DNA from: Enchytraeus crypticus
Lineage: Eukaryota; Annelida; Clitellata; Enchytraeida; Enchytraeidae
DNA length: 64,000 bases
Assembly (NCBI GenBank): GCA_905160935.1
Contig: CAJHZI010000827.1
Location: 447,001-511,000, forward strand
Direction: 5' to 3'
Made by a program: the position numbers and the translations under genes. Positions 1 through 64,000 of the stretch are shown one piece after another; the first letter of the stretch is position 1, and each line of letters begins with the position of its first letter. Below the pieces are notes generated by a model. The model did no database searches. It worked only from the letters and a program-made list of their open reading frames with translations, and had not been told where the DNA came from.

Positions 1-180
1 TTAAACTAGGATTCAAAGGAAGATGATTTATTTATATACAATATTTGTATGATTGTAAATATTTCGAGAGGAGTGAATTTACTAGCAACGTTAGCATCCA
101 ATGCTCTATTGAAGATTATGACAACTATGAATCTATAAGAGATTACAACTGTTCTGAATCTCGCATAGATTATGACTCTG
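1..180. repeat. S5 3' tail fragment, then unique DNA
   Basis: Bases 1-35 (TTAAACTAGGATTCAAAGGAAG then ATGAT) match the common 3' end of S5/RT3 elements on the + strand. The rest to 180 shows no further feature. Confidence 0.5.
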
Positions 181-556
181 ATGAATCTATTATTGATTAT
201 GACTATTAATTATTATGACTATTATTTATTATGACTATTATTTATTATGACTATTAATTATTATGACTATTAATTATTATGACTATTATTTATTATGACT
301 ATTAATTATTATGACTATTATTTATTATGACTATTAATTATTATGACTATTATTTATTATGACTATTAATTATTATGACTATTATTTATTATGACTATTA
401 TTATTATGACTATTATTTATTATGACTATTATTTTATGACTATTATTTATTATGACTATTATTTATTATGACTATTATTTATTATGACTATTATTTATTA
501 TGACTATTATTTATTATGACTATTATTTATTATGACTATTATTTATTATGACTATT
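181..556. repeat. 16-bp minisatellite
   Basis: About 23 tandem copies of TATGACTATTATTTAT with a TTAATTAT variant and a few shortened units. No coding sense. Confidence 0.9.
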
Positions 557-689
557 ATTGATCGACTAGAGATCATGGATACCATCAATATATTATGGAG
601 ATTATTTGTGTAATAAAAGAGATATATATTATTATATGATATCTATGAAGCATCGCTGGTCGAATTTGCTTTAAGAGCAAATGAATGGA

Positions 690-941
690 AAGTAGCTCAA
701 ACAGGGTGCGATTGACAGAAAAATTAGAGAAAGAAGAAAGTAAAAGAAAGAGCGAGACAGAGAGAGAGAGATAGAGAGAGGGAGAGAGAGAGAGAGAAAG
801 GGTAATAAAGATATAGGCCTCTATAAAATGAAAGAGAGAATGAATGGGTGAATAATAAATAAGATAGAGAGAGCGTGACGGAGAGAGAAATAAAGAGAGA
901 GAAAGAGAGATAGAGAAAGAGAGAGGGGGAATAAAGCCGAA

Positions 942-976
<35 letters not shown>
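690..976. repeat. Purine-rich GA tract and (AT)n microsatellite
   Basis: Imperfect GAGA repeats at 720-925, then a pure AT run at 944-976. The flanking 557-690 and 977-1716 are AT-rich unique DNA without supported features. Confidence 0.85.
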
Positions 977-980
<4 letters not shown>

Positions 981-1716
981 TTAAGGGAATTGAAAAATGA
1001 AAAATCGAATAAAGATATGAAGGGAATGATAATTAGATATTTTGTTATTGCTTATAATGATCAAGTATTCTCCTTCTTTTATTCTGCTTCATCATCAAGT
1101 TTTGATGTAGTACGTATCTGCTGTAATTATAATTACTTAATCAATCAAACAAAAATTAATCAACCGCTCATTATTTCATTGACGTAAATACTTTCTGTAA
1201 CATACTCTCTCTATAACTTTACTCCTGTCCTTACCAGACGATGATATAGACGTTCAACTGATCGCATTTTACGATTCACTGTCAGATGTTTTAATGGTTA
1301 CTATAAATATTTAAGGTCCGTTTTCTTATCGGTAGAGAACATCAGAATCATACCAGGCGTATATCAAATTTGACTGAGGTTCAGTTTTTAAGGAACTCTG
1401 TTCATGCTTAGATGACGATTACTGAGCTGTTTGTATTCAACGAAATAACCGAAGCTTGAAATCTCTTCTGTGATAAAAAAATTATAATAATAATTAGGCA
1501 TCAAGGCTTCACTTGAGCTCGATTTTCCAAAAGTTATACTATTTCAGAGCATAATGTCATAGCTTCCAGAAACGAAACAGAAAATAGCATAGAATAGGGG
1601 AAGTCTTAAACAAGCACATGCAAGGATAAACTCTCACAATTGGTTTAACGTCCATTTCGGCTTCCAGATAATTCTTCATAGCAACCCGTACGAGAAAATC
1701 AAGAAGCCTGTAATGT

Positions 1717-1845
1717 CTAAAGCACAAGTTTAGCGTCAGTTTCTGTCTTAATGACTTATCACTGGCGGGGAAAGAACTGGATTTGAACCACGCGCTTTAT
1801 GATCGGCCGTCGAATGTCTTACCGATGTGCAACCGGATCAGCCCA
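1717..1845 (-). repeat. S1 SINE, diverged
   Basis: Reverse complement carries the tRNA-like B box (GGTTCAAATCC-like, here from GGATTTGAACCACG) and A-box region (GTAAGACATTCGACGG), followed by the S1 domain ending ACTGACGCTAAA-like sequence. Confidence 0.6.
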
Positions 1846-3055
1846 AACTATTAGTATAATTCTTAATCATGTCAGATATTTAGTATTATATTTGTTGTCT
1901 GTCTATTGTTCATTGCAATTCATATAATACGCTTGTATCTATAGTATTTTGCTAGAGTTTTATTTTTCTCTATATTTAATCCGCACTGCACCGCGTTGGA
2001 TTAATGTTTATTTTCTAGCAGACGCTGATATTAAATTCTGCTGATATTAATTCGAGATGTTTAATATCTACTTAGGAATATTCTATTAAATGCACCACAC
2101 TGTGAATAAAAGTTTATTTTCAATTAATCCAGATGGAGATAGAATTAAAAGTATCACCGCTATGCATGTAGGCTCTATCTGCTTGAGTATTTTTATATGT
2201 GCCGTTATTGCTGTTTGCTTAGATGTAGAAATGTGTTTCATAATTAGAAATATTTACAATTATATATGCCGATAGAATTTAACTGTAAAATTATATTTTC
2301 GCTATTTGGCTTCCGTATTTGTTGCGTTTTACTGTCTCGAATAATAATTAAGACATAAATAATGATGATGATGATGGTAATACTAATAATATTAATACTA
2401 CTACTAATTATAATTGTAGTCCTAATTTTGATAATATTAAAATTATTATTATTATTAAAATAATAATTTGAATAATAATAATAATAATAATTATTATTAA
2501 AATAATAATTTGAATAATAATAATAATTATTATTATTATTAAAATAATAATTATAATCATTTGAATAATAATAATGATTATTATTATTATTGTTATTATT
2601 ATTGTTATTATTATTATTGTTATTATTAATAGTATTATTATTATTACTATTACTATTATGTTATCTTCAATATCACTATAAATATTAAACTATTAATAAT
2701 TTAAATTTAATTAACAAGTAATTTCTAGCAATTTTATTACTAGGAATATACGCAGTTAATCTGTACGAAAAACACTTGTGTTCTTCTGTAGAATTTGTGA
2801 GATGAGATTTTAATCTACCTTTAATTAAAATTTTGTAATTGTTGAGTTCTGACATCACTTGTCTTTAATTTTTATTATCTACTGTGTGGTATTTTCATCG
2901 AATTACGTAACTTAGTAGCACACCATTCATTAACTTTATTAAATGTTAGGAGTTTGACTTTAAGCGAATATGAAAAATTAACTAGTGCTATGTTCAATTT
3001 TTCGATGATCTCTGTACATGTTTAAAAACAACGTTTGTAATTAACTATTCTTCTA
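1846..3055. other. Gene-free stretch with imperfect (AAT)n at 2360-2665
   Basis: AT-rich DNA. The AAT/ATT tract is long and interrupted. Short ORFs at 990-1187 and 2090-2275 lack any recognisable domain or splice context and are not called as genes. Confidence 0.6.
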
Positions 3056-3432
3056 TGTGGAAATGAAGAGGAAGGCGGAAGACAGAAGAGTGGAGGCGTT
3101 ATGTACTATGGACCTGCCAGTAGGCAGTGCACTAAGAGAGAGATTCTTCCATATCAGTCATGATACTTTCTTTAACAATGAAAACTATAGCGATAGTAAA
3201 ACTTAAAAATCATTATCACCATCTTCTCTTGAATCCCAGTTTAACTATGGTAAGAATAGACCTTCTCCAATCCTCTCTACTATATATATTCACAGTTGAA
3301 AAATAATAATTGATAATCTCTCTCTCATAGTGCACTGCCTACTGGCAGGTTCATGGTATATAACGCCTCCAATCTTCTCTGTCTTCCGTCTTCCTCTTCG
3401 TGTCCACATATGAGTGGGTCTCTTAATGGATA
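3056..3432. repeat. Two RT1 3' ends in opposite orientation around an S5 tail
   Basis: 3056-3152 (+) and 3308-3432 (-) are both 5'-truncated RT1 3' ends with the hairpin (CCTGCCAGTAGGCAG) and the GCACTAAGAGAG terminus. At 3205-3275 a minus-strand S5 tail (CTTGAATCCCAGTTTAACTA) lies between them. Confidence 0.8.
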
Positions 3433-3637
3433 ATTTTAAATGATAATTCCTATAAATAGCAGAAGGATTAGTATTGCAACGTCATTTGTGAAGTTAATCC
3501 TGAGTTTATTTGGTAGCGATGACGTTTATTGTTTTATCAACGCGCGGCTCGGGTGTCACTGAAAAACTTCCATTCCTCAGACCTACTCAGTTTTCCAAGA
3601 TAACAAATTTAAAATGATATTAATAAGGACAACTTTT

Positions 3638-3724
3638 GCTCTCTCTCTCTCTTTCTCTCTCTTTCCTTCTCTCTCTCTCTCTCCTCTCTCTCTCTCTTTC
3701 TCTTTCTCTCTCTCTCTCTCTCTC

Positions 3725-3761
<37 letters not shown>

Positions 3762-3762
3762 A
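3638..3762. repeat. (CT)n microsatellite
   Basis: About 125 bp of CT with TTTCT and CCT interruptions. All overlapping Leu/Ser and Glu/Arg ORFs are artefacts of this tract. 3763-4385 is otherwise unique. Confidence 0.9.
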
Positions 3763-4385
3763 TATTTTGCCAAGCAACATGCCCAAATGTACATATACTT
3801 CTACTCACATGCCGCTTTTCAGGTTTCATAAAAGGCTCTCAATCTATCAAAGAAATAATCTTTTCACAAAAGCCCAGGCTTTTCCACAACTTAATGTAGT
3901 CTATGGCCTACATTAGGTGCCTACACACGTAGACTGCATGGACATCTTAATTTAGCCTACTTTGCCATCCATCTGAGATGATTTGCACGTGATGAACAGG
4001 AGGCTACGTGAAAATGCCTAATACGAGTATGAATAAAGCTAAAAGCTATTGTTAACGTCAGTTTCTAAACATTATTCCAACTGAAAGTCAATAGCTGATT
4101 CCAATTTTGTAGACAAGGGCAGTGGTGTTAAAACAATGAATTGAATTTCAATGTATCAGTTAGGACCACCGGTTGTGTTTATTTATGGTAGAGCGTTGAT
4201 ATTTCATAACGCAGAGGAAGGTAAAATAATTGTGGGTGTACAAGCAGAATTCACAATTAAGGGAGAGAAAGAGCGTTTATTTTATTTCACAATCATACCT
4301 CACAATGTTAATACATGCTAGTTAATTTTAGTCTGAAATTACATGAATTCATATTGGAATAAACATGTAAAAAAGCGCATTATAG

Positions 4386-4600
4386 TGAAGTAATGAACTC
4401 TGTTGAAATCTATCACTTTTATCACCTCATGTTTAAGCCGTTAGACAATTTAGGCCATTTTCCGTATAACCAGTCCAGTGAATGTCCGAGATTTTACTCC
4501 CAGATCAGCGCGCCTGGGATTCAAACTCAAGAGAGTTTAATTCACCTCAGGATCTGTTATTTAAAACTTCATAACGTTTCCCCTACGATATCAAGACATT
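4386..4600 (-). repeat. S2 SINE
   Basis: Reverse complement shows the S2 sequence: GTTTGAATCCCAGG B box, CTCGGACATTCACTGG, TGGTTATACGG, GTCTAACGGCTTAAACATG and the TGATAGATTTCAAC end. A second minus copy at 40945-41155 aligns along most of its length. Confidence 0.8.
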
Positions 4601-4729
4601 TCAATTACAAACAAACAGCACTTGTTTAATAAGATGGAGCACAAGACTCTCACGAGACTGTTTGGCTTTTTAGTTGTCTTTTAACTAAGTGAAGTTATTT
4701 AACAACGAAACAGTTACAGTTAAATTAAC

Positions 4730-4855
4730 TGAAAGTTAAAGCCTATTTTACAGTTTTAGTCTCAAAGTATACCAGCGGCACTGGATTTGAACCCTACACT
4801 TGTTGATCCGCAGTAGGTCATCTATCTGCTCTGACCAATGGTTCAGCCCAACTAA
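4730..4855 (-). repeat. tRNA-derived SINE, S1-related
   Basis: GGATTTGAACCCTACAC (B box in reverse) and TGATCCGCAGTAGGTCATC correspond to the S1 head. The S1 tail is eroded. Confidence 0.5.
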
Positions 4856-5184
4856 TAGTTGGAACAACATAAATTCTAATTTTAAACAAAATTTGATTGC
4901 ACTTAATGAAATTATTAAATTATCCTATTTAATTGCCGGGTGGACTTTGATCCTCAGTAACTCCTCTCATGGAATCAGTGAGATAAGATTCCTCGGATGT
5001 TTCTTACGAGGCTAGGACGCTGTGATCGGTTCAGATTATCCAAGGTGTATCCAAATCGTCTTCTCGTGTTGTGTCCGTGCAAGGGTGGGAACTGAATGCC
5101 CCCCTCTCATTGAATTTTCCAGGACGAGAGAATGGTAGGAGACAGGGCTTCTAAACTTAAGAAATAGGTTTTTCTTCTGTAGGC

Positions 5185-5280
5185 TGCGCCAGTAGTACGA
5201 TGGATTAGGTTTCAGGCTTCGGACCTCTACCTCCGGTGTTCAAATCGAGAGCTCATCGTGTCACAGATATATAAGTCTAC
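5185..5280 (+). repeat. tRNA-like SINE head
   Basis: GCGCCAGTAGTACGATGGAT and GGTGTTCAAATCGAGAGCTC resemble an A/B-box SINE of the S1 type. 5281-5969 holds no supported feature. Confidence 0.45.
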
Positions 5281-5969
5281 TATAGAAAGGGAACTGACGT
5301 TAATTTATGCAATTTTTATTAATTCTGATGATGCGTATTTGCTTTCGTCTCTTGACGTCTAAGTATCAATATATGCTGTCATAATATTATTTTCTAGTCC
5401 ACTTTTGAAATAATGGAATTCGCCCATCGAGATATTGCACCAAAATAAGCATCACCGTCTCAGTATCGCGTGTATCGTATTTCTGAAAACAATAGAAATG
5501 AAAATAGTATGTAAAAAAGGCGAAAGAAAAACAGACTAAATGCTGCGTACTGGGAAAAAGAAATATCCAGATCAATGTTTAATGTTAATGTTATTTTGGT
5601 TCAATTTCCGAATTTCGAGAAAAGGTACCTAAATAATTTCAGAATCAAGTCGATATGCATGTACAATGTATATTACACTTACATGAAAACTACAAATACA
5701 TGTCAATGTACTTGTTGTATTTAGTCGTGGGTTAAGAGGTTGTGTTGTAGCCCTAATGTTATTATAATGTTTATATATATTACATATTTTTACTTGTATG
5801 TATGTAAGCCTATTATAATACGTCTACACATCTATATAAATGAATATATAATGTATCAAATACATGTCAATGCATCAGGACAACATCTAGCACTGAGAAG
5901 ACGAGGCTAGTACGTTGAGTGTTTTTCATTTGAACGCCGTTTGAATCCATCCTAATTTAATATTACTTT

Positions 5970-6125
5970 CTCTAGTGTCCTTCTAGAATACAGGTCCAAG
6001 GTACATATTCCCACTCTATAGTCTGCTGTCCATACTGATCACTCCATAGATCAACAAGTCAATCCCTTTATAAAAGCAATGCCTTACCCATACGTTATTT
6101 AGCTAATGGCGTGAGAAAAATATAG
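5970..6125 (-). repeat. R7 dispersed repeat
   Basis: TCTAGTGTCCTTCTAG then GGTCCAAGGTACATATTCC and the CAACAAGTCAATCCCTTTA block match, in reverse, the R7 copies at 53735-53945 and 63835-63960. Confidence 0.65.
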
Positions 6126-6299
6126 CTTCTGAAGTGGCTTCCCATGGTCTTTTTCAATATATACTTTGTCGTCTCTTACGAAAAGTACAGTTAACGGTGG
6201 TCTATTCTTCGTTGTCTCGGACACAACACTGGAATACATAAAATGTTGAAAATATGAAACACAAATTGACTTATATGATTCTTATTACACATTCCACAG

Positions 6300-6321
6300 C
6301 ACTTGATGACCGTTATTCAGA

Positions 6322-6367
<46 letters not shown>

Positions 6368-6520
6368 GTGCATGCCCTCTCCACTCTTCTCTATCATCCT
6401 CATCAATCTTTATATCCACATATGAATAAATTTTATTATTCAAAATCTTGGTCTTCTTTTGTTTCTTTTTAATTTCATTTTTCCTTCTATGACCTCTTTC
6501 AGTAAAACATCATCTTTGAA
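6300..6520 (-). repeat. RT1 3' end, degenerate, with (CT)n tail
   Basis: The (CT)n run at 6320-6365 passes directly into CTTAGTGCATGCCCTCT, an RT1 terminus that has lost the hairpin, followed by minus-strand remnants of the RT1 C-terminal coding region (CTTCTATGACCTCTTTCAGT). Confidence 0.65.
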
Positions 6521-6699
6521 CAATTTGAGCATTCATTAGAACATTCTAGCGTTGTATTCACACGCTTCCAGTTGAACGTCATTTGAGAGAGAAATGTTCT
6601 AAATCGTACATTGACCTGACTAGCAGAGTAGATCTGCCGGCTTGTAACACTGGAGTAATCCAATGCGTGGTCACATTGTTCAAGTGACACGAGTGTATG

Positions 6700-6701
6700 T
6701 C

Positions 6702-6740
<39 letters not shown>

Positions 6741-6886
6741 AGAGAGAAACAGAAAGAGAAAGAGAGAGAGAGAGAGACAGAGACAGAAAGAGAAAGATAG
6801 AGAGAGAAAGAGAGACAGAGACCGAAAGAGAAAGATAGAGAGAGAAAGAGAGAGAGAGAGAGATTAAGAAAGAGAATAGGTAGATA

Positions 6887-6939
<53 letters not shown>

Positions 6940-7095
6940 TAGATAGATAGATAGATATAGGGAGATATAGAGTGAGAGAGAGATTATGAGAGAGAGAGAG
7001 AGATTAAGAGAAAGAGAGAGAGATTGAGAGACAGAAAGAGAGAGAGACAGAGAAGAGAGAGAGAGAGAGACTGAGAGATAGTTTGAGAGAGAGGA
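6700..7095. repeat. Compound microsatellite: (TG)n, (GA)n, (TA)n, (GATA)n
   Basis: TG run, GA-rich tract, a ~45-bp TA run at 6890-6936, a short GATA run, then GA again. Overlapping ORFs are artefacts. Confidence 0.9.
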
Positions 7096-7565
7096 GAGAG
7101 AAGAGGGAGGGAGGTAGAGTGGAATGACGGGAAGCTGAAGTTATCTAAATAGTGACGCAGGATTAGACAGACGTCCGGTACGAAGCGTCCTACACTCGTC
7201 GATTCCTGGCCCACTGTCGAGAAATATTTGTATTATGATCTCCGTCATGCGGCTGTCGTTTACTTTTATTTTCCAGGGACGCACAAATTTTTTGCCAAAA
7301 ACGTAAGAGTAGATTATCAGTGGAAGCCATGAAGAGAAGCCCTTGCAGATTTAGTGATCCAGTTAAACACTGAGGCAGAGGTTATAAATATCATGCTAGT
7401 TGACTATACCAACAAGTTGCAGCCTTCAGCAAGCTGTTCTTTGATTTATTGTGAATAGTAAAAGTTAATGCCAATTATTTGACCTTAGCTAAGGCCGAGT
7501 AAGCTTTTTAGTTTTTCTTTATCATGGACATTTTTATGAGAGCTCGTCTGTTATTTTTGTTAGAC

Positions 7566-7618
7566 AGAGAAGAGAGGATGTGTTATACCGCAAGGACCTG
7601 CCATAAGGCAGTTAGCTA

Positions 7619-7651
<33 letters not shown>

Positions 7652-7655
7652 AAGA
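7566..7655 (+). repeat. RT1 3' end with (GA)n tail
   Basis: GACAGAGAAGAGAGGATGTG, a hairpin with a changed loop (CCTGCCATAAGGCAG), then TTAGCTAAGAGAGAG continuing into a GA microsatellite. Confidence 0.75.
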
Positions 7656-7795
7656 GAGACCATCTATTAAATAAAATAAAATAAAAATCATTAAGTTCTA
7701 CAAGAAGATGCCCAAGTAGTTATTTCATAGCTCAACAATGACGCTTAAAGCTTCAAGTCAGCTTATGATAATTCCTAGCCTACATCTACATGAAC

Positions 7796-8010
7796 TACAT
7801 CACACAGTGTACATCACACAGTGTATATCACACAGTGTACATCACACAGTGTACATCACACAGTGTACATCACACAGTGTACATCACACAGTGTACATCA
7901 CACAGTGTACATCACACAGTGTACATCACACAGTGTACATCACACAGTGTACATCACACAGTGTACATCACACAGTATCACATCACACAGTGTACATCAC
8001 ACAGTGTACA
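7796..8010. repeat. 14-bp minisatellite (CATCACACAGTGTA)
   Basis: About 15 units, nearly perfect, with one unit lacking GTGT near 7975. As 14 is not a multiple of three and no unit register makes a stop, all three forward frames stay open across it. The resulting HTVYITQCTS-like peptides are not evidence of a gene. Confidence 0.93.
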
Positions 8011-8389
8011 TGCTGTTGTGTGCTGATACATCAACAGGCGCACAGTTGTTATCTCTCTCTCTGTATCAACTAATCCTCATCACCCCTATCCCATTCCTAC
8101 CATGTCCTGCCTGTGAGTCCATACTCCCCCCGCTACTCCGTACAGCAGCTACGTCATCATTCCATCAGATCACACACATCTCCACCTAGTGGTAGGGGTC
8201 TTCAACATGTTCCATTCTACCTTACCACTTATTGCACCATACAATTATTCTCACCCTTGGAATAATGATATCGCAGTCACAACATCACAGTAACAATATC
8301 ACAGCAAAAATATGACAGTAATATTAATGCTTTGTTTCGATTTTAAGTAACTGTCACAGATAAAAATATCAGGTAACAATATCTTTCGA

Positions 8390-8558
8390 AGGGGGGAAAG
8401 AAGTCATAGAATGTAGAATGGAAGGAAAAAGAGGCAGGGGCAAGACGAGATTAGGTATGTTAGATGATTTAAAGACCCACTCATATGTGGACATGAAGAG
8501 GAAAGCGGAAGACAGAGAAGAGTTGGGGCGTTATACATCATGGACCTGCCGGTAGGCA

Positions 8559-8610
<52 letters not shown>
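8390..8610 (+). repeat. RT1 3' end passing into (AT)n
   Basis: GTCATAGAATGTAGAATGGA through GATGATTTAAAGACCCACTC to the hairpin (CCTGCCGGTAGGCAG), where GTGCA runs directly into a ~45-bp AT microsatellite. The GA tail of other copies is replaced here by AT. Confidence 0.85.
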
Positions 8611-8611
<1 letters not shown>

Positions 8612-9144
8612 TTGTACATATATATATTGATGCTGTGATATTTTTAGACTAAATGAATTATTTACTGTAAATGCTTTACAAAATGAAAAAGTGCAATTTA
8701 GGATCTGTACATTCTATCAAAGCTTAAATTATTTAAAATATTATTTATCAAAAATTTTGATTTTTAATTATGTTAAAGCCAATGAGAAGCGCAATCGTTC
8801 AAGCTATATAAAAGAAAATCCATCGCCCAAAGCATTGCAAATAAAATTCTTTTCCCAGATTGTTTTGCAAAATCTCTTTTATTTTTAGAGGAGAAAATCT
8901 CAAAACAGAGAAAGGCAATCATCAAATTTCCATATGTTAATTCCTAATATCGTTCCACATCATATCTCGGACTCATTCAGGTGTCTTACAGCAGGATTTC
9001 GTTATCCCGGATACAGAAACATCGACAAATTGTTCCCTGTCTTGTCGTATCCTTTCAACTTCGCTGATTTAAGGACAGAAAGTAATTATAAAGTTTTATG
9101 AAAACCGATGAATGCTAGGGAAATGTCGTATAACTAAAGCAAGA
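8611..9144. other. Gene-free AT-rich stretch
   Basis: No repeat, domain or RNA signal recognised. The ORF at 8691-8888 has no supporting feature. Confidence 0.5.
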
Positions 9145-9298
9145 AAAGCTAAAAAGCTAAGGTTAACGTCAGTTTCCTCACTCGAAAGCGATATCAGTGA
9201 CAGTAGAGCTCAGGATTTGAACCCCGCACATTCTGATCCGCGGTCGAATATCTTACCGACATCGACACTGGCTCCAGCCAGTGGCGATGTCGGTAAGT
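9145..9298 (-). repeat. S1 SINE with 5' snap-back palindrome
   Basis: Full-length minus copy (AAGCTAAGGTTAACGTCAG to GACACTGGCT). Beyond the element's 5' end the first 22 nt recur inverted: 9252-9273 pairs with 9276-9297, with one mismatch. Confidence 0.85.
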
Positions 9299-9649
9299 TA
9301 CCGTATGATAACATATAGAGTGGTAATTGGGCTGATTTGTGGCCCAAATAGGTAGCATGCTGTAACAGCAATATGAATTCAAAACCCAGTAGGGTATCTC
9401 CTGCAGTAGTCTTTCAGTAAAAGCTAAAGTTAGTTTAGCAGCACTTGCTTGTTTCTTCGACAGCATATCAGTGACCGGAGGAGCACTGAATTAGAGCAAT
9501 TAGAATGTGTGTTTAGTTCACATCCCATCTCACAACACATTCATTTCAGCAAACTTTATTGTAATAATGCATGTAATACTACACCATATAAAAGAATGTA
9601 GTAATTAAATAAAGATCAGGCAAATTACTTGTATTAATTGCCGTCAAAG

Positions 9650-9725
9650 AACCTTTTTTACGGCCTAATATTTGGATTTGAACTCTACACCTACGGATCC
9701 GCAATGAGACTATTTGTCAATGTAC
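9650..9725 (-). repeat. S1-like tRNA head fragment
   Basis: GGATTTGAACTCTACACCTA and CGGATCCGCAATGAGAC resemble the S1 B-box region in reverse. 9299-9649 holds no supported feature. Confidence 0.4.
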
Positions 9726-9784
9726 AAAATTAGAGCTAAATGTAAAAAACACAATTACACTTCTCTGACTAACAAGGTTCTAAA

Positions 9785-10035
9785 TATCTCTCTCTCTCTC
9801 TTAGTGCACTACCTACTGGCAGGTCCATGGTAAATAACTCCTCCACGCTTCTTTTTCTTCTGCTTTCCTCTTCATGTCCACATATGAGAGGGTCGTTAAA
9901 TCATTTAGCGTTCCTAATCTCGGTCTGCCTCTGTTGATCTTTCCTTCCATTCTACTTTCTATGGCTTTTTAGTAGACTATCCCCATTTGAAATTGTCCTA
10001 TCCAGATCTTCCTCCTAATTCTTAATGCATTTTAG
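9785..10035 (-). repeat. RT1 3' end
   Basis: (CT)n, CTTAGTGCACTACCTACTGG, then reverse-complement coding remnants (CATATGAGAGGGTCGTTAAA, TTTCCTTCCATTCTAC). Frameshifts are present. Confidence 0.8.
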
Positions 10036-10264
10036 CTTCATTTCTTAAAGCATTTGTCTTTTATAGCTTCAATTTATTCCTTATTGATTATTATTAATAG
10101 CATAATAATTAAAATTACTGTATTCATATTTTTATAACTGTTGATTTATATATTAGGTTGGAATTAATTTATCCTGTATTAAAACGGAATTTAAAACCTT
10201 TTCCTTTCAAGAGAATTAGCAATGACGTCACGTACATTGCAGAAATTAAGTCTTATTAACTTGT

Positions 10265-10425
10265 TATTTCTGTTATTTTTACAATTATTATTATTGTAAT
10301 TATTACAGCTATTGTTATTGCAATTATTATAGCTATTGTTATTATAATTATTACAGATATTTTTATTGCAATTATTGCAGCTATTGTTATTGTTATTATT
10401 ACAGCTATTGTTATTCCTATCTTCA
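10265..10425. repeat. ATT/GCA-type minisatellite
   Basis: Imperfect 21-24-bp units of ATTGTTATTGCAATTATTAT with AGCT ends. The Asn-rich minus-strand ORF over it (10191-10769) has no domain and is not called. 10426-11732 contains small duplications (GGCAGCAGAGG at 10688 and 10735) and nothing else clear. Confidence 0.7.
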
Positions 10426-11732
10426 TAGTTGACCTGAACACTCATATGAGAGTCAAGTTGTCGAATAATTTCTACCAATAATACTATCACTATTTTACGC
10501 CTTTTCACATTAGATCTTCGCAATATTCTGAGCTGAATATCTGAATGGAAAACACCCTTGGGGGATTTTTCAAATTCCCAGAAGTTCTCGTCCATTTGCC
10601 GGACCGTGATGAAACATACGAGCGTACGAGGACCTAGGGGGCTAACCCAGGGGATAGAGCGCTGAGGCAGGCAGCAAGACAGCAAGGCAGCAGAGGGGCA
10701 GCCCACGGGATAGGGAGGTGAGGCAGGCAGTAAGGCAGCAGAGGAGCAACCCACAGGACAATGAGGCAATATTCTGGGAACAGCCTGACTTGAAACAAAT
10801 TTTAGGCGAATGAGACGTGTTTGCTAAATACGGTTTGACGGTAGCAATGCCTTCCGAATTTGCTTTAGAAAACTTTAATGCTTTTTTAAAATTATAAATT
10901 GCAATGTAGTTCAGTACAATACAATACAGTGTAGTACCAAGCAGTATGGTACAGTACATTACATTCCTGTCATCACTGTAGTACAATTAGATTTAAGCAT
11001 GATAGCGTGTCAGCACCCATTATTTTTATAGTAACTGGACTAAATAAATATTACATTTAAGTTGGTCTAATTTCAAGCTTCATAATATGGATATACAGCT
11101 CTTTTGAGCTCCTCTAGACCGGTATGAGTATTATCTTTAGATAAGTAAACATACAAGTATTTAGTTTAAATTAATTTAACTTAACAGATCTTTTCGGTAA
11201 TAGCTATAAATATAACATCGGGGACACCAAATGTAAACAGTGGACAAGAAAACGTAAACACTGCATAGAATACTATTGAAATGTACTAGTTCCTCAGAAA
11301 ATTTATAATACAAGCTTTCTTTAGAAATGTTATTTACTTTACAACCTACTATACGTATATTAATTGAAGAATAACTTAACACTTACAGTTTAACTCTTTC
11401 ACCCATTATAGCGATATGCATGCATAGTAACGAAGTTATATTGTAGACCCATTACATTTACATGCAGATATAAGTATCAGATGTCATCATAAACAAACCA
11501 GTGTTAACATGCAACAAAATATGTTTTCAATTACCGAACTGATCTATTAACTTGGTGCCTAAAGTTTTGGTGTAGTATTATTATTAATATATATTTTGGG
11601 AAAATTCAGTGCAAAGCAATGTAATAAAATGTAATACAATACAATAAAAAAGTAATCTAACTCATTATTCTGGAGAGGAAAACAATAAAATACACGTATA
11701 ATGAAACACAGTACAAACAAAGACAAATTCTA

Positions 11733-11936
11733 AGGGGGGGGGGGGAATCTATTAAAAGTGGTCATAGAAGGGAGTATGAAAGGAAATAGAGGCAGAGGCA
11801 GGCCAAGATTAGGAATGTAAGACGATTTAATGATCCCCCCGTATGTGGACATGAAGATGAAAGCGGAAGACAGAGAAGAGTGGAGACGTTATATACCATG
11901 GACCTGCCAGTAGGCAGTGCACTAAGAGAGAGATAT
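11733..11936 (+). repeat. RT1 3' end
   Basis: A poly-G run (11735-11744) adjoins GAATCTATTAAAAGTGGTCA, then RT1 coding remnants to the hairpin (CCTGCCAGTAGGCAG) and CACTAAGAGAGAG. Confidence 0.85.
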
Positions 11937-12630
11937 TCTGGTCTCGATAACGCTGATTCCACAAACGGTTGAGAGAAACAAAGGCGACTGACGATACAAT
12001 AACAGCAGCAGATAAACACGTGCTGGGAGAGACTTCGAGATGTGGCTGGGAAATTAACAAAATCTTGTTGTTTCACATAACAGTTACATCGTAGAGCTGT
12101 ATTTTAATTATTATTATTCGAAATAATTTCACCACTGGAGAAATACATCGCAAAGCAATTTCAAATAACTTTGAAATTGGACTAAATTTATTCAATTTCA
12201 AAAATAAATTGTAAATGTCTGCTATCTTTGTAAATTCTTGCCATTTACATTAACTTTAACACTAGACTACTTTCTGAAGTACAGTACTTATTGTAAATTC
12301 TACAATACAGCATTTATTGTAAATTCTTGTTAGTTTAAATAAGACTGGCTGTCTCAAATCATGTAAATAAAAAATCTTCGTATATCACATGGCCGCAAAG
12401 CTTGGCCTAAACAGCAATTGAAAATGTTTTAAATTGGCTTTGATGCTGTAGCTTTTGACAGAAACGCTCTTCGTAAAGCATCGATAGCATTTATATAAAA
12501 TCTGTGTAATACAATGAACATACTGTGTATAGTATAATGCAATGAACATTCATGTGTAAGGTACAATACAATGAACTTACATGAATATAGTATAACACAA
12601 TGATCAAATATAGTATATAAAAATGAACAA

Positions 12631-12697
12631 TAAAGCTAAAAAAGCTAATGTTACCGTCCGTTTCCTCACTCGAAAGCGATGTCAGTGACGGGCGAGG
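12631..12697 (-). repeat. S1 SINE, 5'-truncated
   Basis: AAAGCTAATGTTACCGTCCG to GTCAGTGACGGGCGAGG, then it stops before the tRNA-like head. Confidence 0.75.
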
Positions 12698-12749
12698 ATA
12701 GTATAATATATAGTATAATACAATCAATATTTTGTCTGCGATTTCTTAT

Positions 12750-12960
12750 GAATGGTCCATGTCAGGGACGTCTCCAGCGGGACATACAACAACAACAAAA
12801 ACACAGCTCTCGAGCAAATGTTGAGACCGAAGAGAAAGCGAAATCTATTACAGTGCAGTCCAGTAGTCAGACACAGAGAAGAATTAAGAAAGTAGCACTC
12901 CTAAGAGAGCGATGCGTGCAGAGCGTACAGTAGAAATGAGCCACATCCGGCACAGTCACT
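12750..12960 (-). repeat. S3/R8-type repeat
   Basis: GTCAGGGACGTCTCCAGCGG matches the S3 domain in reverse. The following block with CAACAACAACAAAAACACAG and CAGTCCAGTAGTCAG matches 50620-50760. Confidence 0.5.
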
Positions 12961-13009
12961 AGACCTCTGCAAGTCCTATGAACTGTTTTATACTTTTTCT
13001 CTATTTTTC

Positions 13010-13115
13010 TGCCAAATGATAGGTCCAAGGTACATGTGAGATACATAGTCAAGGTCAAGGTACATCCCTCTCTTACATGTCTTCACAAATGATCCATACC
13101 TTGTGTAGCTTGTTG
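13010..13115 (-). repeat. R7 repeat
   Basis: TCTGCCAAATGATAGGTCCA and AAGGTACATGTGAG match other minus R7 copies. 13116-13814 is unique DNA without supported features. Confidence 0.55.
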
Positions 13116-13814
13116 CTGGAACAATATGATTCTTAGTTGATTTTCCGTTACTTTTCTTAGTTTTCACTGTTTGTCATGTAATACATGACTTTAACTGAAG
13201 TACATCTGTTGGAACTGTAGTTTTATGAAATAAAAATTACAAAAAATACTGGAAGCTAGTAGCCATTAAAACTTTCTAAGTTTTATTATCTTCCTGATTT
13301 TCCCATTTCATTTAAATCAGTATCATACTGAGGGTTCGTCTTTCACCCTGAGAGTCGCTGTCAGTGGTCTAAGCGCTTTGAAGAGAAGTCAAGAGGATTG
13401 TGTAACAAATGCCCCCAATGGTATCACTCCCTGCCGGTGCTTAAGCGTGCATCAGATTAAATATTCAACATCAGAATGGAACAGATCGATTTCAGTTGAC
13501 TACGAATGAATGAATATTTCCGCAAGTAATTATGTAGCCAGCTTATACCCAATTCATTTCCAGGCGGTCATGTTACCGATCCAAGACATAAATTCCAAAG
13601 AAATGTAATTAGAAAGAAGAACTTTTCGAATTTCTGAGCGATTTGGTGCATCGGAAGAGGTCTAGATTGAATTTACCCGACGTTTAGAAAAATGGTTCAC
13701 ATAGAATATTGGCAGGTTTTCCTAAGACAATTCCTTGCTTTACTGTTCCTCTATTAGATAATCAACCGCTAAATTCTAATGCTACTTTAAATGTGCAATA
13801 CTTGATTAGCACTT

Positions 13815-14070
13815 TCACAATTTTTTTAAAAGTAATTTATAAATAAAAGTATAAATAAAGTAATTTAAAGCCATATGCAAGCCAAATTTTGTAAAAATAC
13901 TTTTAATAACAGCCATGGCTATATTAAAGTATGGATAAAGCATAGAATTTACTAAAGAGATTAAGGTGTTTATCTGTGGAGTGATATAAACGAAGCTTGA
14001 AAACAGCATTTGAGTATGAACATGTTGCTTGGCCCTGCAATATGGCAGAACACTAGAAAGAGAGAGTGAT
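13815..14070 (+). repeat. R7 repeat
   Basis: GGATAAAGCATAGAATTTAC, GAGATTAAGGTGTTTATCTG and GAGTATGAACATGTTGCTTG align with 53735-53945. The end (CCTGCAATATGGCAG) is a decayed RT1-type hairpin followed by AGAGAGAG. Confidence 0.65.
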
Positions 14071-14101
14071 AGTGTGAGAATTAATATTATGCCTATATAT
14101 A

Positions 14102-14270
14102 AAAGCTGATAAAGCTAATGTCAATATCAGTTTCCTCACTCGAAAGCGATGTCAATGACGGGTGAGACCAGGATTTGAACCCCACACATACTGATCCGCG
14201 GTCGAATATCGAATATATCGAATATATATATGTACATATATATATATATATATATATGTACATGTAACTG

Positions 14271-14301
<31 letters not shown>

Positions 14302-14306
14302 GTAAC

Positions 14307-14339
<33 letters not shown>

Positions 14340-14367
14340 GTATATATATATATACAGTGCTTCTCGG

Positions 14368-14399
<32 letters not shown>

Positions 14400-14448
14400 C
14401 AGCACTATATATATATACATATATATATATGTATATATATACAGTGCT

Positions 14449-14504
<56 letters not shown>

Positions 14505-14505
14505 A
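14102..14505 (-). repeat. S1 SINE truncated into a long (AT)n array
   Basis: 14102-14211 is a minus S1 copy that stops in its tRNA-like head (GTCGAATATC). From 14212 an AT array of ~290 bp follows, with embedded ACATGTAACTGT and ACAGTGCTT units. All Tyr/Ile ORFs here are artefacts. Confidence 0.85.
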
Positions 14506-14616
14506 GACAGAGTGACTGGTTACGGGTTCAACAGCATTGTTCTTTCCGTACCTCGGATGCTTTCGGGACAAAACTCTTGTTAACTTTAACCTTTTTGAAT
14601 TCTCTGATATGGAACT

Positions 14617-14619
<3 letters not shown>

Positions 14620-14662
<43 letters not shown>

Positions 14663-14995
14663 GGAGATAGTTGGAGAGAGATTGTGAGACGTGAAAGAGA
14701 GAGAACCAGAAAGACATAGTGAGAGGGATTAGTATAAAAAACATAGCAAAGATAGGGATAGAGTCACAAAGCGAGAGAGAGATACACAGAGAGAAAGAGA
14801 CAAGGAGAGAGACAAAGAGTAACAAAGAGACGGAGAGAGATACATAGAGGGAGACAGAGTGAAGGAGAGAGACAGAGAGGCATATAGAAAATATAAACAG
14901 AATAGGAGAGATTGAAAGATACAGAGACAAAGAGGGAGATACCGAGAGGGACAGACAGAGAAGCACAGAGAGAGGGACACAGAGAGAGGGATAAC
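14620..14995. repeat. (GA)n and long purine tract
   Basis: Pure GA at 14621-14655, then ~340 bp almost free of pyrimidines on this strand except scattered T and C. Overlapping Leu/Ser ORFs are artefacts. Confidence 0.9.
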
Positions 14996-15414
14996 CACCC
15001 CTCTGAACCCACTCTACACTCAGGCTGAGGTCACAGCTGGTAGAGAGGTCTCGAGGTAAATGTGTGGACCACTTTAACTTCACTCCACACCCCCCTACAA
15101 CACATGATCACCACGTTCCTCGTCCTTCCTTCTACATACGTCTCCTTGTACGTCTACTTGTCTCAGTGTTTGTATGTGTCTGTCTCTGATTAATGCTTCA
15201 ATGACAATGACAGTGAAGATTTAGCGTCTGGTTCTTCAGCCAAAGGCAATGTTAGTGACAAATGATCAGTGTTGTTACTCTTAGGTTTTTTATTAGTTAA
15301 ACTGTAGTACTCTGTAGTTTTCTCATATTCACAATAAGCATTATAGATGTTAATAGAAATATAGCAGACAATTACGAACGACAGCAACAACAATATGAAT
15401 TAGAATGTTACTGT

Positions 15415-15600
15415 CGTCAATGACAACATCCAGCACTATGTGCCTATGGAATCAAAGACAAACCGGAGAGCAAATGAGAAAGGTCTATAAAAGCTCCTAA
15501 TCCGATATCCAGAGAGTTCAAAGATAAGGAATTAAAGTAAAGGACGTTTACGTCAGCAAACCAAAGCTGAATAGTTTTGATAGAGAAACAAAACAAACCA
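15415..15600 (+). repeat. R8 dispersed repeat
   Basis: CTGTCGTCAATGACAACATC, CAGCACTATGTGCC and AAGATAAGGAATTAAAGTAA match 28190-28330. 15601-16199 is unique AT-rich DNA. Confidence 0.55.
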
Positions 15601-16199
15601 TCAAAACAAACAAATAAGCGGCTCAATAAGCATTCTATTTCATGGGATTAATTTGCTCAAAATGTAATCAAAAAGTGTGGTATTCGCTCATCAAGGTCTA
15701 AATGTATCGTACACAAGTAAGAATAAAAGTTATTTGCGTGAGATACAAAAATAAAGTAGAATAATTTTTAACGGATACATTATTGGAATGCTTTGCAAAG
15801 GGTAGAGAAGGATATTTTGTTTGTATTTTTCAATTTAGACATGATATAGTAAAATTATCTGCAAATGCTATAAGTAATAATGACAATTAATTATTTAAAT
15901 CCATATTATCATAGCCAACGAAATAACATGAAGAACATTTGTTAGAACTTTATAGCCTTAATATACATATTGAAGAAAAGGTTGCCAAAAGCATTATCTT
16001 GTACGAAAGTCCAATGCATCACAACTTTAAATTCTTTTGAGAGCAACTCAAAATGCGGTAATTACAACGCCACTGTATGACAGACTTAGTTTTGCTACTG
16101 ATTTAATCAAAACTAGAGAATAAACTATTTCTTAGAGAAGATATAGCTTGGACCAGCCATTTTTAGCTGACTAGAAATTTTAATCTAATCTTTTACGGT

Positions 16200-16510
16200 T
16201 ACGTAACGCTCTGCTCGTCGTATCAATGCGATCATTCTATCCAGCCTTTCTGAACCTCATCCAACTTCTTTTTCCAGATTCCACGTTCTCGCTGGAGAAG
16301 AATGCTCCAGTAATTGAGGGCCCGGGACATCTCGACCGATTCAATTACCGCTAAAATGCCGCCAGATTTGATCGAGTTAATATTCGTCTTGTTCAGAACA
16401 TGACGGCGGGCACTGACGGGAACGGGGCCCGGGGCTGAGCCCGTTGAACAAGGGGCGACGGGGCGTACCTTGTCGGCGCATCGGGGCAGTAACCTTAGAG
16501 TGGCATTGAC
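16200..16510. other. GC-rich unique island
   Basis: CpG-bearing sequence (for example GGGCCCGGGACATCTCGACC, GACGGGAACGGGGCCCGGGG) in an otherwise AT-rich region. No open frame with a domain and no match to other repeats in the window. Conserved noncoding DNA or a promoter-like island are possibilities. 16511-17240 is ordinary AT-rich DNA. Confidence 0.4.
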
Positions 16511-17240
16511 GGGGCTTTAAGTAGGATTTTGTGAAACAATGATATTATGTACGTTTGTTGTTGAAGCATTGAGAATAGTTTTTGTGTTAATGGGGATTTG
16601 AGAAGTTCATTTGAAATGTACATTTGAAGTCTTTAAGTTGTGTATGCTTTGCCAGTGACAATGTTGTATTTGAAGAGGGCCATTTGAAGATTTTTTGATT
16701 TTGATTTTAATTTATTTTAACGGATATTATTAATGATAATGCTATGCTGTTGTTTAATCGGAAACTGATTTTTAAATTAAATTATCCTATTTAAAATGTT
16801 TTTATTTAGCAAATTGGACCAAATGGGTCTAATTGTGACTATAATATGTTTTCTAACGTTTAACTCTTTATTTACTCCTAATCAGTTATGACATCATCTT
16901 GAACGTTCAACCATATTTTTACAGTATATTTAACTTGAACGATTTCGCATTACTTTCAAAGGGTACCCATGTATAGTGAACAGTATCGTTACCAGTTTAA
17001 AAACTCAACGTTTACACTGCAAATTAAATGAATGTCTGGCATTTATTGCATCATCTCGACTTCTGACTTATTGACGTTTCTAGAGCAAGAAAGCAATTCG
17101 AAATTCTGGGTCACCAAGGTTTCGGGTGGGAGAAGGTGGGGTTGATGGTAGAAAAAGAGCCTAAGTATATCATTAAGATTAGCATTATATATCATTAAGC
17201 ATATCATTAAGAAAAAGTCTAAACTTGGAATGAACTCCCG

Positions 17241-17394
17241 TAAAGCTAATGCTAACGTCAGTTTCCTCACTCGAAAGCGATGTCAGTGACGGGAGAGCCC
17301 AGGATTTGAACCCCGCACATACTGATCCGCAGTCGAATATCTTACCGACATCGCCACTGGCTCCACCAGTGGCGATGTCGGTAAGATATTCGAC
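17241..17394 (-). repeat. S1 SINE with perfect 29-bp snap-back palindrome
   Basis: Full minus copy. 17332-17360 is repeated in perfect inverse at 17366-17394 with a 5-nt loop CTCCA, so the SINE's 5' 29 nt are present head to head. Confidence 0.9.
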
Positions 17395-18429
17395 CGCGAG
17401 TACAAATAAGAGATATACTTTTTCAAGCAGACCACCATAATTAGGCTAGCTAATACAGTTTAGTTAAAACTGTTTGGCATTTGCTTAAAATAACTCGGAA
17501 ATTGCAACATACTCTTGCAATACAAATCTTCTGAATTTTTTTTAGTATTACTCTATTCAATGTAAAACTCGCCAACTTGCGTGATAAGCCCGGAGGTGAA
17601 AGTAGGCAATTGTCATCAATGCTGTGTAAATATTGTTATGGAAGCATTAGCATTGAAGTTTAGCAATAATAAGTGAAAGAATGCTTACGTTGATTAGCCT
17701 AAGCGCTATACAGTATATTATCTAAATTTAATTAAAAACACAGTTCCAAGATACAGCAGAATATTTACTAAAAGAAACAAAACCGCATCGGACCCCTTAT
17801 TCTACTTTTACTTAAATTCCGATCATTTTTTTAGAGAGGTCCTCGTTCTAGGAGTAGTGGAACAACTAAAACACGAGGAGGGAGAGGGGGGGGGGGGGTT
17901 AGGGAATACGTCGTCAGAAGAAAAGCGCAGAGATTTGCTCAATTGAGACGATATTACGGCGTCAATTCTTTCCGTCATTCTGCGCTCCTCTCTGACTTCC
18001 AATCAAACTGCTTGAGAAAATATGCCGACGTTTGGGACAAGAACCAGCGACGTTCGGTGTGTCCTGACTTTAAACAAAATATTTTGTTCGAGTTTCTTCC
18101 TGTCTTATACTGATTATCTTACTTTCTCCTTAGTATCTAGGATTCGTTGTCTTACTTATCTTGGCCTGATAGAGTACATGTACTTTCTTTCTATTTTGAA
18201 CTGGCTTTCACACTTATCTAAGCCTGATATAGTACTTTCTTTCTTTAATTGACTTGTTTTATTACTTTCTTCCGATCTTGGACTGGCTTTCGGATTCTGA
18301 TTGCAATTCGCACATTAATTTGAGCTTTGTTGCGCTCATCGGTTCGGGTTTGGCTTCATAGTGCTCGCTAATTAAAGGATGGCTGCACGAAATGTAGGAA
18401 TATATTGATTGAAAGTGTATCTATTTGAA
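17395..18429. other. Gene-free stretch
   Basis: A G run at 17887-17898 and unique DNA. The ORF at 18022-18252 shows no domain or splice context. Confidence 0.5.
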
Positions 18430-18430
18430 T

Positions 18431-18483
<53 letters not shown>

Positions 18484-18505
18484 GAGAAAGAGAGAGAGAA
18501 ATACA
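18430..18505. repeat. (GA)n microsatellite
   Basis: Near-perfect GA run with minor interruptions. Confidence 0.9.
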
Positions 18506-18867
18506 TTTGTTTATTTATGTAGTTGTTTTACTGCCATTGCCCATTCAAGCACCAATAACTCAAAGAAGTTAACGAACATTCTATCCAGTTGACTATGACC
18601 ATGATACATGTATAAATAGTTTAAAAAAATAAACGTAGAACTCTAAGTGCGTCTTATTATATATAGGCCTACATGTAAAGTCTCATTAGGATAGATAACC
18701 TGCAGATCCTATGGATTTTTGTCGCAGACATTATCCATCGTTCCTTTCCTACGTCTCTGATCATATTAATTATACACTTATTCTGTAAACAGTTTTAACA
18801 AAGTCTTTAGTTGCTCGTTCCTTAGCGAATTTGCATTTCAGATATGTAAACGGTTTTCCATTAATTA

Positions 18868-18958
18868 AACGGGATAAAGTCATGCAAAGTAATGGGATAA
18901 TGTCATGTAATGTAGCGGGATAATGTCATGTAATGTAGCGGGATAATGTCAGATAAAA
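18868..18958. repeat. 23-bp short tandem repeat
   Basis: Three to four units of GGGATAATGTCATGTAATGT then AGC. Confidence 0.8.
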
Positions 18959-18999
18959 CCGTCCATAAAGAATACAGTGAAATAGTTCATTCTATAAAT

Positions 19000-19190
19000 C
19001 AATCAGTAAAGAATTTAACGTCCGGTTCCTCGCCATAAGGCAATGTCAGGGACGTCTCTTGCAGACTCTACGAAAACAGGCGCCAACACACCACAAGATG
19101 ACGACTGAGTACACAAAGACCACAAGAGAAAGCGGGATCAAAACAGCGCAAGTCCAGGATCCAAGATTAATAGAGCAGAACAATACAATA
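19000..19190 (-). repeat. S3 SINE
   Basis: AATTTAACGTCCGGTTCCTC, GCCATAAGGCAATGTCAGGG, ACGTCTCTTGCAGACTC, then GGCGCCAACACACC, ACTGAGTACACAAAGACCAC and AGCGGGATCAAAACAG. The plus copy at 39490-39745 matches over nearly the whole length. Confidence 0.75.
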
Positions 19191-19323
19191 TATGCTATAT
19201 TTTCATATCTGTTGAATAAGTTGATTTAAGAAACCAAGTATCTGTTGAACAGATAGATAATAAATTAAAATAAACTGTGACTTTATCGGTCGCACAATTC
19301 TAGCATCGTAGTATGCAAACAAA

Positions 19324-19475
19324 TGTAAAGCTGTAAAGCCGACGTTAACGCAGTTTCATCTCTCGAATGCTTTAATAGTGACGGACGAGCCCAGGATTTG
19401 ACCAGACATGCTGATCCGAGGTCGGATATATTACCGACATCACCACTGGCTCCAGATAGTGGAGATGTTGCTCAA
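19324..19475 (-). repeat. S1 SINE with short snap-back end
   Basis: Diverged minus copy. GACATCACCACT (19436-19447) is followed by AGTGGAGATGTT (19458-19469), an imperfect inverted repeat of the element's 5' end. Confidence 0.7.
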
Positions 19476-19659
19476 GGTCTTTTAAAAAATTCGTTTTAGC
19501 GCTATTTTAACTAAGTCTGTTAACTGACTAGTTTAATAGCCTTTATATAATAATATGGCTCTAACATAGCCGCAGAGAGATGCTATCAACTATTTAACAA
19601 CTTGTAGCTCTATCTGTTCAAATATTAACAAAAGAGTTAATGTGTGTCTAGTCATTATT

Positions 19660-19925
19660 ATCTAGTTATACACTTGAACCGAATAGGGCGCCAGCAGATG
19701 AAGTTTTCCAGCACATCATGCAGACCAAAATCGTTGAAAAATGGAAGTTGCAAGAAGAATGGACGGCAAACGAATTATTGGTTGCAGAGGAAGACGTGCA
19801 TTAAGAATCTAAGCAAATGGATGCAAATAATGGAAACATAATGATCAGAGCAACAATGGACATATGGAGAAACATGATCATGACCACCCGGGCTTGGAAA
19901 AGGAATGGCACTTGAAGAATAAGAG
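19660..19925 (+). repeat. RT2 3' end, degenerate
   Basis: CGCCAGCAGATGAAGTTTTC, CAGAGGAAGACGTGC and AAGCAAATGGATGCAAATAA match RT2 at 23925-24175. Several frameshifts and stops. Confidence 0.75.
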
Positions 19926-20109
19926 GAATGTGGTTCCATCTGTTGAGTTGTTTATTACAGAGTTACAGAGTTATTACAGAGCTCTATCTGTCGAAATCTT
20001 TGATATCTGTCAACATATTCGACTTCTCCTGATGATTGAAAGCGTAATACAGAGATTTAACAGCGATAATTTGTGATATATAATATTATAATAATAGTAA
20101 CCTACGACA

Positions 20110-20350
20110 ATTTCTATAGCGGTGTCATGGCCGGTGTCCGGTCTTCGAGACCGCTTTACAGGTTCCTGGCAAGTTAATATTAATCCTTTCCATGGTTAAT
20201 TATATCTTTGCTATTGATAGCGCCAATCGGCAGCAAGATCTGATACAAGATTAACCTTCCATGTATTACCTGACTGAACTGGGCTTTGAACCCAGATCAC
20301 CTGTATCCGAGGCGAACACTCTAACTGTTTCGCCATATCCCCTCCCCAAA
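20110..20350 (-). repeat. S4 tRNA-derived SINE
   Basis: In reverse: ATGGCGAAACAGTTAGAGTG (A box), GTTCGCCTCGGATACAGG, then GGGTTCAAAGCCCAG (B box) and a body with GATAGCGCCAATCGGC. The second copy is at 22375-22565. Confidence 0.7.
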
Positions 20351-20639
20351 ATTTACTGATCTACTGGTTAATAGTGGAATGGTCGTCTTCGACTTAATCA
20401 TTACATCATACTTACGTCATTGGTTTGTCTTGAAAAAAATACTTTCATAATTTGTTATATCGCTTTTTACGACACCTGCAGCTGACGGTTGGTCTCCTGT
20501 TCGGTGGTTTGAACACAGCATGTGGACAGACTCTAGCAGTTTTCCTATCGCAGCGCGTTAATGTCAATTGATAACTAGTCAAGGGCCGAGTGACAGAGAT
20601 TTAGAGGGACGTTTAAATAGTGAAGATTGAAAATTGATT

Positions 20640-20721
20640 TATCACCCTGTCAGAGAGATAGAGAGAAAGCGAAAGTGTTAAAAAGTGACTTAAAACTAGT
20701 GAGTGAAGGAGCGAGAGAGCG

Positions 20722-20755
<34 letters not shown>

Positions 20756-20938
20756 GGGAAAATGACGCATATAAAGATTGAAAAATATAATGAAATAGAA
20801 AGAGAGATTGAGGAGAGAGAAGATAATAGAAACAGTGAATAAGTGAGAAAGAGTGAAACGATAAACAGAGGGAGAGAAAGGAGAATCAGGTAGATAAATG
20901 GATTATACATGTATATTATATATGTGAAGAATATATAT

Positions 20939-20977
<39 letters not shown>

Positions 20978-21095
20978 GTATATATATATTTAGAGAGAGA
21001 GAGAGAGAGAAATAGAGAGGAGAAAGAGAAAAAAGATATAGAGAGGGAGAGAGAGAGAGAGAGAGGGAAAGAGAGAGAGAGAGACTGAAAGATTG
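20640..21095. repeat. GA-rich tract with internal (AT)n
   Basis: GA run at 20715-20755, purine-rich DNA to 20890, an AT run around 20935-20985 with two ACATGTATAT units, then GA again to 21090. Confidence 0.88.
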
Positions 21096-21689
21096 AGAAG
21101 GAAGGCAAAGTGAGCGGTTTAGAGATGGAGAGGGTATCCATGCGTTCCACACAGGCTGTATTCCAGTTACATCAACGAATGCTCGCTTAAGTTCTATGAC
21201 TCTAACGTGATCACTTGTTGTTGCTTCATGACTCTGGTATGACTTGATTTATTTAGCTTTTGAGATCTACAGATCGTATAAAACTATTCTATATTGAAAG
21301 TTCTTACCTAGCAGTCCACCAATATTACATACCGGTCTTTGGTATACATGTACGTGTGTAGCAAATAAAAAAGTATCAAATAGAATATGTTAGCTTACGA
21401 AGTAACTTAACCTAAATGAAAAATTTAATGGAATAGCTTAGCAAAATTAGCATTTATACTTGGTAGTATTAATCATCCCTTAGCTTAATGAGAGCTGAAT
21501 GTATTATAGACTATATCGTTAGCCCTTTGATAAATCTTTATTTTTCAATAGTCGCAGAAATATGGATTTAGGCCTTTTAAGGAGAATAATTGAGGTAAGT
21601 TAGGTCTGTTTATATATTTATCGGTTCATCACTCAATCAATCATTAGATGGATCAGACAATAAATTAACACTCAAGTAACAGACCAATC

Positions 21690-21838
21690 TAGCAATCAAT
21701 CGATATTCTTATCCATCTAGCAATCAATCGATATTCTTATCCATCTAGCAATCAATCGATATTCTTATCCATCTAGCAATCAATCGATATTCTTATCCAT
21801 CTAGCAATCAATCGATATTCTTATCCATCTAGCAATCG
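21690..21838. repeat. 28-bp minisatellite, five units
   Basis: ATCTAGCAATCAATCGATAT then TCTTATCC, nearly identical units. 21096-21689 and 21839-22374 hold no supported feature. Confidence 0.92.
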
Positions 21839-22374
21839 ATTTACAAATTAACCAGTGTATCCGTCACCATTTATCATAAATATGCATTAAATAAAAACCT
21901 ATTGTATCCAAAGTTCTAAGAGTAAATATAGAGCGAATACTCGAGCAGCTTTTTCAAATGCGTATACGAGCAAAACTGAATAATGTATTTAACGTTAAAG
22001 TTTTGTAGCACATGGATTCGCTTAAAGCTATTCGATTTTAAGTTTGTTAACACGATTTTGGTTTTATGATTAACAACTCTTTTTGAATCAATACAAGTTA
22101 AACATTTGTTACTTCTAAACTCCCTCTGAACTTAGCGCCTGTTCGCCATTAAACTTGGCGCATGCTCGTCTACTGCGTTTTTTATTTATTTCGCAATTAC
22201 TACTTTTAAACTAATATTTTGTTTGATTCATGTTAGAGCATTCTAAATTCTAATCTGATTGCCTTTATTAGAATTTAATGCATGTTAATTCGTTGTTATT
22301 TAATGAATATTAAAGTACATTTTGTATAATGTTTTGCTGGTGCATTATGGAATATCTTGATGGACGCACGCGTT

Positions 22375-22565
22375 AAACAATTCCATGCCATGCTTGATCA
22401 CATCTTTGCTGTTGATAGCGTCTAAATGCTGAAGCTCCGATACATGATTAACCTTCCTGGTGTCCTAGAGAACATCCACTGGTAATAGACTGACCTGAGC
22501 TCGAACCCAGGGCAACAAGCATCCGAGGCGAACACTCTAACCGTTACACTATGTCCTTTCCCCTA
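22375..22565 (-). repeat. S4 tRNA-derived SINE
   Basis: ATCTTTGCTGTTGATAGCGT, CGATACATGATTAACCTTCC, CCGAGGCGAACACTCTAACC and GTTACACTATGTCC match the copy at 20160-20350. The B box reads GGGTTCGAGCTC in reverse. Confidence 0.7.
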
Positions 22566-23124
22566 ACAATGACAATACATTGTGGATATGATTCATGATA
22601 AGGATATTCTGATTAAAATTCGCATAACCACAATGTATATGTAATACGTTACAACATACTGATGGTATATAATTCACTATAACAAACTCTGGATATACTG
22701 TAAGATAACAAATTAATTATGTATTCATTTTATGAACGTAATTTAACGTAACAAATTTTTAATATAATTCAAATGAATAAATAACTAATGCTTTTCCTCA
22801 TAATAAGCCCTGAATATAACTCTTCTTAAAAATTTTGAATGCAATTATATCAAAACACAATGTCATACTGCCTGTAATTCATGGGAATTCGTTATTTATT
22901 GTTTTCAAGGAAAATCACAATGTAATTTACCATAAGTTACACGGGTTTTAAGCGTTTAAACCCCTAAAACATTAAAGAATAATAACGAAATAGGGATCTG
23001 AGCTACGAACAAGGCGCCACATTTGTCAACATAAAATGAAATTGCTATTATCTGTGTGGGAACTTGTCCCCGCGCCCCTTTCGCACAACTGCTGTGTGCA
23101 ATATATTTGAGATGTTGTAATCAG

Positions 23125-24180
23125 ACGCGAAAAATTGATCTTCTTCATGAATTGGATATAGATGGCAAAGACATAAGAAGTTTTAGGAATTTATTCTGGA
23201 ATCAAGAAGCTGCAATGAGATATGAGAACGAGTATAGTAACTTTTGCAAAATTAAGAGAGGAGTAGGGCACGGCTGTGTAATGTCACCAGATCGTTTTAA
23301 CTTATATAATGAAAATGTAATGAGAAATATAAATGAAATAAAAGGATTAGTATTTGGAGGTTACAATCTTAATAATATACGTTATGCTGATGACATAGTT
23401 CTTATTGCCGACTCGCGAAACAAACTTCAAGAAATGTTTGATATTGTAGTATATCATAGTGAGGCTAGTGGATTATCTATAAATATGAAGAAAACAGAAT
23501 GCATGACAGTCAGCAAACTAAAAATGCCACAGCCATGCTTAATCAATGTAAGAGGTCAAAATGTCAAACAAGTTGAATCAGTCATATATTTAGGGTCACT
23601 TATTCATCAAAATGGGAAATAGGACAAGGAAATCAACAGAAGAATAGCTATGGCTAAGGAGGCATATAACAGAATGTCAAAGATTTTTAGAAGCCATAAA
23701 TTATCAATTGATACCAAAAAAAGACTTCTTCAATGCTATATTCAACCAATATTGTTATATGGAAGTGAAGTTTGGACAATCTCTTCTGTAATGGAATCGA
23801 AACTTGAGGCAACAGAGATGTGATTCTATAGAAGAATGCTACGTATATCTTATAAAGACCACGTTAAAAATGAAGATGTTCTACAAAGAATGTTAACTTG
23901 TAGTGACCTTTTGAACCGAATACGACGACAACAGATGAAATTCTTCGGACACATTATGCGGAACAAAATAGTTGAAAATACCGTAGTGACAGGAATAATA
24001 GAAGGAAAAAGATGCAAGGGTCGACAACGGATGACGTTTATTAAGAGTCTAAGAAAATGGATGCAGTTAACTGAAACAGAGATGATCAGAGCAACAATGA
24101 ACAGAGACATATGGAGTGATATGACCATGACCGCCCAGGCTTGGAACAGGCACGGCACTTAGAGAAGAAGAAGAAGAATC
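23125..24180 (+). mobile_element. RT2 non-LTR retrotransposon, 3' half of reverse transcriptase, broken
   Basis: 5'-truncated element. It encodes the RT palm (GVGHGCVMSP then RYADDIVLIA with the catalytic YADD), the thumb region (YLGSLIHQNGK), QPILLYGSEVWTI, and a basic C-terminus (GKRCKGRQRMTFIKSLRKWM). Reading is broken by an in-frame TAG at 23620 and TGA at 23821; both fall where related elements usually have Trp. It ends GGCACGGCACTTAG then a GAA microsatellite tail (24160-24178). No endonuclease domain remains. Related copies: 19660-19925 and 41825-42115. I place it among LINE-type elements, possibly RTE-like, by recollection only. Confidence 0.88.
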
Positions 24181-24460
24181 AGACGCGGGAATTGAGATTA
24201 CACGTCATATCAATATAACGTGTTTCTCTGCTCTGTAGGACTTGCCGGCAAAGACACACCTCCCAAGTCCCCACCATCGTTATAATCATCAACGTAATAA
24301 CTATTCATAGAAACAGACAGAAGCGGGACAAAGTCAGGAGTGTTTGTAGGTGCTATGAGTTGTGCGATAAGCAAGGGGTGTAGATATATGTGGGGATAGT
24401 GGCCCTCAATGTGAGTTCTACTCCCAATGCATTATGAAATGTCATGAATTATTTTAAAAG

Positions 24461-24745
24461 AAAGCTGGTAAAGCTAAGGTTAGCGTCAGTTTCCTCACTC
24501 GAAAGCGATGTCAGTGACGGGAGAGCCCAGGTTTTATTATTTATTACTTATTTATTATTTTATGAATTTACTTGTAATTCACGAATAATTGGATTATAAA
24601 ATGGTATAATAAAGGGCATCATATAGAGGTTTACATAGCTACCATACATCAATCAAACAATTAATAAGAATTTAACGTTCGGTTCCTCGCCATAAGACAA
24701 TGTCAGGGACGTCCCTTACCGAATCTACACAAACAGATACGTCCT
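24461..24745 (-). repeat. S1 fragment and S3 fragment
   Basis: 24461-24531 is a 5'-truncated minus S1 ending at GAGAGCCCAGG. 24650-24745 is minus S3 (GAATTTAACGTTCGGTTCCT, CGCCATAAGACAATGTCAGG). 24746-25239 holds nothing else recognised. Confidence 0.75.
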
Positions 24746-25239
24746 ATCTTAGTCTTCAGATAGGACTTTCTGTCATCAGCTGTCCCTGGATTATGAGAGT
24801 CCGAATAGTTCCTTGGGTTTGTGTATAATCGTTTTGATGTAATTGTCGTTTAGAGACAAAATCAGGCCATTTTGTACAAATATCCGGCATTACATAAATT
24901 TTCTTTATTGCAATAATTTAAAGTAACTAAAATTAAATGAAGTGGACAAATGAAATATAAATACTAAATAATTGTAATAGTAAGATATCATTCGTTCGAC
25001 CACTATTCCGGTTTGTGAATTACATTTAATGTAAAAAGCAATTGAAAGATTTTGACAACAGCATGTACGATACATTTTACATAGATACATAGTATTTTAC
25101 AGTTTTATTTTTTCCAAAAAAATTAATCTTGTTTACATCCTCTGCGTGGATATTAGTAATTGTTGCTTTTGATAGCTCATCGATTGCAGTTTGCGCAGAT
25201 TTAAGAATAACCTTCCAAAGCCCAAGGATTTCTTTCAAT

Positions 25240-25600
25240 CAAAGCTGTCAACACTCGTTCTTCGAAAATCGTCAACCGTACATGTACTAACCGAACTCGA
25301 CTTAGCTTAGCTTCTGCCTTGTAACCTCCACGGCTTGTAATCCGTTCATGCATGAGTAATTGCGGGACTGGAGTAGGAATGCAGGAGAGGACGAAGGAAG
25401 GGCGAGATGGTGAAGGAGATATGGAAATTCTCGCTTCAATTTACGTACCCTCGCGCTGTCTTGAAGATTTCCTTCCAGACGATAGCGAGATTCGAACCCG
25501 AAACGTCGAAATTACATTAGCATGCGTTAATTTGCAGATCGGAGGATGGCTGCGAAATATTTTGAACGATTTCGACGCAAGATGTCTAAATTCTAACTGA
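25240..25600. other. Unique mixed-composition block, no repeat match
   Basis: Higher GC than its surroundings and rich in CG dinucleotides (CGTACCCTCGCGCTGTC, CGAACCCGAAACGTCG). The 82-residue frame at 25352-25600 lacks a recognisable domain and usable flanking splice sites. It may be a conserved noncoding element. Confidence 0.3.
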
Positions 25601-25671
25601 CAATTTCGTTATTAGAGCATCCGTGCATATAATCCATAGCACTATAGCACATACATATAATTCTATTCAGG

Positions 25672-25905
25672 CTGGAGCCAGTGGCGATGTCGGTAAGATA
25701 CTCGACCGTGGATCTGTATGTACGGGGTTCAAATCCTGTGCTCGCCTGACACTGACATCGCCTTCAAGTGAGGAGACTGACGTTAACATTAGCTTTACCA
25801 GCTTTTTTTATTCTATTGATATCTTCTACTGCTGCTTGCAGTTGTTTGCTCCGCTTAAGACATTCCCGACATCGCCTTGGAGTAAAGAACCGGACGTTAA
25901 AATAG
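25672..25905 (+). repeat. S1 SINE followed by an S3 tail
   Basis: 25672-25810 is a full plus S1: GGAGCCAGTGGCGATGTCGG, B box GGGGTTCAAATCCTG, domain CTGACATCGCCTTCAAGTGA. At 25861-25902 the related S3 domain follows (CCGACATCGCCTTGGAGTAA, ACCGGACGTTAAA). Confidence 0.85.
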
Positions 25906-25999
25906 ATTGTATCAATTGCCTAGAGGTTCGAAGCGTCTGGTAATGTCATAAAAGTTTAAAATAGTAAAGAATAAAATACAATAATAAGAGTAAAATATC

Positions 26000-26066
26000 G
26001 GACATTAACAGGATTGGTTATACGGAAGATGGGATAGATTACCCAACGGTTTAATACTATGATATT
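26000..26066 (+). repeat. S2 fragment
   Basis: TATCGGACATTAACAGGATT, GGTTATACGG and CCAACGGTTTAATAC match the S2 body. 26067-27344 is AT-rich DNA with no supported feature. Confidence 0.6.
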
Positions 26067-27344
26067 CAGACTTAATACTCCTTACGTTAAACACACAAAC
26101 AAACAGTCCAACAAAAGAAACGGAAATTAAAAATTAAAAATTCAACTGAGATATGAGACTCAGATAACTTTCTAGTGTAATACCCACACAAACACTTAAA
26201 TAACGGATTTTTACTTTCAGTTTTAATAAAATGAAATTTCAATTTGCATTCAAGAAGTACAGTTTTGAAATTTCGAAAATACATTTTTATACTGAGCTGT
26301 CCTTTAATTAATAAATCTTCAATGGGTTAAAATTACAGAAACTGGAATTTTTTACAAATAAAGAAATACCATATTTCACGCAGAATATTGTTTGGATCTG
26401 CTACTAAATTGTACCATTAAAAAATTGCATCATTTCACAATTCTACTATTTTACAAGTGTACTATTTTATAAATGTACTATTTTGCTGTTGTTGCCTACA
26501 ATGTTAGAGCTTTGACTAATGAAATTTAATATACATGTATAGCCAGTGAGTCGGTTCATTACAACTCTTTGTCAGCATGTTGTTGTCGCTTTGCTTTGTA
26601 ATTGAACACCGGGAATAGCCCATTCGCTTAAAAATATAATTTTGCCGCCTGTCTAACACCGTATTTACTTCTTTTATCCTTTATCGTCTCAACGATGAAG
26701 ATGACATCATTGTTGTTGTTGTTCCAAGTATTTGTCTTTCATAAGTACATGTATGTATAGTATAGCTTACAAGTGGTTGCTTTTCGGTTTAGGCTACATT
26801 GCTAATTTGATTTTTTTTAAACAATAAATTCTTGTTCAGAGACGACATATGCCGATCTTATGAATGACAGATTGAAAAGACTTCAGATGAATTGAGAAAT
26901 ATATGAGGGTTTTTAATAGAACAGCTATCTTCAATTCAGTCATTATTAAAGCTTTCTTTTATGAAATAAACAATAAAATACAAAAAAAGAGTAATTCTCG
27001 ATAGGCTAAATTAAACTAGCGCCCGTCGCATTTGCAGTAACAGTTTAGTTATTCAATGTTTATTTTATGCGTTGTGTTCTCGTTTTCGTTTGTTTGCTTT
27101 CCTACTTTTTTATTCGATTTTCATGGTTTAGTTTTCTTTCGTTTACTTTTATTTAACTTGAACTTTATTGATTGCTTGTGCTTAAATGGAATTAGACAAA
27201 GATAAGTGGTATTCGATTAAATTTAGATTATCCACTACATGTATATAAAACAGTGACTTCAATAAACGATTTTATGAAAATTCTTTGAACACTTTACCCC
27301 GGATTGCTTGATACCACTAAGTTGAAAGAAAATAAGCATGCTTT

Positions 27345-27515
27345 TTTCACTCACTCTCTCTCTCTCTCTCTCTCTAAAACACTTACTCTCTCTCTCTATC
27401 ACTCTCTCTCTTTCACTTTCTCTCTCTATATCTCTCTCTCTCTCTCTGTCTCTCTCTTTCTCTCTCTATAGTGTCCTTCCAAGTTGCAGCCACAGGGCGC
27501 ACATTCCTACTAGCA
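27345..27515. repeat. (CT)n microsatellite joined to an R7 end
   Basis: CT tract at 27351-27468 leading straight into ATAGTGTCCTTCCAAGTTGC, the minus-strand R7 3' terminus. This repeats the hairpin-plus-microsatellite arrangement. 27516-28099 has no other feature. Confidence 0.75.
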
Positions 27516-28099
27516 TTGCATTTTCATTCTCATTTGAAGCTCTCCTTGACTTGAAGTTGATTTCTTCATAATGTCTAAGCCTTTACTACACTTTAATATG
27601 ACTTTAGCTCGGCATGATATGGCTACCGAGGTGGTTTACTAGTGTCTTCCTCGCCTTCTGCTTAGTTGCCAATCCTTACTGGATAGGCTCTATGATAAAA
27701 GTCACTCAAACCCTTACAATTCTCTAATTCTAAGTGCTTACGTAATTCAAGCAATTAGGAACTCAAAATCTTACATCGATTTTTTACTAATAAGCCATTA
27801 AGCATCATGCTAAAATTTTCTAGTACAAAAATCATTAACGCACTTAGTTTTCCAGTTTACCAGCCAAAGAATATTGTCTTCGCTATGAAATGATTGCAGG
27901 TTTTTTCTTTTCTAACTCGGACTACAGTAACAAAGAACCAGAACGTGACGTAACAAAGCCCGGAGACAGCTTATGGACTCACCAACCAGGAATGCAGTGG
28001 ACCTTGTTGGTAACAGGACTGCTCTCTATCAATACAGCGAGCTCAATCCATAATAAAGTCCTGCAGCAAGCCTGGAAATGTTCCCTTTATTGAGCCCAG

Positions 28100-28541
28100 A
28101 TAAAAACGTTAACAACAATCGTCAAAGACAACATCGAGCACTATAAAACAAAGACCCTAAACCATCGAGCAAAGCGAAGACAACAGCAATTAGAGTGCTG
28201 CTGTCGTCAATGATACAATCGAGCGCTATTTAATTGGAGACAAATTCAGGCCTACGAGCAAGAATTAAAAAAGATGCAAAATTTAAAATCCAGAGAACCA
28301 GGCCAAGGATTGGGAATTAAAGAAAAGGAGATTCATGTGATGATGGTATCCAATAGACACTGGAAGGAAAAAATACCGTAAGAGGGCAAAACATTTTATA
28401 ACATCATCATAATCATCATCATCGTCATCATTTTCCCTTAAATCCCAATGTAACTAGATTTGGGATACGAATAGATATTCTCCACTCCTCTTTGTTACAC
28501 ACCATATCATTTGTGATCTGCCTATCTCTATCTCTCTCTCT

Positions 28542-28572
<31 letters not shown>

Positions 28573-28575
28573 AGC
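28100..28575. repeat. R8 repeat (+), S5 tail (-) and (CT)n
   Basis: 28105-28330 matches R8 (GACAACATCGAGCACTATAA; GGATTGGGAATTAAAG). 28395-28520 is an antisense S5/RT3 3' end (ATCATCATCATCGTCATC, CTTAAATCCCAATGTAACTA, GGATACGAATAGATATTCTC). CT run at 28530-28572. Confidence 0.65.
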
Positions 28576-29249
28576 TAAAGACCACAACTTGTACAACAAC
28601 TGGTTAAATAAAAACAGTTAATAAAGTCCAAAATAAAGAGGCTCAACCAAGTATTCAATGGTAGGTTAATTGTGGTCGCAGGGAGAAGGTGGGAGTGGCT
28701 AGAAAATGATTGATGTATATATTTCGTGCGTGCTTTAGGACATTTAAACATACGCCTCAGCCCAGGTCTGGTATTAATAGACGTGTATGCCGGTAGTAAA
28801 TCCAGATAGAGTCTTGTGTATAGAGAACCGACAATCGAAAATTGATATCTCGTACAAATAGTACGAACGCGTGTTGTGTAGGGTCGACATCTTGTATTTG
28901 TTATATCAGATTAGAATTATCTGAACATATTTGATAATATAACTTACAAATAATTTCAAGAAAAAGTTGGCTTATAGCTGTTGCAATGGTATATCCGAAA
29001 AACTGAAGAATATACCGATCGTTTATTGGGCTTTTCTCTTAGGGACGACAAAACAGTACATAAAGAGGCACTGAAAAACACCCACCGAACCCATTCTACT
29101 CCAGGCTAAAGTTTACTTTAAAGTTTGTTTAATGATTTTATGGTTTAATGATTTAAGTTTGGCATATTGATTGGAGTGGAATCGAGTTGAGGGTTCTTTA
29201 GAGAGTTTTAAAGTAAATAGTAGCAAGTATCTTGTACATATTATTAAAG
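28576..29249. other. Gene-free stretch
   Basis: Unique AT-rich sequence. CCCACCGAACCCATTCTACT (29080) loosely resembles 15000-15015. No gene supported. Confidence 0.4.
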
Positions 29250-29395
29250 AAAAACTAGAGAGAGAGAGAGGAGGGAGAGAGAGAGAAAGAGGGAGAGGCA
29301 GAGAGAGAGAGAGAGAGATATGGAGAAAGTGAGAGGGAGAATGAGGGAGGGAGTATGTGTGTGTGTATGTAGGTGTGTGTATGTATGTTTGTGTG
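29250..29395. repeat. (GA)n tract and TG-rich segment
   Basis: GA repeats to 29355, then TGTGTGTGTATG-type sequence. Overlapping ORFs are artefacts. Confidence 0.85.
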
Positions 29396-29589
29396 CTTTT
29401 GTATGAAGCCTGTGATTTGTAAATCTCAATCTAAAATTGATCGAGCTTCAAATGTCTGAAGAATTTGATGAAACGCAAACTATTTAGCCATCTCGACAAA
29501 TTGATTAATAACTTAGCTGCAGCTTGAATAAAAAAGAACACTAAGTTTATTGAGATATTGAGTTTCGGAAGTAATCTTTTCATTAAGAG

Positions 29590-29790
29590 CACCTATTGAT
29601 GGAACTCATTGATAGAACTCATTGATAGAACTCATTGATAGAGCTCATTGATAGAACTCATTGATAGAACTCATTGATAGAACTCGTTGAGAGAACTCAA
29701 CTCATTGAGGGAACTCATTGATAGAACTCATTGAGGGAACTCATTGATAGAACTCATTGATAGAACTCATGGAGGTAACTCATTGAGGCT
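29590..29790. repeat. 13-bp minisatellite
   Basis: About 15 units of GAACTCATTGATA, some as GAACTCATTGAGG. 29791-30464 is AT-rich flank of gene 1 without clear promoter elements. Confidence 0.92.
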
Positions 29791-30464
29791 AAAATTCTAG
29801 AATTCCAAGTAGCAAGGCCTTAATGTTGTGTAATTAATACTAGCAATATGTATTATATGTAAGCCTTATATTTGATGAAATGTGAACTGTTATCTGTGGT
29901 ATATCTCGTGAGTTTCCTCCTGTTAGTTCGTTGCACAGCTTTAAAATCATTTTGGGTATCCTTGGAGATTGCTTGGTTACATAAATTTATTTTGATTTCC
30001 TTATCTTTTATAATGCAATTTCGAAAATTCAAATTTTCAAATGTAATGAATAACATACATGTAGAATATTAAGACTGAAACAAGCGAATAAAGTCTTCAA
30101 AAAAAGTTGTTAGAAATAGAAAGTGTAAAATCTTCCATTGCGTTGAATTCTACAGTCCAGGTAATTTATTAATCTACAACGGTACTCGCAATTTAGCCGT
30201 AGTATAATTTATGCTTTATGATCATTACAGGAATAAATCATGAATTCTATGATAGAAATTGATAGCATATGATAACATTTATATGCGAGAATACATTCCA
30301 TGCAGAAAAAGAAATCAGGACAAAATATATGAACAACAGTCAAACTAGGAAGAGAGCAAAGGAATTGTAAATACTCTGTGTACAGTAGAAATCTTAGTCA
30401 GATCACGGTAAAGACTTTAAAAAAGGATTTTAGTAGAAGAAACGGAGTTAAATAAGATTGTGAA

Positions 30465-30611
30465 ATGACGAAACAGAAGCTATCAGCAATTACACTGCAG
30501 TGGTTTCTAATCAAGACGTTCATCTCTCTCACATCAGCGGCAGAGACTTCCAGACCCGTGGTGGAACAGTTCGTCTGCTTCAACACCATCCTCGAAATCA
30601 GTTGCGCTCAG
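30465..30611 (+). CDS. Gene 1 exon 1: signal peptide and start of SUEL lectin
   Basis: 49 codons, ATG to donor CAG|GTATTC, phase 0 exit. The first ~26 residues form a signal peptide with hydrophobic core LQWFLIKTFISLTSAA. The exon ends in VCFNTILEISCAQ, the first beta strand of a SUEL domain with two of its cysteines. Exon 2 continues with the strand carrying the YGR motif, so this short exon supplies exactly the missing half-strand. An in-frame TAA lies just upstream, which makes this ATG the natural start. No 5' UTR intron or promoter can be placed. Confidence 0.82.
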
Positions 30612-31668
30612 GTATTCTTGTCCATCTGAAATTAGATTAATAATAATAATAATAATAATAATTATCATTATTATTATTATTATAATTTTTTATATATTAT
30701 TTTACCCCGGTGTAAAGAACCTGGGGTTTGATAAAAACGATTCAAGCAATACGTGCTGAATCGCCGCCCGGCTACTCGAGGTCATCAATCAGCTTAAAAG
30801 AATTACTGAAGCAGACTGCATTAAATCTTTGCAAAGTCATGGAAAGCCTTTGCCAAAGAAAAGAGGATTATTATTATTATTATTATTATTATCATTATTA
30901 TTATTATTATTATTATTATAAAGGTTTAACGTCAGTTTCCTTGTCCATCTGATATTAGATTTATGACATGATCACTGACATTAACACTGGATGGAGAATG
31001 ATTTGATGAATGATTTTATATTTAGCTAAATTGTATTTTATTGTTTGCCTAAAGCATGCAATTATAATTATATTCTGTCCAAAATCAGGCCACAATGTCT
31101 CTCACTATTCTCAGAGGCAATTAATTCATCAGCTTCGCCAGCTGTGTCTAAACGTATTATTATCATCGCCTTTATTTTGTAATAATTCTTATGATTATTA
31201 GTGTTAAATAGCTGGTAAAGCTAAGGTTAACGTCAGTTTCCTCACTCGAAAGCGATGTCAGTGACGGGCGAGCCCAGGATTTGAACCCGCGCCTACTGAT
31301 CCGCGGTCGAGTATCTTACCGACTTCGCCACTTGCTCCAGTTAGTAAACAGGATTGTTTTCTCAGTGAATGACGCCCCTGCCCAGTAAATGTTAACTTAA
31401 CTTAACAATAATTATACTGGTTAAGGAAGTCACAACGACTTGTAACACCAGTCTTGTGTTAGTCGAAGCTGAGGAAGGCTTAGTGGGCCCATCTCGTCAT
31501 AAGCAGAATCACCCAAGAATAATATAGTATATCAAAAGTAATGCTGTAGATGATTTAAAGAGCCCCTCGTTTGTGCATATGAAGAGGAAAGCGGAAGACA
31601 AAGAAGAGTGGAGGCGTTATATACCATGAACCTGCCAGTAGGCAGTGCACTAAGATATATATATATAT

Positions 31669-31716
<48 letters not shown>

Positions 31717-34700
31717 TATTAGTGTTGTTTACAATTACTGATGATCTTTATTGATATTAACACCACTATTTCAGGACGAGATAATAGTGTTCCACAGGGC
31801 TCGATACGGTCGCAACGACTCAGCGATAGCGGCTCGCTGTGACGTGCCCTACACTCGTAACTGTGATATAGACGTTCATTTCTCGCTCAACCGAGCCTGC
31901 TCGGGCAAGCGCCAGTGCTCCATGGCCGTCAATACAGCCTTCTTCGGCGATCCCTGCGGGTATGAGGAGTTCCTTAAAGTGGCCTACAGGTGCATACCAG
32001 GTACGTGGTCTGTCTATCATGAATGTAACAGCTGGTAAAGATAATGTTTTGCGCCTACTATAAATCAAAATGCTTAACTTTTCGTGCTCGTAAAAACCAA
32101 TATAATTCATTATATTCTAATAACATCATCATCATCATCCCTTTAATCTCAGATTAACTAGGGTCGGGATACGAATAGATCTTCTCCACTCTTCTCTATC
32201 CCACACCATAACATCAGTCAATCTCTATTATAAGCTCTTCCATTCGTTTTTTTTTTTTTTTTTTCACAAATTTCTGGAGTCTAGGCGCTCACCAACCGAA
32301 TGCCCTTTCTGATGTTGGCTTGGAGCTAAGTGCTTTAGTCGCCTCCTAGGACACGTGCAGTCCCCGGTTGTTTTATTCGTCAAACAACGCGGACATAACG
32401 CGTTTAACAACTTAATTGCCATTATATTCTAATAACCCATAAATTTCACTGACTACATTACGTTAGAATTGCTAACATTTGACACGTTGTCGACATAGAC
32501 GTTTCTGTCTACAAGCATCGCCAAGGCTTAGAAATGACATCAGGTGCTTAACCATCACAATCATTTACTTTTAATTGACTTTTTGATCGTGCGATGGTGC
32601 CTGTAGTACTAACCTATATTAACAGACAATGTTTACAACTGCGCGACCTAGCCAGTAGAATTCAACCACAAAGTATCATGCAACTACTGTTATATAACAT
32701 ATTGATAAGAGGTCATGTGCTTTACGTCAAGGTTCAGAAGCACAAGTCTCCATTTCAAGACGACTCAACACATTCGAGCTATCGTCACATAGATTAAGTT
32801 ACTAGTTATTATGAGTTTATTTATATTCAAGAGGGACAGATTAGTTTTCTAAACGAGACTATATAAATTAAATTATAATCTCTGTTCACTAACTTAAGTA
32901 GTAATAGCATTGGTTTGTAGATATCTAGCTTAGGATTTAATTAAATGTGTGTTATGCTGAAATGGTGTTCTCTAAATACCTCTTATTCACCAGGTATCTA
33001 GGTGTAAACCTAATTAGAATATGTGTAGTCCTTATGTTTAAATGTTAGTTCATTATGAATGGATTTAAACTTCTGATAGTGATTTAGTTTTGTAAAATGT
33101 GGGAGCTGTTTCAATTTGTTCAATTACTTCATCATCAGATCTCAAGACTATGATTGAGACTGAGACCATTATTGAACTCCTAGTCTGAGTTTGACACCAA
33201 TTGAGCCATCGAGTCCTGAAGTCCCGATATAACCACTCTTACTCAAGCTCTGCATCTACCAAATACCTCTTGATATCCACAGTTCGAGGTCTCTAGCTGA
33301 ATTCACCAAACGTTACAAATGCATATTATTTGATGGCTTGTAAATGTCTATATTTTCGTTTTTTGTGTAAATGTTCAGATAGAACTGTGACTTAGCTAAC
33401 TGCTTTCCAATCAGATTAATTTGTAATTTATTTTCCTTTCTTTTAGTTTGTTCATTAATTCTAAGATAAATTTTTATTTCGGTTGATTTTGCATTATACA
33501 TGCATACTGGCTCCACTGGCTGGAGCCAGTGGCGAAGTCGGTAAGATACTCGACCGCGGATCAGTAGATGCAGGGTTCAAATCCTGGGCTCGCCCGTCAC
33601 TGACATCGCTTTTGAGTGAGGAAACTGACGTTAACCTTAGCTTTTATGTCATTAATGAGTTATAGACGGTGGTCAGCTAGATAAGATGTGTATCATCTTC
33701 CCTGACGGCCGTTGTTCTGGTGTTTATAAACTGTTTAACACACTGTGTTCCTGAGAATTTTTTAAATTTTATTTCATTTAAATGTTTATTTCTGTTTGCA
33801 TTTGTCAGTGATTTGGTGTTGATGCTGAAATAAACACATATCTATTTCTCTCTCTCTCTCTCTCATCTCTGGATTTGTCTCAATACTGCTCGATGTTGTC
33901 ATGGATGACTGTAGCACTATAGTTGTTTCTAATTGCTACTCTATTTTATTGGTTAGATGTTGAGCTGAGTCGGTAGCATGTATGTATGCTTAATCGAATG
34001 CGAATCAGTAGGTGTAGGGTTCAAATCCTATGCTTGCCATTTCTCTGACATGATTCAGATAAGAAATTGACGTCAAACTCTGCTTTTAGTTTGACTTCTA
34101 TTAGTATTAATTCTGCTGATTTACAATATATAGTTGGGCTTTAATATTTGATGAAAAGGTTTGTACCTGACATCACCGCCTGACTATGAAATTAACTTAA
34201 ACCTTTTATTAGTATTCTTATATAGCTAGTTTTACCCCGTGTTGTGTCCGGGTTGCTTGAAAAACTGACCAACCGTATAAATATGAACGTGTCGTAGAAG
34301 GCTACATAAAAACTAGATGAAAACCAACGTCAGAAAGGTCATTCTGTTGTTGAGCGCCTAGGCTCCAGGAATTGCCACAAAAACTTAACGAATTGTTAAA
34401 CTTTAAAGTCTATTCGTCTCCCGACCCTGGTTAAACTTGGATTTAAGAGAAGAAGATGATGATGATTATATAGCTATTTTTTTCATTTAAACAGACATAA
34501 CTTTTTATACTTGTAGTCTAAAATTTGATTTATAACTATACGTAAAATGTCCGCGAAATCAATCAAAATAAAAAATTGAAATTGTTCAAAATTTGTACTT
34601 GCAAAAATCCTGTTGTACTATAAATTATCTCAGGTCAGATTTGTTAGAACACAATTCTCAATCACTCGACGAACAGTACAATAAGTTGATAAATCAAATT

Positions 34701-37700
34701 CACTCTCAACTTCTTGTAAAATCTCAAGGGGGTTAGTTGAAGTCAACTCTCCGGGGTTTGACCTCCACCCTTATCCTTCTCACCCCTCCCCCACTCAGCT
34801 TCCTCCTCTACTCCTAAGCCTAGGTCTTCACGGTGTTTGCTGGTGAATCATTTAAACGGATTTTCGAGCGGACTATTGAATGGGTAGGCGAGGTTGCTTT
34901 GTCCAATGCATGTCTTCATTTCTCTTTCAGCCGTTCGCTCTATCATAATAACGATTAAAGCGATAAAGCCAATAAAAGAAACGTGTATGCGTAATAAGCT
35001 ATATCGATATGATGCGATATTATCTGGTACTTTTACTTCTAATGGTCGATTGTACATAATTCCCTTTGTTACGTTCGGTTGTTTGAAGAAAAGACTAACC
35101 TGTAACTTCACGTTTAGTAGAAGCACTTAGATCCAAACCAACGTCAAAAAGGGCATTAGATTGGTGATACGGTTCTAGTGTCTAGGCTCCGGAAACTGCT
35201 GCAAATTTTTTCACAAAGAATGGAAGAGACAATATGGGAATGACGGCTGATAAGGTATCGGGCAGAGATGAATGGAGAAGTTCTAATCGTATCATAGTTA
35301 AACTGATAACATAAGGAAGATGATGATAATGCTCTATTGAACATATTATATGCACGATGCAGGTGAATCTTATTGTAATGGGCATTTTACGCGGATCTTT
35401 AATAATATTGTATACATTTGGTACGTAGTACTACATGTATACAATTTTGTTAAAGATTCCTTAATTAGGACGCTAGGTTTGGACCACGCTATTCCTTAAT
35501 TAGATTCCTGCAATAGGACGTGGAGTAAGACAAGGTTGTATAGCATTTCGCTGCTGCTGTTTAACATTTACGCTGAGGCAATGATGGAGGAAGCCATGGA
35601 AGACTTGGAAGAAGGAATAAAAGTAGGAGGGAATTTGCTACAAGATGTACGATTTGCAGATGACCAAGGAATGGTAGCGGGCAGCGAGATTGGATTGCAG
35701 AAGATAGTGGATAGTCTGAATGATACGGCCCTAAGATATGGCATGAAGATTAATATAAAAAAGACGAAGGTTTTGAGAGTGTCCAATAATAAAGGTGAAG
35801 TTAATATCATAATAAATGGTACGAAATTGGAACAGGTAAGGAGTTTCAAATATTTGGGTCATACTATAACCGATGACGGGAAATGTGAGACGGAAATATG
35901 CAGTAGGATTGCACAAGCAAAAGCGGCCTTTGGTAGTAGAAAAGAACTATTAACAAAAAGTCTAAAGAAAGACACATAGATAAAGATAGTGAAGACTTTG
36001 GTTTGGACCACGCTATTGTATGGATGTGAAACAAGGACCTTAAGGAAGGAAGATATTAGGAAACTGGAGGCATTGGAAATGTGGATTTGGAGAAGAATGG
36101 AGAGGATTAGCTGGACTCAAAAGGTTACAAATGAGGAAGTCATGGAGAGAGTTGGCACAGATAGACAGTTGATAATGTATTAAGAAATAGGAAGAAGAGA
36201 TGGATAGGACACATTCTAAGGGGGAAGGTCTATTAAAAGAGGTCATAGAAGGTAGAATGGAAGGAAAAATAGGCAGGGGCAGGCCGAGATTAGGTATGTT
36301 AGATGATTTTAAAACCCACTCATATGTGGAAATGAAAAGGAAGGCGGAAGACAGAGAAGATTGGAGGCGTTATATACCATGGACCTGCCAGTAGGCAGTG
36401 CACTAAGAGAGTAGTACGTATTACTGACCAGATCGATGGATTAGTTGGTTGGCTCTTTGATTGATTTCTTGATTGGTTGATTGACTAACTGATTGACGAT
36501 TAATTCGTTGATTGATTGATTGTTTGATTAATTGACGATTGATTGATTGATTGATTGATACGCTAGGATCGAGTGTTTTAAGCGGATGTACCGGCTCGGG
36601 ACAACATGATATAAGACTGTATGACCGGAGTTATGTGGCGAGTCCCAACTATCCTGGAAAATACTTCATGGACGCTGAATGTCGCTGGAAGGTTTGTACA
36701 TGGAATCATTAAGGTGGAGTCCGTTGCATAGATGGTAAAGTTTCTGAGTGATCAGTAGGCGCAAGGTTCTAATCCCGTTAACGTCTCACTGGAATAATGC
36801 TGGTAAAATACTAGTACTATTGGTGTAATACTGGTATAATGCTGTTATAATACTGGTGTAATACCAGTATAATGCTGGTATAATACCGGTATAATGCTGT
36901 TATAATACTGGTATAATACTGGTAAAATGCTGGCATAATGCTGGTATAATGCTGGCATAATACTGGTATAATACTGGTATAATGCTGCTTTAATACTGGA
37001 ATAATACTGCTTGAATACTGGTATTATGCTGGTATAATGCTGGTATAATGCTGGTATAATGCCGGTATAATGCTGGTATAATACTGGTATAATACTGGTA
37101 TCTCTTTCTCTTAGTGCACTGCCTACTGGCAGGTCCATGGTACATAACGCCTCCACTCTTCTCTGTCTTTCGTCTTCCTCTTCATTTCTACAAATGAGTG
37201 GGTCTTTAAATCATCTAACATACCTAATCTCGGCCTGCCCCTGCCTATTTTTCCTTCCATTCTACCTTCTATGACCTCTTTTAATACACCTTTCCCCCTT
37301 AGAATGTGTCTTATCCATCTCTTCTTCCTATTTCTTAATACATATATCAACTGTCTATCTGTGCCAACTCTCTCCAGGACTTCCTCATTTGTAACCTTTT
37401 GAGTCCAGCTAATCCTCTCCATTCTTCTCCAAATCCACATTTCCAATGCCTCCAGTTTCCTAATATCTTCCTTCCTTAAGGTCCATGTTTCACATCCATA
37501 CATTAGCGTGGTCCAAACCAAAGTTTTCACTATCTTTATCTTTGTGTCTCTCTTTAGAATTTTTGTTAGTAGTTCTTTTCTACTAACAAAGGCAGATTTT
37601 GCTTGTGCAATCCTACTGCATATTTCTGCCTCACATTTACTATCATCGGTTATAGTATGACCCAAATATTTGAAACTCCTTACCTGTTCCAATTTCGTAC

Positions 37701-40700
37701 CATTTATTGTGATATTAACTTCACCTTTATTATTGGACACTCTCAAAACCTTCGTCTTTTTTATATTAATCTTCATGCCATATCTTAGGGCCGTATCATT
37801 CAGCCTATCCATTATCTTCTGCAATCCAATCTCGCTGCCCGCTACCATTCCTTGGTCATCTGCAAATCGTACATCTTGTAGCAAATTCCCTACTACTTTT
37901 ATTCCTTCTTCCAAGTCTTCCATGGCTTCCTCCATCACTGCCTCAGCGTAAAAGTTAAACAGCAGCGGCGAAATGGAAAATACTGGTATAGTATTGGTAT
38001 AATACTAGTATTATAATGGTTTACTTGTTCTATGGGAAATTGATCTAGGCATCTAATGTGGTCATTTCAATCCTTATTTAAATAATCAGCTAGTAAGTAT
38101 TCAATTATTTAACCATACAGTCGATCATTAATCAATTATCTATTCTATAAATCAACTAATCACTTAATTTACCGGTTCAATCAATCGATAAGCTCCACAA
38201 ATACAATCTATAATTAATTAATTTGTAAATACAGGCGATCATATTTAAAAGCACTTCCATTGGTTAAATCAACAGCATAATATTGCTTTCTCGCTACTCT
38301 CGTGGGTTCGAGTCCCAGCCGCGCTGATCTGAGAGTGCAATCTCGGACATTCACTGGACTGGTTACACGGATAATGGAATAAATTGCCTAACGGTTTAAA
38401 CATGTGATATTAAAAGTGGTAGATATCAACGTAGTTGATCATTTCACTATAATGCGTGTTAAATTTTATTTCTTTTCTAAATATGATGTTTGTTAAACCA
38501 ACTAGAGCAACGCTAACAATTCCATATCCAGACAAATTCGCAAACATTTCAGATAGCGGTTCAGAGAAGCCAAACTCTTCGCTTGATCATCTACGACTTC
38601 GAACTGGACGTTAAACGGTTTGGAAAGTGCCACGAGTACCTGGAGATCTCGTCACGTGATCGTGTTTACTTTCACGATTGTGGGTCACTGGGTAAACAAG
38701 TCATTGACCTTGACACACATATCGCTCTCGTGACCTTTAAGACAGGACTGGCCAGTCTGGCACAGAGAGGATTTCTGCTCTACTTTGAAGGTGAGATCGT
38801 TGTGTTAACCATCTGATTAACTTGCCGTTAGGAAATACAATCAATCAATTACAAAGAGGATCAGAGGATTGTCGAGTAGAAATATCAATAAATACTAACT
38901 AAATAACGTTTTCCTGTGTTGTGTACGGGTTGCTTGAAGAATAGCTTGAAGATCAGCCTTGTAAATATGTACGTGTCATAGAAGGCGACTTAAAAACAAG
39001 ATCCAAACCAAAGGCAGAAAGCGTTAATTATTTGATAGACTTCATATCATGTCGTGATCATCCTGGGGCTGGTTCTAGAAAAATATTTCTCTATGATGTT
39101 CATCCACAATACTATATTCTTTGCCATTTCCTCAATGTTCATTCTTATTCTTTCTTCTGTTCTGCCATAAATTCTAACTCCAGCAGCCTTCAAGTCTTCT
39201 TCGAGGCAGTCCTTCCATCTTCTTTTAGGTCTTCCCGTTATTCTTTTGACGTCTTCTTTAAATGTAGTCTTTTACGATACGTGCATTCTACGGTTGCTTT
39301 GTTTTGGAATGGCTTCAGCACATCCGCTGAATGTTGAAGAGTGGCTGGAGCCAGTGGCCACATCGGTAAGATACTCGACCGCGGATCAGTATGTGCGAGG
39401 TTCAAGTCCTGGGCTCGCCCGTCACTGACATCGCTTTCGAGTGAGGAAACTGACGTTAACCTTAGCATTACCAGCTTGTTAAACTCTTTTCCCTTGTTTT
39501 GATACTTTCCGTGGCAAGCTAAAAAGCCATCTCTTCCCGCCATTGGTCTAAATATAGACCCGCTTGCCTTGGATCATGGACTTGCACCGTTTTGACCTCG
39601 CTTTCTCTTGTGGTCACTGTGTACTCAGTTGTCATCATATGGTGCTTTGGCGCCTGTTTATGCAGAATCTGTAAGAGACGTCCCTGACATTGCCTTATGG
39701 CGAGGAACCGGACGTTAGATTCTTATTGATTTATTTATTTATCGATTGATTGATTATTTCAGCGGCGGAGCAGGATTGTCGGGATCTGGAGGTAGTATCC
39801 TACTCCAGGATCAGCTACTACATCTCTAACGACGTGCTCTACGCCAATCTCACCTGTGACCCTGGACACGTGATCTCAGGATCAGAGTCCTATGAGTCCA
39901 GGAGTAGACTGATTCCGTGCATCGGGACCCACTGGATCTCTCCCAACCTGTCCTGCGTGGGTTAATATTAGAATTATTCCATTCATTGTGTTTTTAATTT
40001 ACTATTAACTATTCTTTAGTGCATACTATTATATATACATGTAGTATATAGTAATACTACATGTATGTATATATAGTTTAACAATCTTTATATTTATCCC
40101 GATCCAAGCTAAGCTAAGATTCAAGGAAAGATGATAATTTATTCATAGGATTTATTATAATTATTTTGTTTACAGTATTCTGTAGTCATCATCATCTCTC
40201 CTTTAATCCCAGTTTAACTAGACTCGCGATACGAATGGACCTTCCGAGTGTACATTACGTTACCTAACTCCACATTACACTGCATAGTAATGTGTTAGTG
40301 CTCTTTCACTGCACTATTATCGATATATTGCTCTAATATCAATTGTGGCATGGCTGTTCTTACTCTTACCGTTATTTTTGCATTCAATGAATTTCGATAT
40401 ATTGTTATCAATGTTATTATTATTAACTTATTGCTTTATTTCAATATTTATATTAATGTCAATAACATCATGTAGTGCGTAATGTGTAATGTTTACAGTT
40501 TAATGTTTAATATGACATTTTTAATGTTTAATGTTGTCATGTTAATAGAGGAATGACTGATGATATGGTGATCGCCAGAGAAAAGGTCCATTCGTAGCCC
40601 AAGCCTGGTTAAAAGAGGATTTAAGGGAAGATGATGATGATGATCATGAATGTTCTAATGTATAATGTTTAATAGATTATATTACGCAAACGCATCTCTG

Positions 40701-43437
40701 TACTTTATAACAATTACACACGGAGTATAAACAACAACATAGGCCCTTTTGTATTTATGTCATTCACTGTTTCGAGTGAGGAAACTGACGTTAACATTAG
40801 CTTTACCAGCTTTTTGTATTATCAAATTAGCCAGTAAAATGATAAGAATGTTTTCTTGTTACATCACCCATTCAGTGACATCAAAGAAATTTTACTTTAT
40901 CATAATTGACATCGCGAGATTTTGTTAGAAAAGTAAACACGTATTATAGTCAAACGATCAGCTATGTTGATATCTATCACTTTCAATACCACATGTTTAA
41001 ACCGTTAGACAATTTAGACCATTTTCCGTATAACAAGTCCAGTGAATGTCCGATATTTTACTCTCAGATCATCTCGTGGCTGGGATTCGAACCCACGAGG
41101 GTTCAATTCACCTCAGGATCTCTCATTTAAAACTTCATAACGTTATCCTACGCTATTAAAATTATAAAAGGAACATCATGTTCTTTTCCACAGCCACATC
41201 TTCCATCAGTCCTGCTGATAGAGGTGGAGGTAAGGACTCTAGGGGGAGGGTGGGTTCCGGCTCTTCAGCATTAGAGGGAGGCGACTCGTTCAAAAATAAG
41301 GGAAGGGTTGAGGGAATTACCCCTTCATTGCCTACAGTGGAAGCAACTGGCGGAAATATTAGGAAACTGTCAACGTCACTTATAGGTTAGACATTGAGCA
41401 ATATACATATTTTCTTTGCATTTTCTATTTCGTTTTATTTACTACTTTTAATTTTAAATAATAATATTTATCCCGAGTCCTTGATACACTGGGATTCAAG
41501 GGAAGGTGATAATGATGAATTTAAATAACAATATTGAATTCTTTTACTTAACAAGTAACAAATAAAGAATTCTTCAATTCTTGTTATTGGTCTTGTTTTT
41601 GTTCTTGTTCTCGTTCTTTCTGTTCTTGTTCTTCTTCTTGTTCTTGTTCTTGTTCATGTTGTTATTGTTATTCTTTCTTCTTCTTCTTCTTCTTCTTCGT
41701 TGGAGCCAGTGGCGATGTCGATAAGATATTCGACCGCAGATCAGTGTGTGTGGTGTTCAAATCTTGGGCTCCCCTGTCACTGACATTGCTTTCGAGTAAG
41801 GAAACTGACCTAAACTACTACGTAAAGTTCAGTGTCTGTTCCAAGCCTGAGTGGTCATAATCATAGTGGTCATTTCTCCATTTGTCCATTGTTACTCTGA
41901 TCATTTCTGTTTTCTTTATCTGCATCCATTTACTTAGACTCCTAATGCACGTAATCCGCTCTTGATGCTTACTTGTTTTTGTCGTCTATTTATCCCGTTA
42001 TTGTGGTATTTTCAACTATTTTGTTCCGCAAATTTTGTCCGAGAATCTTCATCTAATGGCGTCGTATTCGATTCAATCAATCACGACTGGCTAACATTCT
42101 TTGAAAAACTTCTTCATTTATAAAATGATCTATATAAGATATGTGGAATGTTGCCGCCCTATGATCTGTTCAGAACGCAAAGAACTGATGATGAAGAAAA
42201 TCATATATTAATGACTATAATGTAAGGAATGCGCAATATTATCATAACCACAGCTCTATTGCCTGCAGTTTATTTTCCATTGCAGAATAATTTATTTAAA
42301 TAAGGAATTTACGAAATAAACAAAATTTACTTTTTCCAGGTCTGGTAGTCAGCATGCTCTCTGCCATATTTTTCGTTCTGCTACTTCTCTCAACGGCTCT
42401 CTTCATTAGCAAGAGGTTCGAGACAAATTTTTATTCGAATTTCATTTTGCGGTAGTAGTTTATTTACAGTAAACCTCAACGAAATTGCTATGATATCGTT
42501 ATTCGTGATAATTTAAATAGCTTGTATTCAAAGTCAACCTGATGCCAATAAAATGTTAAATAAACGGTGTTTATTAGTGAGAAAGGCTAGCCGAAACACG
42601 CTGCAGTGACATCTAGCATGCATCATCATGCATCATATCATGCATCTAACATGCATCATCATCATCATCATCATCATTATCATCATCATCATCATCATCA
42701 CCCTTGAATCTCAGTTTAACTAGGGTCGGAAACGAATAAACCTTCACCTTTCCATTCGTTTTAGAAAATTGTTCAGCAATGTCTGTATCGTTGGCGCATA
42801 CCAAACGAAAGACTTTTCTAACGTCGATTAGGATCTTAGTGCTTACGACATGTGCAGTCAATTCCTCCACAACAGGGACACAAGCAGCTATATTTGACTA
42901 CCTATTTCAAACAATTTTCGTCATAATGAATTGGGTTGTAAATAAAAGAATACGACTGCATGAAACTCAACAAAAATAAATAATAATGAAAGTTTTAAAC
43001 AAGTACATGAAATAAAAGTAAGCTACCGATACTGAGTGCTCGTTACATTGAGAGGTTCAAATCAGAGGATTCACTTACTAGGTGAGACTTAAAGGACTAC
43101 AGGCCTTAACGCTGTTATGAGAGCTACATGTACAAGGAACGATTTGAGGAATTTCTGTATAAGGTTGAATAAATAACACCGCTGCCGTTTACTTGTGTCC
43201 TTCAAAACACTTAGCATCTGCGGACAAGTAGGGATAGAAGAGAGAGAGAGAGAGAGAGACTGAGAGAAAGGAATATAAAGAGAGAGAAAGAGAGAGAAAG
43301 GGGGCGAGAGAGAAGGACAGGACACCGTACAAAGAGAGATAGAAAGAGATATAGAGATAAAAAGAGAATGAAAGAGGTAATATTACGAAAGTGCGAAGAA
43401 AAAAGAAAAGGGACCGAGAGAGAGATAGCGAGTGAGA

Positions 43438-43469
<32 letters not shown>

Positions 43470-46400
43470 TTGAGAGAGAGAAACATAACGATTGGTAACA
43501 GGGATAATTAATTAATTGACTAGAACTTCTCAAACGATTCAAACAGTTTATATTAAATGGTGATATTGATAGTCATAGATAAAAAAGCTAAGGTTAACGT
43601 CAGTTTCCTCACTAGAAAAACGATATCAGTGACGGGCGAGCCTTGGACTTCAACCCCGCACACACTAATCCGCGATCAAAAAGCTTACCGACATCGCCAC
43701 TGGCTCCAGATAATTAAGATCTTCTCAGACGATCATTTGACCTTAGTATTTAACTCTAACTCAGAATTATGCATTGGATTGAAATTTTCGTAGACTAATC
43801 TCTAGATCAGGAGAGAAGGGAAGAGAAGGAGAGAGAAGGGGAAAGAAGGAGAGGAGGGAGAGAAGGGGAGAGAAGGGGGGTTGGGGAAGAGGGAGCACGA
43901 AAGAGTTTCACGGAGTCATCAGTTTGACTGTTGATTCGACTTAATGCTTTTACCGGATACTTTCAGATAGGACTTTAATCCGGTTAATCCTGCGATATAT
44001 TCACATTGGAGTCAATCTGGCGTAAATTTCTGTCTGAGACCCGAATCACTGGAACTTCTATGTATATATAAATAAAAAATCTATAGATTATACAGATGGT
44101 AATTTAGAAGAACAAAACGATACATTTTCCAAAGAAATTTAGTAGAACGTATAAAAAATTTTCCGAAAAGATATAGAAGAGCACATGTATAAAATAGCGA
44201 AGGAAATATAGAAGAACAAATCCTTAAATTTTCCAGATATACTGTAGATATAGAACAACAAATGGCTGTGATCCAAATAGACATTAAGATAGGCATGAAC
44301 TGATCAAGAAAATGATGATCAAGATAAACTAATGAGTTAATAAGGTGTTATTAGGTGTTATTTTAGTTATATATTTGTGTAGATACATGTACGTATGAAT
44401 TTTGCTTAAGAAAACACATATGGGTGCGGATGCGTATCAGGGTGTTGGTTAATTAATTAAATTTAAATTCGTTACAATCTCAGCCGAGATTAAGATGGTA
44501 TGGGCCTATTGTGAGAAAGGCACATTAGGATGTAGTAAAGAGAGTTTGGAGGGAAGACCTGGATGTTAAGCTAGAGAGAGGTAGACCACAACTGACGTGG
44601 GATGCGTTGAGTAAGAAGGACATGAAAAATAGGGAATTGACTAATGATATGGTGTGGGACAGAGAGGTTGGAGAAGGTCTATTCTTATCCCGACCCTATT
44701 TAAACTGGGATTAATCGCCTCTTACTACACTTTCAGTTAATCGAGGACAGATTTCTGAAAGACGTAATATTTGGAAGAATATAAATGAAAAGAGGATAGA
44801 GAAAGACCGAGACAAGGAAAAATTGATGACTTTTACTAACACATTCATATACTGATATGAAATGAAAAGCTGGGGATGGAATTGGATGGAAAAATAATGT
44901 GAACCACGGACCTGCAGTAAGACTGAGAGCCAACAGATATTAGTAGTAATGAAGCATCAGGTGCTTGGAGAAAATGGCTTGTGGAGAAAATGGCTTATGG
45001 AGCTATGTGGAATCACGTCCTGAGCGTCACGCTTGATCTCTGTAACCCTGGAATAAATCTGAAGGTCGACTTAATCTAATACTCAAAAAGCGTGACATCC
45101 ACTGGCTGCTACTACGTTGTTCCAGTCTTCTACTGTAGACTGGAACAACGTGGCCTCAGTGTATAAGACTGGAACAACGTGGCCTCAGTGTATAAGACTG
45201 GAACAACGTGGCATCAGTATATAAGACTGGAACAACGGGGCATCAGTATATAAAACTGGAGCAACGTGGCTGGCCTCAGTGTATAAGACTAGAACAACGA
45301 AGCCTCAGTGTATAAGACTGGAACAACGGGGCATCAGTATATAAAACTGGAACAACGTGGCCTCAGTATATAAGACTGCAACAACGTGGCCTCAGTGTAT
45401 AAGACTGGAACAACGGGCATCAGTATATAAGACTGGAACAACGTAGCCTCAGTATATAAGACTGGAACAACGGGGGGGGGGGATTCGGAGGATTTTCAGA
45501 AGAATCGATTCAATTTCCGAGTCGTGATTAAAAGCGCAGCGGTCGCAAATTGGACCAATTTTGCGCCACCGTTGACCGCCGTTGTTCGCAAACAGACCGC
45601 TAAGTGGCCTCAGAGGCTTGCCCCATGCAGCTCACCCGCAATGCAGACAAAACACTCGACCGTTTCCATAGTGCGGCATGTAGAGAGTCGTTTAGAAATC
45701 ATGGGGGGAGGGGGTGGTACAGGGCGGACATGGGATTTCATATGAAATTCTGCAGAACTTTATCATTTAGCAAAGTGTAAAGCCGATTTTAACGTCAGAT
45801 TCATCTGTTGAAAGCGATATCAGTGACGGGAAAGCCCAGGATTTTAACCCCGCACGTACTAATCTGCTGTCGATATCTTGCCGATATTGCCACATGGCTC
45901 TAGCCAGTGGCTCTGTTAACTTAATAAATAAAAATAAAATAAATAATGAATATATAATGACTTAACTTAATAAATAATGACTTAACTAATTTTAAAATTA
46001 TCAACATAAAGGGTACATATCATAGTAATAAGACACAAATTATTAAAATAGAACAGAAGTGAATATTCTGAAGCTAACCCATTGCAAAAGGAATTAAATT
46101 TAGATATCAATCAGTTTTGAAAATGCTACAGAAGACATGTTACACCGTACGTTCAGAGGACATATATTTCTTATTTTATTTAATTGGTTTAAATTTGTAA
46201 CTAAAATTTTCTATTGAGCAACATGTGACTGAATTGTTGTTCTGTTTAAATTGAAACTACTAATTACGGGGTCAATGTCTTAGAACTACTTTAAATGGGA
46301 ATTTGTTATTTTCATGTCATTCTTCTTTCTATTTCTTTTTTCATTTGTCTGATCATGTTGAATTTGCCGATTATATCGAGATTATGTTGCTACAAGGCGG

Positions 46401-48719
46401 ATAGTCAAAAAGGTTCATAGCTTGTTATTCATCAAACAGTAAAAAAGTTCGTATCAATGAGGCTAATATCGTCCGAATGATTTGGTCTATTATGTTGTCC
46501 CTAAATTTCTCGTAAGCCAAGCTTTACCATTTGACTCGATATTTCCGCTATTTACTAAAATTATAATGGTGACCGTCACTATATTATTTTCTTTAGGTAT
46601 GTCGTTGTAATGTTCATTAAATTGAGAAAATTTAATTCTTGTTAAAAGTATTTTACACAAATACAATGTCAAAAGATATGTTAAAATAGATGTAAATGAT
46701 AGGTTGCTACCAGAAACTAGTATGAACTTACAAGAAACTTGAAGAACCATCTCGTTACTGATAGGTTATCAACATACTGATAAGCTATAAATACACTGAT
46801 AAGTCATCAATACACTGATAAGCTATCAATATACTGATACGTTCTCAATATACTGAAAAGTTTTAAATATACTGATAAGCTATTAATATACTGATAAGCT
46901 ATCAACATACTGATAAGCTATTAATATACTGATAAGCTATTAATATACTGATAAGCTATCAATATACTGATAAGCTATAAATACACTGATAAGCTCTCAA
47001 CATACTGATAAGCTATAAATACACTGATAAGCTCTCAACATACTGATAAGCTATCAATATACTGATAAGCTATAAATACACTGATAAGCTCTCAACATAC
47101 TGATAAGCTATCAATATACTGATAAGCTATTAATATACTGATAAGCTATCAATATACTGATAAGCTATCAATATACTGATAAGCTATCAATATACTGATA
47201 AGCTATCAATATACTGATAAGTTCGCATTACAAAAACCATACACTTCAAACGAGGTTTAGCAATATATCGTAATTTTCCTATGTATTTCATGTTATAACA
47301 GTTTGGACAGAGTCTGCAAGAGACGTCCATGATATTGCGTTATGGCGAGGAACTGGACGTTAAATTCTTACAGATTTGTTTATTGATTGATTAATTTATT
47401 GTTTTATTTTACATTTGACCAGAAGACAGAAGGCCAACGTTGAGCGACATCAAGCGATCAACAACCTTCAGTTCCAAACAAGATCTGATCTTCTTCTGTC
47501 TAAATGCTCCACCAATGGTCGTCCCTCTCACGGGATTTCTGTGCTGAAGAAAGCCTGCGCCAACGACTACAACCTAAGCAGCCAATCTCGTCTACCACTG
47601 TTCAGGGGCTGCGCCTCCGATGAATATTTCCTCCCCCCTCAGACGTCCATCGGCCTGACATTCTGTTCCTCGAGGGGACCGAGTCGTTACAGCACCCTAA
47701 CTAGACCTGAGAACCCACTGGCAAGCTACTCCGGTTCCAAGTTAGGACACTGGGGTGGATATGAACTGGGATATGAACAAGGTAACGGTGAACGAAATGA
47801 ATCCATGTCGGGAATGGGATTGAGTCAGAAGAGTGGATTTGGAAGTTGCCAGGGGGTAATGGAGACGAGTGATCCAGTAGAGCATTCTACTGATAATCCG
47901 GACTTTAATCATCTCTGCAGTTCTGGAGGTTGGAATGACTCCAGTTTGAACTGGTCTGATAGAAACGATCGGCATGAAAGTTACAATGAAAGTTTGACTA
48001 ATACAGAGGAAAGAAGCGATGGGAATATTGAATCATTTCCTAAACAGCGCGAAGACAGAATTGGACAGGTGAAATATGCGACTTCCACTCGAAAATCTGG
48101 AAGAAGTGGAAAAGGAGACAGTTTGGTGCTTTCAGATGAAGACTTTCGTGCTAACCAGATGGAATACAAGACTGTAGGTGGAACAGATTTAGTTGGAGAA
48201 CAGGGAAGATTCGAGACGCACCAGACAGAAGATGTGATAAACATCAAAACTCCTCTCCTGAAATCTTCAAGATATCGAGCCCCTCAAGAACTCGAAGGTA
48301 GACATATGAGACAGCAACAACAAGATCCGCATTTAGGAGGAACTGGCTTTGCTACCGGTGATCACATTCTAAAAGTCGACAACTTTACTAGTGCAGGTTT
48401 TCTAAATGATAAAATGAAAACAGGAAATCGTTCTAATTTCGCAGAAACACCGGAATTTCTTGACGGGATTTACCATAATAAACCGAGAAGCGTTATGAAC
48501 GGAATTCTAGACGCGAGAGTGACCCAAGAGCAAGACTATGCCAAGAACTCAAACCATCAGTACATAGATCACAGCAGATATACACTAGGCTGCAGCAATT
48601 CAACCGAGCTGTCTGTCCCAGGATGCTTCGGGATCCACCACAACATCATGGACTCTGGAATTGGGGTGGCTGAGGATGAGGAAGCAGAAACGGTGCAGCT
48701 TCAATCAATGGAGACGTAG
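30465..48719 (+). CDS. SUEL-lectin/CUB/sushi single-pass membrane protein, 8 exons, 832 aa
   Basis: Spliced CDS: 30465-30611, 31775-32000, 36567-36691, 38553-38790, 39763-39960, 41194-41385, 42340-42415, 47423-48719. The lengths sum to 2499 nt, i.e. 832 codons plus TAG. Every junction has GT/AG and matching phases (0,1,0,1,1,1,2). Layout: signal peptide ~1-26; SUEL-type lectin ~37-122 with eight Cys; CUB ~132-245 with four Cys (132, 163, 192, 209); sushi/CCP ~251-310 with four Cys and a Trp; Ser/Gly-rich linker ~312-375; TM helix ~377-398 followed by SKRR; cytoplasmic tail 402-832. Such modules bind carbohydrate or protein ligands, so a cell-surface receptor or adhesion role is inferred, not shown. 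The ATG follows an in-frame TAA 15 nt upstream. Introns 1-7 are packed with SINE, LINE and minisatellite sequence. I do not recognise a named orthologue; EVA-1 and latrophilins share the SUEL domain but not this architecture. Confidence 0.88.
30640..30925 (-). repeat. RT6 3' fragment between (ATT)n tracts, in intron 1
   Basis: 30714-30870 matches the 3' part of RT6 at 52998-53155, including the terminal hairpin (CCCCGGT...AACCTGGGG). ATT microsatellites flank both sides (30640-30690 and 30868-30920). Confidence 0.75.
31210..31340 (-). repeat. S1 SINE in intron 1
   Basis: Near-complete minus copy: AAAGCTAAGGTTAACGTCAG to GACTTCGCCACTTGCTCCAG, with B box GGATTTGAACCC. Confidence 0.85.
31344..31713 (+). 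mobile_element. Composite element: unrelated 5' unit plus RT1 3' end, (AT)n tail
   Basis: The 5' unit (CAGGATTGTTTTCTCAGTGA, TTAGTCGAAGCTGAGGAAGG, ATCTCGTCATAAGCAGAATC, TATATCAAAAGTAATGCTGT) is fused at about 31545 to the RT1 end from GATGATTTAAAGAG through the hairpin to GCACTAAGA, then (AT)n. The same fusion occurs at 61761-62042. This copy has ~62 extra bp (31384-31445). It lies just upstream of exon 2. Confidence 0.8.
31775..32000 (+). CDS. Gene 1 exon 2: body of SUEL-type lectin domain
   Basis: 75 codons plus 1 nt. Acceptor CACTATTTCAG, donor CCAG|GTACGT. Family hallmarks are A.YGR near the start (RARYGRND), six Cys, and the closing signature DPCGYEEFLKVAYRC, which matches the DPC..xxK.L.V.Y.C end of Gal_Lectin domains. 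Composition is clearly richer in GC than the surrounding intron DNA, as expected for an exon. Confidence 0.9.
32118..32405 (-). repeat. S5 SINE-like element in intron 2
   Basis: Minus copy: CATCATCATC tail, CAGATTAACTAGGGTCGGGA, TACGAATAGATCTTCTCCAC, then AATTTCTGGAGTCTAGGCGC, CGAATGCCCTTTCTGATGTT, GCGGACATAACGCG. 32406-33505 is otherwise unique. Confidence 0.8.
33506..34105 (+). repeat. Two S1 SINEs in intron 2
   Basis: 33520-33645 is a good plus copy whose 5' end is preceded by a short inverted ACTGGCTCC (33506-33514 versus 33522-33530). 33955-34105 is a decayed plus copy (GAGTCGGTAGCATG, TAGGGTTCAAATCCTATGCT, GAAATTGACGTCAA). Between them lies a CT run (33847-33864) and an R8 fragment (GCTCGATGTTGTCATGGATG). 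Confidence 0.75.
34225..34475 (+). repeat. S5 element in intron 2
   Basis: CCCCGTGTTGTGTCCGGGTT, GACCAACCGTATAAATATG, GTAGAAGGCTAC, AAACCAACGTCAGAAAGGTC, CTCCCGACCCTGGTTAAACT, then GATGATGATG. 34476-35129 is unique. Confidence 0.85.
35130..35335 (+). repeat. S5 element, partial
   Basis: ATCCAAACCAACGTCAAAAA, GGGCATTAGATTGGTGATAC, TAGGCTCCGGAAACTGC and the end TTAAACTGATAACATAAGGA with AGATGATGATAATG. Confidence 0.65.
35519..36411 (+). mobile_element. RT1 non-LTR retrotransposon, 3' RT portion, broken; upstream of exon 3
   Basis: 5'-truncated within the RT domain (GVRQGC). Contains the catalytic box VRFADDQGMVAG, MKINIKKTKVLRVS, YLGHTITDDGKCE, TLLYGCETRTLRKEDIRKLE, and the C-terminus ending PWTCQ-stop. 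A frameshift lies near 35550, a nonsense TAG at 35977 replaces an AAG codon in the sister copy, and a 1-nt deletion lies near 36173. The ORF stop TAG sits in the 3' hairpin CCTGCCAGTAGGCAG, and the element ends TGCACTAAGAGAG. At the 5' edge, GGTTTGGACCACGCTATT (35475) repeats an internal RT1 segment (36000), a small rearrangement. Confidence 0.88.
36440..36560. repeat. (GATT)n tract before exon 3
   Basis: Imperfect GATT/GATTGATTGA repeats end six bases before the exon 3 acceptor region and stand in for its polypyrimidine tract. Confidence 0.85.
36567..36691 (+). CDS. Gene 1 exon 3: first half of CUB domain
   Basis: 2 nt plus 41 codons, phase 1 in and phase 0 out. Reads GCTGSGQHDIRLYD then YVASPNYPGKYFMDAECRW, the SPNYPxxY signature and second Cys of CUB domains. 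Acceptor ACGCTAG at 36566 follows a GATT repeat with a weak pyrimidine tract, yet it is the only nearby AG giving an open, phase-correct frame. Donor is AAG|GTTTGT. Two oppositely oriented RT1 retrotransposon copies flank this exon. Confidence 0.8.
36785..37100. repeat. 11-12-bp minisatellite in intron 3, left part
   Basis: About 27 units of CTGGTATAATA with CTGGTATAATG variants. The array resumes at 37977-38022 after the inserted RT1 copy. Confidence 0.9.
37101..37976 (-). mobile_element. RT1 non-LTR retrotransposon, 3' RT portion with intact frame
   Basis: The minus-strand frame is open from the 5' truncation (FNFYAEAVMEEAMEDLEE) to PWTCQ-stop at 37123, with no stop or frameshift, so it is the youngest copy here. 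It carries FADDQGMVAG, YGMKINIKKTKVL, YLGHTITDDSKCE, TLMYGCETWTLRKEDIRKLE and GRGRPRLGMLDDLKTHSF. The 3' end is hairpin, GCACTAAGAGAAAGAGA. It is inserted in the CTGGTATAATA minisatellite and opposes the plus copy at 35519-36411. Confidence 0.9.
37977..38022. repeat. Minisatellite, right part
   Basis: ATACTGGTATAGTATTGGTA and AATACTAGTATTATAATGG continue the array interrupted by RT1. Confidence 0.75.
38285..38470 (+). repeat. S2 SINE in intron 3
   Basis: CTCGTGGGTTCGAGTCCCAG (B box), AATCTCGGACATTCACTGGA, CTGGTTACACGG, TAACGGTTTAAACATG, GATCATTTCACTATAATGCG. It lies ~85 bp upstream of exon 4. Confidence 0.85.
38553..38790 (+). CDS. Gene 1 exon 4: second half of CUB domain
   Basis: 79 codons plus 1 nt. 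Acceptor AACATTTCAG, donor GAAG|GTGAGA. It begins IAVQRSQTLRLIIYDFELD, continues with the third and fourth CUB cysteines (GKCHEYLEI and FHDCGS), and ends with the TFKTG...GFLLYFE strand typical of CUB C-termini. Phase 0 in matches exon 3 exactly. Confidence 0.88.
38905..39025 (+). repeat. S5 fragment in intron 4
   Basis: TTTCCTGTGTTGTGTACGGG, GTCATAGAAGGCGACTTAAA, ATCCAAACCAAAGGCAGAAA. Confidence 0.65.
39030..39300 (-). mobile_element. RT5 reverse-transcriptase C-terminal fragment
   Basis: The minus strand encodes RITGRPKRRWKDCLEEDLKA then AGVRIYGRTEERIRMNIEEM, the GRPxxxWxDxxxxDLK signature at the C-terminus of many LINE polymerases. Short and decayed. Confidence 0.65.
39345..39478 (+). repeat. 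S1 SINE in intron 4
   Basis: Full plus copy: GGAGCCAGTGGCCACATCGG, AGGTTCAAGTCCTGGGCTCG, CACTGACATCGCTTTCGAGT, GAGGAAACTGACGTTAACC. It starts inside a small palindrome GTGGCTGGAGCCA. Confidence 0.88.
39490..39745 (+). repeat. S3 SINE, longest copy
   Basis: TTGGATCATGGACTTGCACC, TCTTGTGGTCACTGTGTACT, GGTGCTTTGGCGCCTG, GAGACGTCCCTGACATTGCC, TTATGGCGAGGAACCGGACG, tail TTATTGATTTATTTATT. It ends 18 bp before exon 5, so its tail lies next to the exon 5 acceptor. Confidence 0.8.
39763..39960 (+). CDS. Gene 1 exon 5: sushi/CCP domain
   Basis: 2 nt plus 65 codons plus 1 nt, a symmetric 1-1 exon as is usual for a shuffled CCP module. It holds four Cys in CCP spacing (residues 251, 277, 298, 310), an NLT glycosylation sequon before the second Cys, CDPGHVISG, and a Trp shortly before the last Cys (HWISPNLSC). 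Acceptor GATTATTTCAG, donor GTGG|GTTAAT. Confidence 0.88.
40080..40655. repeat. Several S5/RT3 3' tails in intron 5
   Basis: 40085-40135 (+), 40185-40260 (-, CAGTTTAACTAGACTCGCGA) and 40555-40650 (+, AGGTCCATTCGTAGCCCAAG, GATGATGATGATGATC) share the AACTGGGATT...GATGATG end. Confidence 0.65.
40764..41160. repeat. S1 tail (+) and S2 SINE (-) in intron 5
   Basis: 40764-40815: TTTCGAGTGAGGAAACTGAC and GTTAACATTAGCTTTACCAG. 40945-41155: minus S2 with GGGATTCGAACCCACGAGGG, CAAGTCCAGTGAATGTCCG, GTATAACAAG. Confidence 0.78.
41194..41385 (+). CDS. Gene 1 exon 6: Ser/Gly-rich extracellular stalk
   Basis: 2 nt plus 63 codons plus 1 nt (1-1 symmetric). Acceptor TTCTTTTCCACAG, donor TATAG|GTTAGA. Low-complexity S/G/T-rich residues without cysteine form a juxtamembrane linker between the sushi domain and the membrane helix. 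No domain is recognised. An internal GGTAAG at 41228 could act as an alternative donor but would change the phase. Confidence 0.75.
41468..42200. repeat. Intron 6 cluster: S5 tail, (CTT)n, S1 (+), RT2 (-), RT4 (+)
   Basis: 41468-41515 S5 tail. 41575-41700 TTCTTG/TTC microsatellite. 41701-41813 plus S1 (TGGAGCCAGTGGCGATGTCG). 41825-42115 minus RT2 C-terminus (TTCCAAGCCTGAGTGGTCAT, CTGCATCCATTTACTTAGAC). 42135-42200 RT4 end (GAATGTTGCCGCCCTATGAT, CAGAACGCAAAGAACTGATG). Confidence 0.75.
42340..42415 (+). CDS. Gene 1 exon 7: transmembrane helix
   Basis: 76 nt, phase 1 in and phase 2 out. Acceptor TTACTTTTTCCAG. Encodes LVVSMLSAIFFVLLLLSTAL then FISK, a clean ~22-residue membrane helix ending in basic residues, which predicts type I topology. 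The exon is too short for ordinary ORF listing and was found from its phase and its hydrophobicity. Confidence 0.82.
42600..42865 (-). repeat. S5 element with (CAT)n tail, intron 7
   Basis: CATCATCATC tail at 42655-42700, CTTGAATCTCAGTTTAACTA, GGGTCGGAAACGAATAAACC, body CATACCAAACGAAAGACTTT, end CGACATGTGCAGTC. A GCATCATGCATC duplication lies at 42618-42655. Confidence 0.75.
43225..43490. repeat. (GA)n purine tract, intron 7
   Basis: GA-rich from 43238, with pure runs at both ends. Leu/Ser ORFs on the other strand are artefacts. 42866-43224 has nothing recognised. Confidence 0.88.
43582..43710 (-). repeat. S1 SINE, intron 7
   Basis: AAGCTAAGGTTAACGTCAGT, GATATCAGTGACGGGCGAGC, TTCAACCCCGCAC, GACATCGCCACTGGCTCCAG. 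43711-44479 contains a purine-rich stretch (43808-43880) and AT-rich unique DNA. Confidence 0.85.
44480..44718 (+). mobile_element. RT3 reverse-transcriptase C-terminal end
   Basis: Encodes RLRWYGPIVRKAH, then VWREDLDVKLERGRPQLTWD and LSKKDMKNRELTNDMVWDRE, a classic LINE C-terminus, ending CCCGACCCTATTTAAACTGG and GATTAA. The same 3' end terminates S5 elements. One in-frame stop is visible after KAH. Confidence 0.75.
44725..44940 (+). repeat. Degenerate RT1 3' end
   Basis: GACTTTTACTAACACATTCA, GATATGAAATGAAAAGC, then CCACGGACCTGCAGTAAG, where the hairpin is shortened. Confidence 0.5.
45115..45475. repeat. 29-bp minisatellite, intron 7
   Basis: About 12 units of GACTGGAACAACGTGGCCTC then AGTGTATAA, with GGGGCATCAGTATATAA variants. 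It ends in a G run (45471-45481). Confidence 0.92.
45482..45745. other. GC-rich block with internal inverted repeats, intron 7
   Basis: GCAGCGGTCGCAAATTGGAC, CAATTTTGCGCCACCGTTGA, CCGCCGTTGTTCGC: AATTGGACCAATT and GCGGTC/GACCGC can pair. Frame 45524-45745 has no domain. It is unlike the repeats around it. Confidence 0.4.
45777..45912 (-). repeat. S1 SINE with short snap-back end, intron 7
   Basis: AGCCGATTTTAACGTCAGAT to GCCACATGGCTCTAGCCAGT then GG. CCACATGGCT and AGCCAGTGG form an imperfect inverted 5' end. Confidence 0.75.
46750..47222. repeat. 19-bp minisatellite, each unit with GATAAG, intron 7
   Basis: About 25 units of TACTGATAAGCTATCAATA with TATAAATACAC and CTCTCAACA variants. It ends ~200 bp before exon 8. 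45913-46749 is AT-rich DNA. Confidence 0.93.
47305..47395 (+). repeat. S3 3' portion next to exon 8
   Basis: GAGTCTGCAAGAGACGTCCA, TGATATTGCGTTATGGCGAG, GAACTGGACGTTAAATTC, TTGATTGATTAATTT. The T-rich tail lies directly upstream of the exon 8 acceptor, as S3 does before exon 5. Confidence 0.8.
47423..48719 (+). CDS. Gene 1 exon 8: 431-residue cytoplasmic tail and stop
   Basis: The terminal coding exon is open for 1297 nt to TAG. The first base completes AG|A (Arg), so the tail starts R-RQKANVERH just inside the membrane. It is Ser/Asn/Gly/Glu-rich and probably disordered, with no folded domain recognised. Candidate short motifs include YSTL and YKTV (YxxPhi type), NPDF (NPxF type), IYHNKP (YxN, Grb2-SH2 type) and DEYFLPP. 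These are pattern matches only. The C-terminus QSMET is not a class I PDZ ligand. Confidence 0.88.
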
Positions 48720-48794
48720 CTAATTAGTGTGACGTCTTGTAGCTTCGGTTGTGCCACAACAGAGTTCGCTGAAGCATAATTTAGTTGGCTTAAT

Positions 48795-48995
48795 TAGTTA
48801 ATCTTACATCATCAGTTCCTTGCGTTCTGTACAGAATATAGTGCGGCAACATTCATCCATTCGTTTCAATCATCAGCAATCTTCACAGCGTCTTCCCATG
48901 AAATGTTTAATGCTCTCAAATCCTTATTGATCATGCTTAGCCAAGTACTTCTAGGTCTTCCTCGTTTCCTTTTTCCTTGATATACTTTCTTAGTT
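48795..48995 (-). repeat. RT4 reverse-transcriptase 3' end
   Basis: In reverse it encodes KRGRPRSTWLSMINKDLRAL then WEDAVKIADD and ends TGTACAGAACGCAAGGAACT, GATGATG. Related copies: 42135-42200 and 57505-57640. Confidence 0.7.
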
Positions 48996-49370
48996 AAGCT
49001 TAGTTAAGCTTAATTAAGCGCAATTAAGCTTAATTACTTGGTCATCGAATAAGTTGTTCACTCCCTAACTTTCTTGAAAAGGTCAGGTGCAAGGCACACA
49101 TTTATGCTCACAATGTGCTTTCCAGCCCACTTAGGAATACCCTGTCTACAACGAATAGAGTCCCTTACCGAGGACATAATGCTACACAACTTTAATGTAG
49201 CTTTTAGAAATAAAAATGACTAATGAGGTAGCTTCACACGTATTATAGACAACGATAATTTTAATAAGACCTGTGATGGTTATCAAAAGAAATTGTCAAA
49301 GTAATTTGGTCCGCACTCAAAACAATTGCTGAGAACTTTTTATAATTAATTTATTTGTTGATCTCCTTTA
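48996..49370. other. 3' flank of gene 1
   Basis: Short duplications of AAGCTTAGTTAAGC/AATTAAGC at 48995-49035. Contains the candidate AATAAA. Otherwise unique. Confidence 0.4.
49209..49214 (+). promoter_or_regulatory. Candidate poly(A) signal of gene 1
   Basis: AATAAA lies 490 nt after the gene 1 stop codon. If it is used, the 3' UTR would contain an antisense RT4 fragment. No cleavage site can be confirmed. Confidence 0.2.
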
Positions 49371-49502
49371 CAAAGCCAATGTTAACGTCATTTTCCTCAC
49401 TCGGAAGCGATGTCAGTGTGTGGCGAGCCCAGGATTTTAACCCGCACATAGGCCTACTGATCCGCGGTCGAATACCTTACCGACATCGCCACTCTCTTCA
49501 AC
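49371..49502 (-). repeat. S1 SINE
   Basis: AAGCCAATGTTAACGTCATT, GGCGAGCCCAGGATTTTAAC, TACCGACATCGCCACTCTC. CCACT...AGTGG (49489-49507) hints at a snap-back end. 49503-49839 is AT-rich. Confidence 0.8.
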
Positions 49503-49839
49503 TAGTGGATTATACGGATTATGCCAATTTTAGAATATTTAGAGCATGCATGCAATTAAAATCAACTTTCTTATGCCACACTTTATTCTTCAAAGTCAGA
49601 AAAATTTACAACTTTGCTTTTTAAATTGCAAAGAAACTATTTAATTATTTATTTAATTTCAAATAAATTATTTTACCAATTTCAGAATCCGATGAAGAAA
49701 AATAGAAAAGTAAAATAAAATAGCTTAATCTATATATTATTTCTAGTATTATTAACATACATGCACGCAGGCTACAAAATTAAACATACATTCGTCAGTT
49801 GTTTTATTTAATTTACATAAGCTACTTTTCATAAGCTTC

Positions 49840-50262
49840 CCCGTGTTGTGCCCGGGTGTGATTGGACCACTGCGGAATAGGGTAACCGAAAACAAACTGT
49901 TGCATGTAAGTAAGAGGCGACTAGGGTCGGATTTGAAGAAGGTAATGGGGACCCATCTCAACTTTAAATTTCCCATGATTAAATAGCATACGGAACTAAA
50001 CAAATGAAGAATTCTTGAACGAGTCGGTAAAGAGAGACAGAAAGAAAGGCTGGATATGACATCAATAGAATAAGGAGAATAGTTTGCTGAAGGAATAGAA
50101 GGAAGGTTGCAGGTAAAAGAGTTAGAAACAGACCAAGACATGGGATGCTGGATGATTTAATAAGAAATTCTTATATAGAATTGAAAAGTAAAGCTGAAGA
50201 TAGAATCGGTTGGAATAGTAATATGCCTTGGGCCTGCCGTTAGGCAGTGCACTAGAAGAAGA
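49840..50262 (+). repeat. S5-like head followed by a diverged RT1-type end
   Basis: CCCCGTGTTGTGCCCGGGTG at 49840, then at 50090-50250 RT1-like coding (GAAACAGACCAAGACATGGG, GAAAAGTAAAGCTGAAGATA) and a hairpin with a different loop, CCTGCCGTTAGGCAG, then TGCACTAGAAGAAGAAG. It looks like an RT1 subfamily with a GAA tail. Confidence 0.65.
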
Positions 50263-50467
50263 AGCTACTGTAAATAAGTTGGTAAAACTCTCATGATAAG
50301 TGACAGTTTTGATCATAACTATCATTATCATGATAAAGTGATTATTGCTCACGAGATGGAGCCAGTGATAATCGATTTTCCTGCTTTAAATGAGAAACAA
50401 ACCACTAAATATTCGTTTTACGTCCATATACTGTAGATATGTGTCATATAGTAATCACTAATCAGGA

Positions 50468-50482
50468 CTCACTCTCTCTCTT

Positions 50483-50513
<31 letters not shown>

Positions 50514-50765
50514 TTCTCTCTCTCCTTCTAGTGTTCTACCAAGTGACAGATCCAAGGTACATATTCATACGGCGAGTCGTGGGCAGAGACCTTTTGAAGC
50601 TCTATACACGGAATATATACAACAGCAACAACAACAACAAAATTAAAGTGCTTCTGTCGCCCCTGACAACACTGAGCACTATGGTACCAAATCCAATCCG
50701 ATGAGCAGAATGTGGGGTCCAAACGGTGCAAGCCAAAATCCGGGAATTCAGTCAGAGGAAGAGTA
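50468..50765. repeat. (CT)n, R7 end (-) and R8 (+)
   Basis: CT tract 50471-50525 passes into TCTAGTGTTCTACCAAGTGA (R7 terminus in reverse), then R8-type CAACAACAACAACAAAATTA and CTGACAACACTGAGCACTAT. 50766-51824 is AT-rich without supported genes. Confidence 0.65.
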
Positions 50766-51824
50766 CTAGTGGAATGGAGGTTTACTTATTGGTCTCAATT
50801 CATGTGTACTGGTTAAATAGGAAAGGTCAAAGAGAAAAGCCTTTAATCGTCTATAGAACAAACTGTTCACACAGAAGGAGAGGTTACAAACAAAACGAAC
50901 AAACAATTGCACAAAAACGAAAGAGACCTTCAAATCTTATTAACGAAAATGAATGTATAATTAATTGTACTAATATTAAGGCTGGTAACTATTGAGCTAT
51001 TTTAAATGGTTAACTTTTTGAAAAGTAAACAATCACATTTAGTTTATTTTCCACAAATTTATTAATTATAGCGCTATGTGTTCCATTCGAAAGCGAATTA
51101 TTTGTTGGTAATCCCGCAGAAAGCGTTTTCAGCTGAATATATATGAATCTTATTACACCTTCAAGACGTGGCAGCAAGTTACAAACAACAAACACAAAAT
51201 AACAACAGTGCACTACAACAAATGCAACTGCATTGAAAATAAAATTACAATAAAAATATGAGGCATAGATGTTCTAATTATCTACAAATTAATATGCAGT
51301 ACCGTCACAACACCCTTGTTCAATTTATCAACATCTTTGGCAAGGTCGTTACTGATGACGTTGACCTCTAGTAGCAGACTACTTTGATCTCTTCGAGGAA
51401 TTAGACTTCTCTAATTTTGTAGTCAAGTATATTATGCGGTTGCTAACCTTTTAGCGATAATGATTTTAAAATAAATGTATTTCCTGAAAATGGCTCCTCT
51501 TGGTTAAACATATGATTCTATTCAGTAAATAATTTATACAAAAATGTAAATAAAAGATAATTAGTACTAATTCGATAAATTAGTTCCGTTAATTAAATTT
51601 TGACTAGACATTAAGTCATTGGCAATTAGGAGCTCATATTTTACGTAATTTATTTTCCATGGGCTACTACTAATGTGACTAAATACTCTTTAAAACAGGA
51701 ATAGTGGCTGGGTTTTAAATTGTTGAAACTCAATCTTTTCAACAAGTATTGGCAAATTCGAGCAAATGAGCCTTAACGAAAATACCGTTATTGCTATTTA
51801 TTTAATTCTACTAATTTAATATTA

Positions 51825-52120
51825 CCCGTGTTGTGTCTAGGAAGCTGAAGAATAGACCAACCGTGCGTGGACTGGCGACAAAGCACCACGATGCAAACCA
51901 ACGACAGAAAAGGCATTCGGTTTGTAAGCGCCTGAGCTCCAGAAATGTATACAAAATTATCAACTCCAGACCCTAGTTAAATTAGGACTCAATGGAAGAT
52001 GATGATGAGGATGATGATGAAGATGATGAAGATGATGGCGATGACGATTATGATGACGATGGTAATGATGATGATGCTGATGATGATAAGGATGAAGATG
52101 ACAACGACGATGATGATACT
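51825..52120 (+). repeat. S5 element with long (GAT)n tail
   Basis: CCCGTGTTGTGTCTAGGAAG, GACCAACCGTGCGTGGACTG, GATGCAAACCAACGACAGAA, AGACCCTAGTTAAATTAGGA then ~110 bp of GATGATGA-type repeats. 52121-52727 is otherwise unique, with an S1-like remnant near 52470-52560. Confidence 0.8.
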
Positions 52121-52727
52121 ATTTACTTAATCCTAAATAGGAGTCAAGGAGCGTATTATTAAAGCTTATAATTAAAGTGGAAAAGGTTGACAGCACCAAG
52201 TGAAAGCTATTGGCCTAGCCGCTACATCTTAAGCCATATAGTTCTCTGCTGTAGCTGTCATTATTTCAACCGTTGTCGTTCATTAAAGTTTATTGTAGTA
52301 GTTCGTGTTGCAGTTATATGCCTACTAGTAGCAACCTTTAATAGCATAATCATCAGAAGTAATCGGTTAGCGTAGCAGCCTTCTATTAGCTTTGTTGAGA
52401 TATTAGTGTAGGCCTACGTGTTTTTATTTATAGTTTTATTTATTTATTATTATTATATGTATTAAGGCTAAAGCTTAGTTTAATGTTAGTTTTCGATCTC
52501 TAAAACACGGCAGTGACGAGTACTGAAGTCACTGAAGTCAATAATGGAGTCGAACCCGGCATCTATAAGTTAAACTGGTTATTACAAAAATCTCTGTCTG
52601 TTTGATATCCGAACAGCAAGCTAATGCTTCACAACTTTCTAAATCTTACAAACTTCAGAACTTATGTACTTTCTCCTTTGACCCTTATACGTCCACCACA
52701 TAGCCTCATTACGCTATTGAATATCAC

Positions 52728-52953
52728 AATAGCGCAATGGTTAGAGATGTAGATAACGTCATTAAATTTTAAAAGACAGTTCAATGAGGTGAACTGAACT
52801 CTCGTGGGTTCGAATCCCAGCCTTATCTGAGAGTTAAATCTCGGACATTTACTGAACTGGTTACACGGTAAATGGAATTAATTGTCTAACGGTTTAAACA
52901 TGTTGTATTACAAGTGATATATATCAATGTAGTTGATCATTTCACTATAATGT

Positions 52954-52972
<19 letters not shown>
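52728..52972 (+). repeat. S2 SINE, near full length
   Basis: A-box region CACAATAGCGCAATGGTTAG, B box GTGGGTTCGAATCCCAGCC, body CTCGGACATTTACTGAACTG, GGTTACACGG, GTCTAACGGTTTAAACATG, end GATCATTTCACTATAATGTG, then an ATT tail. Confidence 0.87.
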
Positions 52973-52987
<15 letters not shown>

Positions 52988-52995
52988 TTCTTTTT

Positions 52996-53512
52996 TTTAC
53001 CCCGGTGTAAAGAACCTGGGGTTTGATAAAAACGATTCAAGCAATACGTGCTGAATCGCCGCCCGGCTACTCGAGGTCATCAATCGGCTTAAAAGAATTA
53101 TTGAAGCAGACTGCATTAAATCTTTGCAAAGTCATGGAAAGCCTTTGCCAAAGAAAAGAAGTCTCTCGCTTATCGCCGGTTTGCTCTACAATAAGTCTGC
53201 CTATGCCATTAATAAAGTTAGCTCCTTTGGGATTCATCGGGCCCATGGTTTCAATGGCCACCGGAACAACTTCATATCCTAAGGACAGATCACGGTATTT
53301 ATCCAACTTCCTAGAGTCGGCAGGAACAGCAGCTCCACCGGCTGTGACTGAAGTCGTATTCAAGTAGGAGTTTGCCATAGTGTCAATGACCGTGACGTCC
53401 CATACGGCACATTTACCGTTGCACCAGGGCACTAAAGTCATTATTATTATTATTAAAGTTATTATTATTATTATTATTATTATTAATATAGCCCATAACC
53501 ACACTGCCACAG
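52996..53512 (-). mobile_element. RT6 retroelement-like ORF end with 3' hairpin
   Basis: The minus frame 53067-53446 reads WCNGKCAVWDVTVIDTMANS, then AGGAAVPADSRKLDKYRDLS, VPVAIETMGPMNPKGANFIN and QRLSMTLQRFNAVCFNNSF. From memory, similar sequences occur at the C-terminus of transposable-element polymerases in invertebrates and resemble a PD-(D/E)XK-type nuclease (DVTV, E/K pattern), but this assignment is tentative. The 3' end on this strand is CCCCAGGTT...ACCGGGG, a hairpin with a one-base bulge, followed by (AAT)-type repeats. ATT repeats also lie at 53440-53490. Confidence 0.6.
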
Positions 53513-53734
53513 GCTCTGTAACGATTTCTCTTCAGTCTTCATATTATAAGTGCCATTTGGTGGGATTAAACTGTTTTAGGTGAATACATTGTTGAGACTT
53601 CCCTGACATCGCTTTAGAATCAAGAACCGAACGTAAATGCAATATTTGCACTGCAAACGAATATAGGACAGTGCGGAATAGGTTAGAATATAGCGCATCA
53701 GAGTTTCTGTTGAGTTTAATTGGTTTGGAAAGAT

Positions 53735-53945
53735 AAGACTTTAAATACCATTCTTACAGCGTTTTTTATAATAGTATATTATAAATCTATGGGCTACATA
53801 AGGTATGGATAAGGCATAGATTTTGTGAAGGGATTAACTTGTTGATCTAAGGAGTGCTCTTATTGAGCGAGAAAACAGACTTTGAGTATGAATATGTAGC
53901 TTGAACCTGCCACTTGGCAGTGCACTGAAGAAAAAGAAGATGTTA
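53735..53945 (+). repeat. R7 repeat with RT1-like hairpin
   Basis: GGATAAGGCATAGATTTTGT, GGGATTAACTTGTTGATCTA, GAGTATGAATATGTAGCTTG, AACCTGCCACTTGGCAGTGC then ACTGAAGAAAAAGAAG. 53590-53640 just before it is an S3-like domain (CCCTGACATCGCTTTAGAAT). Confidence 0.7.
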
Positions 53946-54429
53946 CAAATTTATACTTTATTAACATGGTTTTATCGACATAAGAACAAACCCAATAAGA
54001 GTTGTAACAGGTTTTGACTGGTGTTTGTGATTGTACCTCGAGTGTGCCGAGTCTTCTTGATTGGAGGTTTGTGCTTCTGAACCTTGACGTTAAGTACACA
54101 ACAACTTGCTTCACGTATAATTGTATTAAGATTATGAAGTATTTAGCATAAACAGTTCAAAGGCAATTTTTTTCCATAATTTAATGCAACCCGTAATTTT
54201 GGAAAATATGACTCCTGGGGTTGTTTCCAGTTGTTTCTTCAGTTTCTGCTTAGTTAACTCTTACGACACTTGCTGTTGGTTACTTCGTGGTAGTCTGGAA
54301 ATAACTCGGGGTAAGTTTTCGAGAATATGCTTTCATATCGGCCTTGGCTTTCTTATAAACAGTTTCATAGGCGGTTGACGATCAACCTTTTTCATCTCTC
54401 TTTTCCATTCAGTGACAATGAGTTACCAC
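53946..54429. other. Gene-free stretch
   Basis: Unique AT-rich DNA. Short ORFs at 53860-54114 and 54184-54378 show no domains. Confidence 0.4.
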
Positions 54430-54728
54430 CAGCACGCAAACCTTCTTTTCTTTAATTCCCTTTATCCTTGGACTGACTGGATTTTGGAATTTGCACCGTT
54501 TTTAGATCTTATTTTTGCTCACCGGATAGGATTTTGTCTCGATAATGTTCGATGTTGTCATTGATGACTGTAGCACTCTAATTGTTGTTATGTTTTGTTA
54601 TGTTATGCCAATATGCTATTGGATGTTATTGTGTTATTATTATTATTATTATTATATTATTATTATTATATTATTATTATTATTATTATTATTATTACTA
54701 CTACTATTATTATTATTATTATTATGTG
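54430..54728. repeat. R8 (-) and (ATT)n microsatellite
   Basis: CTTTAATTCCCTTTATCCTT, TCGATGTTGTCATTGATGAC and GTAGCACTCTAATTGTTG match R8 in reverse. ATT/ACT repeats at 54634-54725. Confidence 0.65.
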
Positions 54729-55890
54729 TTATTATGCGATACGTAGTACGTGTCATTCAGTTTATCCATTAGGTATTTAAAAAATTAACTTGAACTTGAT
54801 GCAATCAGATATCTCTATATAAAATCTTACACGTAACCCTAAGCAGATTTATAATATAATGCACATATGTGGAATTATATCCTATCACCAAGGATTTTAC
54901 TGCACTCACAAAAATGGTTCGCCTCTAAACGAAATTACGCGAATAAAGCAGCCATCTCAACTAAACTAGCGAACTTTCAAGACGTCGGTATAGAATATCA
55001 CGGCTTAGCTGAATATTGAAACAACGACCTACGACATCTAAACCAAGCTCTGAAAGAAGAGTAAAACTAAACGATTTTTCAGTGGAGAGTATCAGATTGA
55101 ATCGAGGTAGGAATATTACTAATTTTAGTAATTTTGTATATAATGAACTACTTACGCCCGTAAAAATTAATTAATTATGCCGCTTAGAATGAATTAATGA
55201 ATATTTCGATTGAATTAATAGAGCTATTTTGAAAGAATTACTAATGAAATTTAGAATGAATTAACAATGATGTTTGGAATGATTAACAGTGTTTAGCTGT
55301 TTAGAACTAAATAATAAATCCATTTACACGATTAAAATTCTCTTCAATATTCCAATATTTTACAATTATAATTATTTATTATTATTATAATTATAATGTA
55401 TAATTATTTATTATTATTATAATTATAATGTATAATTATTTATTATTTTTATATTGACTTGATGTCACCAATACAAGATAGATTCAAACGAATATTTAGA
55501 AAAAGGAAAGTAAACGATACGATTTAGGTTTTGATTAGATAGTCAAGTTGATTACAATCTTGCCTTATAGTCAGAAACGACACGGGTTCAAATCACTACC
55601 GATCGTGTCTGACAGAGTACTGAAGTTTAAAAAATTAATTTAAACTTGTCTTCAGAGTTTTAAGCCTTTCTCAATAAATTAATACAACGTTTTAAAATCA
55701 TTTATCATTTTTCTGATTCTATGAATAAAACCAAGTCTAATGTGTGTTCTCAAACATCGAGATTACTGTGAATCGCCGCATCTTTTCCAACAACGGGATA
55801 CAATCCCGTTGTCGCCTTAGGATGTGGAGTAGAAATTTAAATCTAATCCAGCGATCATCTAATAATGTTATATGAGTGATTGATTATACC
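54729..55890. other. Gene-free stretch with a 32-bp AT duplication
   Basis: 55365-55445 has about 2.5 copies of TTATTATTATTATAATTATA with ATGTATAATTAT. A B-box-like CACGGGTTCAAATCACTACC at 55579 may be an eroded SINE head. Confidence 0.5.
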
Positions 55891-55894
55891 AGTC

Positions 55895-55968
55895 GAATGG
55901 CCGAATGAACAGCACGCCTGCTTAAGAAGCAGGAGGACATCGTTTCAAATCCGATCTTTACCGTAACC
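55895..55968 (+). other. tRNA-Leu-like sequence (pseudo-tRNA or SINE head)
   Basis: Has GAATGGCCGAATG (D-arm-like), a perfect 5-bp anticodon stem CCTGC/GCAGG with loop TTAAGAA (anticodon AAG), and TTTCAAATCCGAT in the T-arm position. The acceptor strands (CCAGTCG versus CTTTACC) do not pair and there is a T-stem mismatch, so it is not a functional tRNA gene. Confidence 0.4.
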
Positions 55969-56059
55969 ACAGCATTCATACGATACGAAAACAGATGATA
56001 ACCTTAGATTGGTATAGAATTATAGATATATTTTGATCAAAATTAATGTTAATCAAGTT

Positions 56060-56145
56060 TTCTGATTTATAATAATAATAATAATATTAATGAACGTAGT
56101 TAAAAAAAAATAAAATAATAATAATAATAATAATAATAATATTCG
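56060..56145. repeat. (AAT)n microsatellite
   Basis: AATAATAAT runs at 56068-56091 and 56112-56142. The rest up to 56441 is the AT-rich flank of gene 2; no promoter motif can be assigned. Confidence 0.85.
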
Positions 56146-56507
56146 TTTATTTGTGTTCAATCTGACAACAAAAATAAACACTCAGAAAGTTACAGTACAG
56201 AAATTCCAACAGAAACAGTATAACATATTACAGATATTTCATAAACAATTAATAGACTAGATATAAGAGAGCTGAAACTAGAAATAGCTTTCGATAACAT
56301 TTACTACATGTATATTACTACATTATATAAATCCATGCATGCATATACATACAATTCGTTAACACCATATAGGGCGTACTGTACTATGGCTAAAGAAGTA
56401 ATAATAATAATATGATTTTGGTTATTTTGATTGTTTACTAGTTGATAGAGGGAGTGTGGATTATCCACTCAACTAATCCAAGGATCACGTGTTCTAATCA
56501 GTCCATA

Positions 56508-57423
56508 ATGATCTCTAGAACTCTCGTTATCTCTCTACTCACCATCACGAGCCTGATGGTCACTGTGCTAGCAGACTTGCTCTCTAAACAATCCGTCGAC
56601 AGTTCAAATCCTGTTTCACTCACAGGTCATCAGTCTCTGCCCTTCAGTTCATCTTCATTGACTTCGTTAGTTTATGAAAATGTAGAATTAGATGATAGTG
56701 ACGGATTTAAACCAGATGATGGCGATATATTAAAACCAAGAAACGGTGAAATATTGGCCCTAATTTCATCAGAGTCACTGGAGGAATTGAATTTTAGGGA
56801 AAATGTTAAAACTCTGACTTCACAACCAGCTAATTCCGAGTCACTAGGATTAAGGTTGAAAGACAACAACAACAACAACTACTTAACATCATCTTCAGAC
56901 TCTATTACCCCCCACGGAAAGAAACCTCTCAACGATAGTGACGCCACGATGACGTCATCAAAGGACGACATAACGTCACAACTACATAAACCAGATGACG
57001 TCAGACACCGCGTGAGAAAATCCCGCAAGGTCACTCTACCTTCTAAACGTCCGAAGATCAAATCAAGGGAAAATATTCAAAACGTGGGGGTTATTTGCCC
57101 CCACAAATGTGACCCCTCCATGTGTCACCCCAGAAAGGCGAGTCAGCTGCTCTGCAGGGGTTCAGTTATCCCGGACACCTGCGGATGTTGTCATCGCTGT
57201 GCCAAACTGGAATCAGAAACCTGTGGGGGGGTCCATGAGTACTTGGGCAGGTGTGACGTAGGGCTGGCCTGTGTGCGGAGCAACCCGCCGGGTCTGGCGT
57301 TGAACAAGGCACCTGAGGATCAGCAGGCCGGCTCGCTAGCCAGAAATCAACGAAAAAATGCTGTTCCGGTGGTTGTTAGAGATTTGGAAGCGATGTTGTG
57401 GTTGGAAGGAGTTTGTAGAAAAG
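56508..57423 (+). CDS. IGFBP-domain secreted protein, first coding exon (CRIM1-like), gene continues
   Basis: 305 codons plus 1 nt, donor AAAAG|GTAGGT, phase 1 out. The ATG at 56508 begins a clear signal peptide (MISRTLVISLLTITSLMVTV, then LAD, with likely cleavage after LA). Residues ~25-190 are Ser/Asp/Glu-rich and look disordered. A basic stretch (RHRVRKSRK and KRPKIKSR) could be a proprotein-convertase site. Residues ~198 to the end hold 12 cysteines with the CGCCHRC core and ETCGG...GRCDVGLAC, the pattern of IGFBP N-terminal domains. From memory the closest relative is the N-terminal domain of CRIM1; SIBD/perlustrin, IGFBP7 or CCN relatives are alternatives. An unusual ~45-residue insert lies between the last two cysteines (final GVCRK). 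A TTG-initiated extension to 56442 is unlikely; a CTAG before it could be an acceptor for a 5' UTR exon. No downstream exon was found before 64000. Confidence 0.82.
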
Positions 57424-57504
57424 GTAGGTTTGAAGTTGTTTGTATTTACTTCTTTTATATTTCTCTGTAGCTTTTCTGTTAAGAGTGAGATGAATGGTAG
57501 GTGA

Positions 57505-57645
57505 GAATCATCATCATCATCATCAGTTCTTTGCGTTCTGAAGAGAACATAGGGCGGCAACATTCCTCCATTCTTTTCTGTCTTTAGCAACCCTCACAGC
57601 ATCTTTCCATGAAATGTTCTAAGTTTTCAAATCAAGGTGAGAATA
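57505..57645 (-). repeat. RT4 3' end with (CAT)n tail, gene 2 intron
   Basis: ATCATCATCATCATCAGTTC, TTTGCGTTCTGAAGAGAACA, TAGGGCGGCAACATTCCTCC, CCTCACAGCATCTTTCCATG. Same end as 48795-48995. Confidence 0.75.
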
Positions 57646-57854
57646 TTTGCTACTAATTTGTCGAACAGTTTGCTGAGACGTTTTTCTTGTAGCAGGTCCA
57701 AAAATGGAGAATGATTTCCTCAATTTCTAAAACATCCTGGTTAACCTGACAGTTTTAAACAGAATCCAAAAGAGTCTCTTTTTCCACGATTGTTTTCTCC
57801 AAATTCTGTGCTCTGATCGTTTTTAAATATCTCTTAAACTTATAAGATAATTAC

Positions 57855-58018
57855 GTTCCCAGCCGCTCTGATCTGAGAGTAAAATCTCGGACATTCACTG
57901 GACTGGCCACACGGAAAATGGACAAAATTGCGTAACGGATTTAACATGTGGTATTAAAAGTGATAGATATCAACATAGTTGATCATTTCACTATAATGTG
58001 TGTTATTATTATTATTAC
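57855..58018 (+). repeat. S2 SINE, 5'-truncated
   Basis: CCCAGCCGCTCTGATCTGAG, AAATCTCGGACATTCACTGG, CGTAACGGATTTAACATG, GATCATTTCACTATAATGTG, ATT tail. Confidence 0.82.
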
Positions 58019-58194
58019 GTTCATTAAAATTAACATATTTTGACTTTGCAGATCAACGCTTTTTATCGTGGTGTGTATTTTATTGCATATTGTTCATATT
58101 ACTGTATGTAATTTTGCTTATTATAGAAATTGTTTGTATGATACATGTATACTATATTAATCATTACCTAATTTATTTTTGTCACTTCTACACA

Positions 58195-58335
58195 CTCTCT
58201 GGTCTATCTATCACTCCCTCTCTCTCGCTCTCTTTTTTTTCTCTCTCTCTCTCTCTCTCAATGTATCTCTCTCGCTATCTCTCTGGGGTGTCTATCACTC
58301 ATTCTCTCTCTCTGTTTTCTCTCTCCCTCTATCCA
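58195..58335. repeat. (CT)n tract
   Basis: CT repeats with a duplicated ATCACT(C/T) spacer. ORFs over it are artefacts. 58336-59284 is AT-rich with a short GATCTTAGAT duplication at 58705-58790. Confidence 0.8.
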
Positions 58336-59284
58336 CTACTTTCTTAACGAAATATTGCAAAAAAATTACTTTTAGAGAATATCTATAGTACATGCTTTTC
58401 GAAATGGGGTGTGAATTGTTAGGAACTGTCCTAATTTTAGTTATCGAATTATTTAGATATAGAATTCTATTATTTCTTTGATAAGAAAAGGATATACTAG
58501 AAAACTGAGAGTTTAACCTGTTATACCTGAATTTATTTACATTTTATCTCTGCTCTCAGTTGTCATTTATCTCAGAGCGTATCTCGCATCATAATCGTTT
58601 AAAAAACCGACTGTAATAAGTCATTGGTGACAGCTTACTTAGTTTATTTTGAATTTTATTTAAAAACCGTAAAACTAATGTGAATAAAAACACAACAAAC
58701 TAAAGTATGATCTTAGATGATCTTAAAGTATGATCTGTATGATCATAGATGATCTTAGATGATATGATCTTAGATGATCTTAAAATATTATCTGTCGATT
58801 GCTAACTCTTTCCTACGTACTGTAACTTTTTCATGAAGTTTTTTCTCTACTTCTCTATAACATAACACATAATATAACAGCGCACTGAGCCAGAGAGCTC
58901 ATGACTCTTGTTTAAGGCTTTTTCTCATCTATTTATTTTCTCGTGTCTTTCTATAACTTTTTCAATTATCTATAAATTTATGATCTCTGTTCGACTTTTA
59001 GGGGAATCTTACTTTCAGATAGAGTATGATTTTATATTTTAAAAATTCACTTAAACTAGCATTTTCGAATCCTGGTTAAATTCCTCGTGTTAACATTAAC
59101 TTTATAGCGCTAATTTTACGTGTATTTTCACATTATAGCTAGTCTGTTACGCAGGATATTTCATATTTAATAATTATAGTTTTTTAATGTTTATTTACTG
59201 TATGTACTTTTTTAGGTAATGAACGTCCATGGTATTAGGAAGCACATATTTTCATCCTGTGTATAAATCAACAGCCTCATTTAC

Positions 59285-59375
59285 CGATTCTATCAATCTC
59301 TGAGATTTTACCCTCTTACCGGCTCTCCTGAGATTCGAACCCACGATTATTCACTCAAGATCGGTCACTAAACTG
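59285..59375 (-). repeat. S2 fragment
   Basis: GAGATTTTACCCTCTTACCG, GAGATTCGAACCCACGATTA, TTCACTCAAGATCGGTCAC match the minus S2 head. Confidence 0.6.
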
Positions 59376-59454
59376 TGTTGTGTTGCCTTTCTACACAATA
59401 TTGTAATACAAGCAAACAATTTTTAGACTTCTAGCAAACTGAACTTCCCCCCGC

Positions 59455-59690
59455 CTCTCTTTCTCTCTCTCTCTCTTTCCCCTCTTCTTCCGTCGAGTCA
59501 TTCCGTTATTTCTGGACTGTGTGGGATCTTATCTAAAGTGGAAGCGAGATCGTCTCAAGTTGAAGTTAGAACAATTGTTCGCCTCCAGTGAGGGACAAGA
59601 CAACTAACGAGTAGATAAGGAAGAGGCTGCGCTCGTTCCAGCTAAACCGTTAGATAAGTGATAAACATCCTCGGATAATTAGCTAATTTT
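59455..59690. promoter_or_regulatory. Unique block with clustered GATA-type motifs
   Basis: After a CT tract, TTATCT (59530), AGATAAG (59613) and AGATAAGTGATAA (59652) lie within ~130 bp of non-repetitive DNA. It is an enhancer candidate for gene 2 by motif clustering only. Confidence 0.25.
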
Positions 59691-59849
59691 GTCTCTTTTT
59701 TAAGAATTAACGAAAATGCAGAAATTTGAAACTAGAAATTGTATATTTGTTATAGCCGGTCCACTAGAGAATAGACTAGCAGTGAATTGCATGTGCTGTA
59801 AGAGAGTAGTTGAGGGAGGAACGGAGGGAGGCGATAAAATATTATCTTA

Positions 59850-60232
59850 GTTCTTATTAAATTAGTTCCTATTTAAGTTCTTATTAAATTAGTTCCTATT
59901 TAAGTTCTTATTAAATTAGTTCCTATTTAAGTTCTTATTAAATTAGTTCCTATTTAAGTTCTTATTAAATTAGTTCCTATTTAAGTTCTTATTAAATTAG
60001 TTCCTATTTAAGTTCTTATTAAATTAGTTCCTATTTAAGTTCTTATTAAATTAGTTCCTATTTAAGTTCCTATTTAAGTTCTAATTTAATTAGTTCCTAT
60101 TTAAGTTCCTATTTAAGTTCTTATTAAATTAGTTCCTATTTAAGTTTCTATTTAAGTTCTTATTTAATTAGTTCCTATTTAAGTTCCTATTTAAGTTCTT
60201 ATTTAAGTTCTTATTTAATTTGAGCTCTTATT
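59850..60232. repeat. 28-bp minisatellite
   Basis: About 13 units built from TAAGTTCTTATTAAATTAGT then TCCTATTT, with shortened units near the right end. Confidence 0.93.
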
Positions 60233-60289
60233 CGTCATCATTCGCAGTTATCAATTTGGCGCAAACATCTTGTACTTTATAAGTATGAA

Positions 60290-60525
60290 TTAATTGCCCG
60301 TGTTGTGTCCAAATTGTTGAAGAATAGAACAACCGGGCACTGCATGTGTCGGTAAAAGGCGACTAACCCTAAGATTCAAACCAACGTAAGAAAGGACATT
60401 CAGATGGCGAGCGCCCATTTTCCAAAATATTTATAAAACGAACTGAAAGAAGATCTATTCGTACATGTATTCCAGCCATAGTTAAACTGAGATTCAATAG
60501 AAAACGGTGATGATGATAACAGGTA
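60290..60525 (+). repeat. S5 element
   Basis: CCCGTGTTGTGTCCAAATTG, ACAACCGGGCACTGCATGTG, CGGTAAAAGGCGACTAACCC, CAAACCAACGTAAGAAAGGA, TAAACTGAGATTCAATAG, GATGATGATAA. Confidence 0.85.
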
Positions 60526-60774
60526 TAAAATGAAACGTTTCAGTAAAATATGAGTGTCATGCTGTAAAGTGGATTAGAATATCTTCCAGTCTGTTGGCAT
60601 GGAAAGCCTGCTTGGAGTAATTGTGGATATAGTAAAGCATTTATCATTTCTGTAAATGTTGTTTCAATATCATCTTGAAAGTAGATCCACGGTGAAAATT
60701 GTGTCCTATGTCTTTCGCTATTGGGAGTTAGGTGGATGGTTTGAAACCGAAAATATGAGCTCTTGTTCACTGTA

Positions 60775-61265
60775 TTATTATTGTTATTATTATATAATTA
60801 ATTATTATCATTATTATAATTATTATTATAATAGTGTTATCATTATCATCATCATCTTCTTCTTCTTCACTTGAATTCCAGTTTAATTTGGGTCGGGAAA
60901 AGAATAGACTGTCTCAAATCCTCTCTGTCCTACATCATAACAAGCACCAGTAATGCCCTGTTTGAGACATGATGATGATGATGATGATGATGATGATGTT
61001 GATTATGACGATGATGATGATTATGATGATAGGACATTGCAAACAGATTACACAGGATACATAATAAATACTCTTATACTACGTTATTAATCATCATCAT
61101 CTTCACTTGAATCCCAGTTTAACTAGGGTCGGGATACGAATAGACTGTCTCAAATCCTCTCTGTCCTACATCATATCATCAGACAATCCCCCCCATTTGA
61201 AATTTTTCTATTCGTTGACATTTTCGTAGCAATTTCTGGAGTATAGACGATAATTATAATTACAA
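60775..61265 (-). repeat. Two S5/RT3 3' ends (-) and (GAT)n
   Basis: 60845-60960 and 61090-61185 share CTTGAATTCCAGTTTAATTT / CTTGAATCCCAGTTTAACTA, GGGTCGGGA and GACTGTCTCAAATCCTCTCT, so they are close duplicates. ATT tract at 60775-60850, GAT tract at 60970-61035. Confidence 0.8.
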
Positions 61266-61369
61266 TTATAATTATAATAGTCTTATAAAGTTATAATTAT
61301 ATTAAATTAAATTAAAATTAACTATAATAAATAAATAGTATTTTTATAGTAACTATAATCTATAATTGT

Positions 61370-61745
61370 ATAATTATAGATATTATCACATTAGCGTAGA
61401 GAATCAAGAAACCAACAGATGCTCGCTTAAGTTTATATCAGCAATCAGAGCACAACGGAGCCTGACGTATTGAAAGAATTAATTCAGGCGGACGAATTTT
61501 TGTACCGCCAGAAAAATAATATTTAGCCACAGGGATATTGCTCTTAATGTCAGTTATCTAGAAACCTATGAGAACTACTTAATGGCAGAGCCTCTGGGTT
61601 GAGCAACTAATGGTTGACCATTTGCTGTACAAGTGCTTCGCTGACTGAATTATCTCGCGTATTTTAATATCTGAGTAGATTGCAAGCAGCCGGAATGTGG
61701 GTCAGATAACATGACTTAGAATTTTATCCACAGGCCAATTTTAAT
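61370..61745. other. Unique non-repetitive block
   Basis: No match elsewhere in the window apart from GATGCTCGCTTAAGTT (also at 21178). No open frame with a domain. Confidence 0.35.
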
Positions 61746-61760
61746 TCGCTAGACTAAAGA

Positions 61761-61998
61761 GTAATCAGGAATGTTTTCTCATGGAATGACGCGCCTGCCC
61801 TGTCAATGTTAGTCGAAGCTGAGGAAGGCACAGTGGGTCCACCTCGTCATAAGCAGAATTCCTCAGGAAAAATGGTATATCAAAAGGAATGTTATAGATG
61901 ATATAAAGATCCATTCTTATATCGGTATGAAGAGGAAAATCGAAGATAGAGATGAGTGGAGGCTTTATATACCATGGCCCTGCCAGTAGGCAGTGCAC

Positions 61999-62042
<44 letters not shown>
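61761..62042 (+). mobile_element. Composite element: 5' unit plus RT1 3' end, (GA)n tail
   Basis: Same fusion as at 31344: CAGGAATGTTTTCTCATGGA, GTTAGTCGAAGCTGAGGAAG, CTCGTCATAAGCAGAATTCC, TATATCAAAAGGAATG, then the RT1 end GATGATATAAAGATCCATTC to CCTGCCAGTAGGCAG and a 50-bp GA run. Confidence 0.82.
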
Positions 62043-62045
<3 letters not shown>

Positions 62046-62524
62046 GATTTACAGATTTGGATTGGATTATTTTTAAGTTAGGGCTATATGCCTGTTTAGT
62101 CTGTGCCTTTTTTACTAATGCCTATAGAATTCGTCGTTTTATCTTCAACTGTAAGTTGACGAAATATAATTTATCGCAGTAAACTTGAAGCGAACGCATG
62201 AAAATATCTAGAACTCGATGTTTAGCAATTTATGGATGGTTGTCTTCACACAAGCCTTATAGGTGTTAGTTTAACGACAGAGTATCACAATAGACAATGT
62301 CAAGATACGATAAATTCTCTTCTCTAAATCAGTGCATGGTACTTGTGAGTCAAATATCTGATACAACATGGCAGTTGTTGTAAAGCACATGTCCTGAGAG
62401 ATGAAAATATTTAATGTTTTGTGTCTCTCTGGTTAGATTTTGATCAGATTGGTTGTTCTCCACTCATCGTACTAAGTACAGCCTAGTGTTACATGTCGCT
62501 GCTTTATATCAACGCATCAAACCA

Positions 62525-62912
62525 AAACTTAGCATCATCATCGTTGCCATCATCATCGTCACCGTCATCATCATCATTGTCATCATCATCTTCATCATCG
62601 TAATCCCGCATCTCTATGACCTACTCGTGATGTAACCACCACATCTCCATTACCTCTGTTGCAGTGCCATTTATTCAGTAATAGTTTTAATTCATAGCTG
62701 TGTGTATGATTAGGGTTTAAAATAGATTAAATCATAAATTAGGATTAGAACATTTTTGAGCAATTTCTGAAGCCAAGGCGCTCACCCACCAAATAACCTT
62801 TCTGACGTTGGTTTTGATTATAGTACTTTAGCTGCCTCCTACGACACGTGCAGCCACCGGTTGACTTATTCTTGAAACAACTCGGACACAACACGGGGAT
62901 CTCTTTGTCTTC
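62525..62912 (-). repeat. (CAT)n tract and S5 body
   Basis: 62530-62610 CATCATCAT-type. 62755-62905: AATTTCTGAAGCCAAGGCGC, CTTTCTGACGTTGGTTTTGA, GACACGTGCAGCCACCGG, CGGACACAACACGGGGATC. 62043-62524 and 62913-63464 hold no supported feature. Confidence 0.7.
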
Positions 62913-63464
62913 ACAGATCGAAACATTGACAAACATGACAATTCATCAGAGTACTACGTAGCCAGCTTGTCTATAACGACACAGTAGTTCAGCAATAAAC
63001 ACGGTTTATCTGTGTAACAGTTGAGCCCTTGCACTATTCATGTACTTTTCACTTGGGAGGGGTCGGCAAGTAGCCGAAAAACATGAGACGGGTCCCGAAT
63101 CCGGCCAAGTTTTAATAATTTCTGTCAATTAAGCATTGTTTATAAGTATTCAGTTAAAAATTAGAGAATTTGAGACCTCTTGAGTCTAAAAAAACTACCT
63201 GGTTTTTTTTTGCTTATCCTATTTAAGGATGGGGTTTGGTCAACGATCTGTAAGTTATGATTCACTTGTATCTAGTCGCTTCCCGTTCTTCTTTACCCAA
63301 AGCGGTTTCAGTTTAACTCTTTGTAACTTGAAATGTTTATGATCTTCGGTTCTTTGTTCTGCAGATAATTCTACCGTAGATTTCTGGTTCAGTCCGCGGT
63401 GGATGCCATTTTATGTTGAGTTTATTCTACGTTCCACAGTTGATAAAAGTCTCAGAAAAGTGAG

Positions 63465-63680
63465 TTTAGCGATAGCTTTTTCTCTCCTGGAAAGACTTTT
63501 GTGATGGGTGAGCTGGGATTTGAACCACGCAACTTGATGCTGCATTGGTTGAGGTCAGTGGATTGATCGGTTAGGTGTCAGACTATGGATTAATGGCTGT
63601 TGTGTTTCAAATCAACGCTCGCCTTGTCACTGACAGTCTTCGAGGCTAGAAACTGACGTTGAATAAGGCTTTAGATTTTG
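63465..63680. repeat. Head-to-head pair of decayed S1 copies
   Basis: 63465-63555 reads as a minus S1 (GGGTGAGCTGGGATTTGAAC). 63556-63680 reads as plus (GATCGGTTAGGTGTCAG, GTGTTTCAAATCAACGCTCG, CTTGTCACTGACAGTCTTCG, GAAACTGACGTTGAAT). Confidence 0.65.
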
Positions 63681-63699
63681 TATTTATTGATGGATAGCC

Positions 63700-64000
63700 G
63701 TAAACAATGTTGTGATCAGACCGCATAAAAATAGACCAACCGTTTCCTGAACTTTTCGTAAAAGAGTACGCAAAAACCGATGAGTGAAATAGGAAAACAG
63801 CAGAAGTTACATTGTCTCAAGATACAGGTTACGTTAAGGTTCGGAGAAAGTTTATCCTTTGTAACAGGGTCAACTTGTTGGTAATCGGAAAGTTCTTACT
63901 GAGCTTGAGAGCAGACGTTGAGTGAGAATATGTGCATTGGACCTCTCGGCGAAATATGATATATTTTCTCTCTCTCTCTATACATATATACATATATATA
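63700..64000 (+). repeat. S5 fragment, R7 and terminal microsatellite
   Basis: 63705-63775: AATGTTGTGATCAGACCGCA, ATAGACCAACCGTTTCC. 63835-63960: GGGTCAACTTGTTGGTAATC, GAGTGAGAATATGTGCATTG with an eroded hairpin. CT then AT repeats from 63967. Confidence 0.6.

Follow-up and report, generated by a model that had tools for sequence, protein, structure and literature searches.

An eight-exon animal gene predicted to encode a type I single-pass receptor with a SUEL-CUB-CCP head, one of at least seven such genes in its genome

SUEL domains occur on receptors, for example on latrophilin and on the guidance co-receptor EVA-1. Three kinds of membrane protein have been described as bearing the domain, namely latrophilin, the PKD1-like proteins and EVA-1 (PMC2430599). 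The latrophilin-1 domain was solved with rhamnose (Vakonakis et al. 2008, PMC2430599). Its sugar binding requires the glutamate at position +1 from the first cysteine and Lys120, and all of the substitutions tried dramatically reduced or abolished binding (PMC2430599). According to the same report, the sugar-site residues are often missing in membrane SUEL proteins, for which non-sugar, protein ligands were proposed, and the C-terminal SUEL domain of EVA-1 lacks both of them; whether receptor-borne SUEL domains bind sugars or proteins was an open question (PMC2430599). In EVA-1, both SUEL domains are needed to bind the protein MADD-4, and EVA-1 acts with UNC-40 (PMC4133157).

A membrane protein that unites SUEL, CUB and CCP was not described in the literature searched, among the papers listed and at the level of titles and abstract openings. 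CUB proteins and rhamnose-binding lectins were named as separate genes (PMC6626399). CUB, CCP and Gal_Lectin are among the domains of the Oikopleura house proteins in a figure legend (PMC3390340); as the legend is silent on whether they co-occur, the combination may exist in secreted proteins. The parts are known, and their combination on a single-pass protein did not turn up in the literature searched; public proteomes may well hold unnamed orthologs.

The window analysed here is a stretch of 64,000 nucleotides (C724:447001-511000) from Enchytraeus crypticus. It contains an intact eight-exon animal gene, and the existence of the eight-exon model was confirmed. The exon borders were set from the sequence by GT and AG at every intron border and a single open frame. 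The exons are as follows:

30465..30611, forward strand: exon 1, with the start codon, a probable signal peptide and SUEL cysteines 1 and 2
31775..32000, forward strand: exon 2, the remainder of the SUEL domain (Pfam SUEL 40.3 bits from this exon alone)
36567..36691, forward strand: exon 3, the first half of the CUB domain, which by itself scores 15.5 bits against Pfam CUB
38553..38790, forward strand: exon 4, the other half of the CUB domain, which by itself scores 15.2 bits against Pfam CUB
39763..39960, forward strand: exon 5, the CCP (sushi) domain, 198 nt
41194..41385, forward strand: exon 6, a Ser/Gly/Thr-rich stalk, 192 nt, placed by GT-AG borders and an open frame
42340..42415, forward strand: exon 7, the transmembrane helix and the first basic residues
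47423..48719, forward strand: exon 8, the cytoplasmic tail of about 431 residues and the stop codon

The eight exons in one frame that the sequence-only reading had proposed were reproduced with GT-AG introns and a coding total of 2499 nt. This corresponds to 832 residues and a stop; the 833 codons given earlier include the stop codon. The introns measure 954 to 5007 bases, and an in-frame TAA lies at 30453, 12 bases 5' of the ATG. For the last three joins, two of the border combinations tried had GT and AG throughout, and both were in frame. The exon 8 acceptor has two options 3 bases apart (47423 or 47426), with a difference of one residue. Exon 7 has two more in-phase donors (42451 and 42454), and 42415 is favoured by the donors of the paralogs described below.

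The sequence-only reading had stressed the agreement of all seven junction phases. The frame does hold; however, exons 5 and 6 have lengths that are multiples of three and are in phase 1 at both ends, and dropping either or both preserves the frame. The inclusion of these two exons is thus beyond the reach of the phase test, and what makes the model strong is homology that spans the joins. Aligned to 5h4s, the SUEL part includes residues 38-49 and shows no gap at the exon 1/2 join (residues 49/50). The cubilin alignment of the CUB domain is ungapped across the exon 3/4 join (residues 166/167), as is the MASP-1 alignment across the exon 4/5 join (residue 246). Joining exons 3 and 4 raises the CUB score from 15.5 and 15.2 bits to 39.4 bits, and neither exon passes alone.

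The least certain exon is exon 6, which lies outside the parts confirmed by homology. Its slot holds 16 frame-compatible open candidates, the model's own included. Its GC content is 0.50, a value reached by 1.9% of intron windows of equal size. Codon usage did not distinguish the exons from introns, even where homology proves the exon: the score of exon 2 was equalled or beaten by 19.7% of intron windows, and the scoring therefore has no power here. In two of the three trainings the score of exon 7 did not exceed that of typical intron windows. The period-3 signal was 4.9 in exon 8 and 5.5 in exons 1-5 joined, with a mean of 1.4 in 96 control windows; the support that it lends is weak, as five of the controls reach the exon 8 value. 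With 442 codons, the stop-free frame of exon 8 is longer than any other in the window, whichever strand is read. The gene shows how far raw sequence alone can resolve genes with exons down to 76 bases.

Domain and helix prediction on the joined protein, a check of the kind proposed by the sequence-only reading, returned Pfam SUEL and CUB and one hydrophobic helix. The SUEL match scored 39.8 bits (cut-off 31.4, E=6.1e-10), and the eight cysteines of the domain are present (Cys 38, 47, 71, 79, 91, 97, 110 and 122). The CUB match scored 39.4 bits (cut-off 21.4, E=8.1e-10), with its four cysteines at Cys 132, 163, 192 and 209. A nematode CUB model was the third Pfam match, below its cut-off. The 16 cysteines N-terminal to the helix divide into eight SUEL, four CUB and four CCP cysteines with no remainder. 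The closest solved relative of the CUB domain was cubilin, with MASP-1 second. The calcium ligands of calcium-binding CUB domains look incomplete in the family alignment, to which little weight is given.

The CCP exon alone did not reach the Pfam Sushi model; it came closest with a sushi-like model, which gave 13.4 bits where the cut-off is 27. A phmmer search of the exon against solved structures returned only CR2 (E=0.024 and 0.029) and an unrelated enzyme. In the CCP alignment of six sequences, from the window gene and five paralogs, four cysteines, one tyrosine and a tryptophan are invariant. The family CCP profile matched the CCP of MASP-1 at E=8.5e-5 over all 65 positions, the sole molecule matched up to E=1. 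With four cysteines, a tryptophan between the third and the fourth, and likeness to known CCPs, the identity of exon 5 as a CCP domain is taken as established.

The N-terminal signal stretch is moderately hydrophobic, with a 12-residue maximum of 1.42. The best 19-residue hydropathy is 2.92, at residue 374, and the twelve top hydrophobic windows all fall within residues 370-381; the basic stretch KRRQK follows directly after the helix. The protein would be a type I single-pass receptor at the cell surface. The domain order, the exon borders and the single membrane helix given by the sequence-only reading stand. A motif scan of the tail against shuffles gave chance-level counts except for one NPDF (NPxF), which is reached by 5.7% of shuffles, and no signalling route is therefore indicated. 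When the tail was searched against its own genome at E up to 10, only the tail itself was matched. When 30001-49502 was scanned with Pfam for further domains in its three forward frames, nothing but RVT_1 and SUEL exceeded the cut-off, a negative result that is limited in reach because both CUB halves were missed by the same scan.

The genome searched comprises 524 Mb in 802 contigs. With the 832-residue protein as the query, 54 of 130 candidates were scored, and the 55 matches among them included eight in the window gene, 15 at six paralogous loci (C762, C412, C259, C689, C684 and C450) and 32 elsewhere. The identity at the six loci was 55-64% for SUEL and 40-54% for the CUB pieces; the matches elsewhere concern the SUEL part, at 26-38% identity. 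In the 30 kb retrieved around each of the six loci, the order SUEL, CUB, CCP recurred at every one. For the CCP domain, tblastn sufficed in five, and a profile built on the other members detected it in C689 (32.5 bits, E=7.6e-9 in the frames of the seven loci). The positions of the exon 1/2 and exon 3/4 joins are uninterrupted in all six paralogs, which fixes these two joins.

Downstream of the CCP domain, a hydrophobic exon was present at each of the six loci, chosen by eye among the candidates per locus. The marks used were an acceptor opening a phase-1 codon, basic residues after the helix and a GT donor. The phase-1 codon is glycine if the preceding exon ends in G. In C689 the basic residues after the helix are Lys-His. 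The window gene and five paralogs have a phase-2 donor. C689 has a phase-0 GT first and a phase-2 donor two bases beyond it. A long stop-free frame of 203 to 487 codons follows the helix in five paralogs, and no long frame was found in C412 within the 4 kb examined. C684 and C689 share with exon 8 a tail exon that opens with R-Q at a phase-2 acceptor; the tail exons of C762, C259 and C450 have no such start.

Across the 21 pairs, identity was 50-66% for SUEL, 41-56% for CUB and 25-39% for CCP, and the tree had long tip branches of 0.46 to 0.88 with weak supports (22 to 61). These therefore look like old paralogs on different contigs rather than recent copies. At least seven such predicted receptors, alike in their head, are encoded in the genome, and the window gene's tail has no further match there. 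The paralogs independently confirm much of the model, although exon 6 lies outside the confirmed parts.

Of 230 first-look candidates for SUEL in the genome, 150 were scored, which gives a minimum of 139 matches at E<=0.001. Dense clusters lie at about 1.08-1.40 Mb of C405 and about 2.71-2.78 Mb of C454, which suggests a tandem expansion of other SUEL genes; a survey of Aplysia gave three SUEL genes (PMC9334734). Two further observations concern individual paralogs. In C689 (C689:985001-995000, about 3798-5153), a 452-codon frame places roughly 300 residues between a hydrophobic N-terminus and the SUEL domain. In C259 (C259:36001-46000, about 4817-4876), a partial second CCP-like stretch with a stop, 60% identical to exon 5 over 20 residues, lies upstream of the CCP exon and is perhaps a decayed exon copy.

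Among solved structures, the SUEL domain comes nearest to those of genuine rhamnose-binding lectins (5h4s, E=4.3e-21; CSL3, E=4.6e-13), which are closer than the latrophilin domains (E=2.1e-8 to 1.9e-5). The residue at +1 from the first cysteine is phenylalanine in six of the seven family members and tyrosine in the other. The column aligned to Lys120 of latrophilin-1 holds glutamate in all seven, a placement that depends on the alignment because loop 2 here is one residue shorter than that of latrophilin. Neither the glutamate at +1 nor the loop-2 lysine was found in any member. The "SUEL lectin" of the sequence-only reading is accordingly correct as to the fold, which Pfam recovers, but the residues needed for sugar binding are replaced, and "lectin" is a fold name only. 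The SUEL domain has probably lost sugar binding. As a counterpoint, the argument depends on two residues, homology to one well-studied domain and one alignment, and another sugar or another mode of binding is possible.

The best explanation, in which we have moderate confidence, is that the gene encodes a type I single-pass adhesion receptor or co-receptor. It would have a SUEL-CUB-CCP head, a short stalk, a helix and a long tail without known domains, and would belong to a family of at least seven members with a protein ligand. The disulfide-bonded head would bind protein, not sugar. By analogy with EVA-1, LEV-10 and Neto, the ligand could belong to an adjacent cell, to the matrix or to a partner receptor that shares the membrane, and the divergent tails of the paralogs may couple one type of head to different intracellular partners. 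If this holds, seven receptors of the same genome with a conserved head and without the sugar residues would make a clear-cut example in favour of the protein-ligand view, and their unlike tails a test bed for one head feeding several pathways. A broader joint reading, which we regard as speculative and rather unlikely, is that the family forms a further membrane-SUEL clan beside latrophilin, the PKD1-like proteins and EVA-1. The sugar pocket would have been rebuilt as a protein-ligand site from Phe/Tyr and the invariant glutamate, at least seven different tails would read related cues into different pathways, and a hairpin around exon 3 could switch the product between a receptor and a soluble SUEL protein.

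The main rival is an immune pattern-recognition receptor, in which SUEL would bind microbial sugars, the CUB-CCP pair would be complement-like and the paralogs would form a recognition repertoire. The kinship of the SUEL domain with rhamnose-binding lectins is consistent with this, as are the large number of SUEL matches in the genome (at least 139) and the bacterial agglutination by one bivalve SUEL lectin that is cited in PMC8878817. So is the likeness to MASP-1, second to cubilin for the CUB domain and the sole match of the CCP profile, with a CUB-CCP pair like that of MASP and C1r/s. However, both key sugar-binding residues are replaced in all seven members, and the joined protein has no protease domain. 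Furthermore, the seven paralogs lie on seven contigs and combine a conserved head with divergent tails, the opposite of a variable-head repertoire. We consider the immune reading improbable.

Exon 3 lies between two LINE fragments with RVT_1 matches, in opposite orientation:

35544..36410, forward strand: left arm of the LINE pair (RVT_1 fragment), in intron 2, 867 bases
37107..37975, reverse strand: right arm of the LINE pair, in intron 3, 869 bases

The arms are 95.9% identical over 869 aligned positions, and Pfam RVT_1 was matched in the frame 35500-35979 of the left arm. Exon 3 sits inside the 696-base loop, with the arms 156 and 415 bases away. In the predicted fold of the 2432-base stretch, 842 of the 867 bases in the left arm are base-paired to the right arm, and the pairing of exon 3 stays inside the loop. 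The fold energy is -1780 kcal/mol; three other stretches of this length gave -594, -628 and -542 kcal/mol. The LINE unit has at least 39 copies outside the window at 95-97% identity and with nearly the same ends (among the best 40 of 7824 candidates). When exon 3 was skipped in silico, a stop followed after 144 residues, giving a SUEL protein without the helix.

The inverted pair may influence the splicing of exon 3. A second rival, somewhat less probable again, builds on this and takes the gene to be splice-regulated, with the LINE pair causing exon 3 skipping or circularisation and the skipped mRNA encoding a secreted SUEL protein of 144 residues. The long, nearly identical arms, the strongly favoured fold and the early stop are all in line with it. 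Exon-flanking inverted repeats are stated to facilitate backsplicing in PMC4479058, a report that itself concerns another route. Against it, the fold is a prediction from the sequence, the premature stop would make the mRNA prone to decay, and intronic repeat pairs are often neutral. It also concerns regulation and leaves the receptor reading in place.

The least probable rival, that the chain is partly wrong because exon 6 or the exon 7-8 join is a frame-matching artefact and the true stalk or tail is different, draws on the phase neutrality of exon 6 and its 16 frame candidates, on the 5 kb of intron 7 and on the uninformative codon usage, but the R-Q tail starts at phase-2 acceptors in C684 and C689 and the phase-1 start of the hydrophobic exon in all six paralogs, as in exon 7, leave mainly exon 6 open to it and make it quite doubtful.

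Introns 1 (30612-31774) and 3 (36692-38552) are absent from all six paralogs, which suggests that they were gained in the window gene, a suggestion tempered by the long branches of the tree and its supports (22 to 61). Mobile introns (introners) were considered for these two introns and are not supported, as the matches elsewhere cover internal repeats and stop short of the borders. The longest single match inside intron 1 spans about 280 of 1163 bases (among the best 40 of 8054 candidates), and that inside intron 3 about 890 of 1861 bases (among the best 40 of 7824 candidates).

Other features were noted in the window. A dispersed repeat ending in GAGGAAACTGACGTTAACCTTAGC has 11 matches at up to 3 mismatches, with 0 expected, including copies at 31220, 33618, 39443 and 43587. 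By eye, its upstream part looks like a tRNA-derived SINE; ARAGORN made no tRNA call for the repeat. Tandem arrays of short units occupy 46756-47221, 45137-45475 and 36788-37101 in introns of the gene, and 59843-60221. A reverse transcriptase fragment (RVT_1, 62.0 bits) lies on the forward strand at 23035-23622. A 342-codon open frame on the forward strand at 56442-57470 holds an IGFBP domain (Pfam PF00219, 34.2 bits) and, by eye, a hydrophobic start after its first ATG; it is probably an exon of another secreted-protein gene.

Compared with known systems, the window protein shares single features with each. Like the latrophilins (ADGRL), it has an N-terminal SUEL domain on a membrane receptor. 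Latrophilins have seven membrane helices, a GAIN domain and further domains, whereas the window protein has one helix and matched only the SUEL and CUB models of Pfam, with no GAIN match. The soluble rhamnose-binding lectins (5h4s, CSL3) provide the closest solved SUEL domains; they carry SUEL repeats and, where aligned, mostly a glutamate after the first cysteine and the loop-2 lysine, whereas the window protein has a single SUEL domain with both replaced. With MASP-1, C1r and C1s it shares a CUB followed by a CCP, and the alignment runs from CUB2 of MASP-1 into CCP1. MASP-1, C1r and C1s are secreted proteases with a C-terminal serine protease domain. The window protein, in contrast, has a membrane helix and an N-terminal SUEL domain, and no protease domain was matched by Pfam in the joined protein or in the three forward frames of 30001-49502. 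Drosophila CG42613 may also carry a SUEL domain. It resembles the window protein as a CUB-domain plasma membrane protein and differs in being called homologous to TLL1 (PMC12634045); the accessible part of PMC6219715 contained nothing on its domain content. Bdelloid rotifers have large multidomain membrane-associated SUEL proteins (PMC8878817).

LEV-10, SOL-2 and Neto are likewise type I single-pass proteins, and their CUB domains organise neurotransmitter receptors (PMC9083331). They differ in having LDLa and two to five CUB domains, whereas the window protein has one CUB, a SUEL and a CCP domain, and no LDLa match was found by Pfam in the joined protein. EVA-1/EVA1C (C21orf63) is alike in being single-pass with extracellular SUEL. 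It carries SUEL twice and reaches only a short way into the cytoplasm (PMC4133157), whereas in the window protein a single SUEL is joined by CUB and CCP domains and the tail has about 431 residues; neither a second SUEL domain nor a short tail was found. The view that this architecture lies outside the named families stands for all those compared here by domain content, but it is not a lone case: the gene is one of at least seven in its genome.
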